IMG/VR virus record: IMGVR_UViG_3300005578_000001
Coordinates: 17,813 to 81,812 of that record
From: a virus
Reading direction: 5' to 3' (one strand)
DNA length: 64,000 nucleotides
Shown: one piece after another, positions 1 to 64,000 of the stretch
Numbering within the stretch: the first letter of the stretch is position 1
Layout: every line of letters begins with the position of its first letter
Position numbers and translations under genes: made by a program
Notes under the pieces: model-generated
What the model was told of the DNA's origin: nothing
The model's input: only the letters and a program-made list of their open reading frames with translations
Database searches by the model: none

Positions 1-1
1 T

Positions 2-64
2 TGCAGTAGGCCGACTTCGCCGTTCATTCGCAACTTGCTGGAGAAGACCGCACTGAAACAGTAA
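2..64 (+). CDS. C-terminal fragment of a gene entering from the left edge
   Basis: Only the last 20 codons are in view, ending Leu-Glu-Lys-Thr-Ala-Leu-Lys-Gln and TAA at 62-64. The next gene begins 12 bases later behind AGAGGAA, so this is probably the preceding member of the same plus-strand operon. It is too short to name, and the reading could be chance because no start is visible. Confidence 0.45.
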   Translation, partial: CSRPTSPFIRNLLEKTALKQ

Positions 65-76
65 GAGGAAATGTGT

Positions 77-331
77 ATGCCGCTAACCTTCAAGTTTGAC
101 CCTGAACAGCTAGATAGGCTAATTAGCTCGATCGATAACTTATCTACCAACCTCGCCAAGTGGCAAGCTGGACAAACTGTCGCTATCGAGCAAGGCTTTG
201 CCAGCCTCGTCTCAACCCTCGGCGGCGACATGAGCGAGGAAGTACAACAACGCATCGACGCGATCGCCAATTCCGTTAAGTCCGTCAAGGACAAATTGCA
301 AACATCCGTAGATTCACAAAAGGAGACTTAG
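77..331 (+). CDS. Small helical phage protein, unknown function
   Basis: An 84-residue acidic, helix-rich protein without Cys or a membrane segment. Two in-frame ATGs exist at 71 and 77; the second is preferred because AGAGGAA then lies about 7 bases upstream. The C-terminal half (residues about 45-80) has the heptad-like pattern of a coiled coil. It is the first of four closely spaced plus-strand genes leading to a holin-like protein, so a virion-accessory or lysis-region role is inferred only from position. No family recognised. Confidence 0.75.
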   Translation: MPLTFKFDPEQLDRLISSIDNLSTNLAKWQAGQTVAIEQGFASLVSTLGGDMSEEVQQRIDAIANSVKSVKDKLQTSVDSQKET

Positions 332-337
332 ACCACA

Positions 338-571
338 ATGCCAGCAGATTTTACGACACTTGACACCGAAGTGGGAGAACTAACTTCCGTAGCTGATTCT
401 GCCGTTGCGCTCATGGACGGCTTTGACCAACGATTGAAGGATGCAATCGCCGCCGACAACCTCAGCGACAACACGAACGTAGCGCGACTCTCGGCTGACT
501 TCAGCGCCCAGAAGCAGAAGCTGGCTGACGCGGTGACACGCAATACGCCAGCCGCGCCGACTGAGGGCTAG
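338..571 (+). CDS. Small helical protein, unknown function
   Basis: A 77-residue acidic protein, preceded by AGGAG 13 bases before the ATG and starting six bases after the previous stop. It is Ala/Asp/Ser-rich and predicted all-alpha, ending in a flexible Pro-Ala-Pro-Thr tail. Length and composition resemble its upstream neighbour, which suggests two small coiled-coil products made together. This pattern is common beside phage lysis genes, but nothing in the sequence identifies a function. Confidence 0.7.
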   Translation: MPADFTTLDTEVGELTSVADSAVALMDGFDQRLKDAIAADNLSDNTNVARLSADFSAQKQKLADAVTRNTPAAPTEG

Positions 572-590
572 TTTGCTCGTCCTCCAATGA

Positions 591-944
591 ATGCCCGACG
601 AATCTCAGGAGCAACTAATTGGACTTGTCACTCGCGGACTGGCCTCAATCCAAGACCAGCTCCGCGAACGTGACACGCGCTATAACACGATGTCCGAGTC
701 GATGATCGGGCTCAAGTTCCAAGTTGAGGTGATGAGTAAGACGCTGAGTAAGCTGGAAGGAGACATTGTCAAGAACTCCACCGATCGGCTCACCATGCGC
801 GTAGAAGCGCTGGAGAAGTCCGACACTGAGCACAGACGCAAACAGGATGAGAACGTTAAATGGATCAAAGGACTGGCAGCCAGTGTAATCATGCTCCTGC
901 TTGGCGTGCTCTTCAACTTCATTCGGATCAGCTTGAAGCAATGA
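591..944 (+). CDS. Coiled-coil protein with C-terminal membrane anchor (XhlA/holin-like)
   Basis: 117 residues. Residues about 20-90 form a charged coiled coil, and residues about 92-110 (Gly-Leu-Ala-Ala-Ser-Val-Ile-Met-Leu-Leu-Leu onward) form one hydrophobic helix followed by a basic end. A long soluble coil with a single C-terminal membrane span is the architecture of XhlA-type haemolysin/holin accessory proteins of phages. A lysis or host-membrane role is therefore likely but unproven. Its stop overlaps the start of the PAS gene by ATGA, so the two are probably translationally coupled. Confidence 0.7.
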   Translation: MPDESQEQLIGLVTRGLASIQDQLRERDTRYNTMSESMIGLKFQVEVMSKTLSKLEGDIVKNSTDRLTMRVEALEKSDTEHRRKQDENVKWIKGLAASVIMLLLGVLFNFIRISLKQ

Positions 945-1375
945 GCGATGATCTTGATAAACTGGTGGCGGTGGTGGACGAACTGGATCCAAATACTCTC
1001 ACCACCAAAGACAGGGAAGAGATTCTCAGGTGGGGCGCGGATAAAATCGGCTTCGTGTTAGTAGATGTAGATGAGCAAAAGATCCTACACGGTACATCAG
1101 GAGCAGAGAGTCTCTTTGGCTATGTTACCGACGAGATGACGGACCTGCCACTTATCGAGCTCGTTCCCGAAGGGCTACGGGCCGCGCATGTCAAGCACGT
1201 GGAGAAATTCGGGGAAGCTATGCAGACGCGCAGCATGGGCCGTCGAGATATGGTGCTGATGGGCCGGGAACGAGATGGCTCAACTTTCCCGGTAGAGATT
1301 AGCCTTTACCCGCGCAAGTTTGGAAAACGAAGACTGTGTCTTGCTAATGTGGTGAGGCTGAGCAAGGAAGTCTAA
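941..1375 (+). CDS. Single PAS-domain protein
   Basis: 144 residues. After a short helical lead, residues about 25-140 show a PAS fold: Val-Leu-Val-Asp-Val-Asp-Glu-Gln-Lys-Ile strand, Ala-Glu-Ser-Leu-Phe-Gly-Tyr motif, Asp-Leu-Pro-Leu-Ile-Glu-Leu-Val-Pro, and a closing Gly-Ser-Thr-Phe-Pro-Val-Glu-Ile-Ser-Leu. These match the NxxxxxxxGYxxxE and DGxxxPVEIS signatures of sensor PAS domains, yet there is no kinase, cyclase or HTH output domain. The start at 941 overlaps the holin-like gene, and longer in-frame starts would run deep into that gene. A ligand-sensing regulator or decoy is inference. Confidence 0.85.
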   Translation: MSDDLDKLVAVVDELDPNTLTTKDREEILRWGADKIGFVLVDVDEQKILHGTSGAESLFGYVTDEMTDLPLIELVPEGLRAAHVKHVEKFGEAMQTRSMGRRDMVLMGRERDGSTFPVEISLYPRKFGKRRLCLANVVRLSKEV

Positions 1376-1473
1376 CACCCCCAAATGAATCGCAACCGTG
1401 ATAACTTCGCAAGATCCAAGTGGTACACACCCATGCGTACTACGATCTAATTAAAAGGGAAACAAGGATAAAA

Positions 1474-1644
1474 ATGTCAAGCAATCGCCCAGACCAGAAA
1501 CCAGTTGATGCGCCGCCGCAGGATAAGCCAGTTGAGCCACAGACACCGCAGCCGAAAGGGCCACCTGTACGCCCTCGTGACGGAGAAGATCCGCCTCCTG
1601 ATTTTGGGGTTCCGGTTGGGCCGGGCAAGGGCGGCGGTGGTTAA
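1474..1644 (+). CDS. Proline/glycine-rich small protein
   Basis: A 56-residue peptide, mostly Pro, Gln, Lys and Gly, with no hydrophobic core and a Gly-rich end. The ATG at 1474 is chosen because AAGGATAA precedes it; an upstream GTG at 1420 has no ribosome site. It overlaps the 3' end of the convergent minus-strand gene by four bases. Likely disordered. Function unknown. Confidence 0.55.
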   Translation: MSSNRPDQKPVDAPPQDKPVEPQTPQPKGPPVRPRDGEDPPPDFGVPVGPGKGGGG

Positions 1645-2237
1645 GCTGGTAGAAATTGACCGTTCGCTGCGCGGCGCTTGAAGTGGCTACTATTCTCATA
1701 TTGCTCTTGAATGGTAGCCCACCGCGTATTTAGCGGCCAACTCTTTTCAAGGCACTGCCTACACTCACCACAGGAATAGTTGCCGTCATTGTTGATGCGG
1801 TCAACAGAGTGCTTGATAGAAGGTTTGAGACCCATTATTCGTAGGAAATTGGTGAACTCTTGAAACCCTTCGCACATTACAATCCCGCGCCCTCCGTAAC
1901 GATGCCATCCCGGATAGTAGTTTGGGTTACTTGTCCGCTGTTTAGCGTGATCCCAGCTTCGGTATTCAGGCGAGTGACCATTCTTGACGCGATTGTGCCC
2001 ATGCTTAAACCACTGCTGCGTCGTTTGCTCAACTCTCCAGCAACCACAAGACTTACTTCCGTTTCGCTCCAGCGTCCGGATGTTTACCGCGCGCCATTCA
2101 CCGCAGTCACAACGACAGATCCAATAAAAGGCGTTGCCTTTACGAGACTCTTGGCGCGAATAAGCAAAACAGAATACCGTCCAGCGTTCGTATCGCTTTC
2201 CTTCGTAGCCGTTGATATACTTGGACAATCTAGGCAT
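1641..2237 (-). CDS. Phage AP2/HNH-type homing endonuclease-like protein
   Basis: 198 residues. The N-terminal half carries a zinc-ribbon-like Cys-x-Cys-x-Cys-Gly ... Cys-Gly-Cys motif. The C-terminal half has the conserved block Tyr-Arg-Ser-Trp, Arg-Tyr-Gly-Gly-Arg-Gly-Ile, Phe-x-x-Phe-x-x-x-Met-Gly, Val-Asp-Arg-Ile-Asn-Asn-Asp-Gly-Asn-Tyr and Thr-Arg-Trp-Ala-Thr. This block is shared by a large family of mobile phage proteins usually annotated as HNH or AP2-domain. An insertion Cys-Gly-Glu-Cys-Arg-Gln-Cys splits the last block. It stands alone on the strand opposite its neighbours, as freestanding homing nucleases do. Activity not certain. Confidence 0.75.
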   Translation of the reverse strand: MPRLSKYINGYEGKRYERWTVFCFAYSRQESRKGNAFYWICRCDCGEWRAVNIRTLERNGSKSCGCWRVEQTTQQWFKHGHNRVKNGHSPEYRSWDHAKQRTSNPNYYPGWHRYGGRGIVMCEGFQEFTNFLRIMGLKPSIKHSVDRINNDGNYSCGECRQCLEKSWPLNTRWATIQEQYENSSHFKRRAANGQFLPA

Positions 2238-2267
2238 CTGATAGCTCCGTTTCAGCTATTGGAATGG

Positions 2268-2297
2268 GATCGTCGAAGGCTGACACCTTTGACGATC
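2268..2297. promoter_or_regulatory. 12-bp inverted repeat between divergent genes
   Basis: GATCGTCGAAGG at 2268-2279 and CCTTTGACGATC at 2286-2297 pair over 12 bases with one mismatch around a 6-base loop. It lies between the start of the minus-strand endonuclease-like gene (2237) and the plus-strand gene at 2315, with no U-tract on either side. It is therefore more like an operator or processing hairpin than a terminator. Confidence 0.5.
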
Positions 2298-2314
2298 TTG
2301 CCTATTGTAACATT

Positions 2315-2824
2315 ATGAGCGCTTTTCCCGCCACTGCTGCCGATGGAAAGAACGTGCTTGCCGCGGTTAACGAAGTCACGCTACTGCGAGACGTGCTAGT
2401 ACGTGAGATTCGCGCGTTGGGGGCTCTGTATGTTGTTGGTAAGCGTCGGCCTATCTCTGAGCTACCAGAAGACAAGCAAATACAGATACGGGAAGCCTAT
2501 GCGAATACAGGCTGGGCCTCAGACTATTGCGTTGAGATGCAGGGGGTCTTTACCTCACAAAGACTTGCGGAAGATACCTGTAAGTCAAAAGGCGCGAACT
2601 GGTTTTATACGCGCTTGCCAATTGATTCATGCTTACCAGACGAAGTAGTATTTGGTGAATGGGCGCATCAGTTTCCCGGCTCAGACGCCACCGAGCTTTA
2701 TGAAAATTTGCGGGCGGCGACAGTGGCAATGCCAGTTAGTCAATTACGACTTCTGGAAGAAGAAGCAGCGCGATTGTTGGAGATAATTAAATCGGCCCGT
2801 AGTACGACAGAGAATTCCCCGTGA
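2315..2824 (+). CDS. Hypothetical protein, possible lysis-region product
   Basis: 169 residues, soluble, with Trp and Cys in the centre (Asn-Thr-Gly-Trp-Ala-Ser-Asp-Tyr-Cys) and a C-terminal helix rich in Glu/Leu. The ATG at 2315 is preferred to the in-frame 2264 because the latter lies before the inverted repeat at 2268-2297. No catalytic motif of a known endolysin is visible. Position between the holin-like gene and a membrane coiled-coil gene fits an accessory structural or lysis protein, but this is context only. Confidence 0.6.
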   Translation: MSAFPATAADGKNVLAAVNEVTLLRDVLVREIRALGALYVVGKRRPISELPEDKQIQIREAYANTGWASDYCVEMQGVFTSQRLAEDTCKSKGANWFYTRLPIDSCLPDEVVFGEWAHQFPGSDATELYENLRAATVAMPVSQLRLLEEEAARLLEIIKSARSTTENSP

Positions 2825-2834
2825 AGACGATGCG

Positions 2835-3281
2835 ATGCAAATCTCACCTGCTCCGATCACATGGACCGAAGTGTTTCGCCTCCTCATTGCTACCTCCATC
2901 GGCTTAATTCCCTTTCTCGTAACCACTTATCGTAATAGAAAGAAGTCGGACTTAGAGAATAAGGAGATTGAGGCACGGGCTGAACTTGCTAGGGTAAACG
3001 CGCGCAGTACTGAGTTTAGAGACAACATCGCAGCAGGAGAGGGTGTAGGTAAACTATTGAGTGCCCTTATTGAGGCTGGCGATACAATTCACGAATTACA
3101 AGGAAAGAACTTCCAATTGGAACAGGACAAGCTTGGCGAAGATATGCTGCGATTGGATCTTAAGAAGGCGATCGCTTTACTTGCTTTCCATTCGATCCCT
3201 TTCCATACCGCTGAACATCAAGACGTAAAAAAGATGGTGGAAGCCTATGAGAATCTAGCAAAGCGCCGATCGAAATCGTGA
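2835..3281 (+). CDS. Membrane-anchored coiled-coil protein
   Basis: 148 residues. Residues about 12-33 form one hydrophobic helix followed directly by Arg-Asn-Arg-Lys-Lys, and residues 36-115 form a charged coiled coil. The arrangement (N-in anchor, cytoplasmic coil) mirrors the protein at 591-944 in reverse and resembles spanin or holin-accessory subunits, though no lipobox is present. It ends three bases before the bidirectional terminator at 3284-3314 and is the last plus-strand gene before the minus-strand arm. Confidence 0.7.
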   Translation: MQISPAPITWTEVFRLLIATSIGLIPFLVTTYRNRKKSDLENKEIEARAELARVNARSTEFRDNIAAGEGVGKLLSALIEAGDTIHELQGKNFQLEQDKLGEDMLRLDLKKAIALLAFHSIPFHTAEHQDVKKMVEAYENLAKRRSKS

Positions 3282-3283
3282 TA

Positions 3284-3314
3284 ACAAAAGAGACGCCACC
3301 CACGCAGCGCCTCT
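3284..3314 (-). terminator. Rho-independent terminator between convergent operons
   Basis: Stem AGAGACGC (3289-3296) pairs with GCGCCTCT (3307-3314), with one G-U in minus-strand RNA. Read on the minus strand it is followed by UUUUG. It sits between the stop of the plus-strand gene at 3281 and the stop of the minus-strand gene at 3319. A close copy occurs at 12145-12177. Confidence 0.75.
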
Positions 3315-3318
3315 CCTA

Positions 3319-3429
3319 TCAGTACGATCTACTCTTTCTCCACCGACGTAACACTTCAAATACCAGCACGCCGCCCAGCCCGCCAGCGACGGCCATTCCG
3401 AGAATTTGCAGGAAGTCTAATAGTGTCAT
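3319..3429 (-). CDS. 36-aa single-span membrane peptide
   Basis: A short frame with residues 4-25 hydrophobic and Gly-rich (Gly-Met-Ala-Val-Ala-Gly-Gly-Leu-Gly-Gly) followed by a basic Arg-Arg-Trp-Arg-Lys tail, a typical small phage membrane peptide. Its start overlaps the stop of a 13-codon upstream frame by ATGA, so translation may depend on that leader. The terminator at 3284-3314 lies immediately downstream. It is the last gene of the minus-strand arm, now cut off from the rest by the transposon. Confidence 0.6.
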   Translation of the reverse strand: MTLLDFLQILGMAVAGGLGGVLVFEVLRRWRKSRSY

Positions 3430-3467
3430 CGTAAACTGTACAAGGGTGCTCCCAAAAGGTTAGCCAT
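3426..3467 (-). CDS. 13-codon leader peptide coupled to the membrane peptide gene
   Basis: ATG at 3467, 13 codons, then TGA overlapping the next ATG as ATGA. It may be a translational feeder for the 36-aa gene, which lacks a well-placed ribosome site of its own. It is very short, so could be chance. Confidence 0.35.
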   Translation of the reverse strand: MANLLGAPLYSLR

Positions 3468-3797
3468 TGACGCGCTACCGTGGTTTGCGACTCGGCTCAA
3501 ATCCACCTTTGGTCTTTTCGCCTAGAGCCTCACAGTCTCCCATTCCGCACTACGGCCTTTATTGGTACAAACGCACCCTGTTGTTGTCGCGACAGCACGA
3601 TTCCCGATTCTCCACGTGCGCCTCCCGCCGATGGGCGCGGGCATCCCCATCCACTTACGCGATTTAATCGGCCTCTTTCAGCCGACGCTGCGGGCGTGCT
3701 AATTTTTCAATCGTTTCTAGAGCACGGGCTTACACCGTGTCACTTTCTACACCATGCCGCGATCCTGAGGCTATCGAATACATTATTCATTAACAAC
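3468..3797. other. 330 bases without a recognisable gene
   Basis: Between the tiny minus-strand genes and the transposon target site no frame on either strand shows convincing coding character. On the minus strand a 22-codon frame lies at the right-hand side of the leader peptide, and CACGG/CCGTG forms a small hairpin near 3725-3740. Before the insertion this stretch directly followed the gene now at 10052-10546, so it is the 3' region of that operon. Confidence 0.5.
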
Positions 3798-3806
3798 CAG
3801 TTTCGG
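3798..3806. repeat. Left target-site duplication, CAGTTTCGG
   Basis: The nine bases CAGTTTCGG immediately precede the left inverted repeat. The identical nine bases follow the right inverted repeat at 10070-10078. A 9-bp duplication is what IS1-family transposases produce. Confidence 0.9.
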
Positions 3807-3824
3807 GGTAGTGTCCTAATCTGA
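3807..3824 (+). repeat. Left terminal inverted repeat of the transposon
   Basis: GGTAGTGTCCTAATCTGA. It matches the right end for 18 of 18 bases, and the match continues for two of the next three. It begins directly after the target duplication. Confidence 0.9.
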
Positions 3825-3866
3825 GATTCAGACTTTATTTTATAGGCCGGGGGGAGCCAATAGTGA

Positions 3867-4256
3867 TTAGGGCGGGCAGTTACACCCGTCCTCACAGGTC
3901 CGAGTCGAAGGGTCGTATTTTGCGCAGAGCCCTTCCAGGCCATCTAAATGACATGCGCAGGGCGCCGTCCCAACCCGGGCGACAAAACTCAACTGCTGAG
4001 CGGCCTTCTCGAGAGTGTAGCCCTCGAGAGTCCCGGTGGCTTGCAGCCACAAGCCTTTGGCTTTCGCGTCCGATTTCACGTGAATCGGTACGCGATGGTA
4101 GCCCTCAGGGATGGGCCGCGTGAAGTCAGCGTCAACCCTCAGCGCCCGTTCGACGACGACATTTGCTGCTGCATCGGCTGGCGTTCTTTGTAGTGTCGCG
4201 AAGGCCACGACACCGAAAACCGCCATTGCACATGTAATAAAAAGGATCTTTCTCAT
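3867..4256 (-). CDS. Secreted cysteine-rich protein
   Basis: 129 residues with a classic Sec signal peptide: Met-Arg-Lys, a hydrophobic stretch to about residue 20, and an Ala-Asp-Ala-Ala cleavage region near residue 28. The mature part ends in a Cys cluster (Cys-Ala-Cys-His, Cys-Ala, Cys-Glu-Asp-Gly-Cys-Asn-Cys-Pro-Pro), suggesting disulphides or metal binding outside the cytoplasm. Excellent ribosome site AAGGAGAT seven bases upstream. It lies outside the internal inverted-repeat copy at 4278 and so may be a later addition to the transposon. Family not recognised. Confidence 0.75.
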   Translation of the reverse strand: MRKILFITCAMAVFGVVAFATLQRTPADAAANVVVERALRVDADFTRPIPEGYHRVPIHVKSDAKAKGLWLQATGTLEGYTLEKAAQQLSFVARVGTAPCACHLDGLEGLCAKYDPSTRTCEDGCNCPP

Positions 4257-4277
4257 CTTTATATCTCCTTGATTTGT

Positions 4278-4291
4278 GGTAGTGTTCTAAT
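4278..4291 (+). repeat. Internal copy of the transposon end
   Basis: GGTAGTGTTCTAAT matches the first 14 bases of the terminal repeat with one difference (T for C) and has the orientation of a left end. With the right end at 10069 it would define a shorter 5.8-kb element lacking the Cys-rich gene. No duplicate of its flank is seen at the right end. Confidence 0.65.
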
Positions 4292-4315
4292 TTCCCACTT
4301 CTGCATATAGCCCCC

Positions 4316-5158
4316 TTATCGAGCGTGGAATTTATTCTCCGTGGGTGTCGGCTCGGTTGGTTGAGGTATGGTATCGGAGGGGGCGGGCGGTAACACTGGC
4401 GTCGTATTGATCCTTAACTGCTTAGGCATTTCAGCCTCCATCTCAGCTAACGCTTGCAAATGTGTATCAACTTCGGGCTTAGCTAGCTCGTAGCATTTCC
4501 ACTTCGATTTCTCTTTGCTCAAACAAACTAACTGTATGTCGCCACCAACCCCTCCGGGCGAACTTCTACTCACCTCAGATAGTGTCCAAATACATGCCAA
4601 CTGACCGTCCGTGAGAGTGGGTAAACCAGTAGGCCAAAAAATGCGTCGGATGAAAGCCAAGAACGGATCTGCTTGGGGCTGTCCGCTTCCGATTGCGACA
4701 AACGGCAAGTTCTCCGATACTTCCTCAGCGGCGCATTGATGCGAGAAAGTTACTAAGTGCGGCTCATCGTTAATCTCAAACGCCACGGCTGTTGAATGAG
4801 CGCACTGCATGATTGCTGCCTGTTGGCCTATCACACCAACGGTTGCTCCAGCGCGTTGCCAACAAAGCTCCGCATGTTTCCAAAATCGTTGCGTGAGGTC
4901 GGTCTTTGCGGCGGCAACTGATTTCCATTTCACCTGTTGACCATTCTGAGCTAGATACGCATCAATCTCCCCGCTATAGTCCTGCCCTAAACCGATCGGC
5001 CCAGACACGCCTATAACGATCCGATTGTTAGCGATATGTAGCTTAGTGACGGTATCTTGACTGATGGTGCTCTGGCCCATAGCCGTAGCGTAGGTGGCTT
5101 TCGAGTCCGCACCAAGCACGATTCCGTCAGAGCATTTAACGCCAACGATGAGAGTCAT
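4316..5158 (-). CDS. Proteasome-beta-like Ntn hydrolase
   Basis: 280 residues. After Met1 the chain opens Thr-Leu-Ile-Val-Gly-Val-Lys-Cys-Ser-Asp-Gly-Ile-Val-Leu-Gly-Ala-Asp. This is the proteasome beta-subunit/HslV start with catalytic Thr2 exposed by Met removal and the Asp17-equivalent exactly in place. Thr-Lys-Leu at 38-40 supplies the Lys33-equivalent, and Ser-Ser-Pro-Gly-Gly-Val-Gly-Gly-Asp-Ile near residue 200 matches the C-terminal Gly-rich strand. The last 45 residues are a Pro/Thr-rich tail. There is no ATPase partner beside it. It is coupled by TAATG to the Panacea-like gene upstream, so the two probably act together. A threonine peptidase is likely; its substrate is unknown. Confidence 0.8.
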   Translation of the reverse strand: MTLIVGVKCSDGIVLGADSKATYATAMGQSTISQDTVTKLHIANNRIVIGVSGPIGLGQDYSGEIDAYLAQNGQQVKWKSVAAAKTDLTQRFWKHAELCWQRAGATVGVIGQQAAIMQCAHSTAVAFEINDEPHLVTFSHQCAAEEVSENLPFVAIGSGQPQADPFLAFIRRIFWPTGLPTLTDGQLACIWTLSEVSRSSPGGVGGDIQLVCLSKEKSKWKCYELAKPEVDTHLQALAEMEAEMPKQLRINTTPVLPPAPSDTIPQPTEPTPTENKFHAR

Positions 5159-5592
5159 TAGCCAACAAAAACGCTCTTAGCTTTATATTGTGGGTATGCC
5201 CTATAGATAGCGGACAGCAGTTGTGCAAACGAGAGGCTTTGTACCCATTTGACGACCTTCGTAATGTAAGCCGACATCCGCTCACTAATTTCAGTCTTGC
5301 GTACATACTCCGCAAGGTCTTGACCCGCGGACGTGATCGTATAATATGCCCAGCCCTTATTAGCCACCTGAACGCTCTGAACAAGGTCGCTGTAAATCAG
5401 AGATTCGGCGTCTTTGTACACGCGCGGATCAAATGGTCCATAATTGTAAGGAACAAACTCGTAGTAGTTATCGCCAACTTCATCCGGTAGATTCTGACCT
5501 ATAAGGAATAAAACCTTTTGAAGCTGAACAGGCGATAACCCGGCTGGTCCAGCCTGATAAATCACTAATAGCGGCCAATGTCTACGATCCAT
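5158..5592 (-). CDS. Panacea/SocA (DUF4065)-like protein, possible antitoxin or adaptor
   Basis: 144 residues from ATG 5592, chosen over 5604 because GGAGG lies five bases before it. The pattern Leu-Gln-Lys-Val-Leu-Phe-Leu-Ile-Gly, Tyr-Glu-Phe-Val-Pro-Tyr-Asn-Tyr-Gly-Pro-Phe, Val-Tyr-Lys-Asp-Ala-Glu-Ser-Leu-Ile and a Tyr-x-Ile-Thr-x-x-Gly wing resembles the Panacea/SocA fold. That fold neutralises toxins or delivers proteins to proteases. Its stop overlaps the start of the Ntn hydrolase gene (TAATG). The assignment rests on motif recall, not a search. Confidence 0.6.
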   Translation of the reverse strand: MDRRHWPLLVIYQAGPAGLSPVQLQKVLFLIGQNLPDEVGDNYYEFVPYNYGPFDPRVYKDAESLIYSDLVQSVQVANKGWAYYTITSAGQDLAEYVRKTEISERMSAYITKVVKWVQSLSFAQLLSAIYRAYPQYKAKSVFVG

Positions 5593-5760
5593 TACACCCT
5601 CCAATAGTTAGAGTACCGCGTGGATTTTTAAAAGTTAAGGCCGCACGCGCGGTTACGTGGCGTTGCAGGGCTGGAAAATCAGACGGAGGTATAAACAGTG
5701 TTTAAATGGCAACTGTGACCTACCCTATCATTGATACCGTCGAACAGCAAGAAAATAATT

Positions 5761-5809
5761 TCGTAGTACGAAAATAGTTGTAGACAGATTATGGTTTCCG
5801 TAGTACAGT
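5761..5809 (+). promoter_or_regulatory. Transposase promoter with small palindrome
   Basis: TAGACA (5781-5786), a 17-base spacer and TACAGT (5804-5809) make a good sigma70-like promoter ending 22 bases before the transposase ATG. An 11-base palindrome TCGTAGTACGA (5761-5771) sits just upstream and could bind a regulator such as the ribbon-helix-helix protein at 6957-7136. Confidence 0.55.
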
Positions 5810-5831
5810 ATTTCCACTGGAGACGGAAACA

Positions 5832-6671
5832 ATGTCTAACAACCACCTAAGCAAAGACAAACAGATTGCAGTTACGGAAGCACTAGCCGAAGGTAATTCG
5901 ATCCGGTCGATAGAGAGAATGACCGGAATTCATCGTGACACGATCATGCGCTTAGGTGTTCGCGTTGGTCAAGGCTGTGCTGAATTGTTGGATCAGAAGA
6001 TGCGCAACCTCGATTGCAACCGCATCGAGCTGGATGAAATTTGGGGATTTATTGGCAAGAAGGTCCGTCACCTGCGTGAAGATGACGATCCGACATTTGG
6101 CGACGTTTGGACCTACTGCGCGATTGATGCTGAGACTAAGCTTGTGCCTTCGTACAAGGTTGCCAGCAAGCGCAATCTACCCAACACAATCGATTTTATC
6201 AGCGACCTTAAAGCGCGGATGAACAATCGCATTCAGATCTCGTCAGATGCGATGCTCTCTTATGAAGAAGCTATCGACACGGTGTTCGGGATGGATGTCG
6301 ATTATGCGCAGATTGTAAAAACCTACGGCACAGACGAAAGTAAGTACAGCACACCAGAACGTAAGTATTCCCCTTCGCGTATCACGGACAGTGAGAAGAT
6401 CTGGAAGATGGGCCAGCCCGAAGCGCGCTACGTTTCAACTAGCTACGTTGAGCGCTTGAATGCGTCTACCCGCTTGCACGTTAAGCGTCTCAATCGTCTT
6501 ACGCTCGCGTTCAGTAAGAAGCTGGAAAACTTCGAGGCTGCGGTTTCCCTTCACTTCGCGGCGTACAATTTCGTGCGCACTCACAGCGCGGTGAAGATGA
6601 CGCCCGCGATGGCAGCCGGAGTCACGCGTAACTTCTGGTCCTATGGCGATCTAGTCGAGGCAGTTCTATGA
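5832..6671 (+). CDS. IS1-family DDE transposase
   Basis: 279 residues in one frame, not split like classical IS1 InsA/InsB. An N-terminal helix-turn-helix (residues about 8-40, Ser-Ile-Arg-Ser-Ile-Glu-Arg-Met-Thr-Gly) precedes the catalytic core. First Asp is in Glu-Leu-Asp68-Glu-Ile-Trp-Gly-Phe-Ile-Gly-Lys-Lys, second in Ser-Ser-Asp139-Ala, and Glu in Tyr-Val-Glu207-Arg-Leu-Asn, followed by the basic Arg-Leu-x-x-Lys-Arg-Leu helix of IS1 enzymes. Ribosome site GGAGAC lies before the ATG. Full length with all catalytic residues, so probably active; it explains the 9-bp target duplication. Confidence 0.9.
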   Translation: MSNNHLSKDKQIAVTEALAEGNSIRSIERMTGIHRDTIMRLGVRVGQGCAELLDQKMRNLDCNRIELDEIWGFIGKKVRHLREDDDPTFGDVWTYCAIDAETKLVPSYKVASKRNLPNTIDFISDLKARMNNRIQISSDAMLSYEEAIDTVFGMDVDYAQIVKTYGTDESKYSTPERKYSPSRITDSEKIWKMGQPEARYVSTSYVERLNASTRLHVKRLNRLTLAFSKKLENFEAAVSLHFAAYNFVRTHSAVKMTPAMAAGVTRNFWSYGDLVEAVL

Positions 6672-6985
6672 GCGACTATATCGCAGAAATCCAAGCGGTC
6701 TTTTTGAAGCTACACGGATGCGATGCGCAGTACGTTGAAAGCGTCCCTGTCGTCGAGGAATTTCAGGGTGAAACGATCTGGCAAGGCGATGTAGAGGTAT
6801 TCGATCTTGTGGGCCATCCGAAAGCAAAACGTGGATATGGATGGGGATATATGACAACCGATAGCGGTGGTCGGCGCTACTTCACAGTGTTGGAACTACC
6901 GCCCGTAGATTCACCACAAACGGCAGTCAAAATAGCGATAGCGTCGGAGATTAAGAATGCGAGAGAAAAGAAAAAAGGTAGGTAG
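6668..6985 (+). CDS. Transposase-coupled conserved hypothetical protein
   Basis: 105 residues, overlapping the transposase stop by ATGA, so co-translated. It contains Tyr-Val-Glu-Ser-Val-Pro-Val, a Phe-Gln-Gly-x-Thr-Ile-Trp-Gln-Gly-Asp-Val-Glu-Val-Phe block, Gly-His-Pro-Lys-Ala-Lys-Arg and a closing Val-Leu-Glu-Leu-Pro-Pro-Val-Asp-Ser-Pro. The style recalls a widespread bacterial hypothetical family of unknown function. An accessory role in transposition is inferred from the coupling only. Confidence 0.7.
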   Translation: MSDYIAEIQAVFLKLHGCDAQYVESVPVVEEFQGETIWQGDVEVFDLVGHPKAKRGYGWGYMTTDSGGRRYFTVLELPPVDSPQTAVKIAIASEIKNAREKKKGR

Positions 6986-7136
6986 GCCAAATCTGGGCAA
7001 AGACGCGAAGAATGTAGTATTGCAGAGTCGCGTACAAGAGACTGAAAAGAAGGCCTATCAGAACGCAGCGAAGTCTGCCGGAGTAGATCTCTCAACCTGG
7101 ATTCGCCAGACCTTGAATCAGGCGATCAAGGCGTGA
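6957..7136 (+). CDS. Ribbon-helix-helix DNA-binding protein
   Basis: 59 residues, starting inside the previous gene's end. A basic N-terminus (Lys-Arg-Lys-Lys-Val-Gly-Arg-Pro) is followed by a beta strand Asn-Val-Val-Leu-Gln-Ser-Arg-Val and two helices, Glu-Thr-Glu-Lys-Lys-Ala-Tyr ... Ala-Lys-Ser-Ala-Gly-Val-Asp-Leu-Ser-Thr-Trp-Ile-Arg. This is the Arc/MetJ-type fold used by plasmid and antitoxin repressors. It ends the transposase operon and could autoregulate it, possibly at the palindrome at 5761-5771. Confidence 0.75.
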   Translation: MREKRKKVGRPNLGKDAKNVVLQSRVQETEKKAYQNAAKSAGVDLSTWIRQTLNQAIKA

Positions 7137-7153
7137 TAGCTTCTACTGGTCGC

Positions 7154-7241
7154 GGAGGACATGGGAATCGAACCCCACCGCGCGAACGGACCCTTTGGAT
7201 GTAAATTCCATTTACGTGCGCCAGCACAAGGGATGTCCTCC
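7154..7241 (-). tRNA. Degenerate tRNA-Ser(GGA)-like sequence
   Basis: Minus-strand 88-base block with a perfect 7-bp acceptor stem (GGAGGAC/GTCCTCC) and a T-arm GTTCGATT. An anticodon-type loop ATGGAAT gives GGA (7209-7207), and a long variable region fits class II tRNA-Ser. The T-stem has four G opposite only three C, so either one base is missing or the loop has eight bases, and the D-arm is poor. It lies one base after the stop of the SecB-like gene. Best read as a decayed or captured tRNA, perhaps still folding as a 3' structure. Confidence 0.5.
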
Positions 7242-7242
7242 G

Positions 7243-7821
7243 CTATTTCTTTACCGCCCTCGCGCGCTTAACAGGCTTCACAGGCTTCACAGTCTTCGTC
7301 GGTTTAGCGGCGGCTAGCTGCTTACGCTTCGAACGAAGGGATTTAATTTCTTCCAACACCCCCTCGGCTGCTGCTTTAGCATGGTCAAGAAACGATGCGG
7401 TCGGAAGAATGACTGCCGGATATGGACCACGTCCGGTCATAGTTGCGAGCATCTCACGAGCAGCCCCGTACAACACAGACGGCGCATTCGCGTAAACGAG
7501 TATGAACTCATTTGTATCCGGCTCCCCCGCATGAAAATGAAAGTACCCGACCAGTGACAGGCGAAAGCTATATGGATATCGATCCTTACGTCCTGCCGAG
7601 GCGATTGTAAGAACGTAACGAAGCCGCGAGGGGTCTTCCGTATGCCGACCGACCTCGCCGTTGACGGTGAAATCGGTCGGCTCAATATTCCATGCTTTCT
7701 CCATCCTGTAGTGATAGCCCGAAGAAGAACCAAAAACCGTTTTCTTCTCGAACGCCTCGTTCAGCTTGAAAAAGAACTCGGCGACGTGATAGCCCTCAAG
7801 ATGTAACGGTGACGGCTCCAT
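7243..7821 (-). CDS. SecB-like chaperone of a toxin-antitoxin-chaperone module
   Basis: 192 residues. The core resembles SecB: N-terminal Leu-x-Gly-Tyr-His-Val-Ala-Glu-Phe-Phe-Phe strand, Phe-x-Leu-Ser-Leu-Val-Gly-Tyr-Phe, and the C-terminal Leu-Tyr-Gly-Ala-Ala-Arg-Glu ... Thr-x-Arg-Gly-Pro-Tyr-Pro ... Leu-Pro-x-Ala-Ser-Phe signature. A Lys/Ala/Pro-rich tail extends about 35 residues beyond usual SecB. The start directly follows the antitoxin stop (TAAATG). In known HigBA-SecB (TAC) systems the chaperone folds and protects the antitoxin; the gene order here supports that role. Confidence 0.8.
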   Translation of the reverse strand: MEPSPLHLEGYHVAEFFFKLNEAFEKKTVFGSSSGYHYRMEKAWNIEPTDFTVNGEVGRHTEDPSRLRYVLTIASAGRKDRYPYSFRLSLVGYFHFHAGEPDTNEFILVYANAPSVLYGAAREMLATMTGRGPYPAVILPTASFLDHAKAAAEGVLEEIKSLRSKRKQLAAAKPTKTVKPVKPVKRARAVKK

Positions 7822-8247
7822 TTAAGATACGTATTCCTCCTCAGTGCCGAACTTGGATCGTTCGACTGTTTTCTTTTTGTATGTGTACTGGATATCGGCG
7901 ATGCTGTGATAGTTCTCGGCATCGCTGAACTCGCGATTTTTCTTCTTAACTGTACCCGCCATAGGAACCAGCATAACGCCGCTTCCGGTAAAGAGAATTC
8001 CCGTCTTCAATCCCTTTGCCAAACGTTGTAGTGTGGGAGCGGTCGGCATTTGACCACCTTCAATTCGCGCAATCATAGGCTGGCGAATTCCTGTGAGTGC
8101 AGCAAGAGACTGCTGGGTCAGTCCTAGTTCTTCGCGTCTCTGTGCGAGGGCAAGCGCGAAATCCATCTCTTTATCGACTTGCTCGTACTGTTCTGCAAAC
8201 TCAGGATCTTGTAGTTGCTCTTGGAGGAACTCTTTAAAAGAACTCAT
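7822..8247 (-). CDS. higA: HigA-type Xre antitoxin with chaperone-addiction tail
   Basis: 141 residues from ATG 8247, which has AAGGAG seven bases upstream and overlaps the toxin stop (ATGA); the longer 8280 start is not supported. A helical N-terminus is followed by an Xre helix-turn-helix at about residues 33-75 (Glu-Leu-Gly-Leu-Thr-Gln-Gln-Ser-Leu-Ala, Arg-Gln-Pro-Met-Ile-Ala-Arg-Ile-Glu-Gly-Gly). The last 40 residues are polar and lie where TAC antitoxins carry the segment that binds SecB. It likely represses the operon at the 8620-8641 palindrome. Confidence 0.85.
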   Translation of the reverse strand: MSSFKEFLQEQLQDPEFAEQYEQVDKEMDFALALAQRREELGLTQQSLAALTGIRQPMIARIEGGQMPTAPTLQRLAKGLKTGILFTGSGVMLVPMAGTVKKKNREFSDAENYHSIADIQYTYKKKTVERSKFGTEEEYVS

Positions 8248-8609
8248 TGTTTCTCCTTTCCGGCTTCGTTTACGAGCCAATCATCCATCCGGTCTTCTGC
8301 CGTTTTGATGTCTACCTCGGGGAGACGTTGCGTCGTTTTTCGGATCGCGTGCACTACGATGAACGCCTGATTCTCACTACTGAAAAAGAAGAAGATCCGA
8401 AATTCATTTCCCCCGTATTCGGGACGAAGCGCCCAGATCTCGCCTCGCACCTTTTCGAGATAGTTTCTGGGGAGCTCGAACCCGTGGTCTTCCAGCATCC
8501 CTATGTACTTGGCGCATTTAGCGCGTTCGCCGTGCGATAACTCTCGAAGAAATCTTGCAACCGGCTTTTTACCCGCGAGATTCTCGTAGAAATTTGCGTC
8601 CCAAGACAT
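8244..8609 (-). CDS. higB: HigB/Gp49-family toxin
   Basis: 121 residues from ATG 8609. Leu-Arg-Glu-Leu, Leu-Arg-Pro-Glu-Tyr-Gly-Gly-Asn-Glu-Phe-Arg-Ile-Phe-Phe-Phe-Phe and a Val-Val-His-Ala-Ile-Arg-Lys-Thr segment are the RelE/HigB (Gp49-like) core; such toxins cleave mRNA on the ribosome. An upstream in-frame ATG at 8621 lies inside the promoter -10 and is excluded. The start is therefore only about 4 bases from the expected transcript end, an almost leaderless mRNA. First gene of the toxin-antitoxin-chaperone operon. Confidence 0.85.
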   Translation of the reverse strand: MSWDANFYENLAGKKPVARFLRELSHGERAKCAKYIGMLEDHGFELPRNYLEKVRGEIWALRPEYGGNEFRIFFFFSSENQAFIVVHAIRKTTQRLPEVDIKTAEDRMDDWLVNEAGKEKQ

Positions 8610-8619
8610 GCGGGAGAGC

Positions 8620-8647
8620 ATTATAACTCGGAAGTTATAATAGTCAA
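8620..8647 (-). promoter_or_regulatory. TAC operon promoter overlapped by HigA operator
   Basis: On the minus strand TTGACT (8647-8642), a 16-base spacer and a consensus TATAAT (8625-8620) form a strong promoter. A perfect inverted repeat, ATTATAACT and AGTTATAAT around CGGA (8620-8641), covers the spacer and -10. This is the expected arrangement for antitoxin autorepression. Confidence 0.85.
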
Positions 8648-8733
8648 GCGCCGGGGAAAGCAAAAAGCACAATTTTCCAAAACAGATTACTTATGGACGA
8701 TCGGGCGCGGGTGTCGATTCGCGGACTGTGGTC

Positions 8734-8982
8734 CTAATTCGGTAGACCAACCCGATCATCAATCAAAACGTCCGTTGAGATTCCCGCCAGCCTTGCATAT
8801 GCCAGCAAGACCATTAACGGCGGTTCCCTTCTTCCGCTCTCGAATTGTGAGATTTGCGCCGGGTAAAGCGGCGAAGCTTTATAGTTCAACGCCTTCACCA
8901 TTTCTGTTTGACTCAATCCTAAATTGGCCCGGATCTGCGCAAGCTTCTTTGCCAGCTTCTTAGGTACAGGACGCTTCGCCAT
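8734..8982 (-). CDS. Small Xre-family regulator (copy 1)
   Basis: 82 residues from ATG 8982 (GGAGG upstream). Basic Lys-Lys-Leu-Ala-Lys-Lys-Leu lead, then an Xre helix-turn-helix: Leu-Gly-Leu-Ser-Gln-Thr-Glu-Met-Val-Lys, Pro-Ala-Gln-Ile-Ser-Gln-Phe-Glu-Ser-Gly-Arg-Arg-Glu-Pro. It ends Leu-Ile-Asp-Asp. It is clearly paralogous to the protein at 9400-9645 and is transcribed away from it across the palindrome at 9014-9031, its likely binding site. Confidence 0.8.
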   Translation of the reverse strand: MAKRPVPKKLAKKLAQIRANLGLSQTEMVKALNYKASPLYPAQISQFESGRREPPLMVLLAYARLAGISTDVLIDDRVGLPN

Positions 8983-9003
8983 TAGAAGCGCCCTCCGTAA
9001 GAC

Positions 9004-9032
9004 TTGCACGCGGTACTAGCAACTGCTAGTAT
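9004..9032 (+). promoter_or_regulatory. Promoter with 18-bp palindromic operator
   Basis: TTGCAC (9004-9009), 17 bases, TAGTAT (9027-9032) on the plus strand. A perfect palindrome TACTAGCA-AC-TGCTAGTA (9014-9031) fills the spacer and -10. It lies between the divergent Xre gene (8982) and the 9117 gene, so one regulator probably controls both directions. Confidence 0.7.
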
Positions 9033-9116
9033 CTTGTGGCTTATTCGATAGGTTGTGGTGTTCGCCCAGATATACCGGGCGAAGATCACCTAATCATTTC
9101 CTCCGAGGATCTCAAT

Positions 9117-9398
9117 ATGGCGTATCGCAAACGAGTGTTCCTCAATCCGATCTCACTTGGCAAACCATCGTACATTCAGGCAGTCGCAGACTCCAGCCTT
9201 GAGGGTACTTATGTGCTGGGAAACTACCTCCTGATTATAGCGGACTGTCACCGCAATATCATGCTGGAGTTTTCGCTGGGTAACGAGCAGCAACGCAAGG
9301 TGAGTCTCGCCAAGATCGATAAGATGGCCCAAGTTGTCAACGAATTCAGAGACGCGGTCCACGCGGAAGCAAAACTAATCGAGGGAGCATCCGAGTGA
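9117..9398 (+). CDS. Unknown protein between two Xre regulators
   Basis: 93 residues from ATG 9117, supported by GAGG nine bases upstream; the longer 9036 start would overlap the promoter's transcription start. Beta-rich N-terminal half (Leu-Glu-Gly-Thr-Tyr-Val-Leu-Gly-Asn-Tyr-Leu-Leu-Ile-Ile-Ala-Asp-Cys) followed by a helical end. It lies two bases before an Xre gene, a toxin-like position, but no toxin motif is recognised. Confidence 0.65.
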   Translation: MAYRKRVFLNPISLGKPSYIQAVADSSLEGTYVLGNYLLIIADCHRNIMLEFSLGNEQQRKVSLAKIDKMAQVVNEFRDAVHAEAKLIEGASE

Positions 9399-9399
9399 G

Positions 9400-9645
9400 A
9401 TGGGGAAGCGACCGCGCCGGAAGTCGAAAGACTTGCCCGCCAAGCTCCTTGCTATCCGGCAACGGCTGGAATTGAGCCAATGGGAAATGTCGCGCTTGCT
9501 GAATTTTCTAATAACTCCCGCGCGGATAAGCGAGTGCGAACGAGGAAAACGGGAACCGAATCTGTTGGTCCTACTCGCTTACGCCCGCGCCGGAGATGTT
9601 ACCGTGGACCAACTGATTGACGATGACCAAAAACTCTATTCCTGA
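9400..9645 (+). CDS. Small Xre-family regulator (copy 2)
   Basis: 81 residues with Arg-Leu-Glu-Leu-Ser-Gln-Trp-Glu-Met-Ser-Arg-Leu-Leu, Ala-Arg-Ile-Ser-Glu-Cys-Glu-Arg-Gly-Lys-Arg-Glu-Pro-Asn-Leu-Leu-Val-Leu-Leu-Ala-Tyr-Ala-Arg and Gln-Leu-Ile-Asp-Asp, aligning end to end with the 8734-8982 protein. The pair flanks the operator and the unknown 9117 gene. It ends shortly before a strong terminator. Confidence 0.8.
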   Translation: MGKRPRRKSKDLPAKLLAIRQRLELSQWEMSRLLNFLITPARISECERGKREPNLLVLLAYARAGDVTVDQLIDDDQKLYS

Positions 9646-9681
9646 TTCTTGCTCCGCGCCGTAGTTGGGCAAGAAGACTGA

Positions 9682-9720
9682 AAGGCCGGGAATGCCCAGA
9701 TCCCGGCCTTTTGGTTTTTG
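9682..9720 (+). terminator. Strong rho-independent terminator
   Basis: AAGGCCGGGA (9682-9691) and TCCCGGCCTT (9701-9710) form a perfect 10-bp stem with a 9-base loop followed by TTGGTTTTTG. It ends the plus-strand Xre transcription unit. Confidence 0.9.
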
Positions 9721-9809
9721 TGATGTTGGTTTACTGTTTAGGCACCTTGTAGGCGGCATGGCCCCACAAACCAGCCGCCCGTCCTTCATCGCTTAATGGA
9801 GCACGCTTT

Positions 9810-10016
9810 ATGGCACGCATGTTAACGAGTCTTCAATGGTGGGAGATTACCGGCTACTGTGTTGCGCTAGGTCTAGTTGTTTTAGCTGCTTTAATGGATA
9901 AGATCGGCGGGCCGGACTCTGCGTCGGAACGCCTAAGCGGCATAATTGCGACTCTCGGCATCCTCGGATTCCTTGTAGTCTTCACAATCGGTTTTGTGCT
10001 CAGGTTTGTGATCTAG
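9810..10016 (+). CDS. Two-span membrane protein
   Basis: 68 residues with hydrophobic helices at about 13-29 and 45-67 joined by a short polar loop (Gly-Gly-Pro-Asp-Ser-Ala-Ser-Glu-Arg). Last gene of the transposon, 36 bases before the right inverted repeat. No homologue recognised; it could be a small toxin or an exclusion membrane protein, but nothing proves it. Confidence 0.6.
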   Translation: MARMLTSLQWWEITGYCVALGLVVLAALMDKIGGPDSASERLSGIIATLGILGFLVVFTIGFVLRFVI

Positions 10017-10051
10017 GGACAAGGGCCGTGCCAGATTTTCAATTCCAGATT

Positions 10052-10069
10052 TCAGATTAGGACACTACC
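10052..10069 (-). repeat. Right terminal inverted repeat of the transposon
   Basis: TCAGATTAGGACACTACC on the plus strand, the exact complement of 3807-3824. It also supplies the stop codon of the interrupted phage gene. Confidence 0.9.
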
Positions 10070-10546
10070 CAGTTTCGGTTTCGGCAGTGACTTCACCGGG
10101 GCGAGGTCAATAGCCAGTTCTTTCTTTGCGTCCCGGCCCGCTTGACTGAGCTTAGCAGCTACTCCCATAGCATGATCGTATCGAGCCTGTCCGATGCCAT
10201 CTAAGCGCTCACGTGGCACAATAGCCAAGCGCCGGAACGCGCGTCCTGTATGCCGGATTCCCTGTTTGATGTTTCGCTCCGACTCTTTCAGGCGATCAGC
10301 CGGATTGAGAAACTTCAATCCGATTCCATGGATCCACTCACTGTCGATGTCGCGATCGTTGCGGAGTCTGCGCCGCCATGCGTTCACCACACCGTAATAG
10401 CGATTGGTTTTAGCGGGGATTTTTATTAACGCTTCGAACTCTGAGTGACGGATCACTTGATCTTCATCCGGCGTGGGAAATGCCTCTTCCAGCTTGCGCA
10501 CGTCGGGGCCGTAGGGAATGCCATTTACTAACTGAGCAGGTTTCAT
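10052..10546 (-). CDS. Phage protein whose C-terminus was replaced by the transposon
   Basis: 164 residues, basic and helical, with Asn-Arg-Tyr-Tyr-Gly-Val-Val-Asn-Ala-Trp-Arg-Arg-Arg-Leu, a compact Trp/Arg-rich segment typical of DNA-binding phage proteins. The last five codons before TGA are read from the transposon end. Joining the flanks across the duplication gives the original ending Pro-Lys-Leu-Val-Val-Asn-Glu-stop, so only the tail changed and the protein is probably functional. Function unknown. Its start overlaps the upstream gene's stop by ATGA. Confidence 0.7.
   Translation of the reverse strand: MKPAQLVNGIPYGPDVRKLEEAFPTPDEDQVIRHSEFEALIKIPAKTNRYYGVVNAWRRRLRNDRDIDSEWIHGIGLKFLNPADRLKESERNIKQGIRHTGRAFRRLAIVPRERLDGIGQARYDHAMGVAAKLSQAGRDAKKELAIDLAPVKSLPKPKLGSVLI
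10070..10078. repeat. Right target-site duplication, CAGTTTCGG
   Basis: Second copy of the nine target bases found at 3798-3806, directly outside the right inverted repeat. Confidence 0.9.
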
Positions 10547-10713
10547 TTCTTGTTTCTCCGATCCTTCATAAGCTCGGAAATAGATCCTTTCATTTCCACA
10601 GGTTTCTTTCTTCCGGCAAGTTGTTTGTTTACCTGAAGCGAATAGGTCAAAGCGCCCTTATGCTTACCATGCTTCCAGAATGCGCTGGATTTCTGTCGCG
10701 TTTTGATTCTCAT
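10543..10713 (-). CDS. Small basic protein, unknown
   Basis: 56 residues from ATG 10713; a longer frame to 10833 enters the palindrome-rich region and is not supported. Strongly basic (Lys/Arg clusters), with a Tyr-Ser-Leu-Gln-Val-Asn-Lys-Gln-Leu-Ala-Gly-Arg-Lys-Lys segment. It overlaps the next gene by ATGA. Possibly nucleic-acid binding by charge alone. No clear ribosome site before the ATG. Confidence 0.5.
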   Translation of the reverse strand: MRIKTRQKSSAFWKHGKHKGALTYSLQVNKQLAGRKKPVEMKGSISELMKDRRNKK

Positions 10714-11135
10714 GGCAGTTATACGCCATTGGCGTCGTTGCTTAACCTGTCCGGGCCTTCCACGCTCCGCAACGCATAGCCGTGGATCGCTTAGCAATAT
10801 AGAGCAAACTAATTTCAGGCCATTGGCCCCCATGACGTACCGAGCCCAGTAGGGCCGCGCAATGCACCGCTATAGCAATGCTCCGCGTTGGGAAAATCTA
10901 TAATTGCAATAGGCCATAGGCCCCTAGCCATGCACGGCCTTACTACGGTGTGCCGCTCGCAGCCGAGCAACTGCCGGGCGCAGGCTGGCCCTGCTCTACG
11001 CAGAACTCTATATGATTTCAAAATGGACCATTGGTCCCCCCGCGCTGCGTTACCAACCTAGCCGCACAAAGGGCTACAGTGCCGGGCCGCGCGTCGCCAC
11101 CCGAGGATAGCTCTGCTATACGGAGCCGAAAACTT
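10714..11135. other. Palindrome-rich noncoding region
   Basis: About 420 bases without convincing genes. It holds three related short palindromes: GGCCATTGGCC (10818-10828), GGCCATAGGCC (10912-10922) and GGACCATTGGTCC (11025-11037). It also holds a direct repeat GCAATGC (10859-10865 and 10875-10881) and several GC-rich hairpins. Such clustering inside an otherwise packed arm suggests a regulatory or replication-origin site. Confidence 0.55.
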
Positions 11136-11795
11136 CTATTCTTCAACGGTTGCCTCAAACATTCCAAACTGCCCCGGCGTAGGGCTTCCCGGTCGCCAGT
11201 TTCCTAACCCCTTGTAGCGACCTGCTAATTCAAGGATCTGTCGGAGAATCTTGACTGTAATCGCCTCATCCATGATGACGATCCGCCCCTCAGTGGCCCA
11301 CTGCTCGAAGCGTGGCCGCACTCGTATATGCTTACTTTGACCTACGCGCACGCGCTTGACGAACAACGAGAATCCAAGCTTCCGCACCCCTTCGATATGT
11401 TCGACAAAATGAGCCTTGTCCTTAAGATCGTTGATATCAGACATAGAGATCGTCGCGCCTGAGCCATTAATGAAGAGAGGCCAGTGAAACTCAGGGCATA
11501 ACAAACCGCTTTGCGATTGTGCCTTAAAAGTCTTCTTCCCCGATCCGGTCGGCACCTGAGCCCCGCCTTCCATCAGACAGCGCATGATATATTCACTTGG
11601 AATGGTAACGATTTCCCCGTCCGTATTCAGCGAGCCAATCCAGCGAAACGGCGGCGTTCGATCGTCGCCAGCTTTCGACTTCGCTTTATTCTCAGGTTCT
11701 TTACGCCACTCGTCCATCGCGTCAGACCACTCGATATTATCAGCGTGCATGAGTAGGGGCGTTAAGCCCTTAATGGTAACTTTTACGTTTAACAT
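11136..11795 (-). CDS. Phage RAMP/Cas7-like protein of unknown role
   Basis: 219 residues. The opening Val-Lys-Val-Thr-Ile-Lys-Gly-Leu-Thr-Pro-Leu-Leu-Met-His, the Pro-Ser-Glu-Tyr-Ile-Met-Arg-Cys-Leu step and the closing Gly-Asn-Trp-Arg-Pro-Gly ... Gly-Gln-Phe-Gly-Met-Phe occur in a phage family resembling the RRM-type fold of RAMP/Cas7 proteins. No CRISPR array is present. A nucleic-acid-binding role in replication or recombination is plausible. It precedes the palindrome-rich region. Confidence 0.6.
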   Translation of the reverse strand: MLNVKVTIKGLTPLLMHADNIEWSDAMDEWRKEPENKAKSKAGDDRTPPFRWIGSLNTDGEIVTIPSEYIMRCLMEGGAQVPTGSGKKTFKAQSQSGLLCPEFHWPLFINGSGATISMSDINDLKDKAHFVEHIEGVRKLGFSLFVKRVRVGQSKHIRVRPRFEQWATEGRIVIMDEAITVKILRQILELAGRYKGLGNWRPGSPTPGQFGMFEATVEE

Positions 11796-11807
11796 AGACC
11801 GTTTCCC

Positions 11808-12089
11808 TTAGAGCCCAAAAACCTCACGGGCTTTTTCCAATCGTTGTAGATAGCCGCCATTACGTTTGCCTGCTTTAGAAGCCCAGCGAAACCGATGGCC
11901 GGGGAATACTTCAGCTTGGTCTACCAGTCCCGCTTTAACCAGCTTAGCGGTATGCGCACGTACCGTTCGCGCTGAAATAGCGCCTTCGATTTGCTGCGCG
12001 ATCTCCGAGTTGGTCAGCCACTTACTTTCGTCGCCGCGCAGGACTAAGTAAACTTTTAATTCGTGGATTGAGACTTCGCTTTTCTCCAT
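11808..12089 (-). CDS. Winged-helix DNA-binding protein
   Basis: 93 residues. A helix-turn-helix with Trp-Leu-Thr-Asn-Ser-Glu-Ile-Ala, Ile-Ser-Ala-Arg-Thr-Val-Arg-Ala-His-Thr-Ala-Lys-Leu-Val-Lys-Ala-Gly-Leu-Val, then a wing with Phe-Arg-Trp, is a MarR/ArsR-style winged helix. ATG 12089 is used although no strong ribosome site precedes it; a TTG at 12125 is the alternative. Likely a regulator of the adjacent genes. Confidence 0.75.
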   Translation of the reverse strand: MEKSEVSIHELKVYLVLRGDESKWLTNSEIAQQIEGAISARTVRAHTAKLVKAGLVDQAEVFPGHRFRWASKAGKRNGGYLQRLEKAREVFGL

Positions 12090-12144
12090 ACGGCGGAGTA
12101 TGGCATGGTGAGGCGAGGCAGTCAACTATCAATATGACCGTAAA

Positions 12145-12177
12145 CAAAAGAGACGCCACCCCACCCGCAGCGTCTCT
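12145..12177 (-). terminator. Rho-independent terminator (twin of 3284-3314)
   Basis: AGAGACGC (12149-12156) and GCGTCTCT (12170-12177) pair perfectly; on the minus strand UUUUG follows. It lies 5 bases beyond the stop of the secreted Cys-rich gene. The stem sequence is shared with the terminator at 3284-3314. Confidence 0.8.
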
Positions 12178-12182
12178 CTCAA

Positions 12183-12437
12183 TCAGTAAACCTGATACCA
12201 CTCACACAAGGGACACATCACTACTCCACAGTTGTACATGAAATCCTTGTGGTAGGCATCGCAGTAGGTAGTGGAGTGACTTTGATAGCATTGATAAAGC
12301 AACGCCTGGTAGTCCTGAAAACAAGTTGACTGGCAGTTAGTGCAGAACTTATCCATACACTTAGCCGGAGGCGCGGAGCTGAAGAATACGCTCAAGCTCA
12401 AGAGCATGAGCATGGCCATGAGAATTAGTTTGCGCAT
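12183..12437 (-). CDS. Secreted Cys-rich small protein
   Basis: 84 residues with a signal peptide (Met-Arg-Lys, hydrophobic to about residue 20, cut near Ser-Ala-Pro-Pro-Ala) and a mature part with ten Cys in pairs (Cys-Thr-Asn-Cys, Cys-Pro-Leu-Cys). Ribosome site AAAGGAAAA seven bases upstream. A disulphide-rich exported phage protein in the early arm suggests action on the host envelope, such as superinfection exclusion, but this is inference. Confidence 0.7.
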   Translation of the reverse strand: MRKLILMAMLMLLSLSVFFSSAPPAKCMDKFCTNCQSTCFQDYQALLYQCYQSHSTTYCDAYHKDFMYNCGVVMCPLCEWYQVY

Positions 12438-12480
12438 TTGAGTTTTCCTTTTGTTAGATGAGTGATTTGCGAGGAGTTAA

Positions 12481-12516
12481 CAGGAAAGACGCTACCCGCT
12501 GGAAACGTCTCTCCTG
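12481..12516. terminator. Hairpin, possible bidirectional terminator
   Basis: CAGGAAAGACG (12481-12491) and CGTCTCTCCTG (12506-12516) pair over 11 bases with one mismatch; CTCTTTT follows on the plus strand. It separates the 12633 gene from the secreted protein gene and shares the GACG/CGTCTC stem core with the two other terminators. Confidence 0.6.
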
Positions 12517-12632
12517 CTCTTTTCCCGTTGCTGACCAGTTAGAACCATTAGCTGGAATCAACAACTTGACTTTCCTTTTAACTCGTCCCTCCTTTCAAGG
12601 TTGGATTTGACTACTTCCCTGCTTGATAGAAT

Positions 12633-13001
12633 TTAATCGCTATCACCGTACTCCCATTGACTACGACAGCGCGGGCAAGTCTGGATACCTTCAAACCAGT
12701 GGAAAGTGTACTCGCCATTGAATGATGTTCCGGTTCGTTCACATTTAAACCAGCCTTCAAAACTACCCCATTCCCAGCTATAGCCGCAAAACTCACAAGG
12801 ATCGTAGTGACCCGGATAGCACCACCTAATCCACCATTTCTTAATCGGCGCTCGCTTGCCTGTGCTCCAGTACAACTTACTACCACCATGAGCCCAGACC
12901 CAGAGCCGTATCTGTAACCAATAGTAACCAAACCAGCGCCAGAACAGAGGGTGATCTGAATGCCATGCAAGTTGATCTTTGTTGTCAGCTATCGCACTCA
13001 T
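12633..13001 (-). CDS. Trp-rich zinc-ribbon protein
   Basis: 122 residues from ATG 13001, overlapping the previous stop (TGATG). Very rich in Trp and Tyr in the N-terminal half (Trp-Phe-Gly-Tyr-Tyr-Trp-Leu-Gln), then Cys-Glu-Phe-Cys-Gly-Tyr and Cys-Pro-Arg-Cys-Arg pairs that could bind one zinc. Residues 20-40 could lie on a membrane surface. Unknown function. Confidence 0.65.
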   Translation of the reverse strand: MSAIADNKDQLAWHSDHPLFWRWFGYYWLQIRLWVWAHGGSKLYWSTGKRAPIKKWWIRWCYPGHYDPCEFCGYSWEWGSFEGWFKCERTGTSFNGEYTFHWFEGIQTCPRCRSQWEYGDSD

Positions 13002-13240
13002 CACTTTTCCTTTACGTAATCCGGCAAGCTGCGCGAACTATTCGACGCTTCCCGATCCTGTACCTTCGGCATGATCTCTTGGAGTTTTCGCTGGAGTACA
13101 GAAACCGTCAACATTACTTCCTGCCGCTCACTTGCGTTAAGGAACGTGAATGTACTCGTAAAGGGATCGAACACTGAGAGGTTCAGGTAGAAGCCGAGCA
13201 GGAAATCATACTCAGTCTTGGAATTTGTGATCGTGTCCAT
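13001..13240 (-). CDS. Hypothetical protein
   Basis: 79 residues from ATG 13240 (GGAG upstream). Mixed alpha/beta: Phe-Leu-Leu-Gly-Phe-Tyr-Leu-Asn-Leu-Ser-Val-Phe then Val-Leu-Gln-Arg-Lys-Leu-Gln-Glu-Ile. It lies between zinc-ribbon genes in one operon and overlaps both. No family recognised. Confidence 0.6.
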   Translation of the reverse strand: MDTITNSKTEYDFLLGFYLNLSVFDPFTSTFTFLNASERQEVMLTVSVLQRKLQEIMPKVQDREASNSSRSLPDYVKEK

Positions 13241-13508
13241 TTGAATCTCCAAATTGCGCCTTGAGTGTGCGTAGGGTAGCGATTGTTGCGGTCAGTTTAC
13301 TTACGTCAACTCTAATCGCTTTCATCTTCTCATACTCCGTCGCAGTAATCTCATAAGTAGTGAAGCGCGCGCCACAGTGCAAGCACTCATGCCGCCGTCG
13401 CCGGCACTTACCTGAAACTGAGTCGCGCGAGTCCAGTACTGAGCTACTGCCGCGATGACACTTTGGGCAGCCTAGACCGACTGGAAATGTGCGGGTAGAA
13501 CGTTTCAT
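13212..13508 (-). CDS. NrdR-type zinc-ribbon protein lacking the ATP-cone
   Basis: 98 residues. Cys-Pro-Lys-Cys ... Val-Leu-Asp-Ser-Arg-Asp ... Arg-Arg-Arg-Arg-His-Glu-Cys-Leu-His-Cys-Gly-Ala-Arg-Phe-Thr-Thr-Tyr-Glu matches the N-terminal zinc ribbon of the ribonucleotide-reductase repressor NrdR. The usual C-terminal ATP-cone is absent and replaced by a helical tail. It lies upstream of nothing nrd-like here but close to thyA, so it may sense or regulate nucleotide genes or mimic NrdR. Confidence 0.75.
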   Translation of the reverse strand: MKRSTRTFPVGLGCPKCHRGSSSVLDSRDSVSGKCRRRRHECLHCGARFTTYEITATEYEKMKAIRVDVSKLTATIATLRTLKAQFGDSNGHDHKFQD

Positions 13509-13511
13509 CGG

Positions 13512-13685
13512 TCAGTACGGATCGTCTTTGTCGAAATCGTAAATATCAAACTCACCATCGCCACATTCGGAACATTGCTCTAGCTCACGCCCGTAAAGCT
13601 GTCGCCAGATCGGATAATCAGGTGTTGAGCAATTCCGGCAGTACTCGCCGCCGTCGTTAATTACTTCGGAAAGCCATTGACTCAT
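13512..13685 (-). CDS. 57-aa zinc-ribbon protein
   Basis: Two pairs, Cys-Arg-Asn-Cys and Cys-Ser-Glu-Cys, spaced by about 20 residues form a likely zinc ribbon, followed by an acidic Asp-Phe-Asp-Lys-Asp-Asp-Pro-Tyr end. ATG 13685, seven bases after the stop codon of the upstream gene. One of many tiny Cys-pair proteins in this arm. Confidence 0.6.
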   Translation of the reverse strand: MSQWLSEVINDGGEYCRNCSTPDYPIWRQLYGRELEQCSECGDGEFDIYDFDKDDPY

Positions 13686-13691
13686 GGGCCA

Positions 13692-13880
13692 TCATCTCTC
13701 CTTTGTATAATCCGGCGTCGTGCGTTTAATTGCCGCGTCCACGTCCAGTAACTTCGCCCCGGTGCCGCTGGTAGTGGTAGCGAGGGGAAGGCCCTGTTTC
13801 TCGGCGTCAGACTGCCACTCAGGCTGTTCCAGCTTATCTAGTACCTCGTCAATTTCGCGGTTGGTGGGAGGGGTGGTCAT
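13692..13880 (-). CDS. Small acidic protein after thyA
   Basis: 62 residues, overlapping the end of thyA by ATGA. Helical N-terminus (Glu-Ile-Asp-Glu-Val-Leu-Asp-Lys-Leu) and a Ser/Thr/Gly-rich middle. No motif known. Translational coupling to thyA suggests shared expression, not shared function. Confidence 0.55.
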   Translation of the reverse strand: MTTPPTNREIDEVLDKLEQPEWQSDAEKQGLPLATTTSGTGAKLLDVDAAIKRTTPDYTKER

Positions 13881-14758
13881 ACTGCGACCTCCGCTTTGAT
13901 TGTGGGATAGGGATCATAATTCGACAGTTTTAGATTCTCGTACTTGAACGTCAGTAATCTTGATAACGGCGTCCAGAACGATTCTTCCGCTTCTTCCCAT
14001 AGGCTGACAGTCAGTTCCGGCAACGGCTTCGGTGTTCGTGTTAGCTGCTCTCTAACTTGAGAAATGTGATTCTTGTAGATATGTACATCACCGAAGCTAA
14101 TAACCAGATCCTTCGGCTCGTATCGTTTTGTTGCGCGGGCAATCAAAGTAAGTAGAAGCGCGTAACTGGCGATGTTAAAGGGCAGGCCGAGAAAGCTGTC
14201 GATACTACGCGCATAAAGATGAAGCGACATATATTGGTTAGGGTGAACTTTAACCTGCCAGAGAGTGTGACACGGAGGCAGAGCAACGCGGTCACAGGAA
14301 TTCGGGTCCCATCCCGAGACAATATGCCTACGAGAGTTTGGATTCTTTTGTAGATCGGTCATTAGTCGCGAGATTTGATCCAGTCCGCCAACGCGACCGT
14401 ATTGACGACAGGGATATTCGCCACCAAAGTTACGCCAAAGATAGCCGTACACTGGTCCCAGATCGCCCGCCTGACGCCCAAATTTTGCACACTGCTCCTC
14501 GGTAGCCCACTCTTGCCAGATGTTAACACCAGACTGCTCTAGTTCATGTTCGTTTGTACTGCCGCGCAGAAACCAGAATAGCTCCTCTGCAATCCAGCGC
14601 AAAGGCAGTTTCTTAGTGGTTAATAGTGGGAATCCTTCACGCAGATCAAAGCGAATCTGTTCCCCGAACAATGAGAGCGTACCGACTCCGGTTCGATCAT
14701 CGTGTTGCTCACCGCGGGTGAGAATCTTGTCGAGTAATTCTAAGTATTGTTGCATCAT
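13877..14758 (-). CDS. thyA: Thymidylate synthase
   Basis: 293 residues, full length. It methylates dUMP to dTMP with methylene-tetrahydrofolate for phage DNA synthesis. Visible signatures: Asp-Arg-Thr-Gly near residue 22, Phe-Pro-Leu-Leu-Thr-Thr-Lys-Lys, Arg-Arg-His-Ile-Val-Ser-Gly-Trp-Asp-Pro near 143, catalytic Cys163 in Leu-Pro-Pro-Cys-His-Thr, Ser-x-Asp-x-Phe-Leu-Gly-Leu-Pro-Phe-Asn-Ile-Ala-Ser-Tyr, and His-Ile-Tyr. The start overlaps the MazG-like gene stop. The substrate pocket residues look standard, so dUMP is expected. Confidence 0.95.
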   Translation of the reverse strand: MMQQYLELLDKILTRGEQHDDRTGVGTLSLFGEQIRFDLREGFPLLTTKKLPLRWIAEELFWFLRGSTNEHELEQSGVNIWQEWATEEQCAKFGRQAGDLGPVYGYLWRNFGGEYPCRQYGRVGGLDQISRLMTDLQKNPNSRRHIVSGWDPNSCDRVALPPCHTLWQVKVHPNQYMSLHLYARSIDSFLGLPFNIASYALLLTLIARATKRYEPKDLVISFGDVHIYKNHISQVREQLTRTPKPLPELTVSLWEEAEESFWTPLSRLLTFKYENLKLSNYDPYPTIKAEVAV

Positions 14759-14967
14759 CGCTCCTCAATCGCTTGTCGTAGATAGACCGCAAGATCCAAT
14801 GCTTCTTCGTAAGCGTCCTGCAATGCATCACGTCCGTTATTCGCCTGCAATGGCGTTCCATAGCGCTCTCGGCCTACGTGATCACGCTTGTGCATGTCCG
14901 CAATGACCAGTTCCCAGATCGGTCGAGAGTTATTGGCTACAGGTTCAGGTTGCGCTTCATTGATCAT
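14755..14967 (-). CDS. MazG-like nucleotide pyrophosphohydrolase-type protein
   Basis: 70 residues from ATG 14967 (GGAGG five bases upstream). Asp-His-Val-Gly-Arg-Glu-Arg-Tyr-Gly-Thr-Pro-Leu, then Asp-Ala-Leu-Gln-Asp-Ala-Tyr-Glu-Glu-Ala-Leu-Asp-Leu-Ala-Val-Tyr-Leu-Arg-Gln supplies the paired acidic residues of the MazG/all-alpha NTP-PPase helix motif. Such short phage members sit beside thyA and are thought to tune dNTP or alarmone pools. Coupled to thyA by overlap. Confidence 0.75.
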   Translation of the reverse strand: MINEAQPEPVANNSRPIWELVIADMHKRDHVGRERYGTPLQANNGRDALQDAYEEALDLAVYLRQAIEER

Positions 14968-15022
14968 CCAATCCTCCACACTGGTCCAACTTTCTCACCC
15001 TCACCCCCACACCACTCTTGAG

Positions 15023-15154
15023 CTAAGCTGCGCTGATGTCGTCGGAGCCGTCGTCACTCTGGTCCAGTAGCTCGATAATCTTATCCAGCTTATCCATAAT
15101 CACAGCTAAGATGAAAATTATAATAAGGCTTGTCACCGCCAGCGCTATAACCAT
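15023..15154 (-). CDS. 43-aa membrane peptide
   Basis: One hydrophobic helix at residues 2-20 (Ala-Leu-Ala-Val-Thr-Ser-Leu-Ile-Ile-Ile-Phe-Ile-Leu) followed by an amphipathic helix and an acidic Ser-Asp-Asp-Gly-Ser-Asp-Asp tail. GGAGAG precedes ATG 15154. Similar to other small membrane peptides of this phage. Function unknown. Confidence 0.6.
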   Translation of the reverse strand: MVIALAVTSLIIIFILAVIMDKLDKIIELLDQSDDGSDDISAA

Positions 15155-15157
15155 CTC

Positions 15158-15397
15158 TCACTCTCCACTCGTAGCGGCGGTTGCGTTGCTGAGCCTTAAC
15201 CTCGCTTCCGTAATCAACGCTAGAATGTTTCCAGTATGTCGCCACGCATCGTTAAGCGCCTCCAACTCAGAATTGCCCTCGCCTAAGATGCAGAAGGTTT
15301 CGAACCATACTTCGTAGCGATGGTTATCGCCGGGCTGGGCCTGCTCGATATAGATAGCTCCAGCGTCGCCATGAAATTCCTTTGATGACTTAGTCAC
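15158..15397 (-). CDS. Hypothetical protein
   Basis: 79 residues with GTG start at 15397, chosen because GGGAGG lies five bases upstream. Contains Ile-Tyr-Ile-Glu-Gln-Ala and Glu-Val-Trp-Phe-Glu-Thr-Phe-Cys-Ile-Leu-Gly-Glu-Gly strands followed by a helix (Glu-Leu-Glu-Ala-Leu-Asn-Asp-Ala-Trp), a small alpha/beta fold. It overlaps the stop of the membrane peptide gene upstream. Confidence 0.6.
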   Translation of the reverse strand: MTKSSKEFHGDAGAIYIEQAQPGDNHRYEVWFETFCILGEGNSELEALNDAWRHTGNILALITEARLRLSNATAATSGE

Positions 15398-15539
15398 TTG
15401 AACCTCCCGCTGCACCTTGCGTTGTGCGACCCGACGCCTGCATTAGCCCACGGATACGGGCTAGCTCTGCAAGCACACCTACCAGTAACCCTACGCAAGC
15501 CGAGCCATAAAAGATCATCAGGAATAATGCTATACCCAT
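15390..15539 (-). CDS. 49-aa membrane peptide
   Basis: Hydrophobic helix at residues 2-25 (Leu-Phe-Leu-Met-Ile-Phe-Tyr-Gly-Ser-Ala-Cys-Val-Gly-Leu-Leu-Val) and a short polar tail. Strong ribosome site GGAGGTGATTGAG before ATG 15539. Its end overlaps the next gene's GTG. Unknown function; it could be an early phage toxin or exclusion peptide. Confidence 0.6.
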   Translation of the reverse strand: MGIALFLMIFYGSACVGLLVGVLAELARIRGLMQASGRTTQGAAGGSSD

Positions 15540-15540
15540 C

Positions 15541-16095
15541 TCAATCACCTCCTGAAACGCTCCGAGCATCTAGCGCACTTTCCATCCCGTCCCCGGTGCT
15601 CGGAATAGAACCAATTGCCGCGCCATTCGTTAACGATGGCTGCGCTGCATCTCGAGCATCGAACTTTCCCGCGACGAACTTGTGATACCCTAGGTATCCC
15701 ATGCTCTTATCGTGGATCGGGTTATCTGCCAGCGCGTCGCAGGGCATGAGTCCGCCGTTATCGTCTACTTCGTAGGTACAACGCGGAGCTTTGCCAGCGG
15801 GTTTAATCTGTTCGGCCAAAGACACTGCCCGTCTCGATCTGGTTGGTTGATAGACGTGGTAGCCGACGCGGTTAGCCTGCGTATGGACGGGATGAGTCTT
15901 GATATGATCGCAGGCAGCACATTGACCTTTTCGCTCGACCGCTGCCTTCTTCTTTACAGGCTTGGCTTCAGGTTCCGGCTCCGGTACGCACAGGTCAAGA
16001 AACAGCAGGTATTCGTCGGCGCTAAGATTCTCCTGCACGTAATGAACCATACCATTCACTCGTTGAATCGTTTCCGTCAGTGGACTCCGTGGCAT
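15541..16095 (-). CDS. Hypothetical protein with Cys/His pairs
   Basis: 184 residues. AAGGAG sits nine bases before ATG 16095. A Pro/Glu/Lys-rich linker near residues 38-55 separates a helical start from a segment with Cys-Ala-Ala-Cys-Asp-His ... His-x-His that could bind zinc; a second Cys-Thr-Tyr and Cys-Asp-Ala follow. No domain named. Confidence 0.6.
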   Translation of the reverse strand: MPRSPLTETIQRVNGMVHYVQENLSADEYLLFLDLCVPEPEPEAKPVKKKAAVERKGQCAACDHIKTHPVHTQANRVGYHVYQPTRSRRAVSLAEQIKPAGKAPRCTYEVDDNGGLMPCDALADNPIHDKSMGYLGYHKFVAGKFDARDAAQPSLTNGAAIGSIPSTGDGMESALDARSVSGGD

Positions 16096-16279
16096 TGTTA
16101 ATCTCCTTGTTCTCTTTTAAGATTCTCGTTAATCCTTCAACTAGTGCTTCTGCTTGAATATCAGTTAGCGGAATTAGCTCACTACGGCTGTAAGGATAGA
16201 TGCCTTTCAGTACTCGACGCCGTCCTTCCCAGTCGTAGACCACGTCAATTCCGTGGCCTGTTTGCATGTGAATTGACAT
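16022..16279 (-). CDS. Hypothetical protein
   Basis: 85 residues, overlapping the downstream gene by 74 bases. Begins with beta strands (Gly-Ile-Asp-Val-Val-Tyr-Asp-Trp-Glu-Gly-Arg-Arg-Arg-Val) and continues as a helix ending Glu-Asn-Lys-Glu-Ile-Asn-Asn. The overlap is long for this phage, but the start has GGAG and the frame is clean. Unknown. Confidence 0.55.
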   Translation of the reverse strand: MSIHMQTGHGIDVVYDWEGRRRVLKGIYPYSRSELIPLTDIQAEALVEGLTRILKENKEINNATESTDGNDSTSEWYGSLRAGES

Positions 16280-16475
16280 CGCTCGTCTCCTGTCTCTTTA
16301 GTCGTAGCCATTGCAGAAACCGTTCAAACCTCCACTCGTAAGCTGGGAGATCCTCAGCCTCCCCGACTGCCTCATCGATAAACTCCCGCATCAACTGACG
16401 CAGTTCATCCAAATCGATCACAATCCCCTGTCTTGGTCTAACTATACTGAACCTACGCGGGGTCTTTAGTGGCAT
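16245..16475 (-). CDS. Hypothetical acidic helical protein
   Basis: 76 residues from ATG 16475, preceded by GGGGGAAG. The middle is a strongly acidic helix (Asp-Leu-Asp-Glu-Leu-Arg-Gln-Leu-Met-Arg-Glu-Phe-Ile-Asp-Glu). It overlaps both neighbours, consistent with a tightly coupled operon. No family. Confidence 0.55.
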   Translation of the reverse strand: MPLKTPRRFSIVRPRQGIVIDLDELRQLMREFIDEAVGEAEDLPAYEWRFERFLQWLRLKRQETSDVNSHANRPRN

Positions 16476-16696
16476 TACTTCCCCCACCTCGCATTTACGG
16501 GTTGCCGGGTATCGTCGGCGGGGGGTATCTCGGTAAGTTCTGAATGCATCTTCTTGCCGACTCCGATCAGATCATCCGCGTGATGCTTCAGAGTTTGACG
16601 ATCCGGTTCGTCGAGATCGGATTCGTAGAGGCAAAGGAACTCAGATAATACTCTGTCCAGTCTACCAATTACTAAATCAAAGTTGTCTCGATTCAT
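16475..16696 (-). CDS. Hypothetical helical protein
   Basis: 73 residues from ATG 16696, with GGAGGAGAT immediately upstream; longer in-frame starts are not supported. Two amphipathic helices (Leu-Val-Ile-Gly-Arg-Leu-Asp-Arg-Val-Leu and Asp-Arg-Gln-Thr-Leu-Lys-His-His-Ala-Asp-Asp-Leu). Unknown function. Its stop shares a base with the next ATG (TAATG). Confidence 0.6.
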   Translation of the reverse strand: MNRDNFDLVIGRLDRVLSEFLCLYESDLDEPDRQTLKHHADDLIGVGKKMHSELTEIPPADDTRQPVNARWGK

Positions 16697-16697
16697 T

Positions 16698-16874
16698 TCA
16701 TCTCCTCCGTTCAGTGAGAATTGAACCCTGCCCGCAAACACACTTCCCACTCCCATCCAAATACACATGCCTCGGCTTCAATCCTGCGCCGCGATCCTCG
16801 CATTGCAACTGCGCGATCTTCTCCGCGGTCCACTGGTCAGCCTCCTGCTTAACTTTTCTCTCACCCTCATCCAT
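16698..16874 (-). CDS. Small protein with Cys-x-Cys near the end
   Basis: 58 residues from ATG 16874 (GGGAGG nine bases before). Helical Lys/Glu/Gln-rich N-terminus, then His-Val-Tyr-Leu-Asp-Gly-Ser-Gly-Lys-Cys-Val-Cys-Gly. A partial zinc-knuckle or redox motif is possible. Overlaps the methyltransferase end by eight bases. Confidence 0.55.
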   Translation of the reverse strand: MDEGERKVKQEADQWTAEKIAQLQCEDRGAGLKPRHVYLDGSGKCVCGQGSILTERRR

Positions 16875-17607
16875 CCAGCAATCCTCCCTGACGTTCTTTA
16901 GCTGCAATCAGGTGGTACATGCTCGGTTGCGCTTCGTTACAGCGACGAGCGGCGATCTCGCAGTATTTCTCCTCAAGTTCGATTCCGATTGCTTTGCGGC
17001 CTAAGTCTTTAGCGGCGCGGAGGGTGGTGCCGCTACCGAGGTATGGATCGATTATCAGATCGCCCTCTCGGGTTGATACTTGGATTAGCTGCCCGATAAT
17101 GTCGACGTCCTTTTCCGTAGGATGTCCAAACTCAGATGATGCGCAGGTTGTGCGTTTTACTTTTGAATAGAACTGAAACGGAGCATCATTATTGAAATAG
17201 CACTTGCCTGCTTCACGGTAGAACAAAAGGAATTCAATGTCTGAGAGATACTTATTGTTTTTAGTCGGGATAGGGTTAGCTTTCGTATAAGCAAGCACGT
17301 CCCAACCCCACCCCGACTGACTAAGAAACACCGTGTACTCTGGCAGTAGATCCTTCGAGCAAAAGATATACCCGTGGGCCGACTTCCCAACCGTCGAAAG
17401 AGTGGATATAAACCATTGCGGGTCAAACTCGCTAAGCGGTTTTATGGAACGATAGGTCTCCCTTCTAGCTATCATCCCGCCGCCGCCCGTGCTTTGCTTG
17501 TAAGGCGGATCAGTAAGCAGCAGATCGCATTTCGGCAAAGATGATAGCACTTCGCGGGCATCACCGTGATAGATCGTAATTCCATTTTCTTCGTAGTACG
17601 ACCTCAT
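16867..17607 (-). CDS. N6-adenine/N4-cytosine DNA methyltransferase
   Basis: 246 residues. Catalytic motif Asp33-Pro-Pro-Tyr36 comes first and the SAM-binding Asp-Pro-Tyr-Leu-Gly-Ser-Gly-Thr-Thr comes near residue 197, the order of beta-class amino-methyltransferases. The final Ala-Ile-Gly-Ile-Glu-Leu-Glu-Glu-Lys-Tyr is also standard. The target-recognition part is short and no restriction partner is present, so it is an orphan enzyme, probably masking phage DNA from host restriction. The start overlaps the dnaN stop by ATGA. Confidence 0.92.
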   Translation of the reverse strand: MRSYYEENGITIYHGDAREVLSSLPKCDLLLTDPPYKQSTGGGGMIARRETYRSIKPLSEFDPQWFISTLSTVGKSAHGYIFCSKDLLPEYTVFLSQSGWGWDVLAYTKANPIPTKNNKYLSDIEFLLFYREAGKCYFNNDAPFQFYSKVKRTTCASSEFGHPTEKDVDIIGQLIQVSTREGDLIIDPYLGSGTTLRAAKDLGRKAIGIELEEKYCEIAARRCNEAQPSMYHLIAAKERQGGLLDG

Positions 17608-18680
17608 GCGTCCGGCCTCAACGTCGCGTGTAGATACCGATGCTCACCTTCACTGAGGAGGAGAATCGAGGTTGCGTCCTTCAGGTGTAGCTCCGGCGCT
17701 TCCACTTGTTCCAGAAACGTTAACAACTGATCCGCGTTCACCTTCACCACCAGCCCCTCTCCATTCAACGTCGGGCAACTCAACGGCACTTCTTCGATCG
17801 ACTCCCCGTCTCCACCGTAGGAGCGCACAGTGAGTGATTCGCGGCTAAACTCCAGGTTCAATCTCCGGCGCACCAGATTCCCCTCACTCGCCGTCACACA
17901 GCACCGTCGAATTGCGTCCCTGACTTCACTGTTCAACCGCACCACATGCGGCGTCTCAGTCGGCACAATCTTTTTCCACGGCGGGAATTGACCGAGCAGG
18001 AGCCGCGCGTGCATCTTGCGTCCCTCACACCCTACCGTGAGACTGTTTTCACTCACGGTTAGCGTGGCTATCTCCCTATCGTTGAGTACCGCGCGCAACA
18101 CCGGGACCGCCACATTCGGCACGGTGGCTTGAAAGGTGAGATCGCAATCCATGAGGCGTACAATCCCAGCTTGTGTCCCATCAAACGCCACTACATTCAA
18201 CTCCCCTTGCTCAGCCTGCAAACACACCCCCTGGGTCGCATACCTGCCTTCCCGCTTGTCCGCGCAAGGGGAGACTCGTGAAATCGCGTCTGAGAGCCTC
18301 TGTGCGTCAACGGAGAGGGTCTGGCCGGACTGGTCATGCGTCACCGGGAAGGCGTCAACCGGGTGAAACGGGAGTCGATGGCGGGAGCGTCCGGCAATTA
18401 CTTCGACTCGATTGTCTTTCAGTTCAAACCTCACGCTCTCATCCGAGGTCAGTCGCATGGCCTCTCGCAATGGCGTCAACGGGAGACAGTACGCCTCCTC
18501 TCCCCCACCGGGCACCGTCACGCTCAACGTCGCATCCACGCGCGTCGTCGTCAGTCGCGCCTCACCTTGTGTAGCCTCAACTTTCACAAAGGCGAGAATC
18601 GGCATCGTCGTCTTCACCTCCAGCGCCGAGGCGAGAAGAGCAAGAGCGTCGGCAAGGGGCTTACGGGGGAGGGCGATCAT
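17604..18680 (-). CDS. dnaN: DNA polymerase III beta sliding clamp
   Basis: 358 residues, near the usual bacterial length (about 366). Typical elements: Leu-Ala-Ser-Ala-Leu-Glu-Val-Lys-Thr-Thr-Met-Pro-Ile-Leu-Ala-Phe near the start, Arg-His-Arg-Leu-Pro at the end of domain I, and Gly-Gln-Phe-Pro-Pro-Trp-Lys-Lys-Ile-Val-Pro in domain II. Three clamp domains are present. It would form a dimeric ring and tether a polymerase, perhaps the host's, since no polymerase gene lies in the window. Overlaps both neighbours by four bases. Confidence 0.92.
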   Translation of the reverse strand: MIALPRKPLADALALLASALEVKTTMPILAFVKVEATQGEARLTTTRVDATLSVTVPGGGEEAYCLPLTPLREAMRLTSDESVRFELKDNRVEVIAGRSRHRLPFHPVDAFPVTHDQSGQTLSVDAQRLSDAISRVSPCADKREGRYATQGVCLQAEQGELNVVAFDGTQAGIVRLMDCDLTFQATVPNVAVPVLRAVLNDREIATLTVSENSLTVGCEGRKMHARLLLGQFPPWKKIVPTETPHVVRLNSEVRDAIRRCCVTASEGNLVRRRLNLEFSRESLTVRSYGGDGESIEEVPLSCPTLNGEGLVVKVNADQLLTFLEQVEAPELHLKDATSILLLSEGEHRYLHATLRPDA

Positions 18681-18940
18681 TCGGCGCCCAGCTTCTCTTC
18701 CAGTGTGTCCAGGTCAGCCTTGAAAGTGTCAAGTTGATCTTCTAATTCCTGGGCCTTATCTCGTAATTGATCAATCTCACTTTGCATTTCAGCACGTATC
18801 TCCTCACCGCTCACTTGCTGTTCCTCCGATTGTCGTAAGGCGTTAGCTAAATACGCAATCTTCTCAGCCTCAGTCGTCACCCCCAGATACGAAGGCCAGT
18901 GGTCTAACTCGGCGTTGGTGGCTAGTTCGTGTAGGTCCAT
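18677..18940 (-). CDS. Coiled-coil protein upstream of the clamp gene
   Basis: 87 residues. The second half (residues 35-84) is an almost continuous coiled coil, Glu/Leu/Asp-rich. Coupled to dnaN by ATGA. It may be a small accessory of the replication module, by position only. Confidence 0.6.
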   Translation of the reverse strand: MDLHELATNAELDHWPSYLGVTTEAEKIAYLANALRQSEEQQVSGEEIRAEMQSEIDQLRDKAQELEDQLDTFKADLDTLEEKLGAE

Positions 18941-18942
18941 GA

Positions 18943-19140
18943 TTAGTCTCCCTCGCCACGATCGATCTTATTGTTAGCAGCACTCTCCGCGCATTTGGGG
19001 CATAAGTCGCCGTGCTCGCTATTCATATCCCAACCCCGACGTTGCATGCGCTCGTGAACCACATTGCTTACGTCTACGTTTGCGTGTTCACCGCAACTAT
19101 CGCAGTCAACGCCAATATCAACATCTGCATCAATTGCCAT
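18943..19140 (-). CDS. Zinc-ribbon protein
   Basis: 65 residues from ATG 19140. Val-Asp-Cys-Asp-Ser-Cys-Gly and Asp-Leu-Cys-Pro-Lys-Cys-Ala pairs enclose an acidic and helical middle. The start shares a base with the stop of the preceding gene (TGATG). Typical of small phage zinc proteins; target unknown. Confidence 0.65.
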   Translation of the reverse strand: MAIDADVDIGVDCDSCGEHANVDVSNVVHERMQRRGWDMNSEHGDLCPKCAESAANNKIDRGEGD

Positions 19141-19295
19141 CACTCACCACCTTTCTCCAGTGCGGCCATTTGCTGCTCGTAGTCGCCTTTCAGTCTTGCC
19201 GAACAGTCAGCACAGAGCGGCATCCCATCTGCAAGGATTACGGCGGGCTTTGGTATTCTTCTCTCCGTTACGCAGTTTTCACAGTCTAATTTCAT
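19140..19295 (-). CDS. 51-aa zinc-ribbon protein
   Basis: Cys-Glu-Asn-Cys near the start and Cys-Ala-Asp-Cys at about residue 28 define a four-Cys site, followed by a helical end. ATG 19295 overlaps the previous stop (TAATG). Together with its neighbour it forms a tandem of two unrelated small zinc proteins. Confidence 0.6.
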   Translation of the reverse strand: MKLDCENCVTERRIPKPAVILADGMPLCADCSARLKGDYEQQMAALEKGGE

Positions 19296-19501
19296 TATGA
19301 TTTCTCCAGCTTGTAAGAAGCGAAACGTTTCTTATTCTTCTCAACGATGACGGTGGTTATTGGATAACCCGCCTGTCTTAACTCCAGAATCCTTCCTGAG
19401 AGTCGGAAGACTCCAAACCTTTCCAACGCCAATAAGGGATCGATCGAGTGGCCCTGTTTGAGCCATGAAAGGATTTCTTCGTTTTGACTTTTGGTGTTCA
19501 T
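19295..19501 (-). CDS. Small winged-helix/HTH protein
   Basis: 68 residues. Glu-Glu-Ile-Leu-Ser-Trp-Leu-Lys-Gln-Gly, Ile-Asp-Pro-Leu-Leu-Ala-Leu-Glu-Arg-Phe-Gly-Val-Phe-Arg-Leu-Ser-Gly-Arg-Ile-Leu-Glu-Leu-Arg-Gln-Ala-Gly-Tyr is the pattern of a common prophage helix-turn-helix family that follows recombination or replication genes. Probably DNA binding; exact role unknown. Confidence 0.75.
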   Translation of the reverse strand: MNTKSQNEEILSWLKQGHSIDPLLALERFGVFRLSGRILELRQAGYPITTVIVEKNKKRFASYKLEKS

Positions 19502-19576
19502 CTCAACCCCTCGGGGAGAATTGGACCAGCCCTGTTGCGTAACCAGCCCAATTCTCCCACGTAGCCGCCCCCTCGG

Positions 19577-20296
<720 letters not shown>

Positions 20297-20347
20297 ATTA
20301 GACCTCGCCCTCGATCATCTCTTGAATGCGCTCAGCCGCCCCTTCAG

Positions 20348-20719
20348 CTAAACCCTGTGTTTAGGTCGTGGATTCGTTGATTCTAAAACCGCTTCTGCTT
20401 CATCGATAATGTTTTGGTGCGGGACAACTCCGTTACGGGAGTATTGAATCACACGATCAAGCGCGTCTCGAAGATTGTTACGATCAATACACGCCGCCAT
20501 CATTTTCGTTCTTAGTGATTCGTTCTGGCGTCTTGTTACCTTATCTACGCCATTTGCCTGCAAATCCATTACCTGAATTTCTAAAGCAGTAACCTCGAAA
20601 CATTTATCCCGATAACCTTCCTGAAAGGCCAGGGCGCGACGCTTCCACTGCTCCGCACGCGCGGCTAGTTCGTTTACAAACGACGTTAATAACGGATTAC
20701 ATTCAGGGCTGGTATTCAT
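20348..20719 (-). CDS. Hypothetical helical protein
   Basis: 123 residues, mostly helix, with Ala-Glu-Gln-Trp-Lys-Arg-Arg-Ala-Leu-Ala near the start and a basic Lys-Val-Thr-Arg-Arg-Gln-Asn segment. Overlaps the Xre gene stop by ATGA. No motif recognised; possibly DNA associated from its charge. Confidence 0.6.
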   Translation of the reverse strand: MNTSPECNPLLTSFVNELAARAEQWKRRALAFQEGYRDKCFEVTALEIQVMDLQANGVDKVTRRQNESLRTKMMAACIDRNNLRDALDRVIQYSRNGVVPHQNIIDEAEAVLESTNPRPKHRV

Positions 20720-21000
20720 GCCCGCCGTATCCTTTCAAATAATTTTGGTTGCGCAAGCATCTTATTCAATACGTCTGGAGGTATTTTCCCAGCCAACGCA
20801 AACAATTCATCAGCGGCCCCGCGCTCAAGCCCTAATGCCTTGACCATTCGCTCAATCGTGGTTGGCCCCGGCATATGATTAGGAACGTCGTTCTCAATCC
20901 GGGAAAGATAGGCGGCGTCCATCTGGAGCAACGCCGCCAGCTCGCGCTGTGCCAACCCCCCGGACACGCGCAGAGACTTAAGTTTTCTGCCGAAAGTCAT
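20716..21000 (-). CDS. Xre-family transcriptional regulator
   Basis: 94 residues. Leu-Lys-Ser-Leu-Arg-Val-Ser-Gly-Gly-Leu-Ala-Gln-Arg-Glu-Leu-Ala-Ala-Leu-Leu, Ala-Ala-Tyr-Leu-Ser-Arg-Ile-Glu-Asn and Pro-Gly-Pro-Thr-Thr-Ile form an Xre helix-turn-helix, with a helical C-terminus (Ala-Asp-Glu-Leu-Phe-Ala-Leu-Ala-Gly-Lys-Ile-Pro). It has its own upstream promoter, so it is expressed apart from the ninG group. Confidence 0.85.
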   Translation of the reverse strand: MTFGRKLKSLRVSGGLAQRELAALLQMDAAYLSRIENDVPNHMPGPTTIERMVKALGLERGAADELFALAGKIPPDVLNKMLAQPKLFERIRRA

Positions 21001-21006
21001 GGATAT

Positions 21007-21036
21007 TGTGTATCACTTTCTAGATAACGATGTCAA
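21007..21036 (-). promoter_or_regulatory. Promoter of the Xre gene
   Basis: Minus strand TTGACA (21036-21031), an 18-base spacer and TACACA (21012-21007). The -35 overlaps the last codons of ninG. The predicted transcript would start almost at the Xre ATG at 21000. Confidence 0.55.
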
Positions 21037-21512
21037 CATATTTCTTGCTCGTAACGTAATTTTTCTTTTTCATGTTCCTGTTTCCACAGGATAGCCATTA
21101 GTTTACGATCTTTCTTCTGTCTGGTTTGGGCGCGAATCATTAAACGATCGTATTCAGCTTGACCTATTTGATTTAGTTTCCATTGACGGTGAAGTTCTGG
21201 ATTCCCCCCTAATTCATTATGGCAGTTAAAACAGTGTGCGCTGACGTTAAGAGGATCAAAACGAGTAGACTCTCTATCTCGCGACCAAAAATGGGAGGCG
21301 TGCAAACCCTGCGAGCCTACTTCGTATTGAGTACCGCAGCGTTCGCAACACCAGTTCGCTTTATACCGGATGTATAAAGAAAAGAAACGGTCAGCCGGAT
21401 CAATCTTTATGCCCCTTGATCGTTTACGAGCCTGCGGGGCACGTGAAGAAAAAACCTCTTCATAAGTTTTACTGGCGAACCCTGTTCTTCGCATGGGAAT
21501 TGATCGTTTCAT
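21033..21512 (-). CDS. ninG: NinG/Rap-like recombination protein
   Basis: 159 residues. An HNH-like zinc fold: Cys-Cys-Glu-Arg-Cys-Gly, Leu-His-Ala-Ser-His-Phe-Trp-Ser-Arg ... Arg-Phe-Asp-Pro-Leu-Asn-Val, Cys-Phe-Asn-Cys-His-Asn-Glu-Leu-Gly-Gly-Asn-Pro. This is the lambda NinG (Rap) signature; such enzymes act on branched recombination intermediates. Overlaps the LexA-like gene. Confidence 0.85.
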   Translation of the reverse strand: MKRSIPMRRTGFASKTYEEVFSSRAPQARKRSRGIKIDPADRFFSLYIRYKANWCCERCGTQYEVGSQGLHASHFWSRDRESTRFDPLNVSAHCFNCHNELGGNPELHRQWKLNQIGQAEYDRLMIRAQTRQKKDRKLMAILWKQEHEKEKLRYEQEIC

Positions 21513-21718
21513 TCAGGCAACCTAATCCCCCGGTTAATGTTGGGAACACGGGTAATTAACCCGAGGTTTTCCAATCCAACCAGAATATCAAAAATACTCG
21601 CAGGGGATCTCAGCCCGACAAACTGACCGATTTCTTTGATGGTGGGGGATTCTTTATTTGAAGCAATGTAACCTCTGATAAAATCCAAGACTTGTTTGTA
21701 TCTTTTATGTGCTGTCAT
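21509..21718 (-). CDS. LexA N-terminal-type DNA-binding protein
   Basis: 69 residues equal to the LexA winged helix alone: Ser-Pro-Thr-Ile-Lys-Glu-Ile-Gly-Gln-Phe-Val-Gly-Leu-Arg-Ser-Pro-Ala-Ser, Leu-Glu-Asn-Leu-Gly-Leu-Ile and Arg-Gly-Ile-Arg-Leu. The self-cleaving Ser/Lys protease domain is missing, so it cannot be inactivated by RecA-driven autolysis. It could bind SOS-type boxes of the host or phage. Coupled to ninG. Confidence 0.75.
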   Translation of the reverse strand: MTAHKRYKQVLDFIRGYIASNKESPTIKEIGQFVGLRSPASIFDILVGLENLGLITRVPNINRGIRLPE

Positions 21719-21729
21719 TTTGCTTTCCC

Positions 21730-22155
21730 TTAAGCGTATTCGTAGCGTTCAACATTCGAATCCTCTAAAGCCGATTTGCACTCAGCCTCAAGATCGAATA
21801 ATTCCCGATCGGGCGGAATCTTTGCTTGACGTAACGCCGCGAATATACACACCGGACAGCCGCCCGCCTTTCTTCTGAGCAGCGGTAGTGCTTCATGTAA
21901 TGCGGCGTACAAGGGAGACAATGGCTTGTTCTGCCACATCTCTTCGTCGGTGCGGGTATCGGGCATATCTGGATCAGGGAGCAGCGCGATTAACTCTTCA
22001 AGTGGCGTGTGTTCCGTTTCCAGCACGTCACACATGCGGCAGACGCGGTGTGGGTTATTCGTGCAGTGCTGCTCGTGTATCTTCATCGCCCCAGCATGAC
22101 AATTCGCCTTCTTGCAAAAATCGCAGTAGTAGCGCCAGACTCTTTTCTTTCTCAT
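21730..22155 (-). CDS. Protein with multiple zinc-finger-like motifs
   Basis: 141 residues from ATG 22155 (overlapping the previous stop). Cys-Asp-Phe-Cys-Lys-Lys-Ala-Asn-Cys ... His-Glu-Gln-His-Cys resembles a C2H2 finger; Cys-Arg-Met-Cys-Asp and Cys-Pro-Val-Cys pairs follow. Function unknown; DNA or protein binding. Confidence 0.65.
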   Translation of the reverse strand: MRKKRVWRYYCDFCKKANCHAGAMKIHEQHCTNNPHRVCRMCDVLETEHTPLEELIALLPDPDMPDTRTDEEMWQNKPLSPLYAALHEALPLLRRKAGGCPVCIFAALRQAKIPPDRELFDLEAECKSALEDSNVERYEYA

Positions 22156-22274
22156 TTGCTTTCCTGTTTGTCTCGCTCTTCCCGTTCCCCGCCGCAAATC
22201 TGAGAGAGTGATAAGTAATCAGAATCCTGTTCACGAAAAGGATCGCCACAGTTAGCGCATTCTATTAGAATCAT
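22152..22274 (-). CDS. 40-aa zinc-ribbon-like peptide
   Basis: Cys-Ala-Asn-Cys-Gly near the start and one later Cys. ATG 22274, ends in ATGA overlap with the next gene. Tiny but well placed in the operon. Confidence 0.5.
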   Translation of the reverse strand: MILIECANCGDPFREQDSDYLSLSQICGGEREERDKQESK

Positions 22275-22293
22275 TTAGCACTTCCTGTTTCGG

Positions 22294-22497
22294 TTAAGCT
22301 TTCTTCAACGGTGGACGCTCATAATCCACGTCGCCTTGATACACAACTTTGTCATCAGGTGGCGTATAGAACACAGCCTTAGTGAATCTCACTTCGACAT
22401 ATCCATCACTGGCTAATTTTTCAGATACGAATTCTCCGGCGTCCAGGCGTCGGCGTTCAATAAAAGATTCAACTCGTTCACGTGGGGTTTCTCTCAT
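22294..22497 (-). CDS. Hypothetical protein
   Basis: 67 residues from ATG 22497, overlapping the previous stop by ATGA. Charged helix Arg-Glu-Arg-Val-Glu-Ser-Phe-Ile-Glu-Arg-Arg then a beta-rich end (Tyr-Val-Glu-Val-Arg-Phe, Val-Val-Tyr-Gln-Gly-Asp-Val). No family recognised. Confidence 0.6.
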   Translation of the reverse strand: MRETPRERVESFIERRRLDAGEFVSEKLASDGYVEVRFTKAVFYTPPDDKVVYQGDVDYERPPLKKA

Positions 22498-22721
22498 TTT
22501 GGTTTTACGCTGGCCGGGATACCGCAGCACTTGGGCCACTTCTTGAGATACTTTTCCATCTCCTTAGCGATCTTTTCTCCGCGCCGTCCACAGACCGGGC
22601 ATGAGAGTATGGCTCCGTTCGGAAAACAGAAGCTTACAAACTCCTCGGTTGACTTAAACTTCTGGCGCATGGTCTTTGGCAGGCCAAGAGTATTAAATCC
22701 GATAGGTGAATTCTGCCTCAT
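22494..22721 (-). CDS. Zinc-ribbon protein
   Basis: 75 residues from ATG 22721 (ATGA with the previous gene). Ser-Cys-Pro-Val-Cys-Gly-Arg-Arg-Gly and a later Lys-Cys-Cys-Gly form a possible four-Cys site around a basic helix. Unknown function. Confidence 0.6.
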   Translation of the reverse strand: MRQNSPIGFNTLGLPKTMRQKFKSTEEFVSFCFPNGAILSCPVCGRRGEKIAKEMEKYLKKWPKCCGIPASVKPK

Positions 22722-22915
22722 CGCAGATCGCGCCCTTCGTTTCTCATATGCCGTCGCAATGCTCGAACGTTGACAATAGAATCTTTCTTTAGGATTCGCT
22801 GTAACCACGGCGGGCAATCATCCCGTCGAAGCGAGTAGCAGTCCGATAGTTCGTACCACCACGTATTACCATTCTCAAGAGTTACGGCAAGCTGGGTTAA
22901 GCGGACAGCTTTCAT
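22718..22915 (-). CDS. Hypothetical protein
   Basis: 65 residues; N-terminal strands (Val-Arg-Leu-Thr-Gln-Leu-Ala-Val-Thr-Leu) followed by a Trp-rich turn and a basic helix ending Arg-Asn-Glu-Gly-Arg-Asp-Leu-Arg. Overlaps the upstream gene by about 40 bases. No motif known. Confidence 0.55.
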   Translation of the reverse strand: MKAVRLTQLAVTLENGNTWWYELSDCYSLRRDDCPPWLQRILKKDSIVNVRALRRHMRNEGRDLR

Positions 22916-23087
22916 CTGATGCGATTAACCCGTATAGATCATGCCCACTGTCACGCCGAACGCGCACGGGTTTCCCGATCTTAAATTCAGCGTCCCGCGC
23001 TTCTTTAAGCCAGTCGCGATACTTGCAGAATACTTCCAGACGTGATTTTAGAATTTCAGTCGGCAACTTAATTACCGTCCTTTCCAT
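22875..23087 (-). CDS. Hypothetical protein
   Basis: 70 residues from ATG 23087, the most likely of several in-frame starts. Helix Glu-Ile-Leu-Lys-Ser-Arg-Leu-Glu-Val-Phe-Cys-Lys-Tyr-Arg-Asp-Trp then strands Pro-Val-Arg-Val-Arg-Arg, a small KOW- or SH3-like finish. Start and function uncertain. Confidence 0.5.
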   Translation of the reverse strand: MERTVIKLPTEILKSRLEVFCKYRDWLKEARDAEFKIGKPVRVRRDSGHDLYGLIASDESCPLNPACRNS

Positions 23088-23370
23088 TTCCGTTAGAATG
23101 CCACCGCGTAAAGCGAATACAGGGATCGCCACAGAAGAATTGATTGGCCCAAACTTTCACCATGTAGACTACGTTGCGCGGGTTCTTTCCCTCAAGCATA
23201 AATTCGGTTAAGGTACAACGCCAGATTGCTAACCCTCTTTCGCAACAGCTTACGTTTTCTACTACAAACTGTCTTTGCAGATAGTTGAGCTGCAAGTGAA
23301 TGATGTTTTTGAACTCGATTACAGCGGGACAATCGAGATTAACGTCACGTTTTGTTCCTTTAGGTGGCAT
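23068..23370 (-). CDS. Hypothetical basic protein
   Basis: 100 residues from ATG 23370; longer starts lack support. Contains Phe-Lys-Asn-Ile-Ile-His-Leu-Gln-Leu-Asn-Tyr-Leu-Gln-Arg-Gln-Phe-Val and a Cys-Cys pair, ending Gly-Asn-Gly-Lys-Asp-Gly-Asn. No recognised family and a weak ribosome site. Confidence 0.45.
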   Translation of the reverse strand: MPPKGTKRDVNLDCPAVIEFKNIIHLQLNYLQRQFVVENVSCCERGLAIWRCTLTEFMLEGKNPRNVVYMVKVWANQFFCGDPCIRFTRWHSNGNGKDGN

Positions 23371-23386
23371 GGGGAATATATGTTTG

Positions 23387-23584
23387 TTAGCGATAGTCTG
23401 GTAAGTCTTCCCAGTTTTGTGACACGCCGCATTCGGCTGTATCGGGATGACAGCAAGTATCGGCCACACAGTCACACTCCTGTTGGCATTCAGGGCATTT
23501 ATGTACATCAATTCCCTGAGCCCGCTCAATGTCATCTAGTGAACAACCGGGCGGCAAGTCCCACCTGAAAAGTCCGTTGCGCAT
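23387..23584 (-). CDS. Cys-rich zinc-binding protein
   Basis: 65 residues with Cys-Pro-Glu-Cys-Gln-Gln-Glu-Cys-Asp-Cys and Cys-Cys-His, seven Cys in 30 residues, enough for one or two zinc ions. AGAGGTAA precedes ATG 23584. Unknown role. Confidence 0.6.
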   Translation of the reverse strand: MRNGLFRWDLPPGCSLDDIERAQGIDVHKCPECQQECDCVADTCCHPDTAECGVSQNWEDLPDYR

Positions 23585-23613
23585 TTTCGTTACCTCTCTT
23601 GCTCTTTCGCGGT

Positions 23614-23850
23614 TTAGTTAAGCAGGCGTACCCGATTACCATCGATGCTGTAACACCCTGAGACCCCCTCAAACCATGCCACAGCGCTATGAAACCCCAT
23701 GACGACCGCGGGCGAAATAATAGTGGTTTCGACTTCCTCGGTGTCCTTACGCAGCATAACCTTTGTACCCACTGGAAACTCGCGATTAAATTTTGCGACC
23801 ATATACTCTAACCGTCTTTGGTTTGGTTGATTTCTGACATTTCTTCCCAT
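23614..23850 (-). CDS. Small beta-barrel-like protein
   Basis: 78 residues. Phe-Pro-Val-Gly-Thr-Lys-Val-Met-Leu-Arg-Lys-Asp and Val-Glu-Thr-Thr-Ile-Ile-Ser-Pro-Ala-Val-Val-Met-Gly ... Ala-Val-Ala-Trp-Phe suggest an SH3-like barrel of the kind found in many phage early proteins. AGGAGAG precedes ATG 23850. Probably binds nucleic acid or protein; not proven. Confidence 0.65.
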   Translation of the reverse strand: MGRNVRNQPNQRRLEYMVAKFNREFPVGTKVMLRKDTEEVETTIISPAVVMGFHSAVAWFEGVSGCYSIDGNRVRLLN

Positions 23851-24011
23851 TTGCTCTCCTCTCTCGTTTTCTGTGCTAGTAATTTCTTAACTGCGCTTAA
23901 TCCCTTTTCGTACCGTTCAGTATTCTCGTATCCTAACTTTCGCGCGGTAGTCTTCTGTAGCTGAAAGTCTTTCAGTGTCGAGTTGCGTTGGCTATGTTTC
24001 TTCTTTTTCAA
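23808..24011 (-). CDS. Small Lys-rich protein with TTG start
   Basis: 67 residues, highly basic N-terminus and helical throughout. TTG at 24011 is the only plausible start, overlapping the HNH gene's end; GGGG lies upstream. The non-ATG start and low complexity lower confidence. Confidence 0.45.
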   Translation of the reverse strand: MKKKKHSQRNSTLKDFQLQKTTARKLGYENTERYEKGLSAVKKLLAQKTREESKWEEMSEINQTKDG

Positions 24012-24390
24012 TCAATATACCCCGTCTTTTCTGCGCTCTTAATCGACAGGAGTGCGCGGTCTTTGCGCGGTGACAAGGGACACAGAGCGTTTGCATGTTA
24101 TCCACCTCAAACGGATCACCTCCGTCCGTAATTTCCTTAACATGATCGGCTTCCCAGAGGCTACCGGACATTACTCCGCATACTCGACAAACACCCTTGT
24201 CACGTCGGAACACCTCTGCTTTTAGTGCTCCGGGGCCAGTGCGAATTCTGACCTGTTTTCCACAAGCTCCGGAGCAAAACGTCCGTCGCGGTCTAAAAAC
24301 CAAACCGCAGCACCATCTGCAAAGTGAGTTTCCTGAGAAATCAATACGCTCGGGGAAGTCAGAAGAGCGAAGCCGTCTTAGATTCGCCAT
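23992..24390 (-). CDS. HNH endonuclease
   Basis: 132 residues from ATG 24390. Two zinc Cys pairs (Cys-Arg-Trp-Cys, Cys-Ser-Gly-Ala-Cys) precede a canonical HNH: Cys-Arg-Val-Cys-Gly ... Trp-Glu-Ala-Asp-His-Val ... Asn-Met-Gln-Thr-Leu-Cys-Val-Pro-Cys-His. Could be a packaging-associated, recombination or homing nuclease; its place after RNase HI in the replication arm favours a DNA-processing role. Confidence 0.85.
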   Translation of the reverse strand: MANLRRLRSSDFPERIDFSGNSLCRWCCGLVFRPRRTFCSGACGKQVRIRTGPGALKAEVFRRDKGVCRVCGVMSGSLWEADHVKEITDGGDPFEVDNMQTLCVPCHRAKTAHSCRLRAQKRRGILIEKEET

Positions 24391-24887
24391 GTCTTTCTTT
24401 CCCGGCGCGCGGTTGCGAGCTGATCTGCCCATTGCTCTCGGGCAAGCTTCGCAATCTCTAATTTACGTTTTGTGCGGACGGCTGAAGGTTTGGCTTGCCC
24501 AGCGAGATAGTCGGCTTCGCGATTGCGCTCGCGTGGTATCCATCGAAGTACGACTTTTGGTAATTGCTGTTTGAGATTTTGTGCTTCTTTGGCCCACTTG
24601 TAATACAGACCACGACGTACTTTCCACTTTCCGTTTAATTGTTGAACAACGAGCTTTGAGTCGCCGTAAATTACCCCTTGAGAGATATGATTTTTGAGCA
24701 GGAAGCGCAGCACCGCAATCACCCCAGCGTATTCAGCGACATTACATGACATTTCCGGTCCACAGCCGACATAGACAGACTCTTGGAATAATGTCTTTCC
24801 TTCCTTGTTTCTAACTATAGCCCCATAGGTTGCTTGACCCTTCGGACCACAACCACCATCGAAGTAACTTACAGTCTCGATATCCAT
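24378..24887 (-). CDS. rnhA: Ribonuclease HI
   Basis: 169 residues from ATG 24887 (AGGAAAG upstream); a 59-residue extension to 25064 is rejected as low-complexity read-through. Active-site acids are visible: Asp10 in Tyr-Phe-Asp-Gly-Gly-Cys-Gly, Glu in Asn-Val-Ala-Glu-Tyr-Ala-Gly, Asp in Tyr-Gly-Asp-Ser-Lys, Asp in Arg-Glu-Ala-Asp-Tyr-Leu-Ala-Gly. It removes RNA from RNA-DNA hybrids, such as primers and origin transcripts. Confidence 0.9.
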   Translation of the reverse strand: MDIETVSYFDGGCGPKGQATYGAIVRNKEGKTLFQESVYVGCGPEMSCNVAEYAGVIAVLRFLLKNHISQGVIYGDSKLVVQQLNGKWKVRRGLYYKWAKEAQNLKQQLPKVVLRWIPRERNREADYLAGQAKPSAVRTKRKLEIAKLAREQWADQLATARRERKTWRI

Positions 24888-25424
24888 GTCTTTCCTATTA
24901 CAACGCTTAGGGTGGTGAAGCGAAGCGAGGACAGACGGAGCCTTATAGTAACAGGGTGTCTGTCCACGAGAAGTCAACGCCCAGTGACGGAGCCAGCTCG
25001 CTTCGGACGCGGGTTCTGCGCGGGGTGTGTACGTCCTAGTCGAATCGGACGCACGGCCATGCAATTACATTTAACGTCTTATCCGCGCACGCCCATAGCG
25101 CTAAAACATGCTACAGCCTCTGCCGAGGATGTTCCGCAAGCGGGTGCCTTAGACGGGATACATTCAAATTGTGATTGTGGATTGAAATCCATTATCGACT
25201 ATACCCAAAACAATCTTATGATAATTTTGCCATTGAAGGCAAGAACTTTTTTTGCTAGGATGTTTTTGGCTTTGGTCACTTCGGATAATTGCCTGCCTAA
25301 AAACCATGCGACTATATCCAACCGAAGATGAGCCACGGCTGAATGATTTGACCGTCATCAGCCTTTAAGATCCAAGCACGCGCCCCGCCAGTTTAACGAC
25401 CAGCGGGGCGTTCGTGTGTCTGGG
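24888..25424. other. 537-base intergenic region
   Basis: No convincing gene. The centre (about 25170-25260) is notably AT-rich compared with its surroundings. A minus-strand TTGCCT-18-TAAGAT combination near 25213-25242 could serve the RNase HI operon. A plus-strand TTGAAG-17-TAGGAT pair overlaps the same area but faces no nearby plus-strand gene. A GC hairpin ends the region. Confidence 0.45.
25381..25410 (-). terminator. GC-rich hairpin after the 25425 gene
   Basis: CGCCCCGC (25381-25388) and GCGGGGCG (25403-25410) form a perfect 8-bp stem with a 14-base loop, 15 bases beyond the stop of the minus-strand gene. No clear U-run follows, so termination may be partial. Confidence 0.6.
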
Positions 25425-26267
25425 CTAAAACGGTATCAGTGAGTCTAACTTTTCAAGCATTGCCTCACGGAGCGGTTTGGGTAACTTTTCAATCTCGCCC
25501 CAGTTAGTAGTCCCGAAATAGTCCGTCAGAAGTTGCTCTGTCGTAGCTCCGTCTACGGCCTTTGTGTCTGCCAATGCGTTGACTGTTCGTTTGATATCCC
25601 GTAACGGGTCATCTTCCGCGTCGTGACTTTCCAGCCCGTTTGAATCCTGAGCGGGGTGTGAATCCTCTGTCTTGTTCTCCTGAGGGCTCTGAGCCCCGTT
25701 TCTGGCGAAAGCAGCGGCCCCTACTGTCGGGATGACAAACCGGATCATCCGGTCAGTGAGAAAGTCTTCTTGAGCACCGTAATCCCACTTCCCGCTGGAA
25801 CGTTGAATGGGTTCAGGCATTTGACCCGGATTCTCACGGGTATACTTCTGCGGCACTGAAACCCCGTCCTGTTGAGCGTTAAACGCGATTGCGTCTTCTT
25901 TCTTGTCGTGCCACGCAGAGAACCGAACAGGTTTTGAGTAATCAATCATTTCCGCGATTTTCATAAAGCGGGTGTTTACTCGTGAGTCAAAAGGGATTTC
26001 CAGAACACAATCGGTTCCGTCCGCGTCGATGAAAATATTCCAACCCCGGAACTTTCGCCCGCCGTGCTCCCGATCGTAGCGTTCAATTTTGTTTATATAC
26101 CCAGCTACGGCCCGGTAGGGATGGATCCATTTTTTGTAAGGCGTTCCATCGAACACGCCTTCGATCTTTTTGAATCCTTCTCTCTCGATTTTGGACTCCT
26201 GGATAATTCCACCGTGCTTGATTTTCAGGTAAATACCTTTACCGCCGTCGTATTCCTCTAACGCCAT
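25425..26267 (-). CDS. Phage recombination/replication-module protein, unknown
   Basis: 280 residues. The first 130 residues are beta-rich (Ile-Tyr-Leu-Lys-Ile-Lys-His-Gly-Gly-Ile-Ile, Trp-Asn-Ile-Phe-Ile-Asp-Ala-Asp-Gly-Thr-Asp), with an acidic, disordered linker at about 190-225 and a helical end. This layout is like some single-strand DNA-binding or accessory recombination proteins. It directly follows a PD-(D/E)XK nuclease gene, as such partners often do. Not recognised by sequence. Confidence 0.6.
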   Translation of the reverse strand: MALEEYDGGKGIYLKIKHGGIIQESKIEREGFKKIEGVFDGTPYKKWIHPYRAVAGYINKIERYDREHGGRKFRGWNIFIDADGTDCVLEIPFDSRVNTRFMKIAEMIDYSKPVRFSAWHDKKEDAIAFNAQQDGVSVPQKYTRENPGQMPEPIQRSSGKWDYGAQEDFLTDRMIRFVIPTVGAAAFARNGAQSPQENKTEDSHPAQDSNGLESHDAEDDPLRDIKRTVNALADTKAVDGATTEQLLTDYFGTTNWGEIEKLPKPLREAMLEKLDSLIPF

Positions 26268-26316
26268 GATAGTTTTCCTTTCGTTAAGGCGAGCTAATTA
26301 CTTAATCTCGCATTGG

Positions 26317-27270
26317 TTAATAGGGAATAAGCCCCAGCTTTGTTTCAGAAGCGATTTTAATGCTTTCTTTCAGTTGATTGCTGAGACTTGGTTTAAGTTT
26401 TGCCCACTGTGGACAAAATTCCGAAACCGGGCAATACGATTCACAGCGAACCGATCCGCCCGGTCTGTGTTCTAGTTGATATAAATGCGCGTGACTATCA
26501 GCGATATTATTGTCGATCCATCTCTTTGCCTGACTTTCATCGTCGCATAACTTGGTGGCCTTTTTATTTCCTTTTTTCATGATGGCCCACTTGACCGGAT
26601 GCGCCCAACGTTCTTCCTCTGAACATTCGGGCCAGATACCCTCACGATCGGCTCGTTGATGCAAGGCGACTCGTTCATGTAGATAAGCTCTAACCTGTTC
26701 ATTGGACCATAACGGAACAGGCTTGATAATTACTTGTCGTTGGGGATAATCGGGTTCTCTTGCGGCCCGTGATCTAGACCAATCCCGGCCAATAGCAACA
26801 ATCTGAGCCCTTAAAACTATTTTACCGATCAATCGAAGTAAATAGGCGTAGACATTTACTTGTGCTTCCCATTCGGATTTTAGGTTCTTATCCTTCATGG
26901 CATAGACTGAGGTCAGTTTCCAGTCAGTTAATACTTCACCTTCTAAGGTAAACTCACTGAGATCGTAGTGACCGATAACTTTCCAGCCTAAAATCTCAGT
27001 TGAGAGCGCCTCTTCCGTGGTACAATGATCGAAGTTCTTTGCACTCTTTTCTAGCACGTCATGTAGCAGGGTTCCCATGAGAGAGAAGATGCGATCCGCG
27101 GCGTCTTCTTCGATGTCGTTATCGTGTCGTTTCATTAAAGCCCGGAGCTGGACGGGCTGGATGACACTGGATACGCGAATAGAATTCGGATCATCGTCAG
27201 ACTCGTGACGGGTAGCGGTGACAGCCCTTACGAGCGGGGCGGGCAGGTTGTATTTATTCGTTATTCTCAT
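26317..27270 (-). CDS. PD-(D/E)XK nuclease with Cys cluster (Cas4/RecB-like)
   Basis: 317 residues. His in Leu-Leu-His-Asp-Val-Leu-Glu, Gly-His-Tyr-Asp-Leu, then Leu-Thr-Asp-Trp-Lys-Leu-Thr and Glu-Ala-Gln-Val-Asn-Val-Tyr-Ala-Tyr form the His, Asp, D-x-K and QxxxY core of RecB-type exonucleases. The C-terminal Cys-Glu-Ser-Tyr-Cys-Pro-Val-Ser-Glu-Phe-Cys could hold an iron-sulphur cluster as in Cas4/AddB. Probably a phage exonuclease for recombination. No cas genes nearby. Confidence 0.8.
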   Translation of the reverse strand: MRITNKYNLPAPLVRAVTATRHESDDDPNSIRVSSVIQPVQLRALMKRHDNDIEEDAADRIFSLMGTLLHDVLEKSAKNFDHCTTEEALSTEILGWKVIGHYDLSEFTLEGEVLTDWKLTSVYAMKDKNLKSEWEAQVNVYAYLLRLIGKIVLRAQIVAIGRDWSRSRAAREPDYPQRQVIIKPVPLWSNEQVRAYLHERVALHQRADREGIWPECSEEERWAHPVKWAIMKKGNKKATKLCDDESQAKRWIDNNIADSHAHLYQLEHRPGGSVRCESYCPVSEFCPQWAKLKPSLSNQLKESIKIASETKLGLIPY

Positions 27271-27617
27271 CCGATCCTCCGTCCTTCATCAAGCCACCGT
27301 AAACGGCTCTGATGAACCGTTAAGAGCGATTCCAGCGCCCGTATTCGTTCTTTAGCGGCGTCTCTGATGGCTTCCGCGATTCTCGCTTCGCGCATCTGAT
27401 GTTCAACGATCTGAGTCGTCATTGCGTCCTTAACGGCCACGGTTTCTTTTGGATTATCAGTTGAGATTTTCAAAAGGGCTTTGGCCCACGCTACGTCGTA
27501 GTCGTTCCGGGCCTCGGCGGCGATCCGGCACAGTGCCTCGAACTCATCTATGACGCCACTCAGGCTATTTGAGAGACGTACTAATTCCTGTTCGATAGAA
27601 ACCAGATCGTTCATCAC
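27267..27617 (-). CDS. Coiled-coil protein coupled to the nuclease
   Basis: 116 residues, helical throughout; Ala-Arg-Asn-Asp-Tyr-Asp-Val-Ala-Trp-Ala-Lys-Ala and Arg-Ile-Arg-Ala-Leu-Glu-Ser-Leu-Leu match small phage proteins that sit before recombination nucleases. Overlaps the nuclease start by ATGA. Likely an accessory subunit, by position. Confidence 0.65.
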   Translation of the reverse strand: MMNDLVSIEQELVRLSNSLSGVIDEFEALCRIAAEARNDYDVAWAKALLKISTDNPKETVAVKDAMTTQIVEHQMREARIAEAIRDAAKERIRALESLLTVHQSRLRWLDEGRRIG

Positions 27618-28702
27618 TTCCCCTCTCCCTTTAGTTGCTCAAGCGCGGCCAGCAACGACTCGTGCGCAGCTTCCAAGTAGCTCCTGGCCGCAGTCCATGC
27701 TGCCTCGTCGGACTCCGGTATCTCGCCTAGCACCTGTGGATGACGATGTTTAACGACCTCGATCGCTTCTCCAATAGTATCGGCGCGGGCGGTGGCGAGC
27801 TTCTGTCGCGCTTCTGCTAACGCTGCCTGCGAGTGGCCTAAGTGAGTCATCAGTCGCCGTATCTCGTCTTTAAGCTGCTCGACTTCCGCCGTGACGAACG
27901 GATACGCAGGACCAACACGGAAGCCAATTCCGTTTGGCACGAACGATTGCGCGTACCACTTTTCGTAATCTTCCTTCGGCATGTCTGGTGGTAGTTGATC
28001 CTCGTACGTGTACCGCACTTCTGGATGCTGTACTGGTAAGTAGTCTATAGGTTGACGTGACTGCTTGCCGTGTCTGAATCCGTTGTTGTAACCGTCAGCG
28101 TGGGATCGATCCAGTAGCGCGGCAATCTCGGTAATCAGTTCTCGTAGATCGCGGAAGTCAGATGCTGGCCCAATCTTAGGAAATCGTTTCGACGCGTGAA
28201 CACGCTGATGCCACGCCTCAACGAATTGTCGCGCCTTCTCTTGCGTATCCAGCGCATCGGCTTCTGGTTGCGCTGTGGTTGGTGTGGTAGTGCTCACCGG
28301 ATTGCAGTTGCATGGCCTATCAGGGTAGATCCATTTATCGCACTCGACAGTATGGCCCACCGTATCGCCTTCTAGTTGCGCTACCTCGATCGCGGGTTCA
28401 TTGTCTTCGTTGATTATCATTCGTCCGTCATAGTTGATTGAGCCTGACATTTCTTCGATCGTGGGTAGTTGACCACTCATTGTGTAGTTCGCTGGCCGCC
28501 CTACTACGGGAACAGTGGCAGTGATTTCTTCAAGCCTGTCGAGGTTAATAACCCCGCTAACAGCGTCGAGCTGAGCAAGCAGGTAGTCGATGACCTCGCA
28601 CGCGAACTCAAACCTTGCCGTTGGGCTGCTCAGGTGCGACCACGGTAAAAGCTTCACCGCCCGTGCTTGCTTAATTGAATCGAGATCAATTTTGTCGCTC
28701 AT
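27614..28702 (-). CDS. Large hypothetical protein of the early arm
   Basis: 362 residues from ATG 28702 (GGAG upstream). A mosaic: a helical start, a Cys-rich turn (Cys-Asn-Cys-Asn-Pro) with Thr/Pro linker near residue 135, a segment with Tyr-Asn-Asn-Gly-Phe-Arg-His-Gly-Lys, and a C-terminal coiled coil. No catalytic motif. It may be a scaffold protein for its operon, which is speculation. Confidence 0.55.
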   Translation of the reverse strand: MSDKIDLDSIKQARAVKLLPWSHLSSPTARFEFACEVIDYLLAQLDAVSGVINLDRLEEITATVPVVGRPANYTMSGQLPTIEEMSGSINYDGRMIINEDNEPAIEVAQLEGDTVGHTVECDKWIYPDRPCNCNPVSTTTPTTAQPEADALDTQEKARQFVEAWHQRVHASKRFPKIGPASDFRDLRELITEIAALLDRSHADGYNNGFRHGKQSRQPIDYLPVQHPEVRYTYEDQLPPDMPKEDYEKWYAQSFVPNGIGFRVGPAYPFVTAEVEQLKDEIRRLMTHLGHSQAALAEARQKLATARADTIGEAIEVVKHRHPQVLGEIPESDEAAWTAARSYLEAAHESLLAALEQLKGEGK

Positions 28703-28787
28703 GGTATTAGTCTCCTTCACGATCCCATACGTACAGCACCGTCATGCCCGCGACGAATCCACACGCGCAACTAAGTAAAGCGATTAT

Positions 28788-28925
28788 TCATCTAACGAAT
28801 GGACCAAACACCTTATGACACCATTCACAGTATTTATGCCATGCGGTTGACTGAGCGCTGATCTGGATCCAGCACAACTCCAGCCAGCCGCAACGTGGAC
28901 ATTGCTCGCTAATTCGTTCAGTCAT
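28788..28925 (-). CDS. 45-aa zinc-ribbon protein
   Basis: Cys-Pro-Arg-Cys-Gly-Trp ... Tyr-Cys-Glu-Trp-Cys-His, a compact zinc ribbon. After its TGA stop the same frame continues, without a start codon, as a hydrophobic segment Ile-Ile-Ala-Leu-Leu-Ser-Cys-Ala-Cys-Gly-Phe-Val-Ala-Gly ending at the 27614-28702 gene's ribosome site. Confidence 0.6.
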   Translation of the reverse strand: MTERISEQCPRCGWLELCWIQISAQSTAWHKYCEWCHKVFGPFVR

Positions 28926-28941
28926 GATGATTCATTGCTTT

Positions 28942-29184
28942 TCAACTTCGCGCTCGCTTCATATGCGATTGCGTCTGTCGTTCGCAGAAGTCCGCAATGG
29001 TTCGCAGGCAAGTCCGTTCAAATACAAGATCCGCGTTCGGTAAAAACGAATACTGTCGCCAGCGCCCTTCGCCGAGGCTGATGCGTGTCTGCGTGTTACG
29101 CACGGTCCAGATCTTTGTCTTCGGCACTGGTCCGACAATATCGCCAAGCTGAGTGGCTTTAACGAAACGTAGTCGCTTCTTCAC
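28942..29184 (-). CDS. Hypothetical protein with GTG start
   Basis: 80 residues from GTG 29184, which has AGAGAGGA upstream and overlaps the previous stop. Contains Val-Lys-Ala-Thr-Gln-Leu-Gly-Asp-Ile-Val and a Gly-Arg-Trp-Arg-Gln-Tyr-Ser-Phe-Leu-Pro strand region, a possible small barrel. Unknown. Confidence 0.55.
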   Translation of the reverse strand: MKKRLRFVKATQLGDIVGPVPKTKIWTVRNTQTRISLGEGRWRQYSFLPNADLVFERTCLRTIADFCERQTQSHMKRARS

Positions 29185-29720
29185 GTCCTCTCTCCTTCCC
29201 TCTCTGCGCGGGACTTGGCCCAAGCGCGAACTTGATCCATCGCTTCGTCAAGACTCGCGCGCTCCGTTCGCAGCAACTCGAGCGGCACAATACTGTTCGC
29301 GTAAACTGTGATAGCGACGCCGCCGGTCGTAAGAAAGCTCACGTTGCAGCAATGCGGCGTCAACTCTCGAAGTTCTTTCAGCGCTGCTTCTACTGTTAAT
29401 CCTGTCTCAAAGTGGGGAGTGGCGATTATCCGCCTGAGAATCTCGTTTGCCGTAGCTCGCAAGTAGCCCAGCCGGAGTTTGTCGCCGCCAGCCGCATTCT
29501 CTGCTGTCTGTCCGCATTCGTCGATGTAGCCGTTGATGATACCCAGCACGTCCGCTGCTGCGCGGGGAAGATCAGCGTCCGGTAACTTCGCGGCGCGCAA
29601 AGTCATGGCCATGTTCGTTCCGAATTCAACAGTACGTTCGTTAGTTTCCGGCCCGTTTCGTAACGTGTCCTCAATCCATTGTGCGGCCCACTCAAGGGCG
29701 TCGTTGTATGTTTTTGCCAC
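29181..29720 (-). CDS. Hypothetical protein
   Basis: 179 residues, helical first two thirds (Ala-Leu-Glu-Trp-Ala-Ala-Gln-Trp-Ile-Glu-Asp) and a short beta stretch Val-Ala-Ile-Thr-Val-Tyr-Ala-Asn-Ser-Ile-Val. A Cys-Cys pair lies at about residue 123. Coupled to its neighbours. No family recognised. Confidence 0.6.
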   Translation of the reverse strand: MAKTYNDALEWAAQWIEDTLRNGPETNERTVEFGTNMAMTLRAAKLPDADLPRAAADVLGIINGYIDECGQTAENAAGGDKLRLGYLRATANEILRRIIATPHFETGLTVEAALKELRELTPHCCNVSFLTTGGVAITVYANSIVPLELLRTERASLDEAMDQVRAWAKSRAEREGERT

Positions 29721-29890
29721 TTAATCCTCCAAGAAGTAATCGTGCGGCGCTTCTCCAGCTCGCAATTCGTACACCGCCCGGCTTCAATGTCTGCACTCGT
29801 CAGCACCGCGTCGCAAGACCAGCACGCGCCGAGGTTGTAGTCGGAGCGAGGTGCGGTGATGCGGGCGTGGAGTTGAGTGCGGCTGATCAT
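29603..29890 (-). CDS. Zinc-ribbon protein, C-terminus overlapping the next gene
   Basis: 95 residues by the open frame. Cys-Trp-Ser-Cys-Asp-Ala ... Gly-Arg-Cys-Thr-Asn-Cys-Glu is a zinc ribbon similar in style to the protein at 42929-43267. The last 40 residues overlap the 29720 gene by 118 bases, unusually long, so the true end may be affected by a sequence error. Confidence 0.5.
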   Translation of the reverse strand: MISRTQLHARITAPRSDYNLGACWSCDAVLTSADIEAGRCTNCELEKRRTITSWRIKWQKHTTTPLSGPHNGLRTRYETGRKLTNVLLNSERTWP

Positions 29891-30246
29891 AGGTACTTCT
29901 CGATTCTGTCGGCGATGTACTCAAATGTTTCGCCACGGTCATTTAACTTTGACGCTGACGCTGAATTACTCGCGATTCCGAGAACGGGGTTAGGGTCGCC
30001 GAGTTCCGCCCACTCCTGTACCGCAAAGGGAAGTTCTGAATCGTCAGCGCCATTGGAGGTTTCAAACCACGCTTTGTTGTGTTCGTTCCATGAGCCGTCG
30101 CCTGTATCTTTACGGTAGACCTCACACAGTACTCCTAGACAACAGAAGCGATCGTCTCCGTTGGAAACCCGTAGCAGCTTTTTGCCTTGTTCATACTTGC
30201 CGCTCCGCAGCGCCTTGATCCACAACTTCTTGATTCGTTTGTTCAT
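29887..30246 (-). CDS. Conserved phage hypothetical protein
   Basis: 119 residues. Trp-Ile-Lys-Ala-Leu-Arg-Ser-Gly-Lys-Tyr-Glu-Gln-Gly, Arg-Phe-Cys-Cys-Leu-Gly-Val-Leu-Cys, Leu-Gly-Asp-Pro-Asn-Pro and Leu-Asn-Asp-Arg-Gly ... Phe-x-Tyr-Ile-Ala-Asp match a widespread phage family (often annotated only as hypothetical). Its function is not known. Confidence 0.8.
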   Translation of the reverse strand: MNKRIKKLWIKALRSGKYEQGKKLLRVSNGDDRFCCLGVLCEVYRKDTGDGSWNEHNKAWFETSNGADDSELPFAVQEWAELGDPNPVLGIASNSASASKLNDRGETFEYIADRIEKYL

Positions 30247-30292
30247 CTCTGAATCCTCTCCCTCCCGACGCGCAGCATTTCAATCAGATTTC

Positions 30293-30589
30293 TCATCTGA
30301 CATTCGCCTCCGTATCCAGCTTACCCGCATCATACAATCCGATCCGTTCACAGATTCGCATCATCTGATTTGCTATCCCGCGTCTCTCGTTGATAAGCGC
30401 TCCGGCGCAGTGAATCGACTTCCCGGTGGCGCGATACTCGGACTCTTCATTGTCCGCATCAGCGGTCTGATGACAGGGGAATTCATTAGCGGCGAACTCT
30501 CTCAGTCGCGCCAGTTTGAAGCCTCGCTTCATTTGCGGCGTGTTCAGAAACGGACACTGGTTGCACGGCGAAGTCATCGTGTATTTCAC
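30293..30589 (-). CDS. DUF6283-like Cys-rich phage protein
   Basis: 98 residues. Pro-Cys-Asn-Gln-Cys-Pro-Phe at the start, then Phe-Pro-Cys-His-Gln-Thr and His-Cys-Ala-Gly-Ala: a set of Cys typical of a phage/actinobacterial family (DUF6283) of unknown function, perhaps metal binding. Coupled to the upstream gene by overlap. Confidence 0.75.
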   Translation of the reverse strand: MKYTMTSPCNQCPFLNTPQMKRGFKLARLREFAANEFPCHQTADADNEESEYRATGKSIHCAGALINERRGIANQMMRICERIGLYDAGKLDTEANVR

Positions 30590-31116
30590 TCTGTCCCCAC
30601 TTTCCGTGTGCGTAGTAGCTCTTTCAGGTCAGTGTTCTGCTCCCGCAATGTCTCTGTATGCGCATCAGCCCAGCCTGTCGCGTAGCCCGTAGAATAATCG
30701 TAAAATTGCGGGTCGAAGTTGTACGGGGCGCATTGCAACTCGGCTATCCGTTGACACACCGCATCGACGAAATTACAGCGCTGCTCGTTGGCGAAATCTT
30801 CATCTGCGTTATCGAACCGCCACTCGTGTGTTAGGCTGTCCGAGTGCCGGCAGCCTGCGTCGATCACGTCCATGATGGCCGCACGAATTGTCGTCAACGA
30901 GGCGAACTTCTTATCGTTCTCCATTGCGGCCAGGATTCGTTGCGCACGGGCCGGATCGAGTCGCTCCGTCAATTTCTCTCCGTCGTTCAAATCTACTCGG
31001 GCTCGTTCCAGCACGGGAGTGGCGAGGGCGATGAACTCAGCTTCATTTAGCCTGCTCGACTGCTCACCCACCCAGCGGCACATACTACATGCGCATAGAT
31101 TACTGTCGTGAATCAT
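30586..31116 (-). CDS. Hypothetical protein
   Basis: 176 residues with Cys-Ala-Cys-Ser-Met-Cys near the start and a largely helical body; Asp-Tyr-Ser-Thr-Gly-Tyr-Ala-Thr-Gly-Trp-Ala-Asp-Ala resembles the ends of several phage early proteins, with a coiled coil after it. Overlaps both neighbours by ATGA. Unknown. Confidence 0.6.
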   Translation of the reverse strand: MIHDSNLCACSMCRWVGEQSSRLNEAEFIALATPVLERARVDLNDGEKLTERLDPARAQRILAAMENDKKFASLTTIRAAIMDVIDAGCRHSDSLTHEWRFDNADEDFANEQRCNFVDAVCQRIAELQCAPYNFDPQFYDYSTGYATGWADAHTETLREQNTDLKELLRTRKVGTE

Positions 31117-31445
31117 TGCCGTACCTCCTCTTCCACCGTCACTACGTCCGGCCGTTCACGCTCGTCTTCGCCTGTCAACTCTTCCAGTTGCCGATCGAGT
31201 ATTTCCTGAATCTCACCACGACTGCGACAACGGATATAGAGGTGCCACGTCCACCACAGGCGGTTACGGCAATCGCCCCAGCGCAGTACGCCGAAGTTTC
31301 CACCCAACGCCCGGTACATAACCGAGTAACACATGTAGATGACAAGAAACGGCGGCATGATGTCAAAGTGTTTGAAACAGTCACGCGCGGCTTTGCAACG
31401 TTCATTATAAAATTGCTTGTTGGGTGGCTTAATGTTAACTCTCAT
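31113..31445 (-). CDS. Hypothetical protein with hydrophobic segment
   Basis: 110 residues from ATG 31445 (GAGG upstream; longer starts rejected). A hydrophobic run Met-Pro-Pro-Phe-Leu-Val-Ile-Tyr-Met-Cys-Tyr is followed by a Trp/Arg-rich part and a very acidic C-terminus. Could be peripheral to the membrane. Unknown. Confidence 0.55.
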   Translation of the reverse strand: MRVNIKPPNKQFYNERCKAARDCFKHFDIMPPFLVIYMCYSVMYRALGGNFGVLRWGDCRNRLWWTWHLYIRCRSRGEIQEILDRQLEELTGEDERERPDVVTVEEEVRQ

Positions 31446-31482
31446 CCGCGCTCGCCTCCTCGGGTGGTGGGGTTGGTTGCGC

Positions 31483-31680
31483 TCATCCCAGCCACGTCTT
31501 GATCTGTTCAAGGTAGTAGATCGCCGCATAGATCACGTAGGTCCAGCCGAACACGGCGGCAAGTAACGCCCAGAGGAACGAATGCCACAGCTTCCATGAA
31601 ATAATGAAAGCTACTACGCCGCCCGCTGAAAACATTGTGCAGCCTGCGCCGCTACTTGAATTTGATTTGCTCTCACTCAT
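31483..31680 (-). CDS. Membrane protein, two hydrophobic segments
   Basis: 65 residues from ATG 31680 (GGGGAGGAG upstream). A Ser-rich start, then Gly-Gly-Val-Val-Ala-Phe-Ile-Ile-Ser-Trp and Leu-Trp-Ala-Leu-Leu-Ala-Ala-Val-Phe-Gly-Trp-Thr-Tyr-Val-Ile-Tyr. Probably two closely spaced spans. Unknown function. Confidence 0.65.
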   Translation of the reverse strand: MSESKSNSSSGAGCTMFSAGGVVAFIISWKLWHSFLWALLAAVFGWTYVIYAAIYYLEQIKTWLG

Positions 31681-31708
31681 CTCCTCCCCTTCCCTTTCGG
31701 CCCCGGCT

Positions 31709-32062
31709 TCATCCTTTACACGTTCCGCACGCAAATGCGAACAATGTTGCTAGGTTAATTTCTGCGATAGCCTGATTTTCCTTGTAGAGCACGATGAACA
31801 TTTCCGTGAATAGATGCGCCTCTTCCATGTCGATAACAGCCGAACCGATCTCGTTTGATTCTGGCGACAGGCGAGAGCGTAATTCTAGTTCGCGCTCCGA
31901 TAAGTGCTTCAATCCCCAGAATCCCGCATTGTCGAAGTTACCGCCGAAAGCTACGGCGTCCAAGTCCTGCTCGTCAGGCTCGTGCCAGTCGGGCCGGACC
32001 TTTAGCTCTTTTGCTAATTCCTGTAGTTGTAGTTGCGTGCGAATCCTTCTGATGTCGCTCAT
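31709..32062 (-). CDS. Conserved phage protein
   Basis: 117 residues. Arg-Pro-Asp-Trp-His-Glu-Pro-Asp-Glu-Gln near the start and Gly-x-x-Phe-Asn-Ala-like Asn-Phe-Asp-Asn-Ala-Gly recall a common phage hypothetical family. Ends Cys-Gly-Thr-Cys-Lys-Gly, one Cys pair. Overlaps the upstream tiny gene by ATGA. Confidence 0.65.
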   Translation of the reverse strand: MSDIRRIRTQLQLQELAKELKVRPDWHEPDEQDLDAVAFGGNFDNAGFWGLKHLSERELELRSRLSPESNEIGSAVIDMEEAHLFTEMFIVLYKENQAIAEINLATLFAFACGTCKG

Positions 32063-32193
32063 CTTTTTTCTTTCGGCTCCTCGCGCCAGTCCATGCGCTT
32101 ACATCTTGAGCAAACCTTCGGCAACTTCGGTTTACGTGGATGCCAGACATGGCCGCAGCGCTTGCATTCCAACGTGCTTAGTTTCACTCTCAT
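32059..32193 (-). CDS. 44-aa zinc-ribbon protein
   Basis: Cys-Lys-Arg-Cys-Gly-His-Val-Trp and Val-Cys-Ser-Arg-Cys-Lys make a classic mini zinc ribbon. It is the first gene after the promoter at 32201-32229, only eight bases from the -10, so its mRNA is nearly leaderless or starts just upstream of the ATG at 32193. Confidence 0.65.
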   Translation of the reverse strand: MRVKLSTLECKRCGHVWHPRKPKLPKVCSRCKRMDWREEPKEKR

Positions 32194-32199
32194 ACTGAT

Positions 32200-32229
32200 A
32201 CGTATAACCTATACGTAGTGAGAAGTCAA
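32200..32229 (-). promoter_or_regulatory. Promoter with palindromic operator
   Basis: Minus strand TTGACT (32229-32224), 17-base spacer, TATACG (32206-32201). A perfect inverted repeat ACGTATA-ACC-TATACGT (32200-32216) covers the -10, so a dimeric repressor is likely. Confidence 0.75.
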
Positions 32230-32249
32230 CAAAATAATTCACTCCTCTC

Positions 32250-32654
32250 TCACCCACTCCGGCGCAGGGTGGCGAGCAGCTCCTTGAACTCGTCCAGACT
32301 GCGCCGGGCCTGACCGTTGCCGAGATGCGAAGACTTATTACCTGCGTAGGCATCGACGTACTTCTGTATCGCGGCTACCAGTCGTGGCACGGCAGCGTGG
32401 TCAGCGACAATCTGCTCGGCAGTTGCTTCGTCCGTCGTAAAAGCCACATAGAAGCCGCGCTCGTCAACGATCTCTCGCTTGCTCTTATGGACGCGCCACT
32501 CCCTAGTGTCCGGCGCGGGTTGCGTGGCGGGTTGTGTAGCTGGCTGCGGTAATGGCTTGTGATGCGACGGATGTGTATCATCCGCGCCGCATCTGACGCA
32601 GTATTTTCCATAAGGCTCAAATTCGTGGTAAGGCATAGTCGTTTCAGTTGTCAT
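32250..32654 (-). CDS. Hypothetical protein with Cys pair and Pro/Gln linker
   Basis: 134 residues. Tyr-Cys-Val-Arg-Cys-Gly-Ala-Asp ... His-x-x-His near the start could bind zinc; then a Pro-Ala-Thr-Gln linker repeat; then Arg-Glu-Ile-Val-Asp-Glu-Arg-Gly-Phe-Tyr-Val-Ala and a helix. The second half resembles small phage proteins of the type Ile-Val-Asp-x-x-Gly-x-x-Val-Ala, role unknown. Confidence 0.65.
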   Translation of the reverse strand: MTTETTMPYHEFEPYGKYCVRCGADDTHPSHHKPLPQPATQPATQPAPDTREWRVHKSKREIVDERGFYVAFTTDEATAEQIVADHAAVPRLVAAIQKYVDAYAGNKSSHLGNGQARRSLDEFKELLATLRRSG

Positions 32655-32694
32655 CTCCTGATCCCCTTTCTGAGTTGCGGTCTGATGAGTTGCG

Positions 32695-32820
32695 TTAGCA
32701 AACGCAATGGTCCGTTAGTTCCATAAACCACGCACGCCAGTATTCAATATGATCACTAGCAGGAAGATCCTTTCTAATCGTCACCGACGGAGGGTGGACG
32801 TAGACATCGTTACCTAGCAC
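32695..32820 (-). CDS. Likely gene without an obvious start codon
   Basis: A frame following directly after the TAA of the 32857 gene reads, in protein-like fashion, Trp-Val-Val-Thr-Val-Leu-Gly-Asn-Asp-Val-Tyr-Val-His-Pro-Pro ... Ile-Glu-Tyr-Trp-Arg-Ala-Trp-Phe-Met-Glu. AAAGGAG lies at the upstream stop, but no ATG, GTG or TTG follows at the right distance. The first usable start is GTG 32820, inside the conserved-looking part. A base-calling error or unusual start is possible. Confidence 0.4.
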   Translation of the reverse strand: MLGNDVYVHPPSVTIRKDLPASDHIEYWRAWFMELTDHCVC

Positions 32821-32856
32821 GGTAACAACCCAGCCGTTATTTTTATTCCACTCCTT

Positions 32857-33129
32857 TTAACTTTCCATCTCAAACTCATCATAGTCACCGTGCGCTGCAA
32901 ACACGCAGGCTCGTTCCATGTAGTAAGGCTCGCCAAAGAACTTGTGTAGAATCGTCTCGGCGACGTCGTAAGCAAACCCCGTATCAATCGGATCGCCGTT
33001 GAGATACGTATCTCGCAACGTGATCCAGACACCGTGTAGCTCTCGCTTCACGATCCGCCCGTCACGGCCTTGTAATTCAGGAAAGTCGGGTCCGGCGTAG
33101 ACTGCGAATTTGTCAACCGTCGTCATCAT
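32857..33129 (-). CDS. Conserved-looking small protein
   Basis: 90 residues beginning Met-Met (either ATG may be used after GGAGAAGG). Beta-rich: Val-Tyr-Ala-Gly-Pro-Asp-Phe-Pro-Glu-Leu-Gln-Gly-Arg-Asp-Gly-Arg-Ile-Val, Val-Trp-Ile-Thr-Leu-Arg. A small barrel is likely. Unknown function. Confidence 0.65.
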   Translation of the reverse strand: MMTTVDKFAVYAGPDFPELQGRDGRIVKRELHGVWITLRDTYLNGDPIDTGFAYDVAETILHKFFGEPYYMERACVFAAHGDYDEFEMES

Positions 33130-33171
33130 CCTTCTCCTCTTTCTTTAAGGTGAGCACGAGATTAGTCGCCC

Positions 33172-33546
33172 TTAGCCACCAAACCATGCCGCTGAAACAT
33201 TATTGAGCATTGTCGGCCACGAATTGTCCGGTGTATACATCTTTCGCGTCTTTCTGGCCCATGTAATTACCTCACCTGGAGAGTCGATCACCGTCTCGTA
33301 ACTAAAACTCTGATATGGCGTAAGTACCGAACTGTCCGAATCGTGAACCACAACACAAAACGTCGCACCGCGTTTATCAATTCCCATAAAAGTACAGTCG
33401 GATAAGCTGGCGACTTTCTCTGCACGTTCCGCGATCAGGTTCATAGCCTGAAATCTATTTAGACCCTGCTCCCGAGCAAGATCGTTTCTGAATTGAAAGT
33501 TTGGATTCACTGTCTTAATCTCCTCTGTCGTGTTCGTCTCGTTCAT
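33172..33546 (-). CDS. Hypothetical protein
   Basis: 124 residues. A helical lead, then a beta segment Cys-Thr-Phe-Met-Gly-Ile-Asp-Lys-Arg-Gly-Ala-Thr-Phe-Cys-Val-Val-Val-His-Asp-Ser-Asp. Good operon spacing between neighbours. No family recognised. Confidence 0.6.
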   Translation of the reverse strand: MNETNTTEEIKTVNPNFQFRNDLAREQGLNRFQAMNLIAERAEKVASLSDCTFMGIDKRGATFCVVVHDSDSSVLTPYQSFSYETVIDSPGEVITWARKTRKMYTPDNSWPTMLNNVSAAWFGG

Positions 33547-33558
33547 AGTGAGTGCATC

Positions 33559-34074
33559 CTACTTGTTGAGTTTTTCAACCGAGCCGCCATCGATCCCCTG
33601 TTTCCAGTAGCCGTATGTACCATCGTCGCGCAATGTCTCGATGTACCAGCCGTCTGTTTTACCGTAGTGGTTAGCAGTTTTGACATTGAACTCGCGCCCG
33701 TTGATACGAACTCGATCACCGCTCTTAAGATCGAAGTGTTTGACCAAGTTCAGTCCGGCCTTGCGCTTGTCGGCGCACTTGCCACATTCGCCGTAACCAT
33801 TCAGAAAGTTAAGTTTCTGACATACCTTGCAATCTTCCATACCCTGCTCGCGCTGACTTGCGGCATCAAATTCATTGAGCGTGTCAAAGGCAGACTGCGC
33901 ATCTTCAATAGCTTCACGGACGTTTGCTTTGCCGATCTGCGAGTACGGTTTGTCGTACATCGCGCCCGCAAGTTGCAACAGTTTCTCGCTGCGTGACATT
34001 AAGCGGTTGATTAGATCATTGCGACTGCTCGCGTCTACCATTGATAGGATTTGCTTTGTCGTTTTCGGTTGCAT
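33559..34074 (-). CDS. First gene of the minus arm: zinc-ribbon and KOW-like protein
   Basis: 171 residues. Helical N-terminus (about 1-85), a Cys-x-x-Cys / Cys-x-x-Cys zinc ribbon at about 88-108 (Cys-Lys-Val-Cys-Gln, Cys-Gly-Lys-Cys-Ala), then [13 protein letters not shown], a small barrel. AAGGAG precedes the ATG and a near-consensus promoter lies just upstream, so this is the lead early gene. Confidence 0.7.
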
Positions 34075-34098
34075 CGTTGTTATTTCTCCTTGACGCGC

Positions 34099-34127
34099 AT
34101 CCTACTCCTGTTATTTCCACCTGTCAA
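34099..34127 (-). promoter_or_regulatory. Main early promoter of the minus arm
   Basis: TTGACA (34127-34122 on the minus strand), 17-base spacer, TAGGAT (34104-34099). Consensus -35 and spacing; the transcript would begin about 20 bases before the ATG at 34074. Confidence 0.8.
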
Positions 34128-34142
34128 GCAAATAATTACCAC

Positions 34143-34171
34143 TTGACAAAATTATTTTCAGGGTGTAATCT
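34143..34171 (+). promoter_or_regulatory. Divergent promoter of the plus arm
   Basis: TTGACA (34143-34148), 17-base spacer, TAATCT (34166-34171), ending eight bases before the ATG at 34180. The two divergent -35 boxes form the inverted repeat TGTCAAG/CTTGACA with a 13-base centre. Confidence 0.8.
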
Positions 34172-34179
34172 GCGGCTCG

Positions 34180-34377
34180 ATGAAACCCGTAACGATTACA
34201 GAAGCGGCCAAGATCAAAGGCGTGACGCGACAGGCGATCCACGCTGCCATCCGGGCCGACAAGCTCAGAACTGTCATAGTTGACGTGCCGACGCGCATGG
34301 TGGTGCGGCAATCGCTAAACCACTGGCAACCGAATGGCAATATGAAGCGAGCTGGCAGACCGAAGCGAAAGGGGTAA
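34180..34377 (+). CDS. Excisionase/MerR-like helix-turn-helix protein
   Basis: 65 residues. Ile-Thr-Glu-Ala-Ala-Lys-Ile-Lys-Gly-Val-Thr-Arg-Gln-Ala-Ile-His-Ala-Ala-Ile-Arg is a clear helix-turn-helix, with a short wing and a basic tail Arg-Ala-Gly-Arg-Pro-Lys-Arg-Lys-Gly. First plus-strand gene after the divergent promoters and a good candidate to regulate them. Confidence 0.8.
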   Translation: MKPVTITEAAKIKGVTRQAIHAAIRADKLRTVIVDVPTRMVVRQSLNHWQPNGNMKRAGRPKRKG

Positions 34378-34382
34378 AGGAG

Positions 34383-34526
34383 ATGAATCTAGCACTGACA
34401 ACCAATGACGGCGAGATCGTAACCGTAGTCGAAGATATTGAGGATTACGACCTAAGTAAGCAGGTGGCAGCGGTGGAAGTAATTGAAGCTATTAAGACGG
34501 AGCTTGCAAGGAGACGGCATGGGTAA
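34383..34526 (+). CDS. 47-aa acidic protein
   Basis: Val-Thr-Val-Val-Glu-Asp-Ile-Glu-Asp-Tyr-Asp-Leu-Ser-Lys strand-turn, then a helix ending Arg-Arg-Arg-His-Gly. AAAGGAG lies immediately before the ATG. Overlaps the next start. Unknown. Confidence 0.5.
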   Translation: MNLALTTNDGEIVTVVEDIEDYDLSKQVAAVEVIEAIKTELARRRHG

Positions 34527-34893
34527 GCGGCGTAGCGCTGTCCATTACACGCCTGTAGACACGTGGTCATGGTGTAAGTTACCGCTTCCAGTTAACGGAA
34601 CGGCCAATCTTGAGCACGTAACCTGCAAGCGCTGTATCGCAGCGATGACGCCAGCACAACGAGCGCAGCAACTAACCAACCCACGGGAGGGAGTACGAGC
34701 GAGGCGAGCGATATCTACGCAAGGCAAGTCCAAGATCTCCGCAACTGGTACAAGCTGCGACTGCCAGCCTTCGGCAAGATCGTACTTAGCGAGGCTGAAT
34801 ACAAAGCCGGAACCGACAGTCTCGAAGGTTTCCACGCAGATCTGGTCAAGGCCGCATTTGTCGAATGGCTGTCAATGCGCAGGTACGAACTGA
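34519..34893 (+). CDS. Zinc-ribbon protein with doubtful C-terminal half
   Basis: ATG 34519 has AAGGAG seven bases upstream. The first 50 residues, with Trp-Ser-Trp-Cys-Lys and Val-Thr-Cys-Lys-Arg-Cys-Ile, match a common small phage zinc protein. The open frame continues 74 codons beyond, where the neighbouring frame (34671-34964) looks more protein-like. The true product may end or shift near 34670. Confidence 0.5.
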   Translation: MGKRRSAVHYTPVDTWSWCKLPLPVNGTANLEHVTCKRCIAAMTPAQRAQQLTNPREGVRARRAISTQGKSKISATGTSCDCQPSARSYLARLNTKPEPTVSKVSTQIWSRPHLSNGCQCAGTN

Positions 34894-34964
34894 GCTACAA
34901 TCAGGGTTGTGTAGCGTTCTTTAGCGCGGCGAAGGATTTGGAACTACTGGAGGTTCAGCCATGA
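34671..34964 (+). CDS. Protein-like frame with no start codon
   Basis: 98 codons reading Asp-Ile-Tyr-Ala-Arg-Gln-Val-Gln-Asp-Leu-Arg-Asn-Trp-Tyr-Lys and, later, Glu-Gly-Phe-His-Ala-Asp-Leu-Val-Lys-Ala-Ala-Phe-Val-Glu-Trp. The frame is open from 34614, but no ATG, GTG or TTG occurs before the coding-looking part; GGGAGGG lies at 34684-34690. It is in the -1 frame of the zinc-ribbon gene, so a frameshift product or an indel are both possible. Confidence 0.45.
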   Translation, partial: TNQPTGGSTSEASDIYARQVQDLRNWYKLRLPAFGKIVLSEAEYKAGTDSLEGFHADLVKAAFVEWLSMRRYELSYNQGCVAFFSAAKDLELLEVQP

Positions 34965-35004
34965 TCACCACCACCTACAACCTCTGGCGTAATGGAGGAC
35001 AGCC

Positions 35005-35157
35005 ATGCACCGACTAACCCTCTCCGACTACGCCCTCGTCATCCTGCTCCTTATTGCCCTGGCGCTCGGTTTGAGCTATGGGTTACAGCGCTGGTTGACG
35101 CAGGTGAGTAGTGAGACGAGTGGGCGAATTGAGCACGCGGGGAGGAGCTATCAATGA
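35005..35157 (+). CDS. 50-aa membrane peptide
   Basis: GGAGGA precedes ATG 35005. Residues 8-28 (Tyr-Ala-Leu-Val-Ile-Leu-Leu-Leu-Ile-Ala-Leu-Ala-Leu) form one span; the rest is polar. A further 18-codon frame (34961-35017) just upstream overlaps it and may be a feeder. Coupled to the next gene by ATGA. Confidence 0.6.
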   Translation: MHRLTLSDYALVILLLIALALGLSYGLQRWLTQVSSETSGRIEHAGRSYQ

Positions 35158-35336
35158 TCTTTCCAGTTATTACGTTTTTCCTCGCGGTTGTGGCATTAGT
35201 TGGACTCGTTCGATCGGAGTCTTTTGCCGCACAGGCTATATTCGCGTTCTGGGCAGTTCTGCTTACGATCTTGACCGCGCAAGCCTCGACCGATGAAGCA
35301 ATTGAAGAACGGCGTAAGTCAAGAGAAACGGCTTAG
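35154..35336 (+). CDS. 60-aa two-span membrane protein
   Basis: Hydrophobic helices at about 2-18 and 25-43 with a charged tail Glu-Glu-Arg-Arg-Lys-Ser-Arg. GGAGGAG upstream. A holin-like or exclusion role is possible but not shown. Confidence 0.65.
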   Translation: MIFPVITFFLAVVALVGLVRSESFAAQAIFAFWAVLLTILTAQASTDEAIEERRKSRETA

Positions 35337-35466
35337 AAACAGGCACTGGTAAATAACGCACGGGCCAACAAATCTCAACGGTGACTAACACGGATGAAAT
35401 ATTGAAGTAAGAAATTCTTCCGTTCATTGAGTGACTGTAGTACAGTAGGGGATTAGAGGGTCACGT

Positions 35467-35640
35467 ATGATCTCAATTCCACTAATAATTTGCTTACTTG
35501 GCCTGACTTTTTGGATCATCCTGAGTGCGCCAACCTCGTCACACTGGATCAAGTCTCTACTCGCAGAAGCCTCCAAGTGGTGTTTTATTATTGGTTTATT
35601 CTGGACTTTAGCGCCTTATGCGGGGAAGGTGTTGTTTTAG
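35467..35640 (+). CDS. 57-aa two-span membrane protein
   Basis: Spans at about 4-20 and 38-56. Upstream (35438-35447) lies TAGTACAGTA, identical to part of the transposase promoter at 5801-5810, but no -35 box is clear. It ends ten bases before the terminase small subunit start. Confidence 0.6.
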   Translation: MISIPLIICLLGLTFWIILSAPTSSHWIKSLLAEASKWCFIIGLFWTLAPYAGKVLF

Positions 35641-35650
35641 GGCAGTTACC

Positions 35651-36079
35651 GTGAGCACGAATCGCCTTATTGTCGCCGCTTTTGACTGGACTGAGCAACG
35701 CTCTCGTGCCGCGGTCGCCCTAGCTGAAGGGAAGACACAAAAGCAAGTTGCGCAAGAGGTTGAGGCGGGAGAGCGCACAATCCGAGACTGGCTGGCTAAT
35801 CCTGATTTCGCGGCAGAGGTAGATCGGTTATCTTTAATGGTGGGAATTGCGAGTCGGGCTGAACGGCTTCGATTAGCGATGCGTGTTGTCAGAGAGAGAA
35901 CCAAAGGTGAGGCGCCGGAAACAGATAGAGACTTGCTAGAATGGCTAAAGTTTGCGCAAAGTGAAACGGACGGAATCAAACTCAGTCTTACCGCCCAACT
36001 TGCCGCCGTCTCTACGACTGAGACACCTGTGGCCGATTCAGGATCAGATCGAGATAGCCTCACGAGCCAGTCAATCTAA
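35651..36079 (+). CDS. terS: Terminase small subunit
   Basis: 142 residues with GTG start at 35651. Helix-turn-helix Ala-Glu-Gly-Lys-Thr-Gln-Lys-Gln-Val-Ala-Gln-Glu-Val-Glu-Ala-Gly-Glu-Arg-Thr-Ile then Arg-Asp-Trp-Leu-Ala-Asn-Pro-Asp-Phe and a helical oligomerisation part are typical of phage small terminases that bind the packaging site. It immediately precedes the large subunit. The start lacks a strong ribosome site. Confidence 0.75.
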   Translation: MSTNRLIVAAFDWTEQRSRAAVALAEGKTQKQVAQEVEAGERTIRDWLANPDFAAEVDRLSLMVGIASRAERLRLAMRVVRERTKGEAPETDRDLLEWLKFAQSETDGIKLSLTAQLAAVSTTETPVADSGSDRDSLTSQSI

Positions 36080-37607
36080 TAGTCCCGTCCTCGAAAAATA
36101 TCAATCCCGTCCACAAGCTTACGCCAGAGAAATCCTTGGGGTCTCGCTGACCGAGGATCAGGACGAGATGCTGCAAAGCATCATTGATAACCGCTACACT
36201 CTCGTCAAAGCTTCTCACGCAATCGGTAAGACGATGACAGCAGCGGTCGCTCTTTCTCACTGGTATGATTGCTGGGCGCGACATATTGGTTATGTGACCG
36301 CGCCAACCTGGGATCAGTCGTTCGGACTCACTTTCAAGCAGTTAAAGTCTCTTCGCCGCGCTAAGAATCTGCCCGGTTTAATCCTTGAGCGCATAATTAA
36401 AGATGCAGATAAGAACCGCGAGGGAGATCATTACGTTCGCGCCCTCAATGCTGAAAAAGGCGAAGGGTTTCAGGGAGAGCACTCGGCCCCGATCCTGATT
36501 GTCATCGAGGAAGGACCAGGCGTTCCAAAATATATCTGGGATGCTATCGGTGGCTTGATGACTACCCCGTCATGTCGAGTTTTCGCTATTGGCAATCCAA
36601 CTGACGAGGCGACCGAGTTTGGGCTCGCTTCTGAGTCGTCGCTCTATCACGCAATGAGCATTTCCGCATTGAACCATCCAAACATTACCGCAGAGTTAAA
36701 ATGCGAGGATGCACCCATTCCTGAAGCCGTCCGTCTCCTATGGCTGAAAGAAATGCTCGAAAAGGAATGTGAGCAAGTCGATTCTCCCTCAGAAGAATCA
36801 TTCTTCTTTGTAGCTTTGCCTGAGATTGAAAAAGCCTTACGCGGTCAACCGGCAGACCTAGCCCACCAGTGGCACTACATGCCGACAGCATACTTTCAGG
36901 GTCGCGTGCTGGGCGAATTCCCAACACAGGCTGATCAGCAAGTTATTCCTAAATCCTGGTTAAAGTTTCAACCTGCTCTTACATGGTTAGGATCTGATTT
37001 ACCCGAAATTGGTTGCGACGTTGCGCGTTTTGGTGACGATCGCACCACAGTCTTTGTACGTCGCGGGCCATGTCTGCTGAAGGGCAGTGAAATTCGCAAG
37101 ATGGACACGGTTGAAGTTGCTACAGCTTGTAAAGATGAAGCGCTCGAAGCTGCACAAAACTATAAACCTGAGGCAACTAAAGAAGAGCAAGAGAGAATCG
37201 CCAAAAGACTCAGAATAAAGATTGACGTTACCGGAGGTTTAGGCGCAGGACCGCGCGACCTCCTTAAAAGTTGGGGTTACAACGCGATCTCCGTAAATTC
37301 AAGTGAAAAGGCCAAGGACGAGGAGCAATACAAGAATGTGCGCTCTGAATTGTGGTTTGAGATGCGCGAGCGAGCCCGTACTAAGAGACTTGACCTCTCA
37401 CGATTGCGCAAAGACATTCGTGAACGTTTAGAGCGGGAATTTTCGGCTCCGAAGTACAAAGCGCCTGGCAAAAAGGTCGTAGAAGACAAGGCGCAAATGA
37501 AAGCGCGGCTGGGATACTCCCCAGACTTGGCAGACGGAGCAAATCTCACATTCTACGAACCTGCCAAGAGCGGTCAGGTTCAAATAGTAGGCCGGATACT
37601 CGGGTAG
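35952..37607 (+). CDS. terL: Terminase large subunit (packaging ATPase/nuclease)
   Basis: About 500-550 residues. ATPase: Walker A in Lys-Ala-Ser-His-Ala-Ile-Gly-Lys-Thr, Walker B in Ile-Leu-Ile-Val-Ile-Glu-Glu-Gly-Pro-Gly, coupling motif Ala-Ile-Gly-Asn-Pro-Thr. Nuclease: Gly-Cys-Asp-Val-Ala-Arg-Phe-Gly-Asp-Asp-Arg and Asp-Val-Thr-Gly-Gly. It pumps DNA into the capsid. The start is unclear: TTG 35952 or GTG 35961 lie inside terS, and the first conserved residues come just after the terS stop where no start codon exists. Confidence 0.93.
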   Translation: MRKVKRTESNSVLPPNLPPSLRLRHLWPIQDQIEIASRASQSNSPVLEKYQSRPQAYAREILGVSLTEDQDEMLQSIIDNRYTLVKASHAIGKTMTAAVALSHWYDCWARHIGYVTAPTWDQSFGLTFKQLKSLRRAKNLPGLILERIIKDADKNREGDHYVRALNAEKGEGFQGEHSAPILIVIEEGPGVPKYIWDAIGGLMTTPSCRVFAIGNPTDEATEFGLASESSLYHAMSISALNHPNITAELKCEDAPIPEAVRLLWLKEMLEKECEQVDSPSEESFFFVALPEIEKALRGQPADLAHQWHYMPTAYFQGRVLGEFPTQADQQVIPKSWLKFQPALTWLGSDLPEIGCDVARFGDDRTTVFVRRGPCLLKGSEIRKMDTVEVATACKDEALEAAQNYKPEATKEEQERIAKRLRIKIDVTGGLGAGPRDLLKSWGYNAISVNSSEKAKDEEQYKNVRSELWFEMRERARTKRLDLSRLRKDIRERLEREFSAPKYKAPGKKVVEDKAQMKARLGYSPDLADGANLTFYEPAKSGQVQIVGRILG

Positions 37608-37627
37608 ATACCTACAGATAATTCTAG

Positions 37628-37656
37628 TTGACGATAAGTAGGAATAGGTGTAGAGT
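37628..37656 (+). promoter_or_regulatory. Promoter after the terminase gene
   Basis: TTGACG (37628-37633), 17-base spacer, TAGAGT (37651-37656), eight bases before the ATG at 37665. Would serve the small-gene group 37665-38790. Confidence 0.65.
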
Positions 37657-37664
37657 GCACCCCT

Positions 37665-37898
37665 ATGAGAGTCGAGTATGAACTTGACCAATGGGAATGG
37701 CAGGGCACGACACGCTCGATCGAGATCGATCCTGAAGATTACGCTGGGCTGAGCGCAGATGAAATCAAAACACGGGTCTATAAAGAAATCCGGCGAGACG
37801 CTGAGCAGAATCTGCACTTTGTTTATGCTGAGGACGACGTTGCCCAAGAGATCATAGAAGCCGCAGAGTCAGAAGACGACGAAGATGAGGCAGACTAA
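37665..37898 (+). CDS. Small acidic protein
   Basis: 77 residues; Tyr-Glu-Leu-Asp-Gln-Trp-Glu-Trp, a helix, and an Asp/Glu-only tail. No ribosome site of note because the ATG lies close to the promoter. Possibly a DNA mimic by charge; not demonstrated. Confidence 0.6.
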   Translation: MRVEYELDQWEWQGTTRSIEIDPEDYAGLSADEIKTRVYKEIRRDAEQNLHFVYAEDDVAQEIIEAAESEDDEDEAD

Positions 37899-37900
37899 AG

Positions 37901-38266
37901 GTGCGCTACCAAAGTAAAACCTACTCTCTCTCAGATGAAGTTGTCTTATGGCTGGAAGGGTTGCGCGCGGATTACGGCTCTATCAACAAGGGCTTGCTGG
38001 CAGTGATGGCGGTGAACGGCAGTGCTGACAAGAACGAGTCTATACAACACTCAGACCCTCGCACGATTCCCGGCATCTCGGTTGGCTTACCAGAACAGAA
38101 ACCGGAAGCTGGAGGATTCAAATGCCGCTGCGTTCACGCCAACTGCGGCAAGAAGTTTATGGCACCGACTCGCTACGCGACTCTTTGCGATGATTGTAAG
38201 GAGAAGGGTCACTTAGGGGTCCCAAAAGACTGTGGCGAGTGCTTGCTGTTACAGGGAGGATTGTGA
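37901..38266 (+). CDS. Helical domain plus zinc-ribbon protein
   Basis: 121 residues with GTG start two bases after the previous stop. The N-terminal part (Ser-Leu-Ser-Asp-Glu-Val-Val-Leu-Trp-Leu-Glu-Gly-Leu-Arg) looks like a ribbon-helix-helix-type lead. The C-terminal Cys-Arg-Cys-Val-His-Ala-Asn-Cys-Gly-Lys-Lys-Phe ... Leu-Cys-Asp-Asp-Cys is a zinc ribbon. Possible regulator. Confidence 0.6.
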   Translation: MRYQSKTYSLSDEVVLWLEGLRADYGSINKGLLAVMAVNGSADKNESIQHSDPRTIPGISVGLPEQKPEAGGFKCRCVHANCGKKFMAPTRYATLCDDCKEKGHLGVPKDCGECLLLQGGL

Positions 38267-38275
38267 GAGTTAAAG

Positions 38276-38446
38276 GTGAATGGCCCAGTGACGGTTAAGT
38301 ATCCTAACTTGAAGCCGATGACCTACTTTAACCCCAACAGCCCAACCTTACGCGAGTTGATCATCGTCCTATTTGTAGGTATAGCGGTACTGGTAACAAC
38401 AAGACTGGAAGAGGCGTGGCGGTTTGTTACAGGAGGAGCCCGATGA
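38276..38446 (+). CDS. 56-aa membrane peptide with GTG start
   Basis: One span at about 27-43 (Leu-Ile-Ile-Val-Leu-Phe-Val-Gly-Ile-Ala-Val-Leu-Val) between polar ends. Overlaps the next gene by ATGA. Start codon GTG with TAAAG before it. Confidence 0.5.
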   Translation: MNGPVTVKYPNLKPMTYFNPNSPTLRELIIVLFVGIAVLVTTRLEEAWRFVTGGAR

Positions 38447-38607
38447 ATGAAGAACAGAAATCGATGGAAGAGCTACTCGACGAGGCGACGGGACACCTTA
38501 ACGACGCACGGCGACACTTAAATCAACTATTAGATGATCCTGAGCTGGGAAAACTATTTGAGCTACCGGATTGGCTGGCGACTATCGAGATCGACGGCGA
38601 ACAGTAA
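38443..38607 (+). CDS. 54-aa acidic helical protein
   Basis: ATG 38443 with AGGAGGAG upstream. Helices Met-Glu-Glu-Leu-Leu-Asp-Glu-Ala and Ala-Arg-Arg-His-Leu-Asn-Gln-Leu-Leu. No family recognised. Confidence 0.55.
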   Translation: MNEEQKSMEELLDEATGHLNDARRHLNQLLDDPELGKLFELPDWLATIEIDGEQ

Positions 38608-38616
38608 AAAGGTTAA

Positions 38617-38790
38617 ATGCGCGACTCATGGTTAATTATCTATCCTCTCGTTCTCGTAATCGAGGATTGTTACGTGCCTGAATCAGCCCGCTTAATTCTT
38701 GAAGTAGTAAAATACCTTGACGATGAAACCTGCGCGGTAACGCTTAAGCTACGGGCTATGGAAGCAGGTTGGAATCCGAGTCTCAATTAA
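38617..38790 (+). CDS. 57-aa hypothetical protein
   Basis: Ser-Trp-Leu-Ile-Ile-Tyr-Pro-Leu-Val-Leu-Val-Ile-Glu-Asp then a helix. Located 9 bases after the preceding stop with AAAAAGG upstream. Unknown. Confidence 0.5.
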   Translation: MRDSWLIIYPLVLVIEDCYVPESARLILEVVKYLDDETCAVTLKLRAMEAGWNPSLN

Positions 38791-38802
38791 GGCGGGATGC
38801 GT

Positions 38803-38834
38803 TACATGCGCCGAACGTCAGACCGACGCATGTA
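38803..38834 (+). terminator. Hairpin closing the small-gene group
   Basis: TACATGCG (38803-38810) and CGCATGTA (38827-38834) pair perfectly, with a second inner stem CGTC/GACG. No U-run follows, so it may be a structural or attenuating hairpin and not a strong terminator. Confidence 0.5.
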
Positions 38835-38923
38835 TCCGGCTTCTGTTCCTGATACGAGCTGACGCAGGGATTTGTATTATAACTTAATCTATAGCCTATT
38901 TTGAATCTGAATTGGGTAACAAA

Positions 38924-39160
38924 GTGAATCTTACCTCCTGTCCTGATTGCGATAAGAGTATCTCACTCTCTGCGGAAACCTGTCCGCACTGCGGCAAACT
39001 CTTTGCCCGTGAACCGACTGAGGTTACTCCCGGCCCGCGCTGGTCGTGGACAATCTACTGGGGCATAGTGCTGTTTGTGGTGATTCCGGGAATTATCAGT
39101 GCGGTAATTTCCACTCTCATATTCCTGTTGATAGCGGGAGCAGTGGCAGCAAGGAGATGA
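38924..39160 (+). CDS. Zinc-ribbon membrane protein
   Basis: 78 residues from GTG 38924 (TTG 38912 is the alternative). Cys-Pro-Asp-Cys-Asp-Lys ... Cys-Pro-His-Cys-Gly-Lys zinc ribbon at the start, then two hydrophobic stretches. This cytoplasmic-ribbon plus membrane layout is common in bacteria and phages; function unknown. Confidence 0.65.
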   Translation: MNLTSCPDCDKSISLSAETCPHCGKLFAREPTEVTPGPRWSWTIYWGIVLFVVIPGIISAVISTLIFLLIAGAVAARR

Positions 39161-39256
39161 GTCGCAGGTTGGATTAAACTCGGCTCGCGTAAAACTTTTC
39201 TCGCCTGAAAACCTTTAACTCGTTTATACTGCGCAACAGAAAAGGCCAGCGATGGT

Positions 39257-39682
39257 CTATTTCCTCTGAGAACGATCGAGATAGGTAATCGCATTAATAA
39301 GACTATCTCGACGGTCTTTGAAACAACCAAGTCCTAAGTTACATTGGGTACACAAGAGCCCGCGTACAAAGCCCGTAGCGTGATCGTGATCAACGGCAAA
39401 CGGCAACTTCCCGCTGCCGTCCCATTCGCGCAACTCGCTACAGATAGCACATCTGCGGCCTTGTATTTCGTAACGACGTTTATATGAGATGTAGGTCAAC
39501 CCGTATTGCTTAAGCCGTTCATCAATGCGGGGGTGAGACGATGACCGCGGGGCGTTTTTCATACCCCGCAATGTGACGTATTCCATGCAAAAGGTCTTAT
39601 TTCTGAACAGGTATAGCGGTAAGTTCTTAATGCAGCCGGGGCAAAGTTTCTTAGGTTCCGTGCTAGATGGTGTGGTATCCAT
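39257..39682 (-). CDS. Recombination endonuclease VII
   Basis: 141 residues. Cys-Pro-Gly-Cys lead pair, then Cys-Ala-Ile-Cys ... Phe-Ala-Val-Asp-His-Asp-His-Ala-Thr-Gly-Phe-Val-Arg-Gly-Leu-Leu-Cys-Thr-Gln-Cys-Asn ... Leu-Gly-Cys-Phe-Lys-Asp, the zinc-HNH core of T4 gp49-type enzymes that resolve DNA branches before packaging. It lies alone on the minus strand between terminase and portal genes, a typical site for a mobile nuclease gene. Confidence 0.9.
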   Translation of the reverse strand: MDTTPSSTEPKKLCPGCIKNLPLYLFRNKTFCMEYVTLRGMKNAPRSSSHPRIDERLKQYGLTYISYKRRYEIQGRRCAICSELREWDGSGKLPFAVDHDHATGFVRGLLCTQCNLGLGCFKDRRDSLINAITYLDRSQRK

Positions 39683-39719
39683 TGGGCGCGATCTCCTGAA
39701 TAGATTGCGATTGATGGTA

Positions 39720-39753
39720 GAACGGTCAGAACGCCTAAACGCTCTGACCGTTC
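39720..39753. terminator. 14-bp hairpin between endonuclease VII and portal genes
   Basis: GAACGGTCAGAACG (39720-39733) and CGCTCTGACCGTTC (39740-39753) pair over 14 bases with one non-Watson-Crick position around CCTAAA. Located upstream of both the minus-strand nuclease and the plus-strand portal gene. No clear U-tract, so it may act as an operator, processing site or bidirectional terminator. Confidence 0.55.
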
Positions 39754-39787
39754 GTATTGTAACACGCTTTCAACGAGCCATTACCTG

Positions 39788-41188
39788 ATGCCCGATCTCC
39801 TGAACGACGCCAATTCCCCAGCCTATCGTAATGCGGCGTGGACGCGCCAGCAGCCAGCCTTAACCCTCGTGCGCGATCTCGCTGGGGGCACACCTGTTAT
39901 CCGCGCCAAAGGTGAGACCTATCTCCCTAAAGAAGCAGGTGAGAGTCAGACTGCTTATGACGTGCGCCTCGCTCGCTCACTCCTGTTCAACACCTTCGTC
40001 AAGGTACGGGAAGCCCTTATCGGCATGGCGCTCAAGCGCAACCCTGAGTTACAGGATGACGTACCTGCCCAAATCAAATCCGACATCGAAGACATCGATC
40101 TCGAGGGCAACCATCTCGACGTATTCATTAAAGAATCCTTTCGCGACGTAATCAACGATGGGCACGTGATCTGGTTGATTGACATGCAGCCGCCGCTTGA
40201 TCGCTCATTGACCTCGCTTTCATCCACGCCGACCGCGGAAGATGATCAAATCGCGGGCCGTCGCCCTTACTGGGTGAAGTATCGGAAAGACCAGGCCATC
40301 AACTGGAAATCAGATCGCATTAACGGTGAGAAGGTACTTACTAAACTCACCCTTGAAGAATGCGCTACTAAGACCGACGGCGAGTATGGCGAACAGGAAG
40401 TGAAGCGTTATCGTGTACTGACGCTGCCAAAGCTCGCGGAGAAGACTGCCACGAGACCAGCTGTGTATGGCCCGATGGTCTGGGAATTGTTTGAGAAGCG
40501 CACAACCAGCGGGCAGGATAGTTACGATCTGATTGATGGCAACGTTACCGATCTCGATCGTATTCCTATCGTGGTCATCTACGCGCGTAAGAAAGGGTTA
40601 CTGGAATCCGATCCACCTTTACTTGATCTCGCTTACCTGAATATTGGTCACTGGCAGCAATGGAGTGATTTGAATTGTCAACTCCGCATGTTGGTCCCCA
40701 TCCTGCACATCAAAGGCGAGATTCTAAACGTTCCTGAGGCGCGGGAAGGTTCACCCAAACCACAATTGAAGATCGGGCCGGGCGTGGCGGTGCAGACTGA
40801 TAAGGACGGAGCAGTAGCGTATGTCTCTGCCGACGCTGAAGCTACACAAGGCATGAGCGACAATCTGTCCAGTCTTGAACAGCGCATGTCAGCAGTCGGG
40901 TTATCGATTATCGCTCCTAAGCCTACTCAGCCCGCACAAGCGCCAACCGCTACTGAAAAGGTAATGGACCAGAATGAGCGCGAGTCGGAACTGGCTTCAT
41001 GGTTACGAGCATTAAAAGACGGTATTGAGGCTGCATTTCAGGTTCATGCTGAGTATCTGGGCTTGCCGGACGGAGGCTCGATCATTCTCGGATTCGATGA
41101 AGTAGATCCTGAAGCAGTGCAGGCGGTTGAGGCTCCGAAAGGTGGGGTTCAACCGCAACAGGTTCCTGCCCCCACGATGGTACAGTGA
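39788..41188 (+). CDS. Portal protein (DUF4055 type)
   Basis: 466 residues. Forms the dodecameric portal of the head. The N-terminal region with Ala-Tyr-Asp-Val-Arg-Leu-Ala-Arg-Ser-Leu-Leu-Phe-Asn, the central Pro-Tyr-Trp-Val-Lys-Tyr and Ala-Ile-Asn-Trp, and Ile-Pro-Ile-Val-Val-Ile-Tyr-Ala fit DUF4055-type portal proteins. The end is a Gln/Pro/Val-rich tail. Position after terminase and before capsid genes agrees. Confidence 0.8.
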   Translation: MPDLLNDANSPAYRNAAWTRQQPALTLVRDLAGGTPVIRAKGETYLPKEAGESQTAYDVRLARSLLFNTFVKVREALIGMALKRNPELQDDVPAQIKSDIEDIDLEGNHLDVFIKESFRDVINDGHVIWLIDMQPPLDRSLTSLSSTPTAEDDQIAGRRPYWVKYRKDQAINWKSDRINGEKVLTKLTLEECATKTDGEYGEQEVKRYRVLTLPKLAEKTATRPAVYGPMVWELFEKRTTSGQDSYDLIDGNVTDLDRIPIVVIYARKKGLLESDPPLLDLAYLNIGHWQQWSDLNCQLRMLVPILHIKGEILNVPEAREGSPKPQLKIGPGVAVQTDKDGAVAYVSADAEATQGMSDNLSSLEQRMSAVGLSIIAPKPTQPAQAPTATEKVMDQNERESELASWLRALKDGIEAAFQVHAEYLGLPDGGSIILGFDEVDPEAVQAVEAPKGGVQPQQVPAPTMVQ

Positions 41189-41631
41189 AGAAAGACAAAC
41201 CTATATCCTTTCGTCTCTACCCTGAGGGCTCGTTTCTTTATTGCCAAGTAAACATCTGGCCTAACAAGAAAGCAATGCACGCTCATACCCGGTTGCCTAA
41301 TCACAACTACGAAGCCTGCTGTGGGGGCCGCGAGGAGTATGTGGTTAGAAAGAAGAAAAGGACGCGCAAGACAGGCTTGTTCGCGGAGGCAAATTTCAAC
41401 AGGCACCGGGTAGGCGTGGAAATCATGTCGCACGAGTTAACCCATGCAGCCTTTGCGTTCGCTGAGCGACGTAAGCTTGATTTGAATGAGGCTATTGACA
41501 AGACTTATATTGAGAACGGCGCGTTAGTCGCAATGCAGCGCGATGGCCCTGAGGAACGATTCTGTTATGCGCTGGGCCAGATGTGCCGCCAGTTCACTAT
41601 TAAGTGTTACGAGTTGGGTATTTATCCTTGA
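41185..41631 (+). CDS. Putative zinc metallopeptidase next to the portal
   Basis: 148 residues with GTG start overlapping the portal stop. Glu-Ile-Met-Ser-His-Glu-Leu-Thr-His-Ala-Ala-Phe contains the HExxH zinc-protease motif within a helix; a downstream Glu-Glu-Arg-Phe-Cys-Tyr-Ala helix could give the third ligand. A capsid-maturation or host-protein protease is possible, but small HELTH proteins in phages are mostly uncharacterised. Confidence 0.7.
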   Translation: MKKDKPISFRLYPEGSFLYCQVNIWPNKKAMHAHTRLPNHNYEACCGGREEYVVRKKKRTRKTGLFAEANFNRHRVGVEIMSHELTHAAFAFAERRKLDLNEAIDKTYIENGALVAMQRDGPEERFCYALGQMCRQFTIKCYELGIYP

Positions 41632-41834
41632 GTGTTACCGCGTGCTCGGTTGAATTGCCCAGCCGCTTCATCAACTATCCGATCCATCAATCCCAGCACT
41701 TGTTGGGCTATCTGTCCAGCCAACACGTCCCATTCCTCACCTGAGAGTGACTGGAATGCGCTAGAATGTTTAATGTAATCATAGGCGAGTTTATTCGCGG
41801 CTTCGATTAGTTCCTGTTTAGCTTCAAGGTTCAC
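41622..41834 (-). CDS. Hypothetical helical protein
   Basis: 70 residues with a GTG start overlapping the previous stop (GTGA). All-helical, Trp in the middle, Asn-Arg-Ala-Arg-Gly-Asn at the end. The last gene of the minus-strand insert; it overlaps the end of the metallopeptidase gene by ten bases, tail to tail. Confidence 0.55.
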   Translation of the reverse strand: MNLEAKQELIEAANKLAYDYIKHSSAFQSLSGEEWDVLAGQIAQQVLGLMDRIVDEAAGQFNRARGNTQG

Positions 41835-42067
41835 TGGTTAGTTCTTCTAATAGCCGAGGCAATCCGCAGCGCTGTAGCTTTCGCGTCGCCAAGTGTGCCG
41901 TTGCGCCAGTCAATCATGGAGTCCCGCTCAGCGATTAAGGCGGCGCGCTCATCACGGGCTTTAATGAGTAGCTCAATCGCGTCAAGTGGACTCGCGTAGA
42001 TGTGCCACTCGTCCAAGAAGAGTTTCGCTATTTCTCTGGGGGATTTTTCTGTAGTTGTGGTTAGCAT
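41831..42067 (-). CDS. Small phage protein
   Basis: 78 residues. Ile-Ala-Lys-Leu-Phe-Leu-Asp-Glu-Trp and Ala-Arg-Asp-Glu-Arg-Ala-Ala-Leu-Ile-Ala-Glu-Arg-Asp, a mostly helical protein seen in style among phage early genes. Unknown. Confidence 0.55.
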   Translation of the reverse strand: MLTTTTEKSPREIAKLFLDEWHIYASPLDAIELLIKARDERAALIAERDSMIDWRNGTLGDAKATALRIASAIRRTNQ

Positions 42068-42137
42068 GGCAGAGTTATTAGTCGAGAGTCGCTGTTCCTG
42101 AGATGCTTAGCCGAGGTGTTGTCTAAACTCCACGAGT

Positions 42138-42464
42138 TTATGGGTTGTGCTGATTATACGGCCACCAGCGGATAACACTTGCGTAACCCTCATTGGTCCG
42201 CGTACTACCGTCACTATTCAGGTATGTCGGCGGCTCATCGGTGCAGAATGGTGAGTAGAGATAGTTGGTTACGTTACCGCGACGCGAAGTATAGCGGTGC
42301 GAAATACGCAACTTAACTTTTCCGTCTGGGTACTCGGCCCAAACAAGCCGAACTAATCGTAGGCGTTCAAGTAGGCGTTTTAGGCGCGTTATGAAGTCGT
42401 TCCCAATTCGCATAAGTTTCTTCTCAACAGATTCCGGCAGTGTGTCATAACGATCGAGTTCCAT
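42138..42464 (-). CDS. Hypothetical protein
   Basis: 108 residues. Helical, basic first half (Arg-Leu-Lys-Arg-Leu-Leu-Glu-Arg-Leu-Arg-Leu-Val-Arg-Leu-Val-Trp) and a Tyr/Asn-rich beta second half. Possible nucleic-acid binding. No recognised family. Confidence 0.55.
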   Translation of the reverse strand: MELDRYDTLPESVEKKLMRIGNDFITRLKRLLERLRLVRLVWAEYPDGKVKLRISHRYTSRRGNVTNYLYSPFCTDEPPTYLNSDGSTRTNEGYASVIRWWPYNQHNP

Positions 42465-42485
42465 TTCTCGCTCCCTTCAAGGTTT

Positions 42486-42644
42486 TTAGTGTCCATTAGT
42501 AGGTCGCCCCACCTTCAACTCCCCGCGCTTCACGTCCCAATAAGGCGAATGACACTTAGCACACGTCTTTGGTCTCTCCGGTGATCTAGGCCACCATGAT
42601 TTATTACAGCGGAGACAGTGGAGTTGCTTGAGTGTTGCGGTCAT
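42486..42644 (-). CDS. 52-aa zinc-ribbon protein
   Basis: His-Cys-Leu-Arg-Cys-Asn-Lys-Ser-Trp-Trp-Pro-Arg and Thr-Cys-Ala-Lys-Cys-His give a compact zinc ribbon of the type common in phages. Starts two bases from the upstream stop. Confidence 0.6.
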   Translation of the reverse strand: MTATLKQLHCLRCNKSWWPRSPERPKTCAKCHSPYWDVKRGELKVGRPTNGH

Positions 42645-42911
42645 CTATTCGGCCCTGCCCGTGCAATCATAGAGTAGCGCAAGACCACCGATGCGCAACG
42701 GCTTGGCGGCCTTTTGGTTAGGCCGTGAATTAACCATCATAACCATTGAACAGTCTAAACAGAACGCTTCCGCGAAAGCTTTAACGCGATCGCCGTAAGA
42801 GGTAGCAAAACCGCTCATCCTGTGACCCTTAGTCACCGCTTGTTTAAGCGCATCTTTTTCTAGTTTGCGGCGTTCGTCTGCCGCTGTACGTGATTTTTTG
42901 GTTGTTACCAT
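42645..42911 (-). CDS. Hypothetical protein
   Basis: 88 residues, basic start (Lys-Lys-Ser-Arg-Thr-Ala-Ala-Asp-Glu-Arg-Arg-Lys) then an alpha/beta part with Phe-Cys-Leu-Asp-Cys-Ser. One Cys pair only. Unknown. Confidence 0.55.
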   Translation of the reverse strand: MVTTKKSRTAADERRKLEKDALKQAVTKGHRMSGFATSYGDRVKAFAEAFCLDCSMVMMVNSRPNQKAAKPLRIGGLALLYDCTGRAE

Positions 42912-42928
42912 CGGCTTCTCCTTTGCTA

Positions 42929-43267
42929 TTAGCCCCTCGCCAATTGATACGCATCTTCAGCCGCTCGCACGAGTCCTGTTAACGCCTTCACTGAGTAGCC
43001 TCTATTCACCGCCAACTCAATCAGTCTTTGATGTCGCGCCATTACTTCGTCCACGTCGAACGCCTGAAACTTGGAAGTGCCGCGTTTCGACTCCACTTTC
43101 GGCATCCGCTTCTGCAATAGCGCCATCAGGCGCGTTCTAACCTTCGGCATCGGTCTTTGCGAAACTTCTGCCCCGCATTGGGTACATTGACCCATCTCGT
43201 GGTCGGCAGCGGTAATTCCACCCTTGCATTGTCGGCATATCTCTTGGCGCTTCGCGTTTATCATCAT
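42929..43267 (-). CDS. Zinc-ribbon protein with helical tail
   Basis: 112 residues; either of two ATGs at 43267 or 43264. Cys-Arg-Gln-Cys-Lys-Gly and Cys-Thr-Gln-Cys-Gly-Ala, then a helical basic region Arg-Thr-Arg-Leu-Met-Ala-Leu-Leu. Resembles the ribbon at 29603-29890. Unknown. Confidence 0.6.
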   Translation of the reverse strand: MMINAKRQEICRQCKGGITAADHEMGQCTQCGAEVSQRPMPKVRTRLMALLQKRMPKVESKRGTSKFQAFDVDEVMARHQRLIELAVNRGYSVKALTGLVRAAEDAYQLARG

Positions 43268-43269
43268 GG

Positions 43270-43500
43270 TCAGGCGGCCTCCTTGTTAGTTTCTCTTCGG
43301 GGCCATTTCGCGGCAAATTCACTCGTGGTCAACACGGCCAAGTCGTCGCCGGGTTCTCCGTCAAAGCACGCACGGCATAGCGCTAATTCAGACTCGCCTT
43401 TGCCCGTTTCGCGGGTAAGGAACGTGCACGCCCTGCACATGTAGCAGCCTGAGCCCCGTCCGAATCTTGATCTGCGTCTCGCTTTGTTTGTCTTTGTCAT
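43270..43500 (-). CDS. Zinc-ribbon protein
   Basis: 76 residues. Cys-Tyr-Met-Cys-Arg-Ala-Cys and Leu-Cys-Arg-Ala-Cys with basic N-terminus Lys-Ala-Arg-Arg-Arg-Ser-Arg. Zinc binding is likely; role unknown. Confidence 0.6.
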   Translation of the reverse strand: MTKTNKARRRSRFGRGSGCYMCRACTFLTRETGKGESELALCRACFDGEPGDDLAVLTTSEFAAKWPRRETNKEAA

Positions 43501-43561
43501 GGTGAAGACAGAATACTCTAATTCTATCCACGTGTCAACATAATTCTTCTACTTTCTTCTT

Positions 43562-43798
43562 TTACTGCAACACTTTTTCGTAAGCCTTAATCAGCTTTTC
43601 ATTCCATTCACGTCTTCCTCTTTCAAGATCCGAGACGTAGGCGGCGCTGAACTCCATCAACTCCGCTACGCGCTGGAGTGACAAGCCTGCCGTTTCTCTC
43701 TTTTCTCTCATAACCTGCCCACGATAGGTAGCATTTTCTCGCTGCCCGGTCCCGTTACAGCGTTCGCACGGTCTCGTCTTTGTTATACGCATTGCCAC
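43562..43798 (-). CDS. Xre-family regulator with DnaJ-like Cys motif
   Basis: 78 residues. Pro-Cys-Glu-Arg-Cys-Asn-Gly-Thr-Gly (CxxCxGxG, one half of a zinc site) is followed by an Xre helix-turn-helix with Gly-Leu-Ser-Leu-Gln-Arg-Val-Ala-Glu and Ser-Ala-Ala-Tyr-Val-Ser-Asp-Leu-Glu-Arg-Gly-Arg-Arg. First gene of the minus-strand insert, facing the plus-strand scaffold operon, and so a likely control point for both. Confidence 0.8.
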   Translation of the reverse strand: MAMRITKTRPCERCNGTGQRENATYRGQVMREKRETAGLSLQRVAELMEFSAAYVSDLERGRREWNEKLIKAYEKVLQ

Positions 43799-43851
43799 GC
43801 ATGGTAAGCATATAAAGCTAACATTGTCAAGGGCTTAGCGATAAAAATTGT

Positions 43852-43879
43852 TTGCAATTTGACCGAATAAGTGTATTCT
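43852..43879 (+). promoter_or_regulatory. Promoter of the head-gene operon
   Basis: TTGCAA (43852-43857), 16-base spacer, TATTCT (43874-43879), eight bases before the ATG at 43887. A consensus TTGACA facing the other way at 43830-43825 may be the -35 of the divergent Xre gene, but its -10 is poor. Confidence 0.6.
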
Positions 43880-43886
43880 TTGTTCG

Positions 43887-44003
43887 ATGTTGAATCTGAG
43901 TCGCCTCAGATCATCAGTTATCTTTGACGCGAAGGCGCAAAGGTTCGGCTTCTGGCCCATGAGCCAAGCGCAAATCAGGGCCACACTCAACTATGTTAAA
44001 TGA
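43887..44003 (+). CDS. 38-aa leader peptide before the scaffold gene
   Basis: Starts just after the promoter and ends in ATGA overlap with the next ATG, so it may couple translation of the scaffold gene. Contains Phe-Gly-Phe-Trp-Pro-Met-Ser-Gln-Ala-Gln. No family recognised. Confidence 0.5.
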   Translation: MLNLSRLRSSVIFDAKAQRFGFWPMSQAQIRATLNYVK

Positions 44004-45211
44004 CTCGCAGGCTGATAATCATCGGAGGCCCGCACGTTGGTAAGACAACTCTTGCCCAGCGGTTCAAAGACGAATTTGGAATCTCCACGACTCGCCATAG
44101 TGATGACGTTAAACATCTTGGCTGGAGTGAATCGAGCGAATTTGCCTCGAAGTGGTTCAGTGAACCGGGCGAGTGGGTAATTGAAGGTGTGCAGATGGCG
44201 CGGGCCCTCAGGAAATGGCTGAAAGCTAATCCTGAAACGCCCTTAGACGCTGATATTCTGATACTTGAAAAGCCCTTTGGCCCACTGTTGCAAGGCCAGC
44301 AGTCGATGGCTAAAGGCGTACAAACGGTTTTCAGGGAAATACAAGGGGATTTAATAAAACGCGGCGCGCGGATTCACAGGTTAAGCAATCCGGACGACGC
44401 GATTGGCATTATAAATACTTCTCCCGAGCGTGATGCAGAGGAAAACCAGAAAGGTGTGATACCTCGAATGGGCTACAAGAAAACCTTAACCAAGGCCGAA
44501 TGGGAGGCGCTACCGGAAACGGCGCGCCAGGCGCTTACTGAACAGAAGGTCTATGTTGCGGATGGCGAGAATTGGAAGCTTGACGCCGACGATTCCGACG
44601 ATGTGACAAAACTCTCAGCTGCGATCAAAAAAGAGCGTGAGGCTCGGGCGCAGGCAGAGAAAGACCTGAAAGCGGAGCGCGACAAACTAAGTGGAGTCGA
44701 TCTTGAACGATACAACCAACTCATCGCGGAGGCTGACGCCAAAGAAACCGACGAGTTGAAGTCCAAAGGCAAGATTGACGAACTTATTGAGAAACATAAC
44801 AAGGAAAAGAAGGCCATCAACGACGGCTGGGAAAAGAAATACAACGACCTGACGGCAGATTTCAACACGCTGCGGGTCGATCACAGGCTTCGTAAGGCTT
44901 TCGAAGATGGCGGCGTGATCGCGGATCGCATCGATGATGCGGTTGAGCTAACCAAGAAAGTTGTAAAGCTCACGGATAAAGGCGATCTCCAGGTGCTTGA
45001 TGATGATGGCTCCCCAATGGACGCGAGCCTTGACATCTACGCCAAGGAATTGCTGAAAGAGCGCAAGCCGTGGCTTTACGCGGCGAGTAACGCTGGCGGA
45101 ACCGGAGCCCAAAACGGCACACATATCTCGCCTTCGGGTGTAGATCTTTCCAAGCTCTCGGCCACAGAGAAGCTGAAGTATGCTAATCGAGTGGAGGCCG
45201 GAGCTACGTAA
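44000..45211 (+). CDS. P-loop NTPase fused to capsid scaffolding protein
   Basis: 403 residues. Residues 1-140: Leu-Ile-Ile-Ile-Gly-Gly-Pro-His-Val-Gly-Lys-Thr-Thr Walker A at 9-17, then Asp-Ala-Asp-Ile-Leu-Ile-Leu as a possible Walker B, like small nucleoside kinases or ATPases. Residues about 195-290: long charged coiled coil (Lys-Lys-Glu-Arg-Glu-Ala-Arg-Ala-Gln-Ala-Glu-Lys-Asp), and a C-terminal part, like phage GP20-type scaffolds. It lies just before the major capsid gene, where scaffolds are found. The fusion is unusual; the frame is continuous. Confidence 0.75.
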   Translation: MTRRLIIIGGPHVGKTTLAQRFKDEFGISTTRHSDDVKHLGWSESSEFASKWFSEPGEWVIEGVQMARALRKWLKANPETPLDADILILEKPFGPLLQGQQSMAKGVQTVFREIQGDLIKRGARIHRLSNPDDAIGIINTSPERDAEENQKGVIPRMGYKKTLTKAEWEALPETARQALTEQKVYVADGENWKLDADDSDDVTKLSAAIKKEREARAQAEKDLKAERDKLSGVDLERYNQLIAEADAKETDELKSKGKIDELIEKHNKEKKAINDGWEKKYNDLTADFNTLRVDHRLRKAFEDGGVIADRIDDAVELTKKVVKLTDKGDLQVLDDDGSPMDASLDIYAKELLKERKPWLYAASNAGGTGAQNGTHISPSGVDLSKLSATEKLKYANRVEAGAT

Positions 45212-45225
45212 AGGAGTAACACTAA

Positions 45226-46152
45226 ATGGCACTCACGCTCGTGGAAGCTGCCAAGCTTAATTCGGGAGAAGTTAAGCGCAGCGCGATCATTGAGTTATTT
45301 GCGCAAGGTTCAGACATCTTACGCACCCTTCCTTTTGACACCATCGCCGGAAACGCCCTCCAGTACAATCGTGAGGAAACCCTGCCCGGCATCGGTTTTC
45401 GTGGAGTCAACGAAGCCTACACAGAATCAACGGGCGTGATCAATCCAGTCACCGAACCGCTGGTTATCGCGGGCGGTGATCTTGACGTTGACGTATTTAT
45501 TCTTGACACGATGGGGCAGGATCAACGCGCCGTGCAGGAAGCGATGAAGACCAAAGCCCTTGCCCTGCGCTGGTCACAGGCAATCATCAAAGGTGACTCG
45601 ACGGTTGACCCGCGCGTGTTTGATGGCCTACAGGTCAGACTGACAGGCTCGCAGAAGATTCAGGCTGGCACTACGGCCAACGGTACGCCGCTCTCTCTTG
45701 CGAAGCTGGACGAAGCCATCGACGCGGTTGATTCACCTACGCACCTGATTATGAATAAGACCATGCGGCGTTTGCTTACTGCTGCTGCGCGCGCGACTAC
45801 CGTGAGCGGGTACATTACTTACGGGCAGGATGAATTCGGGCGCTCGATAACGAAGTACAACGATCTCCCGATCCTGATTATCGAGCAGGATAATGCGGGC
45901 AATGAGATCCTACCATTCACTGAGACTGCCACTTCAGGCACCGCGACTGCAACCTCCATCTACGTCGTCTCTTTCATGGAAGGAAAACTACAAGGTATTC
46001 AGAATAGCGTGATGAGCGTGCGTGATTTGGGCGAGTTGCAAACGCAGCCCGTCAAACGTACTCGCGTGGAGTGGTATGCTGGTATTGCCCTCTTCCACCC
46101 GCGCGCTGCTGCGCGTCTCTGGTCCATCTCAAACGGCGCCGTGACTGCGTAA
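45226..46152 (+). CDS. Major capsid protein (HK97-like fold)
   Basis: 308 residues with strong AAAGGAG site. Leu-Pro-Phe-Asp-Thr-Ile-Ala-Gly-Asn-Ala-Leu-Gln-Tyr-Asn-Arg-Glu, the long spine helix near residues 100-120, Thr-His-Leu-Ile-Met-Asn-Lys-Thr-Met-Arg-Arg, and the end Val-Glu-Trp-Tyr-Ala-Gly-Ile-Ala-Leu-Phe-His-Pro-Arg-Ala-Ala are typical of HK97-type capsid proteins. Follows the scaffold gene. Confidence 0.85.
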   Translation: MALTLVEAAKLNSGEVKRSAIIELFAQGSDILRTLPFDTIAGNALQYNREETLPGIGFRGVNEAYTESTGVINPVTEPLVIAGGDLDVDVFILDTMGQDQRAVQEAMKTKALALRWSQAIIKGDSTVDPRVFDGLQVRLTGSQKIQAGTTANGTPLSLAKLDEAIDAVDSPTHLIMNKTMRRLLTAAARATTVSGYITYGQDEFGRSITKYNDLPILIIEQDNAGNEILPFTETATSGTATATSIYVVSFMEGKLQGIQNSVMSVRDLGELQTQPVKRTRVEWYAGIALFHPRAAARLWSISNGAVTA

Positions 46153-46173
46153 GACGCTACAAGGAGAATCGAT

Positions 46174-46641
46174 ATGACTTATACCGCTGCAAAACATCGT
46201 GCGTCTTACACTTTTGACGCAGATCTCGAAATGAAGGACGCTGGCTTAATCGCCGCTGACGCGGCCTGGCTGGTAGGAGGCTCGGCCCGTGTATTGGATG
46301 TCGGCACAGGCCGCTTCTGTGGTCAATGCGTGATTGACGTAAGCGCGCTGGAGATTGCCTCTGGGGATGAGCGTTACACGTTTCTCATTCAAGGCAGTTC
46401 CAGTGCAACCTTCGCCTCGGACGTAGTGATCCTCGCCGCATTGCCTATAGGTGATGGTTCCACCATCGGCACCGCCTTTGGTTCATCCGGCGTGGACGTG
46501 GACGACACGACAGGGCGCTATGTCCTTCCGTTCACCAACGAGCGCAACAACACCTACTATCGCTACATTCGCGGCTGGACCGACGTTTCCGGCACGATCG
46601 CCACGGGCATCGCATTCACGGCTTTTATCGCGAAGGAATAG
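46174..46641 (+). CDS. Capsid decoration/cement protein (Bbp16-like)
   Basis: 155 residues, beta-rich: Val-Leu-Asp-Val-Gly-Thr-Gly-Arg-Phe, Tyr-Thr-Phe-Leu-Ile-Gln-Gly-Ser, Asn-Asn-Thr-Tyr-Tyr-Arg-Tyr-Ile-Arg. Matches the style of Bbp16-type capsid accessory proteins encoded directly after the major capsid protein. Likely binds the outer shell. Confidence 0.65.
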   Translation: MTYTAAKHRASYTFDADLEMKDAGLIAADAAWLVGGSARVLDVGTGRFCGQCVIDVSALEIASGDERYTFLIQGSSSATFASDVVILAALPIGDGSTIGTAFGSSGVDVDDTTGRYVLPFTNERNNTYYRYIRGWTDVSGTIATGIAFTAFIAKE

Positions 46642-46707
46642 TTGTTGCCCTGAGTTATTCACGCGCCCCCTCGGGTCCGGTTATCGAACAAAGAAAGGGT
46701 TAAAGCA

Positions 46708-47205
46708 ATGGCTAAGGAAGTTGTAGCGACTACGCCAAAGGTAGTCTCCACGCCGCGGATCATCAAAGATCCGCCTGCCCCGCAACAGGTACGCATTTAT
46801 CACAAAGACGGCTCATTTCAGGACGTGTTTCCGGTCGATGCAAAGGAGGCAGTATTGACAGGCGAATACACGCTGGAAGCGCCAATCGTCTCGACCGAAG
46901 GTGAGAACGTGCATAAGCCGATTCGTCCTGAGACAGTGACAGGGTTGATGCCCGAGATGGGCGTACCGCTAGCTGAGCTTGAAGCGGCGGGGTCGGCTGG
47001 CGGTGAAGAGGATGACGCCGGGGCGAAACTTCGTGGTCCACTACCTGATGATTTTCCGTCTCGCGCTGCCCTTGATGCAGCTGGTTATGGTACCTACGCG
47101 AAGGTGCGCAAGCTGACCAGCAAAGGTGAAGGCTGGTGGAAAGACGTGAATGGGGTAGGTGAGAAATCATACGGGGCAATTGAAGACGCGCTCAAGGAGA
47201 AGTAA
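46708..47205 (+). CDS. Structural protein with helix-hairpin-helix end
   Basis: 165 residues. A Pro/Val-rich start, a beta stretch Gln-Val-Arg-Ile-Tyr-His-Lys-Asp-Gly-Ser, an acidic linker, and a C-terminal region Phe-Pro-Ser-Arg-Ala-Ala-Leu-Asp-Ala-Ala-Gly ... Val-Asn-Gly-Val-Gly-Glu-Lys-Ser-Tyr, like a helix-hairpin-helix DNA-binding motif. A head-interior or connector protein is plausible. Start of next gene overlaps its stop. Confidence 0.55.
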   Translation: MAKEVVATTPKVVSTPRIIKDPPAPQQVRIYHKDGSFQDVFPVDAKEAVLTGEYTLEAPIVSTEGENVHKPIRPETVTGLMPEMGVPLAELEAAGSAGGEEDDAGAKLRGPLPDDFPSRAALDAAGYGTYAKVRKLTSKGEGWWKDVNGVGEKSYGAIEDALKEK

Positions 47206-47591
47206 TGTCCTACAATCCCGAAACGGATCAGGCGCAGTCTGAAGCCGCATCAAAACTCGCGGGCCTGACTAAAGCAAAGATCGAGGGTATGGTTGGCGGT
47301 GTCGGGGGCAGTTACAAGCTTGCCCGTGGGGTCCACACTCAGGTGGCTGCTTCCGATACGGTCGTTACCGGGCTGGCAACAGTGGTGGCGGTGATTGTTA
47401 ACTTTGGCAGTGCCCCTACAGTCAAGCAGTTGTTCTGCGCAGGCTCGATTGGCGATCAGGCTGGTACTCCTGCGGCAGGCTCGGTTCTGATCACCACCTA
47501 CAAACCCACTGCCGTAAATGACGTTACCCCAACCGCCGCGACGGATTTTACTGACAATGTGAAGATTGCATGGATTGCCATAGGAACTTAG
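47205..47591 (+). CDS. Head or spike structural protein
   Basis: 128 residues. Ala-rich beta protein with Val-Val-Thr-Gly-Leu-Ala-Thr-Val-Val-Ala-Val-Ile-Val-Asn-Phe-Gly and Val-Leu-Ile-Thr-Thr-Tyr-Lys-Pro-Thr, typical of phage capsid spike or decoration proteins. Placement after the capsid genes agrees. Exact role unknown. Confidence 0.55.
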   Translation: MSYNPETDQAQSEAASKLAGLTKAKIEGMVGGVGGSYKLARGVHTQVAASDTVVTGLATVVAVIVNFGSAPTVKQLFCAGSIGDQAGTPAAGSVLITTYKPTAVNDVTPTAATDFTDNVKIAWIAIGT

Positions 47592-47598
47592 GAGACTT

Positions 47599-47796
47599 AT
47601 GCCGACCATTATTCCTAACCAGAACTTTAAGCACGGTACTGAGACTTATAAAGAGGGTGAATCCTACGAAGTCTCAGAGTCTGAGGCGTATTACTTTCAA
47701 ATGGCCGGGTGGGTAGGTGAGAAAGTAGGTAGCGTAACTACTGCGACACTTGAAGTTCACGATTCACAGTTAGGCCATCAGGCGGAGGTGAAATAA
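47599..47796 (+). CDS. Small structural-region protein
   Basis: 65 residues. Thr-Tyr-Lys-Glu-Gly-Glu-Ser-Tyr-Glu-Val-Ser-Glu-Ser-Glu-Ala recalls short phage proteins that end Met-Ala-Gly-Trp-Val and are encoded near the neck genes. Role unknown. Confidence 0.55.
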   Translation: MPTIIPNQNFKHGTETYKEGESYEVSESEAYYFQMAGWVGEKVGSVTTATLEVHDSQLGHQAEVK

Positions 47797-47797
47797 G

Positions 47798-48166
47798 TTG
47801 GCTAAAAGTGTTCACGACTCAGTCTTGGATGGAGCCTTTGACATCCTTGATCAAGCAAACATTATGAACGTGTGCAGCGCTGAGCCCACCACGCGCACAG
47901 AAGCAATAACCACCTTCTCATTGGCTGACGTTCCGATGACGGTCAATACGGATTACACGAAGGCTAATGGCGATACTTCAGGACGTAAGTGTACAGTAGC
48001 GGCGAAGTCAGCCGTTCCTGTAGATAGCTCAGGCACAGCGACCCATGTCGCGCTCTGTGATGGTACAAACCTGCTCTACGTCACCACCTGCACATCTCAG
48101 GTTTTAACCGCGGGCAACACGGTCAATATCCCGGCGTGGAAAATTGAGATTGCCGATCCTACTTAA
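47798..48166 (+). CDS. Hypothetical structural protein with TTG start
   Basis: 122 residues; TTG at 47798, one base after the previous stop, with GGAGG upstream. Beta-rich with Thr-His-Val-Ala-Leu-Cys-Asp-Gly-Thr-Asn-Leu-Leu-Tyr-Val-Thr and Ile-Pro-Ala-Trp-Lys-Ile-Glu-Ile. Such repeats of short strands are common in phage tail or head fibre proteins. Confidence 0.6.
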   Translation: MAKSVHDSVLDGAFDILDQANIMNVCSAEPTTRTEAITTFSLADVPMTVNTDYTKANGDTSGRKCTVAAKSAVPVDSSGTATHVALCDGTNLLYVTTCTSQVLTAGNTVNIPAWKIEIADPT

Positions 48167-48180
48167 GAGAGCGAGATAAA

Positions 48181-48396
48181 GTGCCTACTATTGATCGGGC
48201 TAATCGCAAGTATCAAATCCTTGGCATCCATGGCGGCGATGTTCGCACTGTTTCCGAGAACGTAGCGCGAGTACGCATGTACATTGGCGGTGAAGAGATC
48301 GACGAGGATTTTCCTTTGCCCCGAGAGATCACCGTTGAGGAGCAGTTGGACGAAGCTATTCAAACGCGCATAGCCCACCTGAAAGGTGACAAGTGA
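48181..48396 (+). CDS. Small alpha/beta protein, GTG start
   Basis: 71 residues. Ile-Gly-Gly-Glu-Glu-Ile-Asp-Glu-Asp-Phe-Pro-Leu-Pro and a helical end. GAGAG lies upstream of the GTG at 48181; overlaps the next GTG by four bases. Unknown. Confidence 0.55.
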   Translation: MPTIDRANRKYQILGIHGGDVRTVSENVARVRMYIGGEEIDEDFPLPREITVEEQLDEAIQTRIAHLKGDK

Positions 48397-48926
48397 GCCG
48401 ACAGACGTGGCAAGAGGAAATCGCAACCGCAACTGCGGACGGAACGGCGGTCGCTAATACGACCACTGAATCGATTGCTTTCCCCAACCTGACAATCCCA
48501 GCAAACTTCTTACAGGATGGGCGCACACTTCGTCTCACCGCCTTTGGTAAACTCTCCACTACAGGCACGCCGACAATCATCTTTGCTATTCGTTTCGGTG
48601 GCGTGACCGGAACGCTACTGGCGACCACTGAAGCAATCACCACCGCCTCAGGAGCGGCCAACACCGCCTGGTCCCTTGATGTGCTAATTCAGGTTAGAGC
48701 AAATGGAGCCACCGGATCACTATTGGTTATGGGTAATACGCGAGTGAACCTGACTGCATCGACGGTTACGGCGGGAGTGTTTGGCGTTTCAGGTTTTGAC
48801 GCACCCGCGCCCGTGACAGTGGATCTAACCGCGGATACGGCGCTCTCGATCACCGCCAAGTGGTCGGCAGCGTCATCGTCAAACACATTAACCGGGCTGA
48901 TTTATACGCTTGAGGCGCTTAATTAG
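48393..48926 (+). CDS. Beta-rich virion appendage protein
   Basis: 177 residues, GTG start. Ile-Pro-Ala-Asn-Phe-Leu-Gln-Asp-Gly-Arg-Thr-Leu-Arg-Leu-Thr-Ala-Phe-Gly-Lys and alternating Thr/Val/Ala strands resemble phage structural jelly-roll or fibre-head domains with Asp-Gly-Arg-Thr turns. First of a run of appendage genes to 55862. Confidence 0.65.
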   Translation: MSRQTWQEEIATATADGTAVANTTTESIAFPNLTIPANFLQDGRTLRLTAFGKLSTTGTPTIIFAIRFGGVTGTLLATTEAITTASGAANTAWSLDVLIQVRANGATGSLLVMGNTRVNLTASTVTAGVFGVSGFDAPAPVTVDLTADTALSITAKWSAASSSNTLTGLIYTLEALN

Positions 48927-48941
48927 GAAGCAGGGAAAATC

Positions 48942-49607
48942 TTGGACTCGATTAAAAACTTTGCCAAAGTCACCGTGGATGGTCTCTACGATGACACTGA
49001 CACCAGTATAACATTACTGACCGGACACGGAGCGCGGCTCCCCGATCCTCCCTTTAACGCCGTCTGGTGGAATGCTACCGACTTTCCCGATCCGAGTGAT
49101 GATATCGGAGTTGAGATTGTACGGGTCACTGCCAAAAGCGGTGAAATTCTCACGATCACCCGCGCGCAGGAGGGCACCGACGCGAGTGATCACAGCCTGC
49201 CGGGGAAAACTTACCAGATGATCGCCGGACTGACTGGGAAGACGGTTAGTGATCTGATATCGCTACTGGGTGACGTATTCGGTTCCGGGATAGCGGTGCT
49301 AGTGCTGCCGGACGAAAGCCGTCTGCGATTACGATTCTCTTCATCTCGGTTCCTACAGGTAGACACGAACACAATCGAACTACAAAGCACGGACATCAAA
49401 GCCGGAGACGTTGAAGGTGAGGGTAATTCGTCTTACTACTTTCTGGATGATACCAATGGGCTTTTTATTCTTAATAACCTCAACTTGGCAAGCAGTCAGA
49501 CTGAGAGTGCGACTACGGCAGTAGGAACGCTGGCGGGAAAGTTAGCTGTCCGTAACGTGGCTGGTACTATAGTTGGTTATCTGCCGCTTTACAATTCCAT
49601 CACCTGA
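48942..49607 (+). CDS. Virion appendage protein with tail-fibre-type N-terminus
   Basis: 221 residues, TTG start at 48942. Ala-Lys-Val-Thr-Val-Asp-Gly-Leu-Tyr-Asp-Asp-Thr-Asp-Thr-Ser-Ile ... Gly-Ala-Arg-Leu-Pro, then Thr-Arg-Ala-Gln-Glu-Gly-Thr-Asp-Ala is a well-known start of phage appendage proteins. C-terminal region beta-rich. Likely attaches to neighbouring fibres. Confidence 0.7.
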   Translation: MDSIKNFAKVTVDGLYDDTDTSITLLTGHGARLPDPPFNAVWWNATDFPDPSDDIGVEIVRVTAKSGEILTITRAQEGTDASDHSLPGKTYQMIAGLTGKTVSDLISLLGDVFGSGIAVLVLPDESRLRLRFSSSRFLQVDTNTIELQSTDIKAGDVEGEGNSSYYFLDDTNGLFILNNLNLASSQTESATTAVGTLAGKLAVRNVAGTIVGYLPLYNSIT

Positions 49608-49615
49608 GAAACCTT

Positions 49616-49984
49616 ATGTCTTATGGATCGTCAGCCTACGGAGCGATTGCATATAGCGGTTCGGCTGGATCGGATTGGCAGGTTTTCTTTCCGCTTATCT
49701 TCCGGGATACTGGAACAGTTTACGAAGCCTCAGTAAGCTTCTCGGGTAGTAATAGTTTCTATGAAGTGCGCACGCGGCAGGAAACCGAGGAAATCAACGT
49801 AGTCTACCGGATCTATTCAGCGCATGAGGCGGGGGAAACACCACAACTACAGGTAACAGCAGGTGGTGGTGGTCCAACCCAGTCAATCATTGCCGCCGCA
49901 CCCCTGATTACCGTGCAAGCTGAGGTGGTGGATGATGAGTTTGGTAACATCTTTTCCGTCACCGGGCGGGGCTATAATCAATAA
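49616..49984 (+). CDS. Hypothetical virion protein
   Basis: 122 residues. Ser-Tyr-Gly-Ser-Ser-Ala-Tyr-Gly-Ala-Ile-Ala-Tyr start is typical of small phage structural proteins; the rest is beta-rich with Gly-Gly-Gly-Gly. Role unknown. Confidence 0.55.
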   Translation: MSYGSSAYGAIAYSGSAGSDWQVFFPLIFRDTGTVYEASVSFSGSNSFYEVRTRQETEEINVVYRIYSAHEAGETPQLQVTAGGGGPTQSIIAAAPLITVQAEVVDDEFGNIFSVTGRGYNQ

Positions 49985-49986
49985 AT

Positions 49987-51471
49987 GTGGCTAATGCGAC
50001 CATTCGAGACTCAACTCTCACTAATCCGGGCAGCACAGGCTCGACCATCACCGTAACCCTCCCTACTCATGCTGCTGGCGATATAATTTACATTTGCATA
50101 GGTAACACGGGTAATACGCTCTGGACGGGAAATCCGGCGGGCTGGAATCGTATCCAGCAGGTACAGGTAGGCACAACCACCAATGGCTTACTGGGCACGT
50201 GGTTCTGGCGATTGGTTTTGTCCGGTGACTCCTTACCGCTGGCGAATCCGGTCTTTACTCTTGGGGCCACAGTTAGCCGGATGGCAATTGCGCGTTCCAT
50301 TCAGGGCGCTGATACTGAGGGTCCGTTTGCGCTCGGCGAATGGACGGCACGTAACTACACCACGGGCACGGCTAATCCCGTGCGGCCCGGCACGATCACG
50401 ACGCTTGCACCCGAGTCTCTTGTCTTGCATGACTATCTCTCGCGAGCGGCAACCAACGCTCCCGATCCATCTGGTTACACTCAGGATGAGGAAATCATTA
50501 TCAGTGGCACACTGGTTGGTAATGGTAGTCAGAAGGTAGTAGCAGATCAGCAAACCGCTCTCACTAATCAGGACGCCTCACCTGCCTCCGGAGTGCGCTG
50601 GGCCGCAGGGATTATTGCTGTCCCTTCCCCAAGCTATCCTTACTATCGCGCCTCAAGCTCGGCAACAACAGCTAGTGGTACAAATGTCACCCCAGCTTTA
50701 CCTACAGGTTCAACTGCCAGTGACGTTAACGGTCGTAAAGATGTCTTGATTGCCACGCTTGAAGGGGCAGGCTCAACCACTCTTTCAATGACGGACAGTG
50801 CCTGGAACGAGATTACGGGATTCACAAACACCACCAGTGGCGGAGGTAGTTCGGTCAAGAAGTTTTGGGCCTACATGAGTGGGACTCTGAATCGCCAGTG
50901 TAATCGCACCGGAACAGGAGAGTTAAGCGCTTATATCAACACTTATCACAACTGTCACCAGACTGCCCCGGTAGGTGCGGTAAATAACGCCCAAGTCGCC
51001 TCTTCAACTACTTCAACATGGAACGCCCTCAGTCGTACCAATACAAAAGTTGCGATGAATGCTACTTGTATAGCGGATGCTCTGCCGTCGTTCACCGCCC
51101 CCTCAGGTTGGACCGAGCGCATGGACGGTTTGGGTATGACCTGTGCCGATCAGCCGTTTAACGCCACTGGCTCAACCACCTCGGCGGCTTTCACTCTCTC
51201 GACTGCGAGTCCGACACTGGTAGGTCTGATTGAGTTGGTAGGGGCTGCGAGCGTGGCCCTGCCTGTGGATCTGGTGGTGAATAACGGGGCGCATGCCCAG
51301 ACAGCGGCGAATGCAGTTCTGACTCAGGTGCATGTTTTAGCGGTAGCGAATGCGGCTCATGCTCACACGGCAGAGAATCTGACGGTAACGACTACAGAAG
51401 TTATTGCACCTAAACCAGCCAACTATCGCAGGTTTCGCGCGGATAGCAACCTGTCGGTATGGACCGAGTAA
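49987..51471 (+). CDS. Large appendage protein with two His-x-His repeats
   Basis: 494 residues, GTG start. Two paired beta-sandwich-like halves (residues 1-215 and 220-410), then two copies of the repeat of the 53780 gene (Asn-Ala-Ala-His-Ala-His-Thr-Ala) and a C-terminal Arg-Phe-Arg-Ala-Asp-Ser-Asn-Leu-Ser-Val-Trp-Thr-Glu shared with its downstream neighbour. Probably a fibre subunit. Confidence 0.7.
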   Translation: MANATIRDSTLTNPGSTGSTITVTLPTHAAGDIIYICIGNTGNTLWTGNPAGWNRIQQVQVGTTTNGLLGTWFWRLVLSGDSLPLANPVFTLGATVSRMAIARSIQGADTEGPFALGEWTARNYTTGTANPVRPGTITTLAPESLVLHDYLSRAATNAPDPSGYTQDEEIIISGTLVGNGSQKVVADQQTALTNQDASPASGVRWAAGIIAVPSPSYPYYRASSSATTASGTNVTPALPTGSTASDVNGRKDVLIATLEGAGSTTLSMTDSAWNEITGFTNTTSGGGSSVKKFWAYMSGTLNRQCNRTGTGELSAYINTYHNCHQTAPVGAVNNAQVASSTTSTWNALSRTNTKVAMNATCIADALPSFTAPSGWTERMDGLGMTCADQPFNATGSTTSAAFTLSTASPTLVGLIELVGAASVALPVDLVVNNGAHAQTAANAVLTQVHVLAVANAAHAHTAENLTVTTTEVIAPKPANYRRFRADSNLSVWTE

Positions 51472-52125
51472 ATGGCCCAGCGTAACTATTTAATCAGCAC
51501 TACAGGGATTTCCACTACCGCATCCGGCACTACTATCGGCTCAGGAAATACGCAATCCTCCACCTTTGTAGTAGCACAGACGCTGGTGCGAACCGGGATT
51601 AATGCGGGTGAGTTTTTAAGTGGCTCACAGGCATGGGCTATCCATTACGTTGTTTCAGCCATGTCTACCCCGTATGAGATGCGGCTGAAGGCGCAGCGGC
51701 GTAATTCGTCCGGCACTATGCAGGCTGAGTCAGGTTTTGGCACGACTCGATCGGCAACCGGAACTTATGACGATAGCCTGACCGCCGATCTCGGCACGTG
51801 GGCTGCTAACGATCAACTCGCCGTCGTCTGGGAACACCGCCGACCTTCGGGCACAGGTAACAAGTCAGCCACGATAGATGCGAATGGCTCTTCATACATT
51901 GATGCGCCAGCAGTCGTCAACACTTCGCTGACGGTCAATAACGCAAGTCATACCCATTCAGCGGGGAATGTGGTTCTAACGCAGGTGCATAGTCTTGTAA
52001 CGGCAAATGCCAGCCACGCTCAGACCAGTGATAGTCCGGCTTTAACATCGATCGAAGCTGTACGTAAGCCTGCTAATTATCTTAGATTTAGGGCAGATGG
52101 AAATCTCTCAGTATGGAGTGAGTAG
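51472..52125 (+). CDS. Appendage protein sharing the C-terminal adaptor
   Basis: 217 residues, ATG directly after the previous stop. N-terminal beta domain, then two His-containing repeats (Ala-Ser-His-Thr-His-Ser-Ala) and a terminal Arg-Phe-Arg-Ala-Asp-Gly-Asn-Leu-Ser-Val-Trp-Ser-Glu almost identical to that of the 49987 gene. The shared end suggests a common docking site. Confidence 0.7.
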   Translation: MAQRNYLISTTGISTTASGTTIGSGNTQSSTFVVAQTLVRTGINAGEFLSGSQAWAIHYVVSAMSTPYEMRLKAQRRNSSGTMQAESGFGTTRSATGTYDDSLTADLGTWAANDQLAVVWEHRRPSGTGNKSATIDANGSSYIDAPAVVNTSLTVNNASHTHSAGNVVLTQVHSLVTANASHAQTSDSPALTSIEAVRKPANYLRFRADGNLSVWSE

Positions 52126-52809
52126 ATGAGTGCCTTTCTTTCCGCGACCTTTACAGTTGGTACTGACACGGTGTTGGGCTCGTACACCGCTGAGATAGGT
52201 GGGCCGTTTACGCTTCATCCGTCATACACTGGCTCAGTACTAGTCAACGCTTCACTCGATCGTGCTTATCTCAACTCAGCTGCGACTGCGGCTTACTATG
52301 ATAACGGCACATCACCGGGCGCAGACTACGAGGTGCAGCTTGACTTCTTTAGGCTTACCCAGATAGCGACGAATGTAAGCCTGATTCTGGCGTTGGATAC
52401 AAGCGCGGATACGGGCATCTTATTGCGACTCAACGACACAGGCGCAGCGGTGCAATGGGAAGTAATCGATCGGGTAGCCGGATCGAATACGATCCTGAAC
52501 GGTGGCGCAGCAGTAAGTGGCTCCCACATTCCGAGTCTCGGAGGGGCGGGAGTCACGGCGAAACTCGTTCGTACCGGAACCTCTATTACAGTCTTCTTTG
52601 ATGGTGTACAGGATACCGCCTTGAACTGCACGACCGGGATAACCGCTATCGGGAAGGCGGGTATCAGGTGTTCAGGGCAGGGATCGTCCACGACGGGAAT
52701 TCAGATTGACAACCTTTCGGCCACCGGATCGACCGTAGCGCAGGGAAGTATTTCGTTTAGGCCAAATAAATTAAGGCCGCGCATTTTTGCGCCGGGACAC
52801 CCGCGATGA
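52126..52809 (+). CDS. Lectin-fold (LamG/concanavalin-like) appendage protein
   Basis: 227 residues. Alternating strands with Ala-Asp-Tyr-Glu-Val-Gln-Leu-Asp-Phe-Phe, Gly-Ile-Leu-Leu-Arg-Leu-Asn-Asp, Val-Arg-Thr-Gly-Thr-Ser-Ile-Thr-Val-Phe-Phe-Asp-Gly-Val and Ile-Gln-Ile-Asp-Asn-Leu-Ser fit a concanavalin/LamG-type sandwich, often a carbohydrate-binding domain in phage fibres. Confidence 0.65.
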   Translation: MSAFLSATFTVGTDTVLGSYTAEIGGPFTLHPSYTGSVLVNASLDRAYLNSAATAAYYDNGTSPGADYEVQLDFFRLTQIATNVSLILALDTSADTGILLRLNDTGAAVQWEVIDRVAGSNTILNGGAAVSGSHIPSLGGAGVTAKLVRTGTSITVFFDGVQDTALNCTTGITAIGKAGIRCSGQGSSTTGIQIDNLSATGSTVAQGSISFRPNKLRPRIFAPGHPR

Positions 52810-53783
52810 GTATCAACGCTTTCACTTTTAATCTCCAGCACGGCGAAGGCACTGATGGCGCTACGAATTACCAACGTCAAATTACCGCAATGGCTGGGGC
52901 GGATTTGATTGCTGTGCAGGAGCGTAGTGATCCCGACACAGGCTGGGACACGCCGATGTCGAATGCCGGATTGGCCCAAGCAATTTATCAGCCAAATCAA
53001 ATTGGCGGTGGTGACGGAAACGCGATCTGGTACAAGTCGGGTACGGTTACAGTTTTACAAACATGGGCTGTGCAGTTGTCGGTCGGTGCCCAGACAGGTT
53101 GGAGTGGTACGAACGTAGACAAGTGCGCGGTGATCGCCAAGGTACAGGCTGAAGGGCAGAAGTTCTACTTTGTCGGCACGCATCTGTGTCAGGCGGCGGG
53201 GGCTGATTCCAACGGCGCGATTACTTCCACTATCCGCGAGAATCAGATTAAGACGTTACTAGAATTCATCGATCACAATCTCTTTGGCTTGGATATACTG
53301 ACAGCGGCTGACTTCAACTATGGCATCCCTAACTATCAACTGAACGGCGGTGGATTACAGGAGGATCTCTTCGAGCGAGCGGGCTTTGTTGACCAGTGGC
53401 GGGAAGGGATAGCACGAGGAGTCGCCACTGTTCCGTGGGCCAATCTTGACAGCACAGGCGGCGCTGATATGGTTGTCGGTGAGTCGATCATCACCCACGA
53501 CACGCGCTGGATTGATAGCTTGAAGAAACGCACCGTGAATCACGCGCTCACGTTAACAGGAATCAGGGTTCAAGATATGCGTGTAACCTGTTCGACTTCG
53601 CTGACAGGCTCACCGCTGCGTTGTCCTGATGTTTCTGATCCTAATCTAACAGGTACGGTACTGGACTATGGAGTAAGACCCACGGATCATAATCCAATGG
53701 ATGCGACTTTCAGCGTGAACCAAACAGCAGCCGCTCCGGTGAAACGTACAACCTATTCGTGGATGCCTAATGTGAGTTTATGA
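52806..53783 (+). CDS. Endonuclease/exonuclease/phosphatase-fold protein
   Basis: 325 residues. Phe-Asn-Leu-Gln-His-Gly near the start (Asn9), Asp-Leu-Ile-Ala-Val-Gln-Glu39-Arg, Val-Gly-Thr-His-Leu, Ala-Ala-Asp-Phe-Asn-Tyr and a closing Asp-His-Asn-Pro-Met are the metal and catalytic motifs of the EEP (DNase I-like) family. A Trp/Pro-rich C-terminal strand end links to the fibre cluster. It overlaps its neighbours by four bases, so it is made with the fibre genes. Confidence 0.8.
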   Translation: MSINAFTFNLQHGEGTDGATNYQRQITAMAGADLIAVQERSDPDTGWDTPMSNAGLAQAIYQPNQIGGGDGNAIWYKSGTVTVLQTWAVQLSVGAQTGWSGTNVDKCAVIAKVQAEGQKFYFVGTHLCQAAGADSNGAITSTIRENQIKTLLEFIDHNLFGLDILTAADFNYGIPNYQLNGGGLQEDLFERAGFVDQWREGIARGVATVPWANLDSTGGADMVVGESIITHDTRWIDSLKKRTVNHALTLTGIRVQDMRVTCSTSLTGSPLRCPDVSDPNLTGTVLDYGVRPTDHNPMDATFSVNQTAAAPVKRTTYSWMPNVSL

Positions 53784-55315
53784 GTTTCCCCTCGCTTCGC
53801 TCCGGCTCGTTAAATCCGCTCGCTACTGGCGCGGCGGTAGTTATCGATCTGGTCGTTCAGAATGCGACTCACACTCAGACGGCAGAATCCCCAGCCTTAA
53901 CTCAAGTCCATTCTTTAGCGGTTAATAACGCTGCGCACGCTCACACTGCGCAGAATATCGTCCTGACTCAGGCTCACGTGTTAGTAGTTGCAGACGCAAG
54001 TCACACGCACACGGCCCAATCGCCGACACTTACTCAGGTTCATAACCTCACAGTACAGAATGCCACCCACGCCCACTCGGCAGGTAACATAACTCTCACG
54101 CAGGCACATCAGTTAAGTGTCAACAGCGCCGCACACGGGCACTCCGCGGCTAATGTTTCAGTTACTCAAGCACATATACTGGTAGTTGCTGACGCCGTCC
54201 ATTCTCATTCCGCTCAGTCGCCCACACTTACACAGGTTCATGGTCTAGCGGTTCAGGGCGCATCACATTCTCACTCAGCCCAAAGTCCCGTGCTTACACA
54301 AGTACACTCGCTGGTGGTAAACAACGCCAGCCATGCTCATGCCGCGGCCAACATTGCTCTGGCTCAGGTACACGAGTTGGTGGTCCAGTCAGCCGCACAT
54401 GCCCATACAGCGGGAAACGTTGCGCTCGATCAGGCGGCGAATCTCGTGGTGCAGAACGCCAGCCATGCACACAACGCCGGGGGTTTAGTGTTAACTCAAG
54501 TACATGTGCTGGTAGTGAATCCCGCAAGCCACACTCACTCAGCGGATAACGTGACACTAACGCAGGCACATCAACTATCCGTTAACGAAACCACGCACAG
54601 CCATATAGCGCAATCTCTTACTCTTACACAAGTACACAGTCTCACAGTTCAAGACGCAGTTCACGCTCAGGCCGCGGATAGTTTTGCCTTGGGAGGCGAA
54701 GGGGATCTTGCGGTCAACAACAGCGTTCACGGTCATTCAGCGCAGAGCCCCGTTCTTACACAGGCGCATGAACTGGCAGTCAGTAACGCCAGCCATGCTC
54801 ACGTGGCTGATAACGCGGTGATCACGGTCAATACTTCGCTACAGGTTCAGGACACAACTCATGCGCTCGTATCCGACTCGCCAACGTTGACGGGTGTGCA
54901 CATCTTGACCGTCTCAAGTGGTACTCACGCCCACTTGGCTGAGAGTCTACTACTGGGCATTCCCGGTCAACTGGAACCGCGGGCAGGTGTTCACGCGCAC
55001 ACGGCTGAGAGTCCGAATCTGACTCAGGTTCACGAGCTGGTTGTGCAGGGCGCTTCGCACGGCCATACAGCCAACGCACCGGAATTGAATCAGACGCATG
55101 TGCTCAGTATTAGCAGTGGAATCCACGGCTTAACGAGCAGCTCTCCAACCTGTACGCAAGCCCATGTTCTGAGAATTCAAGGCGCAACTCATCCTCACAC
55201 CGCGGAGAACGTCAGGTTTGCAAGAAAATTGCGCACCATAAAGACAGAGACACGTGTTACTATTTCCGACACAGGCACGGGGAGCTTTACTTTAATCACG
55301 AGCAGGCAACATTAA
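53780..55315 (+). CDS. Histidine-repeat fibre protein
   Basis: 511 residues. After 23 residues, a 22-residue unit of the form Leu-Thr-Gln-x-His-x-Leu-x-Val-x-x-x-x-His-x-His-x-Ala-x-x-x-x repeats about 21 times without gaps to residue 479. A short charged beta end follows. Alternating hydrophobic residues suit a long triple-stranded beta fibre. The central His-x-His of each repeat could bind a metal ion, as in the T4 long tail fibre tip (known for gp37). No coiled coil. Repeats differ at the DNA level, so they are old. Confidence 0.75.
   Translation: MSFPSLRSGSLNPLATGAAVVIDLVVQNATHTQTAESPALTQVHSLAVNNAAHAHTAQNIVLTQAHVLVVADASHTHTAQSPTLTQVHNLTVQNATHAHSAGNITLTQAHQLSVNSAAHGHSAANVSVTQAHILVVADAVHSHSAQSPTLTQVHGLAVQGASHSHSAQSPVLTQVHSLVVNNASHAHAAANIALAQVHELVVQSAAHAHTAGNVALDQAANLVVQNASHAHNAGGLVLTQVHVLVVNPASHTHSADNVTLTQAHQLSVNETTHSHIAQSLTLTQVHSLTVQDAVHAQAADSFALGGEGDLAVNNSVHGHSAQSPVLTQAHELAVSNASHAHVADNAVITVNTSLQVQDTTHALVSDSPTLTGVHILTVSSGTHAHLAESLLLGIPGQLEPRAGVHAHTAESPNLTQVHELVVQGASHGHTANAPELNQTHVLSISSGIHGLTSSSPTCTQAHVLRIQGATHPHTAENVRFARKLRTIKTETRVTISDTGTGSFTLITSRQH
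53849..55216 (+). repeat. 66-bp tandem coding repeat, about 21 units
   Basis: Each unit encodes 22 residues with the His-x-His core. Units are diverged in sequence and codon choice but keep phase exactly; a few (for example near residues 304 and 350) have lost the Leu-Thr-Gln-x-His end. Confidence 0.85.
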
Positions 55316-55316
55316 G

Positions 55317-55862
55317 GTGGCCGATATCACCATCAAGCGTGGCAATCTTTCACCGAGCATCATTATGATCGCGCGGGACGCAATTGGCCCGGCAGATTTA
55401 GAAGGCGTGACGGCGGTGTTTCGCATGGTGAATGTACTTAATGGCGTGGCTAAGGTAGACGATGAAACCGCCACGCCAGCACCAGGAATTGCGTTCACTG
55501 CCAGTGGGGCCACGTTGACCGCCGTCGATCACCCACTCAATGACGGTGAATCAGTAACGTTAACTACGACGGGTAATCTGCCCGGCAACCTCTCAACGCA
55601 GAAGGAGTACTTTGTAGTCAACTCGACTCATGACGAGCTTAGCCTTGCACTCGTACAGGGCGGTTCGCCGATTGTTACCGCCAATGCCGGAACGGGGACA
55701 CATACGCTACTGAGTGGGCGCGTCACCTACGACTGGCAGACAGGCGACACTGATACGGCGGGAACATACTACGGTGAGATTCGGACGATGTTGAGTGGGA
55801 AGTTGTTGAGCTATCCGAATACGAGACAGTTATTGATTGAGGTGATTTCAGATCTTGGTTGA
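55317..55862 (+). CDS. BppU-like baseplate upper protein
   Basis: 181 residues, GTG start. Ile-Lys-Arg-Gly-Asn-Leu-Ser-Pro, Ala-Asp-Leu-Glu-Gly-Val-Thr-Ala-Val-Phe-Arg-Met and Val-Thr-Tyr-Asp-Trp-Gln-Thr-Gly-Asp-Thr-Asp-Thr-Ala-Gly-Thr-Tyr-Tyr match the N-terminal BppU/DUF2479 fold that joins fibres to the baseplate. A middle insertion (residues 55-120) resembles an extra beta domain. Confidence 0.8.
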   Translation: MADITIKRGNLSPSIIMIARDAIGPADLEGVTAVFRMVNVLNGVAKVDDETATPAPGIAFTASGATLTAVDHPLNDGESVTLTTTGNLPGNLSTQKEYFVVNSTHDELSLALVQGGSPIVTANAGTGTHTLLSGRVTYDWQTGDTDTAGTYYGEIRTMLSGKLLSYPNTRQLLIEVISDLG

Positions 55863-57102
55863 TCCGCTACAGAGCCCAATAGTATCCGGTGGCATCATGC
55901 TACTACTGACGGGAAGCTTGATTGCCCTATGCCGCAAGTTACCGATCTACCTTTGGAAGTGGCTTGTGCGTCGTATTACAATCGTTGTTGATGTTTCAAA
56001 TGACGATCCGCTATTCGCTTGGCTTTCCCTGTGGCTTGCAGAACACCCTTATAGCCTAAAAGCACGTGCGTTAACGGCCACATCTGAGCGGGATGACTAT
56101 GGCCGGACGATGGTCGGTCCTACCCATGATGCTGGCGAACTGCCGCAGGTATTGTTAACCCCCGCTCCCGGCAATCATCTGCTCTGGTACAAGCGTCGCC
56201 TTGTTTGGCTATCGCGGGAACGTAAAGAAACGTCTCCGGGTAAAGAAGATTCCTTTGTGAGTCTCTGGAAACGCGAAGTCTTTACGCTTCGAGTGATCGG
56301 GCGTAGCCAGCAAGCCGCCAAGTCTCTACTCCAAGACGCGCGTGCCGTTGCGCTCAATCGCCGCTCTCGCAAAGTCGAAGTGTTTTCGGCGAGCTATGAC
56401 TATTGGCAGAGAATTGATGAACGCGATCCTCGCCCTCTTTCAAGCGTATTCCTTCCTGATAACTGCGCGGAATTGGTTACGTCCGACATTGAAGCGTTCT
56501 TTGCGAATCAATACTGGTACACGGAGCGTGGCATTCCGTGGCAGCGTCGTTATCTTTTTCACGGTGTACCCGGCTCAGGTAAGACATCACTTATAGTTGC
56601 CCTTGCGGGTCACTTTCGGATGAATCTCTACATTCTCAACCTTGGCAGTCCGTACCTGACGGATGACTCGCTGATGAATCTCCTGTCAAAGGTTCCTGCC
56701 CGCAGCTTTACGTTACTTGAGGATATTGACGCCGCATTTAACCGCCGAGCGAAATCAGATGACGCTAAAAATAAACTGACGTTCAGTGGGCTACTGAATG
56801 CTATTGACGGTGCTGCATCAAAGGACGGGTCAATGATCTTTATGACGACTAACCATAAGGATCAACTGGATCCAGCACTCACCCGCGCTGGACGTGCAGA
56901 TATGCACGTAGAGTTCTATGCGGCCACCGCAGAACAGGCGAACCGGATGTTTCTCGCGTTCTTTCCTGATGCTCAAGGTGCAGACAGCTTTGGTGATAGA
57001 GTCACCGCGCTGGGAATGAGCATGTGTGACGTGCAGAACCATTTAATTGATCACAAGGACTCTTGTGTTCGCGCGCTCAACAGTTTAGTTAAGGCCGCAT
57101 AA
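55855..57102 (+). CDS. BCS1-like membrane AAA+ ATPase
   Basis: 415 residues by TTG 55855 (ATG 55897 is an alternative within the first span). A membrane helix at about 13-27, a BCS1_N-like middle (His-Leu-Leu-Trp-Tyr-Lys-Arg ... Leu-Arg-Val-Ile-Gly-Arg) and an AAA core: Gly-Val-Pro-Gly-Ser-Gly-Lys-Thr-Ser at 237-245, Leu-Leu-Glu-Asp-Ile-Asp at 287-292, Thr-Asn-His-Lys-Asp-Gln-Leu-Asp-Pro-Ala-Leu and Arg-Ala-Gly-Arg-Ala-Asp. Bcs1 moves a folded protein across the mitochondrial inner membrane; the phage role is unknown. Overlaps the BppU-like gene. Confidence 0.85.
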   Translation: MVDPLQSPIVSGGIMLLLTGSLIALCRKLPIYLWKWLVRRITIVVDVSNDDPLFAWLSLWLAEHPYSLKARALTATSERDDYGRTMVGPTHDAGELPQVLLTPAPGNHLLWYKRRLVWLSRERKETSPGKEDSFVSLWKREVFTLRVIGRSQQAAKSLLQDARAVALNRRSRKVEVFSASYDYWQRIDERDPRPLSSVFLPDNCAELVTSDIEAFFANQYWYTERGIPWQRRYLFHGVPGSGKTSLIVALAGHFRMNLYILNLGSPYLTDDSLMNLLSKVPARSFTLLEDIDAAFNRRAKSDDAKNKLTFSGLLNAIDGAASKDGSMIFMTTNHKDQLDPALTRAGRADMHVEFYAATAEQANRMFLAFFPDAQGADSFGDRVTALGMSMCDVQNHLIDHKDSCVRALNSLVKAA

Positions 57103-57116
57103 AAGGAGAGACAGCA

Positions 57117-57290
57117 ATGCCAAACGTAATCGAACTTGAAGATCAAGAGCAGTGTTCATATTGCAAAGAGTGGTATCTGAAACCTGTCAGCTATCACCAC
57201 ACTACTGAAGAGTGCGCGAGGCTTGACGCCGCACTGAAAGAGGACCAGAAGCCTTGCACCGTAAACCCAGATGGGAGCGTGACATGGTAG
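57117..57290 (+). CDS. 57-aa zinc-finger-like protein
   Basis: Cys-Ser-Tyr-Cys-Lys ... Tyr-His-His ... Glu-Cys-Ala-Arg gives a C2H2/C2HC site. AAAGGAGAG lies 9 bases before ATG 57117. Coupled to the next gene by overlap. Confidence 0.6.
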   Translation: MPNVIELEDQEQCSYCKEWYLKPVSYHHTTEECARLDAALKEDQKPCTVNPDGSVTW

Positions 57291-57556
57291 GCGGAATGGT
57301 AATTACCACAATCGAGGACGGAGATCGTATCTACGTTAACTGTCGGGAACTACTTACCCACAGAGGACGCCCGCAGACATGCGCGATCTACGTTGATCGT
57401 AACTCGGACTCAGTGCAGATTCGACCCGGCGATAAGATCTGGTGGCAAGGTAATCGAGTAATGTGGACGCCTATAGATCGACGTGTAATTGAGAAAGAGA
57501 TTCCTCGTCGAAGTTATTCGGGCGTTTCTTCTCCGCTTGCTAGGAAGCACCTCTAA
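57284..57556 (+). CDS. Phage hypothetical protein
   Basis: 90 residues from ATG 57284. Ile-Tyr-Val-Asn-Cys-Arg, Pro-Gly-Asp-Lys-Ile-Trp-Trp-Gln-Gly-Asn-Arg-Val-Met-Trp-Thr-Pro is a recurrent pattern in small phage proteins near structural genes, a small beta barrel. The last 25 residues are basic and flexible. Confidence 0.65.
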   Translation: MVGGMVITTIEDGDRIYVNCRELLTHRGRPQTCAIYVDRNSDSVQIRPGDKIWWQGNRVMWTPIDRRVIEKEIPRRSYSGVSSPLARKHL

Positions 57557-58084
57557 ATGTCTGACGCAACTGACAGAATAGTAGCAATCAAAGCCGTCTC
57601 TGATCTAATTCAGCCTGACGTAGCCCCGACCCTTACAATGGGCGAAGTCGAGCTGGAAGTTGACCGCGCGAAGCTTGCTAACTCATGGACCATCAATACG
57701 AATTATAGCGCTGGAAGTGTGATCGTGGTTGGTAACGGGCATGCGTATCAGGTTGAGCAGGCAGGTACTTCACAGGCGACTGTGGTTAACGTGAACGACT
57801 GGCCCATATATACAGGTTCGTTAATCGGAGATGGTACCAGTAACCCGCAGCTACGCTGGCGTGAAATCGGCACAGCGATGTTCAATCCTCGCATTGCAGG
57901 CGCGGAGTATAACGTCTACGATATAGAACGGGCCGCTAAAGCGCTAGCAAGGATTAAGATGGTTCGTTGCGCTCAATTCATCCAGGATGGAGACGTGAGT
58001 TTTCAGCAAATGTACGATCACTGGAAAGAACAGTGGCAATACTTCAGGCCGTTTCAACGGCAGATTGAGTTGGTGAGGTGCTGA
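57557..58084 (+). CDS. Head-tail connector/neck protein
   Basis: 175 residues. Beta centre (Thr-Asn-Tyr-Ser-Ala-Gly-Ser-Val-Ile-Val-Val-Gly-Asn-Gly-His-Ala-Tyr-Gln-Val) with a helical end (Ala-Ala-Lys-Ala-Leu-Ala-Arg-Ile). Location before two head-closure-type genes suggests an adaptor, but the family is not identified. Confidence 0.6.
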   Translation: MSDATDRIVAIKAVSDLIQPDVAPTLTMGEVELEVDRAKLANSWTINTNYSAGSVIVVGNGHAYQVEQAGTSQATVVNVNDWPIYTGSLIGDGTSNPQLRWREIGTAMFNPRIAGAEYNVYDIERAAKALARIKMVRCAQFIQDGDVSFQQMYDHWKEQWQYFRPFQRQIELVRC

Positions 58085-58086
58085 TT

Positions 58087-58302
58087 ATGTCAGAAGAATA
58101 CATAAAACTATCGATGACGCAGGAACAGGGCTGTGCAAATCCGTACTCAACCGGAGGATTGATACCACATCCCCGATCAATGACCACCTTCCCGTTAAAC
58201 GGAGAAACATATTCCGTCATTGTAGATAAAACCACACATCGAATCCGCTTTCAGGATGAAACGGAGTCGGGTGTTGTGATCGTCATTGAACCTAAGACGT
58301 AA
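58087..58302 (+). CDS. Small hypothetical protein of the neck region
   Basis: 71 residues from ATG 58087, three bases after the previous stop. Gly-Glu-Thr-Tyr-Ser-Val-Ile-Val-Asp-Lys and Gly-Val-Val-Ile-Val-Ile-Glu, a small beta protein. Overlaps the next gene at the stop codon. Confidence 0.55.
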   Translation: MSEEYIKLSMTQEQGCANPYSTGGLIPHPRSMTTFPLNGETYSVIVDKTTHRIRFQDETESGVVIVIEPKT

Positions 58303-58688
58303 TGGATCGATTAACCGCACAGGGTAAAGCCTTCTCCGCCGCACAAGGTGCGATGTACACGGATCGCTGTACTGTCCGGCGCATCTCCAAAGTAAAAGGA
58401 CCGGATATGGGAAATTCGAATAGCGAGACGATTCTCGCGTCCAATGTTCCCTGTCGAATCAGCCCGTCGAGTGCGAATGAGCGAATGGTTGCCGGAGCTG
58501 TTGAGGGTGTCGCGAGTTTCACGGTCAGACTTCCGTTCTGGCAGGGCGATCACCCGATCACGGTAGGCTCAACTTGTCTTCTTGATATTCATGCTCGTGA
58601 AGAAACACCAGCACAAACGCTAGCCGTGATCGCTCCGCTGCCGGGGTCTTCCACGAAGATCGATATGGTGGCGATCAGGCAGTCGTAG
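58302..58688 (+). CDS. Head-closure/neck protein
   Basis: 128 residues. Tyr-Thr-Asp-Arg-Cys-Thr-Val-Arg-Arg, Ser-Asn-Val-Pro-Cys-Arg-Ile-Ser-Pro, Phe-Thr-Val-Arg-Leu-Pro are typical of SPP1 gp16-type stopper or DUF6093-like proteins that close the head. Followed by HK97-gp10-like and tail-terminator-like genes, as usual. Confidence 0.7.
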   Translation: MDRLTAQGKAFSAAQGAMYTDRCTVRRISKVKGPDMGNSNSETILASNVPCRISPSSANERMVAGAVEGVASFTVRLPFWQGDHPITVGSTCLLDIHAREETPAQTLAVIAPLPGSSTKIDMVAIRQS

Positions 58689-58854
58689 AACCCCTCAGTA
58701 AAATAGTTTTCAACATTTCACAATCCAGTAGTAGAATAGCAATCGCAACAATTTCGTTAAGACTCGAAAGGATGGAAGCTTAGCGAGTCTTAGGGCTGCC
58801 AGCGGGATCAAGGTTGGCTTCTCTCCTAGCTTGCAGTCTATCTACAGCACGGAC
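58689..58854. other. Noncoding gap with 8-bp hairpin
   Basis: About 166 bases between head-closure and gp10-like genes. AAGACTCG (58759-58766) pairs with CGAGTCTT (58784-58791). The frame of the next gene stays open from about 58733 with protein-like residues, so the true start of that gene could lie further upstream at a non-ATG codon. Confidence 0.45.
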
Positions 58855-59148
58855 ATGGAATTCATAGACCACAGCAAAGAAGTCCGGCAACAAATCCAGC
58901 AACGTCTTGTCGCGGGGCTGAACCGTGGCAACGAGTTCCTAATTACAGAGGCTCAGGGTGCAGCGCCCGTGAAATCGGGCGAGCTACGAGACAGCACTGA
59001 AGTTGTACAGGAGGCTTCAGAGAGCAGCCCGTCAGCTATCGGGGCCTCGAAAGCGCCTTATGCTCACTTGGTAAATCGTCACAATACTCCCTTCTGGACA
59101 CAGGCATGGATCAGGATGAAGGCGCAGTTTGGTGAGTTCTTTAAGTAA
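58855..59148 (+). CDS. HK97 gp10-like tail component
   Basis: 97 residues from ATG 58855; a TTG at 58831 is possible. Ile-Thr-Glu-Ala-Gln-Gly-Ala-Ala-Pro-Val-Lys-Ser-Gly-Glu-Leu-Arg-Asp-Ser and Pro-Tyr-Ala-His-Leu-Val-Asn are the conserved gp10 (head-tail connector) motifs. Overlaps the next gene at the stop. Confidence 0.75.
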   Translation: MEFIDHSKEVRQQIQQRLVAGLNRGNEFLITEAQGAAPVKSGELRDSTEVVQEASESSPSAIGASKAPYAHLVNRHNTPFWTQAWIRMKAQFGEFFK

Positions 59149-59588
59149 TGGCTGACTTGTTTAATCTCATCAGTACAAGATTAACCGCCGACACCGCTTC
59201 AGGCGGCATGAACGAGCCCGACAACGGCGCAACGGCAGGCTTTCATCGCGGGAAGGCTCCTGAGAACGCTGGTTACGATCGCGTAATCATCAAAGACGTA
59301 ACAGGCTTGCCAGTGCGCACCTTTGAAGCGCCGATTGGGTTACGTGAATTCGTACAATTCATGGTCTATACAATCGATCCCATCAACGGCGGGGAAACAG
59401 GGACAGCCAAGTGCGCACGCCTCGTCAAGCGTCTTATCTCACTGTTTGAGGCTCAGGACGAAGCGATAGGCGACCCTTCCCTGCGAGGCTGTTTCCTTGA
59501 TCGTAAACTGGCAATGGATACAGAGACAGACTCAAGTGGGAGAGATATCTACAGCGCGGGCTGCATATTTGCATTCTGGACGGAGTGA
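59148..59588 (+). CDS. Tail terminator-like protein
   Basis: 146 residues. Leu-Phe-Asn-Leu-Ile-Ser-Thr-Arg-Leu, then beta strands with Phe-Val-Gln-Phe-Met-Val-Tyr and Thr-Ala-Lys-Cys-Ala-Arg-Leu-Val-Lys-Arg-Leu. Position between gp10-like and tail-tube genes is that of the terminator. Moderate identification. Confidence 0.65.
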   Translation: MADLFNLISTRLTADTASGGMNEPDNGATAGFHRGKAPENAGYDRVIIKDVTGLPVRTFEAPIGLREFVQFMVYTIDPINGGETGTAKCARLVKRLISLFEAQDEAIGDPSLRGCFLDRKLAMDTETDSSGRDIYSAGCIFAFWTE

Positions 59589-59593
59589 AAGAG

Positions 59594-59782
59594 ATGAACA
59601 AACCAACCTATCAGGCGGTAGTAGATCTAACTTTCGAGGGGTTTAATCCGCCACTGCGTGTTGAGACAGGCAAGTCAATACCAGACAAAGTACCCCGCTC
59701 TGAGTTGGCGCAACTACTCTCTGACGGTCACATTCGCGAGGTTACGCCAGCAGCGATCAAGGAAAGTGAGGACGATAAATGA
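59594..59782 (+). CDS. Small tail-region protein
   Basis: 62 residues from ATG 59594 (GAAAGAG upstream). Val-Val-Asp-Leu-Thr-Phe-Glu-Gly-Phe-Asn-Pro-Pro-Leu-Arg-Val-Glu-Thr-Gly and a helical Leu-Ala-Gln-Leu-Leu end; a short domain with unknown role. Overlaps the next ATG. Confidence 0.55.
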   Translation: MNKPTYQAVVDLTFEGFNPPLRVETGKSIPDKVPRSELAQLLSDGHIREVTPAAIKESEDDK

Positions 59783-60510
59783 ACGGCGCAACACTTAGTA
59801 ATAAATCCCGTGTCATGGCGGACCAGTATGATATTTCCCAATTCCTTACAAAGATGACCCCTCAGCGCATGCGCGATATGGCGGATTGTTCAACTCTTGC
59901 TAGTGATTCCCATGAATATACGCCCGTGCTGCGCGGCGGATCGTTCATCCTCGAAGGTCTTTATCGTTCGAATGCTATTGTCGGCACCTCGCTGCATGAC
60001 ATTTTTGCGGCCTTGCCGGATCAGCAAATTATCGTAACGGGTTATCCCGAGACGCGGGTGGTGGGAAAGCCTGCGATGATGATGTATGCGGACGCCCTGA
60101 AGTACGACTTAGATTGCGTGGTATCCGACCTTGTAAAGGCACGTATTGAATGTACGTCGCAAAAGTGGGCCACTGAAATTGGTGTCTCGCTTCACGATCT
60201 AACGGCGGAGACGGGCACAGGCAACGGTACAAGCACAGACAACGGCGTAGCCACGACTAACGGCGGTGTCGGGGTACTACATTGCACTGCAATTGCAGGT
60301 ACGGCCCCGTCAGTGGTAGTACGAATCGAGCACAGCACCAATAACTCAACGTGGGCCACGCTGCTGACGTTTACAGCGGCGGCGACGGCGACGAAGCAGC
60401 GGATCGAGGTGGCCGCTAACACGACGGTTAATCGGTGGTTACGGGAAGTACACACTTTTGGCGGAACGACTTCGTCAATAACTTTTAACTCAGCTTTCGC
60501 AAGGAGATAA
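59779..60510 (+). CDS. Tail tube protein with extra C-terminal beta domain
   Basis: 243 residues. First 130 residues (Asp-Ile-Ser-Gln-Phe-Leu-Thr-Lys ... Glu-Tyr-Thr-Pro-Val-Leu-Arg-Gly-Gly-Ser-Phe) align in style with the next gene. Residues 145-243 add a Thr-rich Ig-like or receptor-type domain (Val-Val-Val-Arg-Ile-Glu-His-Ser-Thr-Asn-Asn) that would decorate the tail. Tail tube by likeness and position. Confidence 0.7.
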   Translation: MNGATLSNKSRVMADQYDISQFLTKMTPQRMRDMADCSTLASDSHEYTPVLRGGSFILEGLYRSNAIVGTSLHDIFAALPDQQIIVTGYPETRVVGKPAMMMYADALKYDLDCVVSDLVKARIECTSQKWATEIGVSLHDLTAETGTGNGTSTDNGVATTNGGVGVLHCTAIAGTAPSVVVRIEHSTNNSTWATLLTFTAAATATKQRIEVAANTTVNRWLREVHTFGGTTSSITFNSAFARR

Positions 60511-60514
60511 AAAC

Positions 60515-60934
60515 ATGAATGGGGCAATAGTAGGTAAGGCGAAATTCAAACTTCACAACGCTTCCGCGGTGTTGACAGACCTCTCGGATTGGCTTGTAAA
60601 AATCTCGGCCCCCAACGCGCGGGACATGCTTAACAGTGACACATTTGACGGTTCCGGCTCGCATGGGTTCACGCCCGGACTGAGGGGCGGGCAAGAATTT
60701 ACGGCGGAGTTTCTCTGGCACACGACCCCATTTGCTGTCTTATCCGGTGTTGATGCTCTGGATAACACCTCGTTGCTTTACGAAACATCCCCGGAGGGTA
60801 CGGCTTCTGGTAAGCCTAAACTATCTGGACAATGTTACCTAAAGGCTTTTAACCCTGACGCCAGCGTGGGAGCTATTGCTACCATGACGGCGACCTTTCA
60901 GCAGACAGGCGCACAAACGTGGGGCACTAATTAA
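60515..60934 (+). CDS. Tail tube protein, paralogue
   Basis: 139 residues. Begins Met-Asn-Gly-Ala and has Leu-Ser-Asp-Trp-Leu, His-Gly-Phe-Thr-Pro-Gly-Leu-Arg-Gly-Gly, corresponding to the same places in the 59779 protein but without its extra domain. Two tube-like genes in tandem suggest a mixed or decorated tail. Confidence 0.7.
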   Translation: MNGAIVGKAKFKLHNASAVLTDLSDWLVKISAPNARDMLNSDTFDGSGSHGFTPGLRGGQEFTAEFLWHTTPFAVLSGVDALDNTSLLYETSPEGTASGKPKLSGQCYLKAFNPDASVGAIATMTATFQQTGAQTWGTN

Positions 60935-60959
60935 CTCTTAGCCGGAGAGCCAACAAACA

Positions 60960-61651
60960 ATGAGTGAAGTAGAGACTGCGCCCAGCAATGGTCACGCGGA
61001 AACCTTTAGCGTCGGGGCGATACTGGATCTGGCAGTGCCGTTTGAGTTTCCTTTCGAGGGGCAGGTGCTTAAAGGTCGCTGGTACAAGTACAAGACCACC
61101 ACACGAGAGTACATCAAGGCGCGGGTTACTGAGCGCAACGATCAATTAACTCGTTATCGAGACCTGCAAACACAAATTGAAACGTTAGCAGATGACGATA
61201 CCCGCATCGTCGCCATGACCGCGGAGTGTGAGCAATTGGAAGAGGCGGTCCAGCGAACCAACTATAGCTGGCTGACGGATGCGATTATCGAGTGGAATGC
61301 CGTAGGCCGTGACCAGCGACTCATTCCGATTACGGCAGCGTCATTTGCTGAGATTCCGGTTCCGTTTCTGGTAGCACTGGACCAGTTTCTGGTCGATTCA
61401 AGGACGGACAAAAACCCTACCTCGTCGGGCTCGTAGAATTCCTGTTATCAAAAGGCGAGTCCGGCGAATGTCCCGACTTCTATTATCCATTCAAACAGGC
61501 TCAGGGAGTAGCACAGCTAATGAATTGCTCGGTTCAGGAAGCTTACAAGCTAGCTAAAGATGAGCCTGAGACATTCGAGCATGTGCTGCTGATCGCGCGG
61601 GCGGAAAACATTGTCGAGACACAGTTAAGGAAAGAGCACGCACGTGGCTAA
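60960..61651 (+). CDS. Tail assembly chaperone, -1 frameshift form (G-T type)
   Basis: The G-type frame (60960-61436, 158 residues) is acidic/helical and ends in Pro-Thr-Ser-Ser-Gly-Ser. In the -1 frame the reading continues for 78 codons as Pro-Tyr-Leu-Val-Gly-Leu-Val-Glu-Phe-Leu ... to TAA at 61649. The sequence CAAAAAC (61409-61415) lies where the frames join. Programmed frameshifting between two chaperone genes just before the tape measure gene is a well-known siphophage trait. Confidence 0.8.
61409..61415 (+). promoter_or_regulatory. Probable -1 frameshift site, CAAAAAC
   Basis: Codons AAA-AAC preceded by C in the 0 frame; slipping back one base lets the ribosome continue in the -1 frame. 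Seven stop-free bases before the zero-frame TAG at 61434. A GC-rich stretch follows, which could form a stimulating structure. Confidence 0.6.
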
Positions 61652-64000
61652 CGAGACTTTCGAACTGTATAGCCTTACCAGCAAGCTAACGCTGGATACC
61701 TCGCAGTTTGACCGCGCGTATGGCGAGGCGCAGAAAAAGATTCGTGCCGCGCCCGGTGATCTAAAAAAGCTGGAATCCGCTACCAAAGGCGCGGGTTCGT
61801 CAATCAGCAAGGACCTGGGTGGGGCGCTGGCCCAGATTGCCCCACAGCTCACAGTACTGACCACCGCAGGTGCAGTAGGACTGGTAGTAGCGGGGATGGG
61901 CTTACTCTCCGCGGCTGTAACCAGTGCTGCCTCAGAAATATGGTCGCTGGCGAATACTGCCGCCGACGCAGGCGGTGAAGTTTTCGATCTTACCCAGAAG
62001 GTTAACTTCAGCGCCGAGACTATCAGCGGTTTAGGGCAGGCGGGCAAGCGGGCAGGAGTAGATTTTCAGTCCTTCAACGCGTCGTTGGGAATCTTCGACA
62101 AGACGATGGAGAAGGCAAAAGACGGCACCAAAGAGACGGTTGCTGTTTTCAAGGAACTGGGAATTACCTCGCGTGATAATGAGACCGCGCTACGCCAGGC
62201 GTTTACAGGCTTAAATGATTTAGGTTCCAGCGGGCGTCAAACTGCTCTTGCCATGCAGTTATTCGGCAAGTCCGGCAGGGATGTATTAGCAGTAATCAAA
62301 GAGACCAACGGCGACATCGATACGGCCATCGAGCACTATCGACGGCTTGGCACTGTTATCAGCACCGAGGATGCGGCGGCGGCGGATGCCTTTGGAGACT
62401 CACTTACCCAACTCAGAGAACAGCTAAAGGGCGTTGAGCGCCAGTTGGGGCAAAACACACTGCCCACCTTCACCGCCTTTTTTGACGAAATCAGCAAGCA
62501 AATCGAAGGCGATCAGGATAGATGGTATAGCTGGTCCAACACAATCAATACAGTCACAACAATTGCACTCGGATCGTTCCTCGGGTTGGAAAGGGGCATT
62601 CGCGCCGCCTTTGCCCGGATTGAGATGGGCCGCTGGGCCGAGTTAATGAAGCTTCCTTTCCAGTTAGGTAAGTACTCGTTTGAGGAGACTAAAACCCTCC
62701 AGCAACGTGCGCAGATGATGTCAGAGAGCGGGGGCGTAACCGGGCAGGCTGACAAAGTACTGCGAGGCTTACGGAGTTCTGGCGGGGGTTACAGTCCTAA
62801 AGGTGGCGGCGGCGGGGGAGGCGGAAAAACTGAACGTGATCCACTCGACAGCCTGCGCGCCTCGCTGGTTAGTCTCAACGCCGAATACAGAAAGTACAAC
62901 GCCGAACTATTAGGCTCTGCTAACGCCACTTCACTAGCCGCCGAGAAGGAAAAGATTCTTGCTCATTTAATGACGAGCCTGAAGAGCGAAGTAAAAGAGA
63001 AGATCTCAGGGATGCGTGACGTGGACGAGGCTATCAATGCATCAATCAGCGCACTCCCCAAGAAGTCTCAGGAAGCAGCGCGCGCGCTTGTGGAACAAGC
63101 GGAAGCCCAAGCCAAACTCAATCTGGAACGAAAGAATGCGGTCGATGTCGATAAGCGCGCTAGTGACTTATCGCAGGGCTGGCGACAGGAAATGGACCGG
63201 GCACGGGGCGGGGTGGACCAGTATGCAGCAGCGATTCAGGATCTGGAAAAAGAGTTTGCTAAGTACGGGGCCACGCTGGATAGTGGTACGAGAGCAGAAC
63301 TACAACAGCTTGCCGTAATGCGACGGGAACTGGAGATGGTTCTTTCGCTGACAAGGGCCCGTGAGGTACTGCGCACTACCCGCGAACGAGCCGTTACCCG
63401 AGAAGGAAAGGAACGTCCACCGTGGATTGATCTCGGTGGCGGTTCTACGGTCGGCGGTGAACCGGGTACCACTGAACGGCCACGAGTCGCCACGGTGGAG
63501 GAGCAGGTACGTCGTGAGCGGGCGGCTATCTTACGCGAACAGATGGACCAACTGGCTTCCGATTTAACCTTCACGATTGACGATGCAATCACGGAAGGAT
63601 TTCGCAAAGGGGTCAAGGCGGGAGTGATTGAGTTTGGGTTAGGGATTCTGGAAATGGCTCGTCACGAAGCCTTGCAGGCACTCGAAAGAGCGATCAGCAA
63701 AGCCCTCGGCGGCAGTGGTGGTCAGGGGCAGGGGAGTAGTGGAGGGGGCTTGTGGTCTACGATCTTCAATTTCGGCATGAAAGCGGTAGGGGCGCTGATT
63801 GGTGGAGGTAGCGGATCAAGTGGGGGATTAGGTTCCGCCCTGGGAAGCAGCATTGGCGGACATGCGGGTGGGGGATACATGCCGCCTGATTCGTGGAGTT
63901 GGGTGGGTGAGCGTGGACCAGAGTTGGTTAAGGCAGGTCCACGCGGAGCCTCGGTTATGCCCAGTGGCGAATCGACGGCGTTTGCGGGTAGTCACATGAC
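61644..64000 (+). CDS. Tape measure protein, 3' end cut by window
   Basis: At least 785 codons, GTG start at 61644, overlapping the chaperone stop. Helical with membrane-like stretch near residues 65-95 (Gly-Ala-Val-Gly-Leu-Val-Val-Ala-Gly-Met-Gly-Leu-Leu), Gly-rich linkers, long coiled coil at about 405-560. Near the edge the typical end Gly-Gly-Tyr-Met-Pro-Pro ... Val-Gly-Glu-Arg-Gly-Pro-Glu-Leu-Val-Lys appears. It sets tail length (length of a siphophage tail scales with this protein). No stop is reached. Confidence 0.9.
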   Translation, partial: MANETFELYSLTSKLTLDTSQFDRAYGEAQKKIRAAPGDLKKLESATKGAGSSISKDLGGALAQIAPQLTVLTTAGAVGLVVAGMGLLSAAVTSAASEIWSLANTAADAGGEVFDLTQKVNFSAETISGLGQAGKRAGVDFQSFNASLGIFDKTMEKAKDGTKETVAVFKELGITSRDNETALRQAFTGLNDLGSSGRQTALAMQLFGKSGRDVLAVIKETNGDIDTAIEHYRRLGTVISTEDAAAADAFGDSLTQLREQLKGVERQLGQNTLPTFTAFFDEISKQIEGDQDRWYSWSNTINTVTTIALGSFLGLERGIRAAFARIEMGRWAELMKLPFQLGKYSFEETKTLQQRAQMMSESGGVTGQADKVLRGLRSSGGGYSPKGGGGGGGGKTERDPLDSLRASLVSLNAEYRKYNAELLGSANATSLAAEKEKILAHLMTSLKSEVKEKISGMRDVDEAINASISALPKKSQEAARALVEQAEAQAKLNLERKNAVDVDKRASDLSQGWRQEMDRARGGVDQYAAAIQDLEKEFAKYGATLDSGTRAELQQLAVMRRELEMVLSLTRAREVLRTTRERAVTREGKERPPWIDLGGGSTVGGEPGTTERPRVATVEEQVRRERAAILREQMDQLASDLTFTIDDAITEGFRKGVKAGVIEFGLGILEMARHEALQALERAISKALGGSGGQGQGSSGGGLWSTIFNFGMKAVGALIGGGSGSSGGLGSALGSSIGGHAGGGYMPPDSWSWVGERGPELVKAGPRGASVMPSGESTAFAGSHM

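Follow-up and report, generated by a model that had tools for sequence, protein, structure and literature searches.

We propose, with moderate confidence, that the gene at 53780-55315 encodes an exchangeable phage fibre shaft whose conserved faces would pack inward in a trimer, with a row of His-x-His (HxH) pairs able to hold metal. The gene lies in a 64,000-nucleotide stretch of the virus record IMGVR_UViG_3300005578_000001 (positions 17,813 to 81,812 of that record; hereafter, the window). Coordinates are those of the window unless a related locus (L number) is named.

The array gene (+ strand), whose ATG overlaps the stop of the upstream ORF, encodes a protein of 511 aa that consists of a 21-residue leader (residues 1-21, 53780-53842, up to the base before 53843), 21 HxH units and a C-terminal cap (residues 484-511, 55229-55312), all on the + strand. 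The units occupy residues 22-483 (53843-55228) without gaps, each with 22 residues or 66 bases, and the approximate count of 21 in the initial annotation is thus exact. The self-identity of the protein was 0.40 at an offset of 22 versus about 0.05-0.12 at offsets other than multiples of 22, and the best value from 2000 shuffles over periods of 5-59 was 0.155. Position 10 is His and position 3 is Leu in 21/21 units, and position 12 is His in 17 (two Gln and two Leu in the others). The HxH first described for every unit therefore holds for its first His throughout, and in its strict form for 17 units, not 21; the second His claimed for each unit (position 1) was found in 16 and is missing in five. 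Ala14 (19/21), Leu19 (17/21) and Ala8 (15/21) also recur, and small and polar residues predominate in the array. Chance or low-complexity His as the source of the pattern was ruled out by the shuffles and by the spacing-shifted pattern scan described below.

The array is old and is maintained by selection on the protein rather than on the DNA. No DNA repeat was reported at the array by Tandem Repeats Finder. At the third positions of 4-fold codons the agreement between units was 0.277 (0.253 expected), at an amino-acid identity of 44%, and the invariant Leu of the units is encoded by all six codons. The synonymous sites are thus saturated while the protein pattern has been kept, indicating age and protein-level selection, and a recent tandem duplication of DNA is ruled out. 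Elsewhere, at 19684-19821, there is a GGC-rich tandem repeat with best rows of period 21 and 48.

The distribution of the repeat was profiled with a pattern in which three HxH motifs, the first two extended to HxHxA, are spaced by 22 residues. This pattern matched at least 119 stretches in IMG/VR, and a true unit was present in 80 of the 119 matches listed; with the spacing shifted by one base, a single match was obtained. In a set of bacterial and archaeal genomes with one genome per species there were at least 118 pattern matches, four of them genuine among the matches listed. One of the four (L158) is a prophage region from the Sphingomonadales that includes genes for portal, protease, capsid and adaptor, and another (L228, Sphingopyxis) has a Mu Gam-like gene nearby. 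A bacterial protein family was ruled out on these grounds, with 4/118 listed genome matches genuine, one a clear prophage and one near the Mu Gam-like gene. Among 50,697 records of isolate phages one has the repeat, Microcystis phage Mae-JY22, whose protein XAI95683.1 shares the 22-residue HxH repeat with the window in a shorter array; it is annotated as hypothetical, and its open frame extends upstream of the annotated start. The repeat was not found in any plasmid record. Judged by these matches, the repeat is a phage module that is real and common in uncultured phages.

The repeat is apparently undescribed in the family libraries searched. The database search proposed in the initial annotation thus returned a repeat that is widespread in IMG/VR and has no family in Pfam, PHROGs or NCBIfam. 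A profile of the repeat had no match among PDB chains, and a single-sequence PDB search gave only weak matches to a fimbrial subunit (best E 0.012), which were taken as chance. PF12789 (Phage tail repeat like) did not match the window array and matched 5 of 67 relatives weakly (best E 0.0013), and a profile comparison with two sequences taken as its 11-residue type gave a probability of 1.6.

The anatomy of the unit was studied in 277 units, chosen only for having good units on both sides. His10 was conserved in 98%, Leu3 in 94%, His12 in 92% (Gln in 6%), Ala14 and Leu19 in 88% each and Ala8 in 73%, figures that are biased upward because most of the loci were found by the HxH pattern; the window array was not so selected. 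HxH is the most conserved feature of the unit, and the third His was conserved in just 48% of the 277 units. A spacing of 22 residues was dominant in 86 proteins. Conservation alternates along two strands, positions 6-7 and 15-16 are occupied by turn-forming residues, and couplings between positions i and i+2 support the two strands. The alternating hydrophobic residues noted at the outset are borne out, and as the HxH is in phase with them it is probably buried; the alternation suggests that the pair probably faces inward.

The genes of the window are ordered as terminase, portal, scaffold, capsid, fibre block, adaptor and major tail proteins. The array gene sits in the head module, between the major head protein (phrog_212, 45226-46152, +) and the head-tail adaptor (phrog_615, 58302-58688, +), and the same placement is seen in prophage L158. 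Two further genes of the block end in HxH units, on which the initial annotation was silent. The first (49987-51471, +, 494 aa) has two units and a tail in its last ~70 residues (about 51256-51468), and this end is common to the next gene at 54% identity. The next gene (51472-52125, +, 217 aa) encodes a conserved domain (residues 1-146, to about 51909), after which come two units and the tail; the domain was modelled as a beta-sandwich with low overall confidence, and its best Foldseek matches were CBM22 domains. They are followed by a gene of 227 aa without a family match (52126-52809, +), which has a homologue in L257, and by a gene (52806-53783, +) with a weak endonuclease/exonuclease/phosphatase match (PF03372, E 0.0043, below the cut-off) that is also conserved in L257. 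Downstream of the array gene lies a conserved gene (55317-55862, +) that is shared with L004 and L256.

Other genes of the structural modules were recorded as well. A BCS1-like AAA ATPase is encoded at 55855-57102 (+; PF08740 6.2e-36, PF00004 2.5e-18, phrog_7485), and at the corresponding place L004 has an ORF (2808-3251) with a GGQ motif that looks release-factor-like by eye. The head scaffolding protein (44000-45211, +; phrog_206 at residues 160-385) is extended at its N-terminus by a segment with a weak match to P-loop AAA domains.

In other loci, most genes next to the repeat genes are of the terminase, portal, protease, major head and adaptor kinds, and a few match minor-tail or tail-fibre-assembly genes. 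Outside the repeat, the proteins of relatives carry domains such as Laminin_G_3, CBM96, DUF2341, glycine-rich and polysaccharide-deacetylase. The initial description as a fibre protein is thus backed by gene position, by the carbohydrate-binding domains fused in relatives and by the nearly pure array, and the repeat most likely forms fibre shafts of phages. The context suggests a surface adhesin or shaft on the head or neck; the gene order is compatible with a head location yet is no proof of it, a few of the neighbours elsewhere being tail genes. Many repeat proteins (for example, those of L022, L036, L057, L106 and L006) carry short tandem tails after the HxH array, of the type R-x-hydrophobic-x-hydrophobic, about 9-10 residues apart. 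In L005 a QueC-like gene (6331-6906; phrog_1550, E 4.6e-05) is immediately upstream of the repeat gene.

A comparison with related phages revealed repeat exchange. One contig (L253/L256) is syntenic with the window: the upstream anchor (gene 52806-53783) is 77% identical in L256, and the downstream gene is conserved. The protein in the slot of the array gene (IMGVR 3300003322_000058, L253:3441-4862) starts as in the window (MGFPALQSGSLNPLA in L253, MSFPSLRSGSLNPLA in the window; 12/15 identical over residues 1-15), and the ends of the two proteins are alike by eye, the window cap being KLRTIKTETRVTI and the L253 end KVRTLKSERYVII. Between these ends, L253 has about 20 units, mostly of 20-22 residues, of the type SVxLTGVxATxxxGTV (hereafter, LTG), with one His in 473 residues. 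The hydrophobic and turn positions of the LTG and HxH units match at one offset (permutation p = 0.004, with the choice of the best offset allowed for); mostly Ala, Ser or Thr takes the place of His10, and Gly, Thr or others that of His12. Because the syntenic relative fills this slot with nearly His-free repeats, the shaft cannot depend on metal in general.

The 146-residue domain of gene 51472 tells of the same exchange. It is conserved in four phages (L254 and L255, with identical proteins, counted once) and is followed by HxH units in the window and L252, by LTG units in L253 and by LSD-type repeats in L254/L255; the DNA similarity to the domain ends at window position 51908 in 3/3 comparisons. 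Within a phage the repeat type is uniform, being LTG in both genes of L253, LSD in both genes of L254/L255 and HxH in three genes of the window. The window array protein matched 47 of 50 records, not those of L253-L255, and the LTG query matched only the L253 record, in two genes; as most of the 50 records were chosen for HxH, these counts show the separation of types, not their frequency. The repeat type of the shaft thus appears to be exchangeable in one gene slot, with HxH as one of at least three types, and exchange of the full slot is seen in one syntenic pair together with the shared domain. When further relatives of the LTG array and of the upstream anchor were sought, L253/L256/L258 (one contig) and L257 were the only ones obtained. 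In L255, a glycosyltransferase/methyltransferase-like ORF (817-3300) looks, by eye, interrupted by an intein-like segment.

The coordination of Fe by six His, with HxH motifs from three chains, is established in trimeric phage fibres and spikes (PMC6116203). In the T4 gp37 needle (PDB 2XGF), seven iron ions are held by HxH motifs from the three chains (PMC6957217; PMC6116203), and six metal sites were proposed for Alteromonas phage R22Y by prediction and docking (PMC11705849). The claim in the initial annotation that the gp37 tip binds iron in this way therefore holds, and a row of such sites, a design it did not know from other phages, has precedents. The window array likewise has HxH motifs, strict in 17 of 21 units, on a putative beta-structured fibre whose fibre nature is read from the array and its context. 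Both gp37 and the array protein are phage fibre proteins with several HxH motifs per chain. However, gp37 is glycine-rich and its HxH are irregularly spaced (14, 37, 14, 9 and 9 residues after the first pair), whereas the array has 21 regular units, and hhalign of the array profile versus gp37 found no homology (probability 0.2, E 0.32, 9 aligned columns). L005 encodes both a regular-repeat protein and, in a separate fibre-tip-like ORF (11667-12680), irregular HxH motifs that resemble the T4 gp37 tip by eye. In R1/R2 pyocin fibres and P2-type phage spikes, HxH motifs at the trimer axis bind Fe through six His (PMC6116203). These proteins could serve as a model for the array, although the R1/R2 pyocin shaft has one iron site and the array a regular row of candidate sites. 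The R22Y gp12 tail fibre shares with the array the HxH motifs, the 22-residue period and proposed trimeric iron sites (PMC11705849). Its unit (HTHSIEDINGLRSEIDSKAGIE) differs from the array unit, and identity of the two repeats was rejected (hhalign probability 0.4 over 6 columns).

On these precedents, we envisage the array product as the extended shaft of a fibre on the virion surface, probably at the head or neck. Each 22-residue unit would form a strand, a turn (6-7), a second strand and a second turn (15-17), with a conserved and probably buried face (L19, Q21, H1, L3 and V5 on one strand; A8, H10, H12 and A14 on the other) and a variable opposite face. Several chains, most likely three, would pack with the conserved faces inward. 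Along the 21 units, their HxH pairs could then create as many as 17 complete six-His sites in a row, which would accept Fe2+ or a different transition metal, like the sites of T4 gp37 and R-pyocin fibres. Metal binding as in known phage fibres is plausible, and such a row would stiffen the shaft and set the register of the chains. The shaft would act as a spacer whose repeat type is exchangeable in evolution. Against this model stand the Leu or Gln at position 12 in 4/21 units, the related phage that does without the His, the lack of profile homology to gp37 and the solenoid-like single-chain prediction described next.

A possible alternative, to which we give limited weight, is a shaft formed by one chain as a beta-solenoid of 22-residue coils, the His stacking as buried ladders with or without occasional metal. 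AF2 modelled ten units as one chain, from a gapless alignment of 67 sequences, as a solenoid-like regular coil with three short strands per unit (pLDDT 69, pTM 0.55). The best TM-scores among the Foldseek matches listed for this model were to phage fibres (9rkv_M, TMq 0.56, E 0.31; BFVD A0A8S5T8B9, TMq 0.58, E 0.023), yet nothing was found at E <= 0.001. The whole array protein also scored 23.3 bits with the beta-helix family NosD (PF05048), under the curated cut-off of 23.6, and 8/67 relatives matched weakly. However, AF2 is known to assign beta-solenoids too readily to repeats (PMC11795689), and with this bias and the moderate confidence the model was not accepted as fact. Covariation between positions i and i+22 was no stronger than that between units two or three apart, and coil stacking on this basis was rejected; the similarity between adjacent units also did not exceed that between units two or three apart and so gives no sign of stacking. 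For the two-unit tail of gene 51472, outside the array, no fold was predicted (pLDDT about 31, from 4 sequences only). The trimer was preferred to the solenoid because HxH sites are already known from phage fibres and spikes (PMC6116203; PMC6957217).

The absence of a predicted fold for the tail of gene 51472 and the predominance of small and polar residues would also suit a flexible linker that is largely disordered, its repeat adopting no defined structure. We consider this unlikely, as the strand and turn pattern has been kept while synonymous sites are saturated, the 22-residue spacing is dominant and conservation alternates as in strands. It is very unlikely that iron binding serves host uptake via siderophore receptors (Trojan Horse / Ferrojan Horse) rather than as a structural staple: such a role has been suggested for marine-phage tail fibres that bear HxH (PMC11705849) and one array chain has 17 HxH, but the His are on the conserved, probably buried face, the close syntenic phage has nearly no His in the corresponding gene, and the array gene is in the head module, not with distal tail genes.

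For the trimeric shaft with its candidate metal row, the His-rich and nearly His-free versions in one slot would offer a natural paired comparison for the contribution of HxH metal sites. A more far-reaching and rather doubtful reading is that phages swap shaft-repeat types as matched sets, with the two-unit tails docking on the shaft and the HxH type being metal-stapled at 17 or more colinear sites. The fibre genes of one phage would then be all HxH, all LTG or all LSD, since tails must match the shaft. If general, such matching of repeat type across fibre genes would point to like-with-like docking in assembly.
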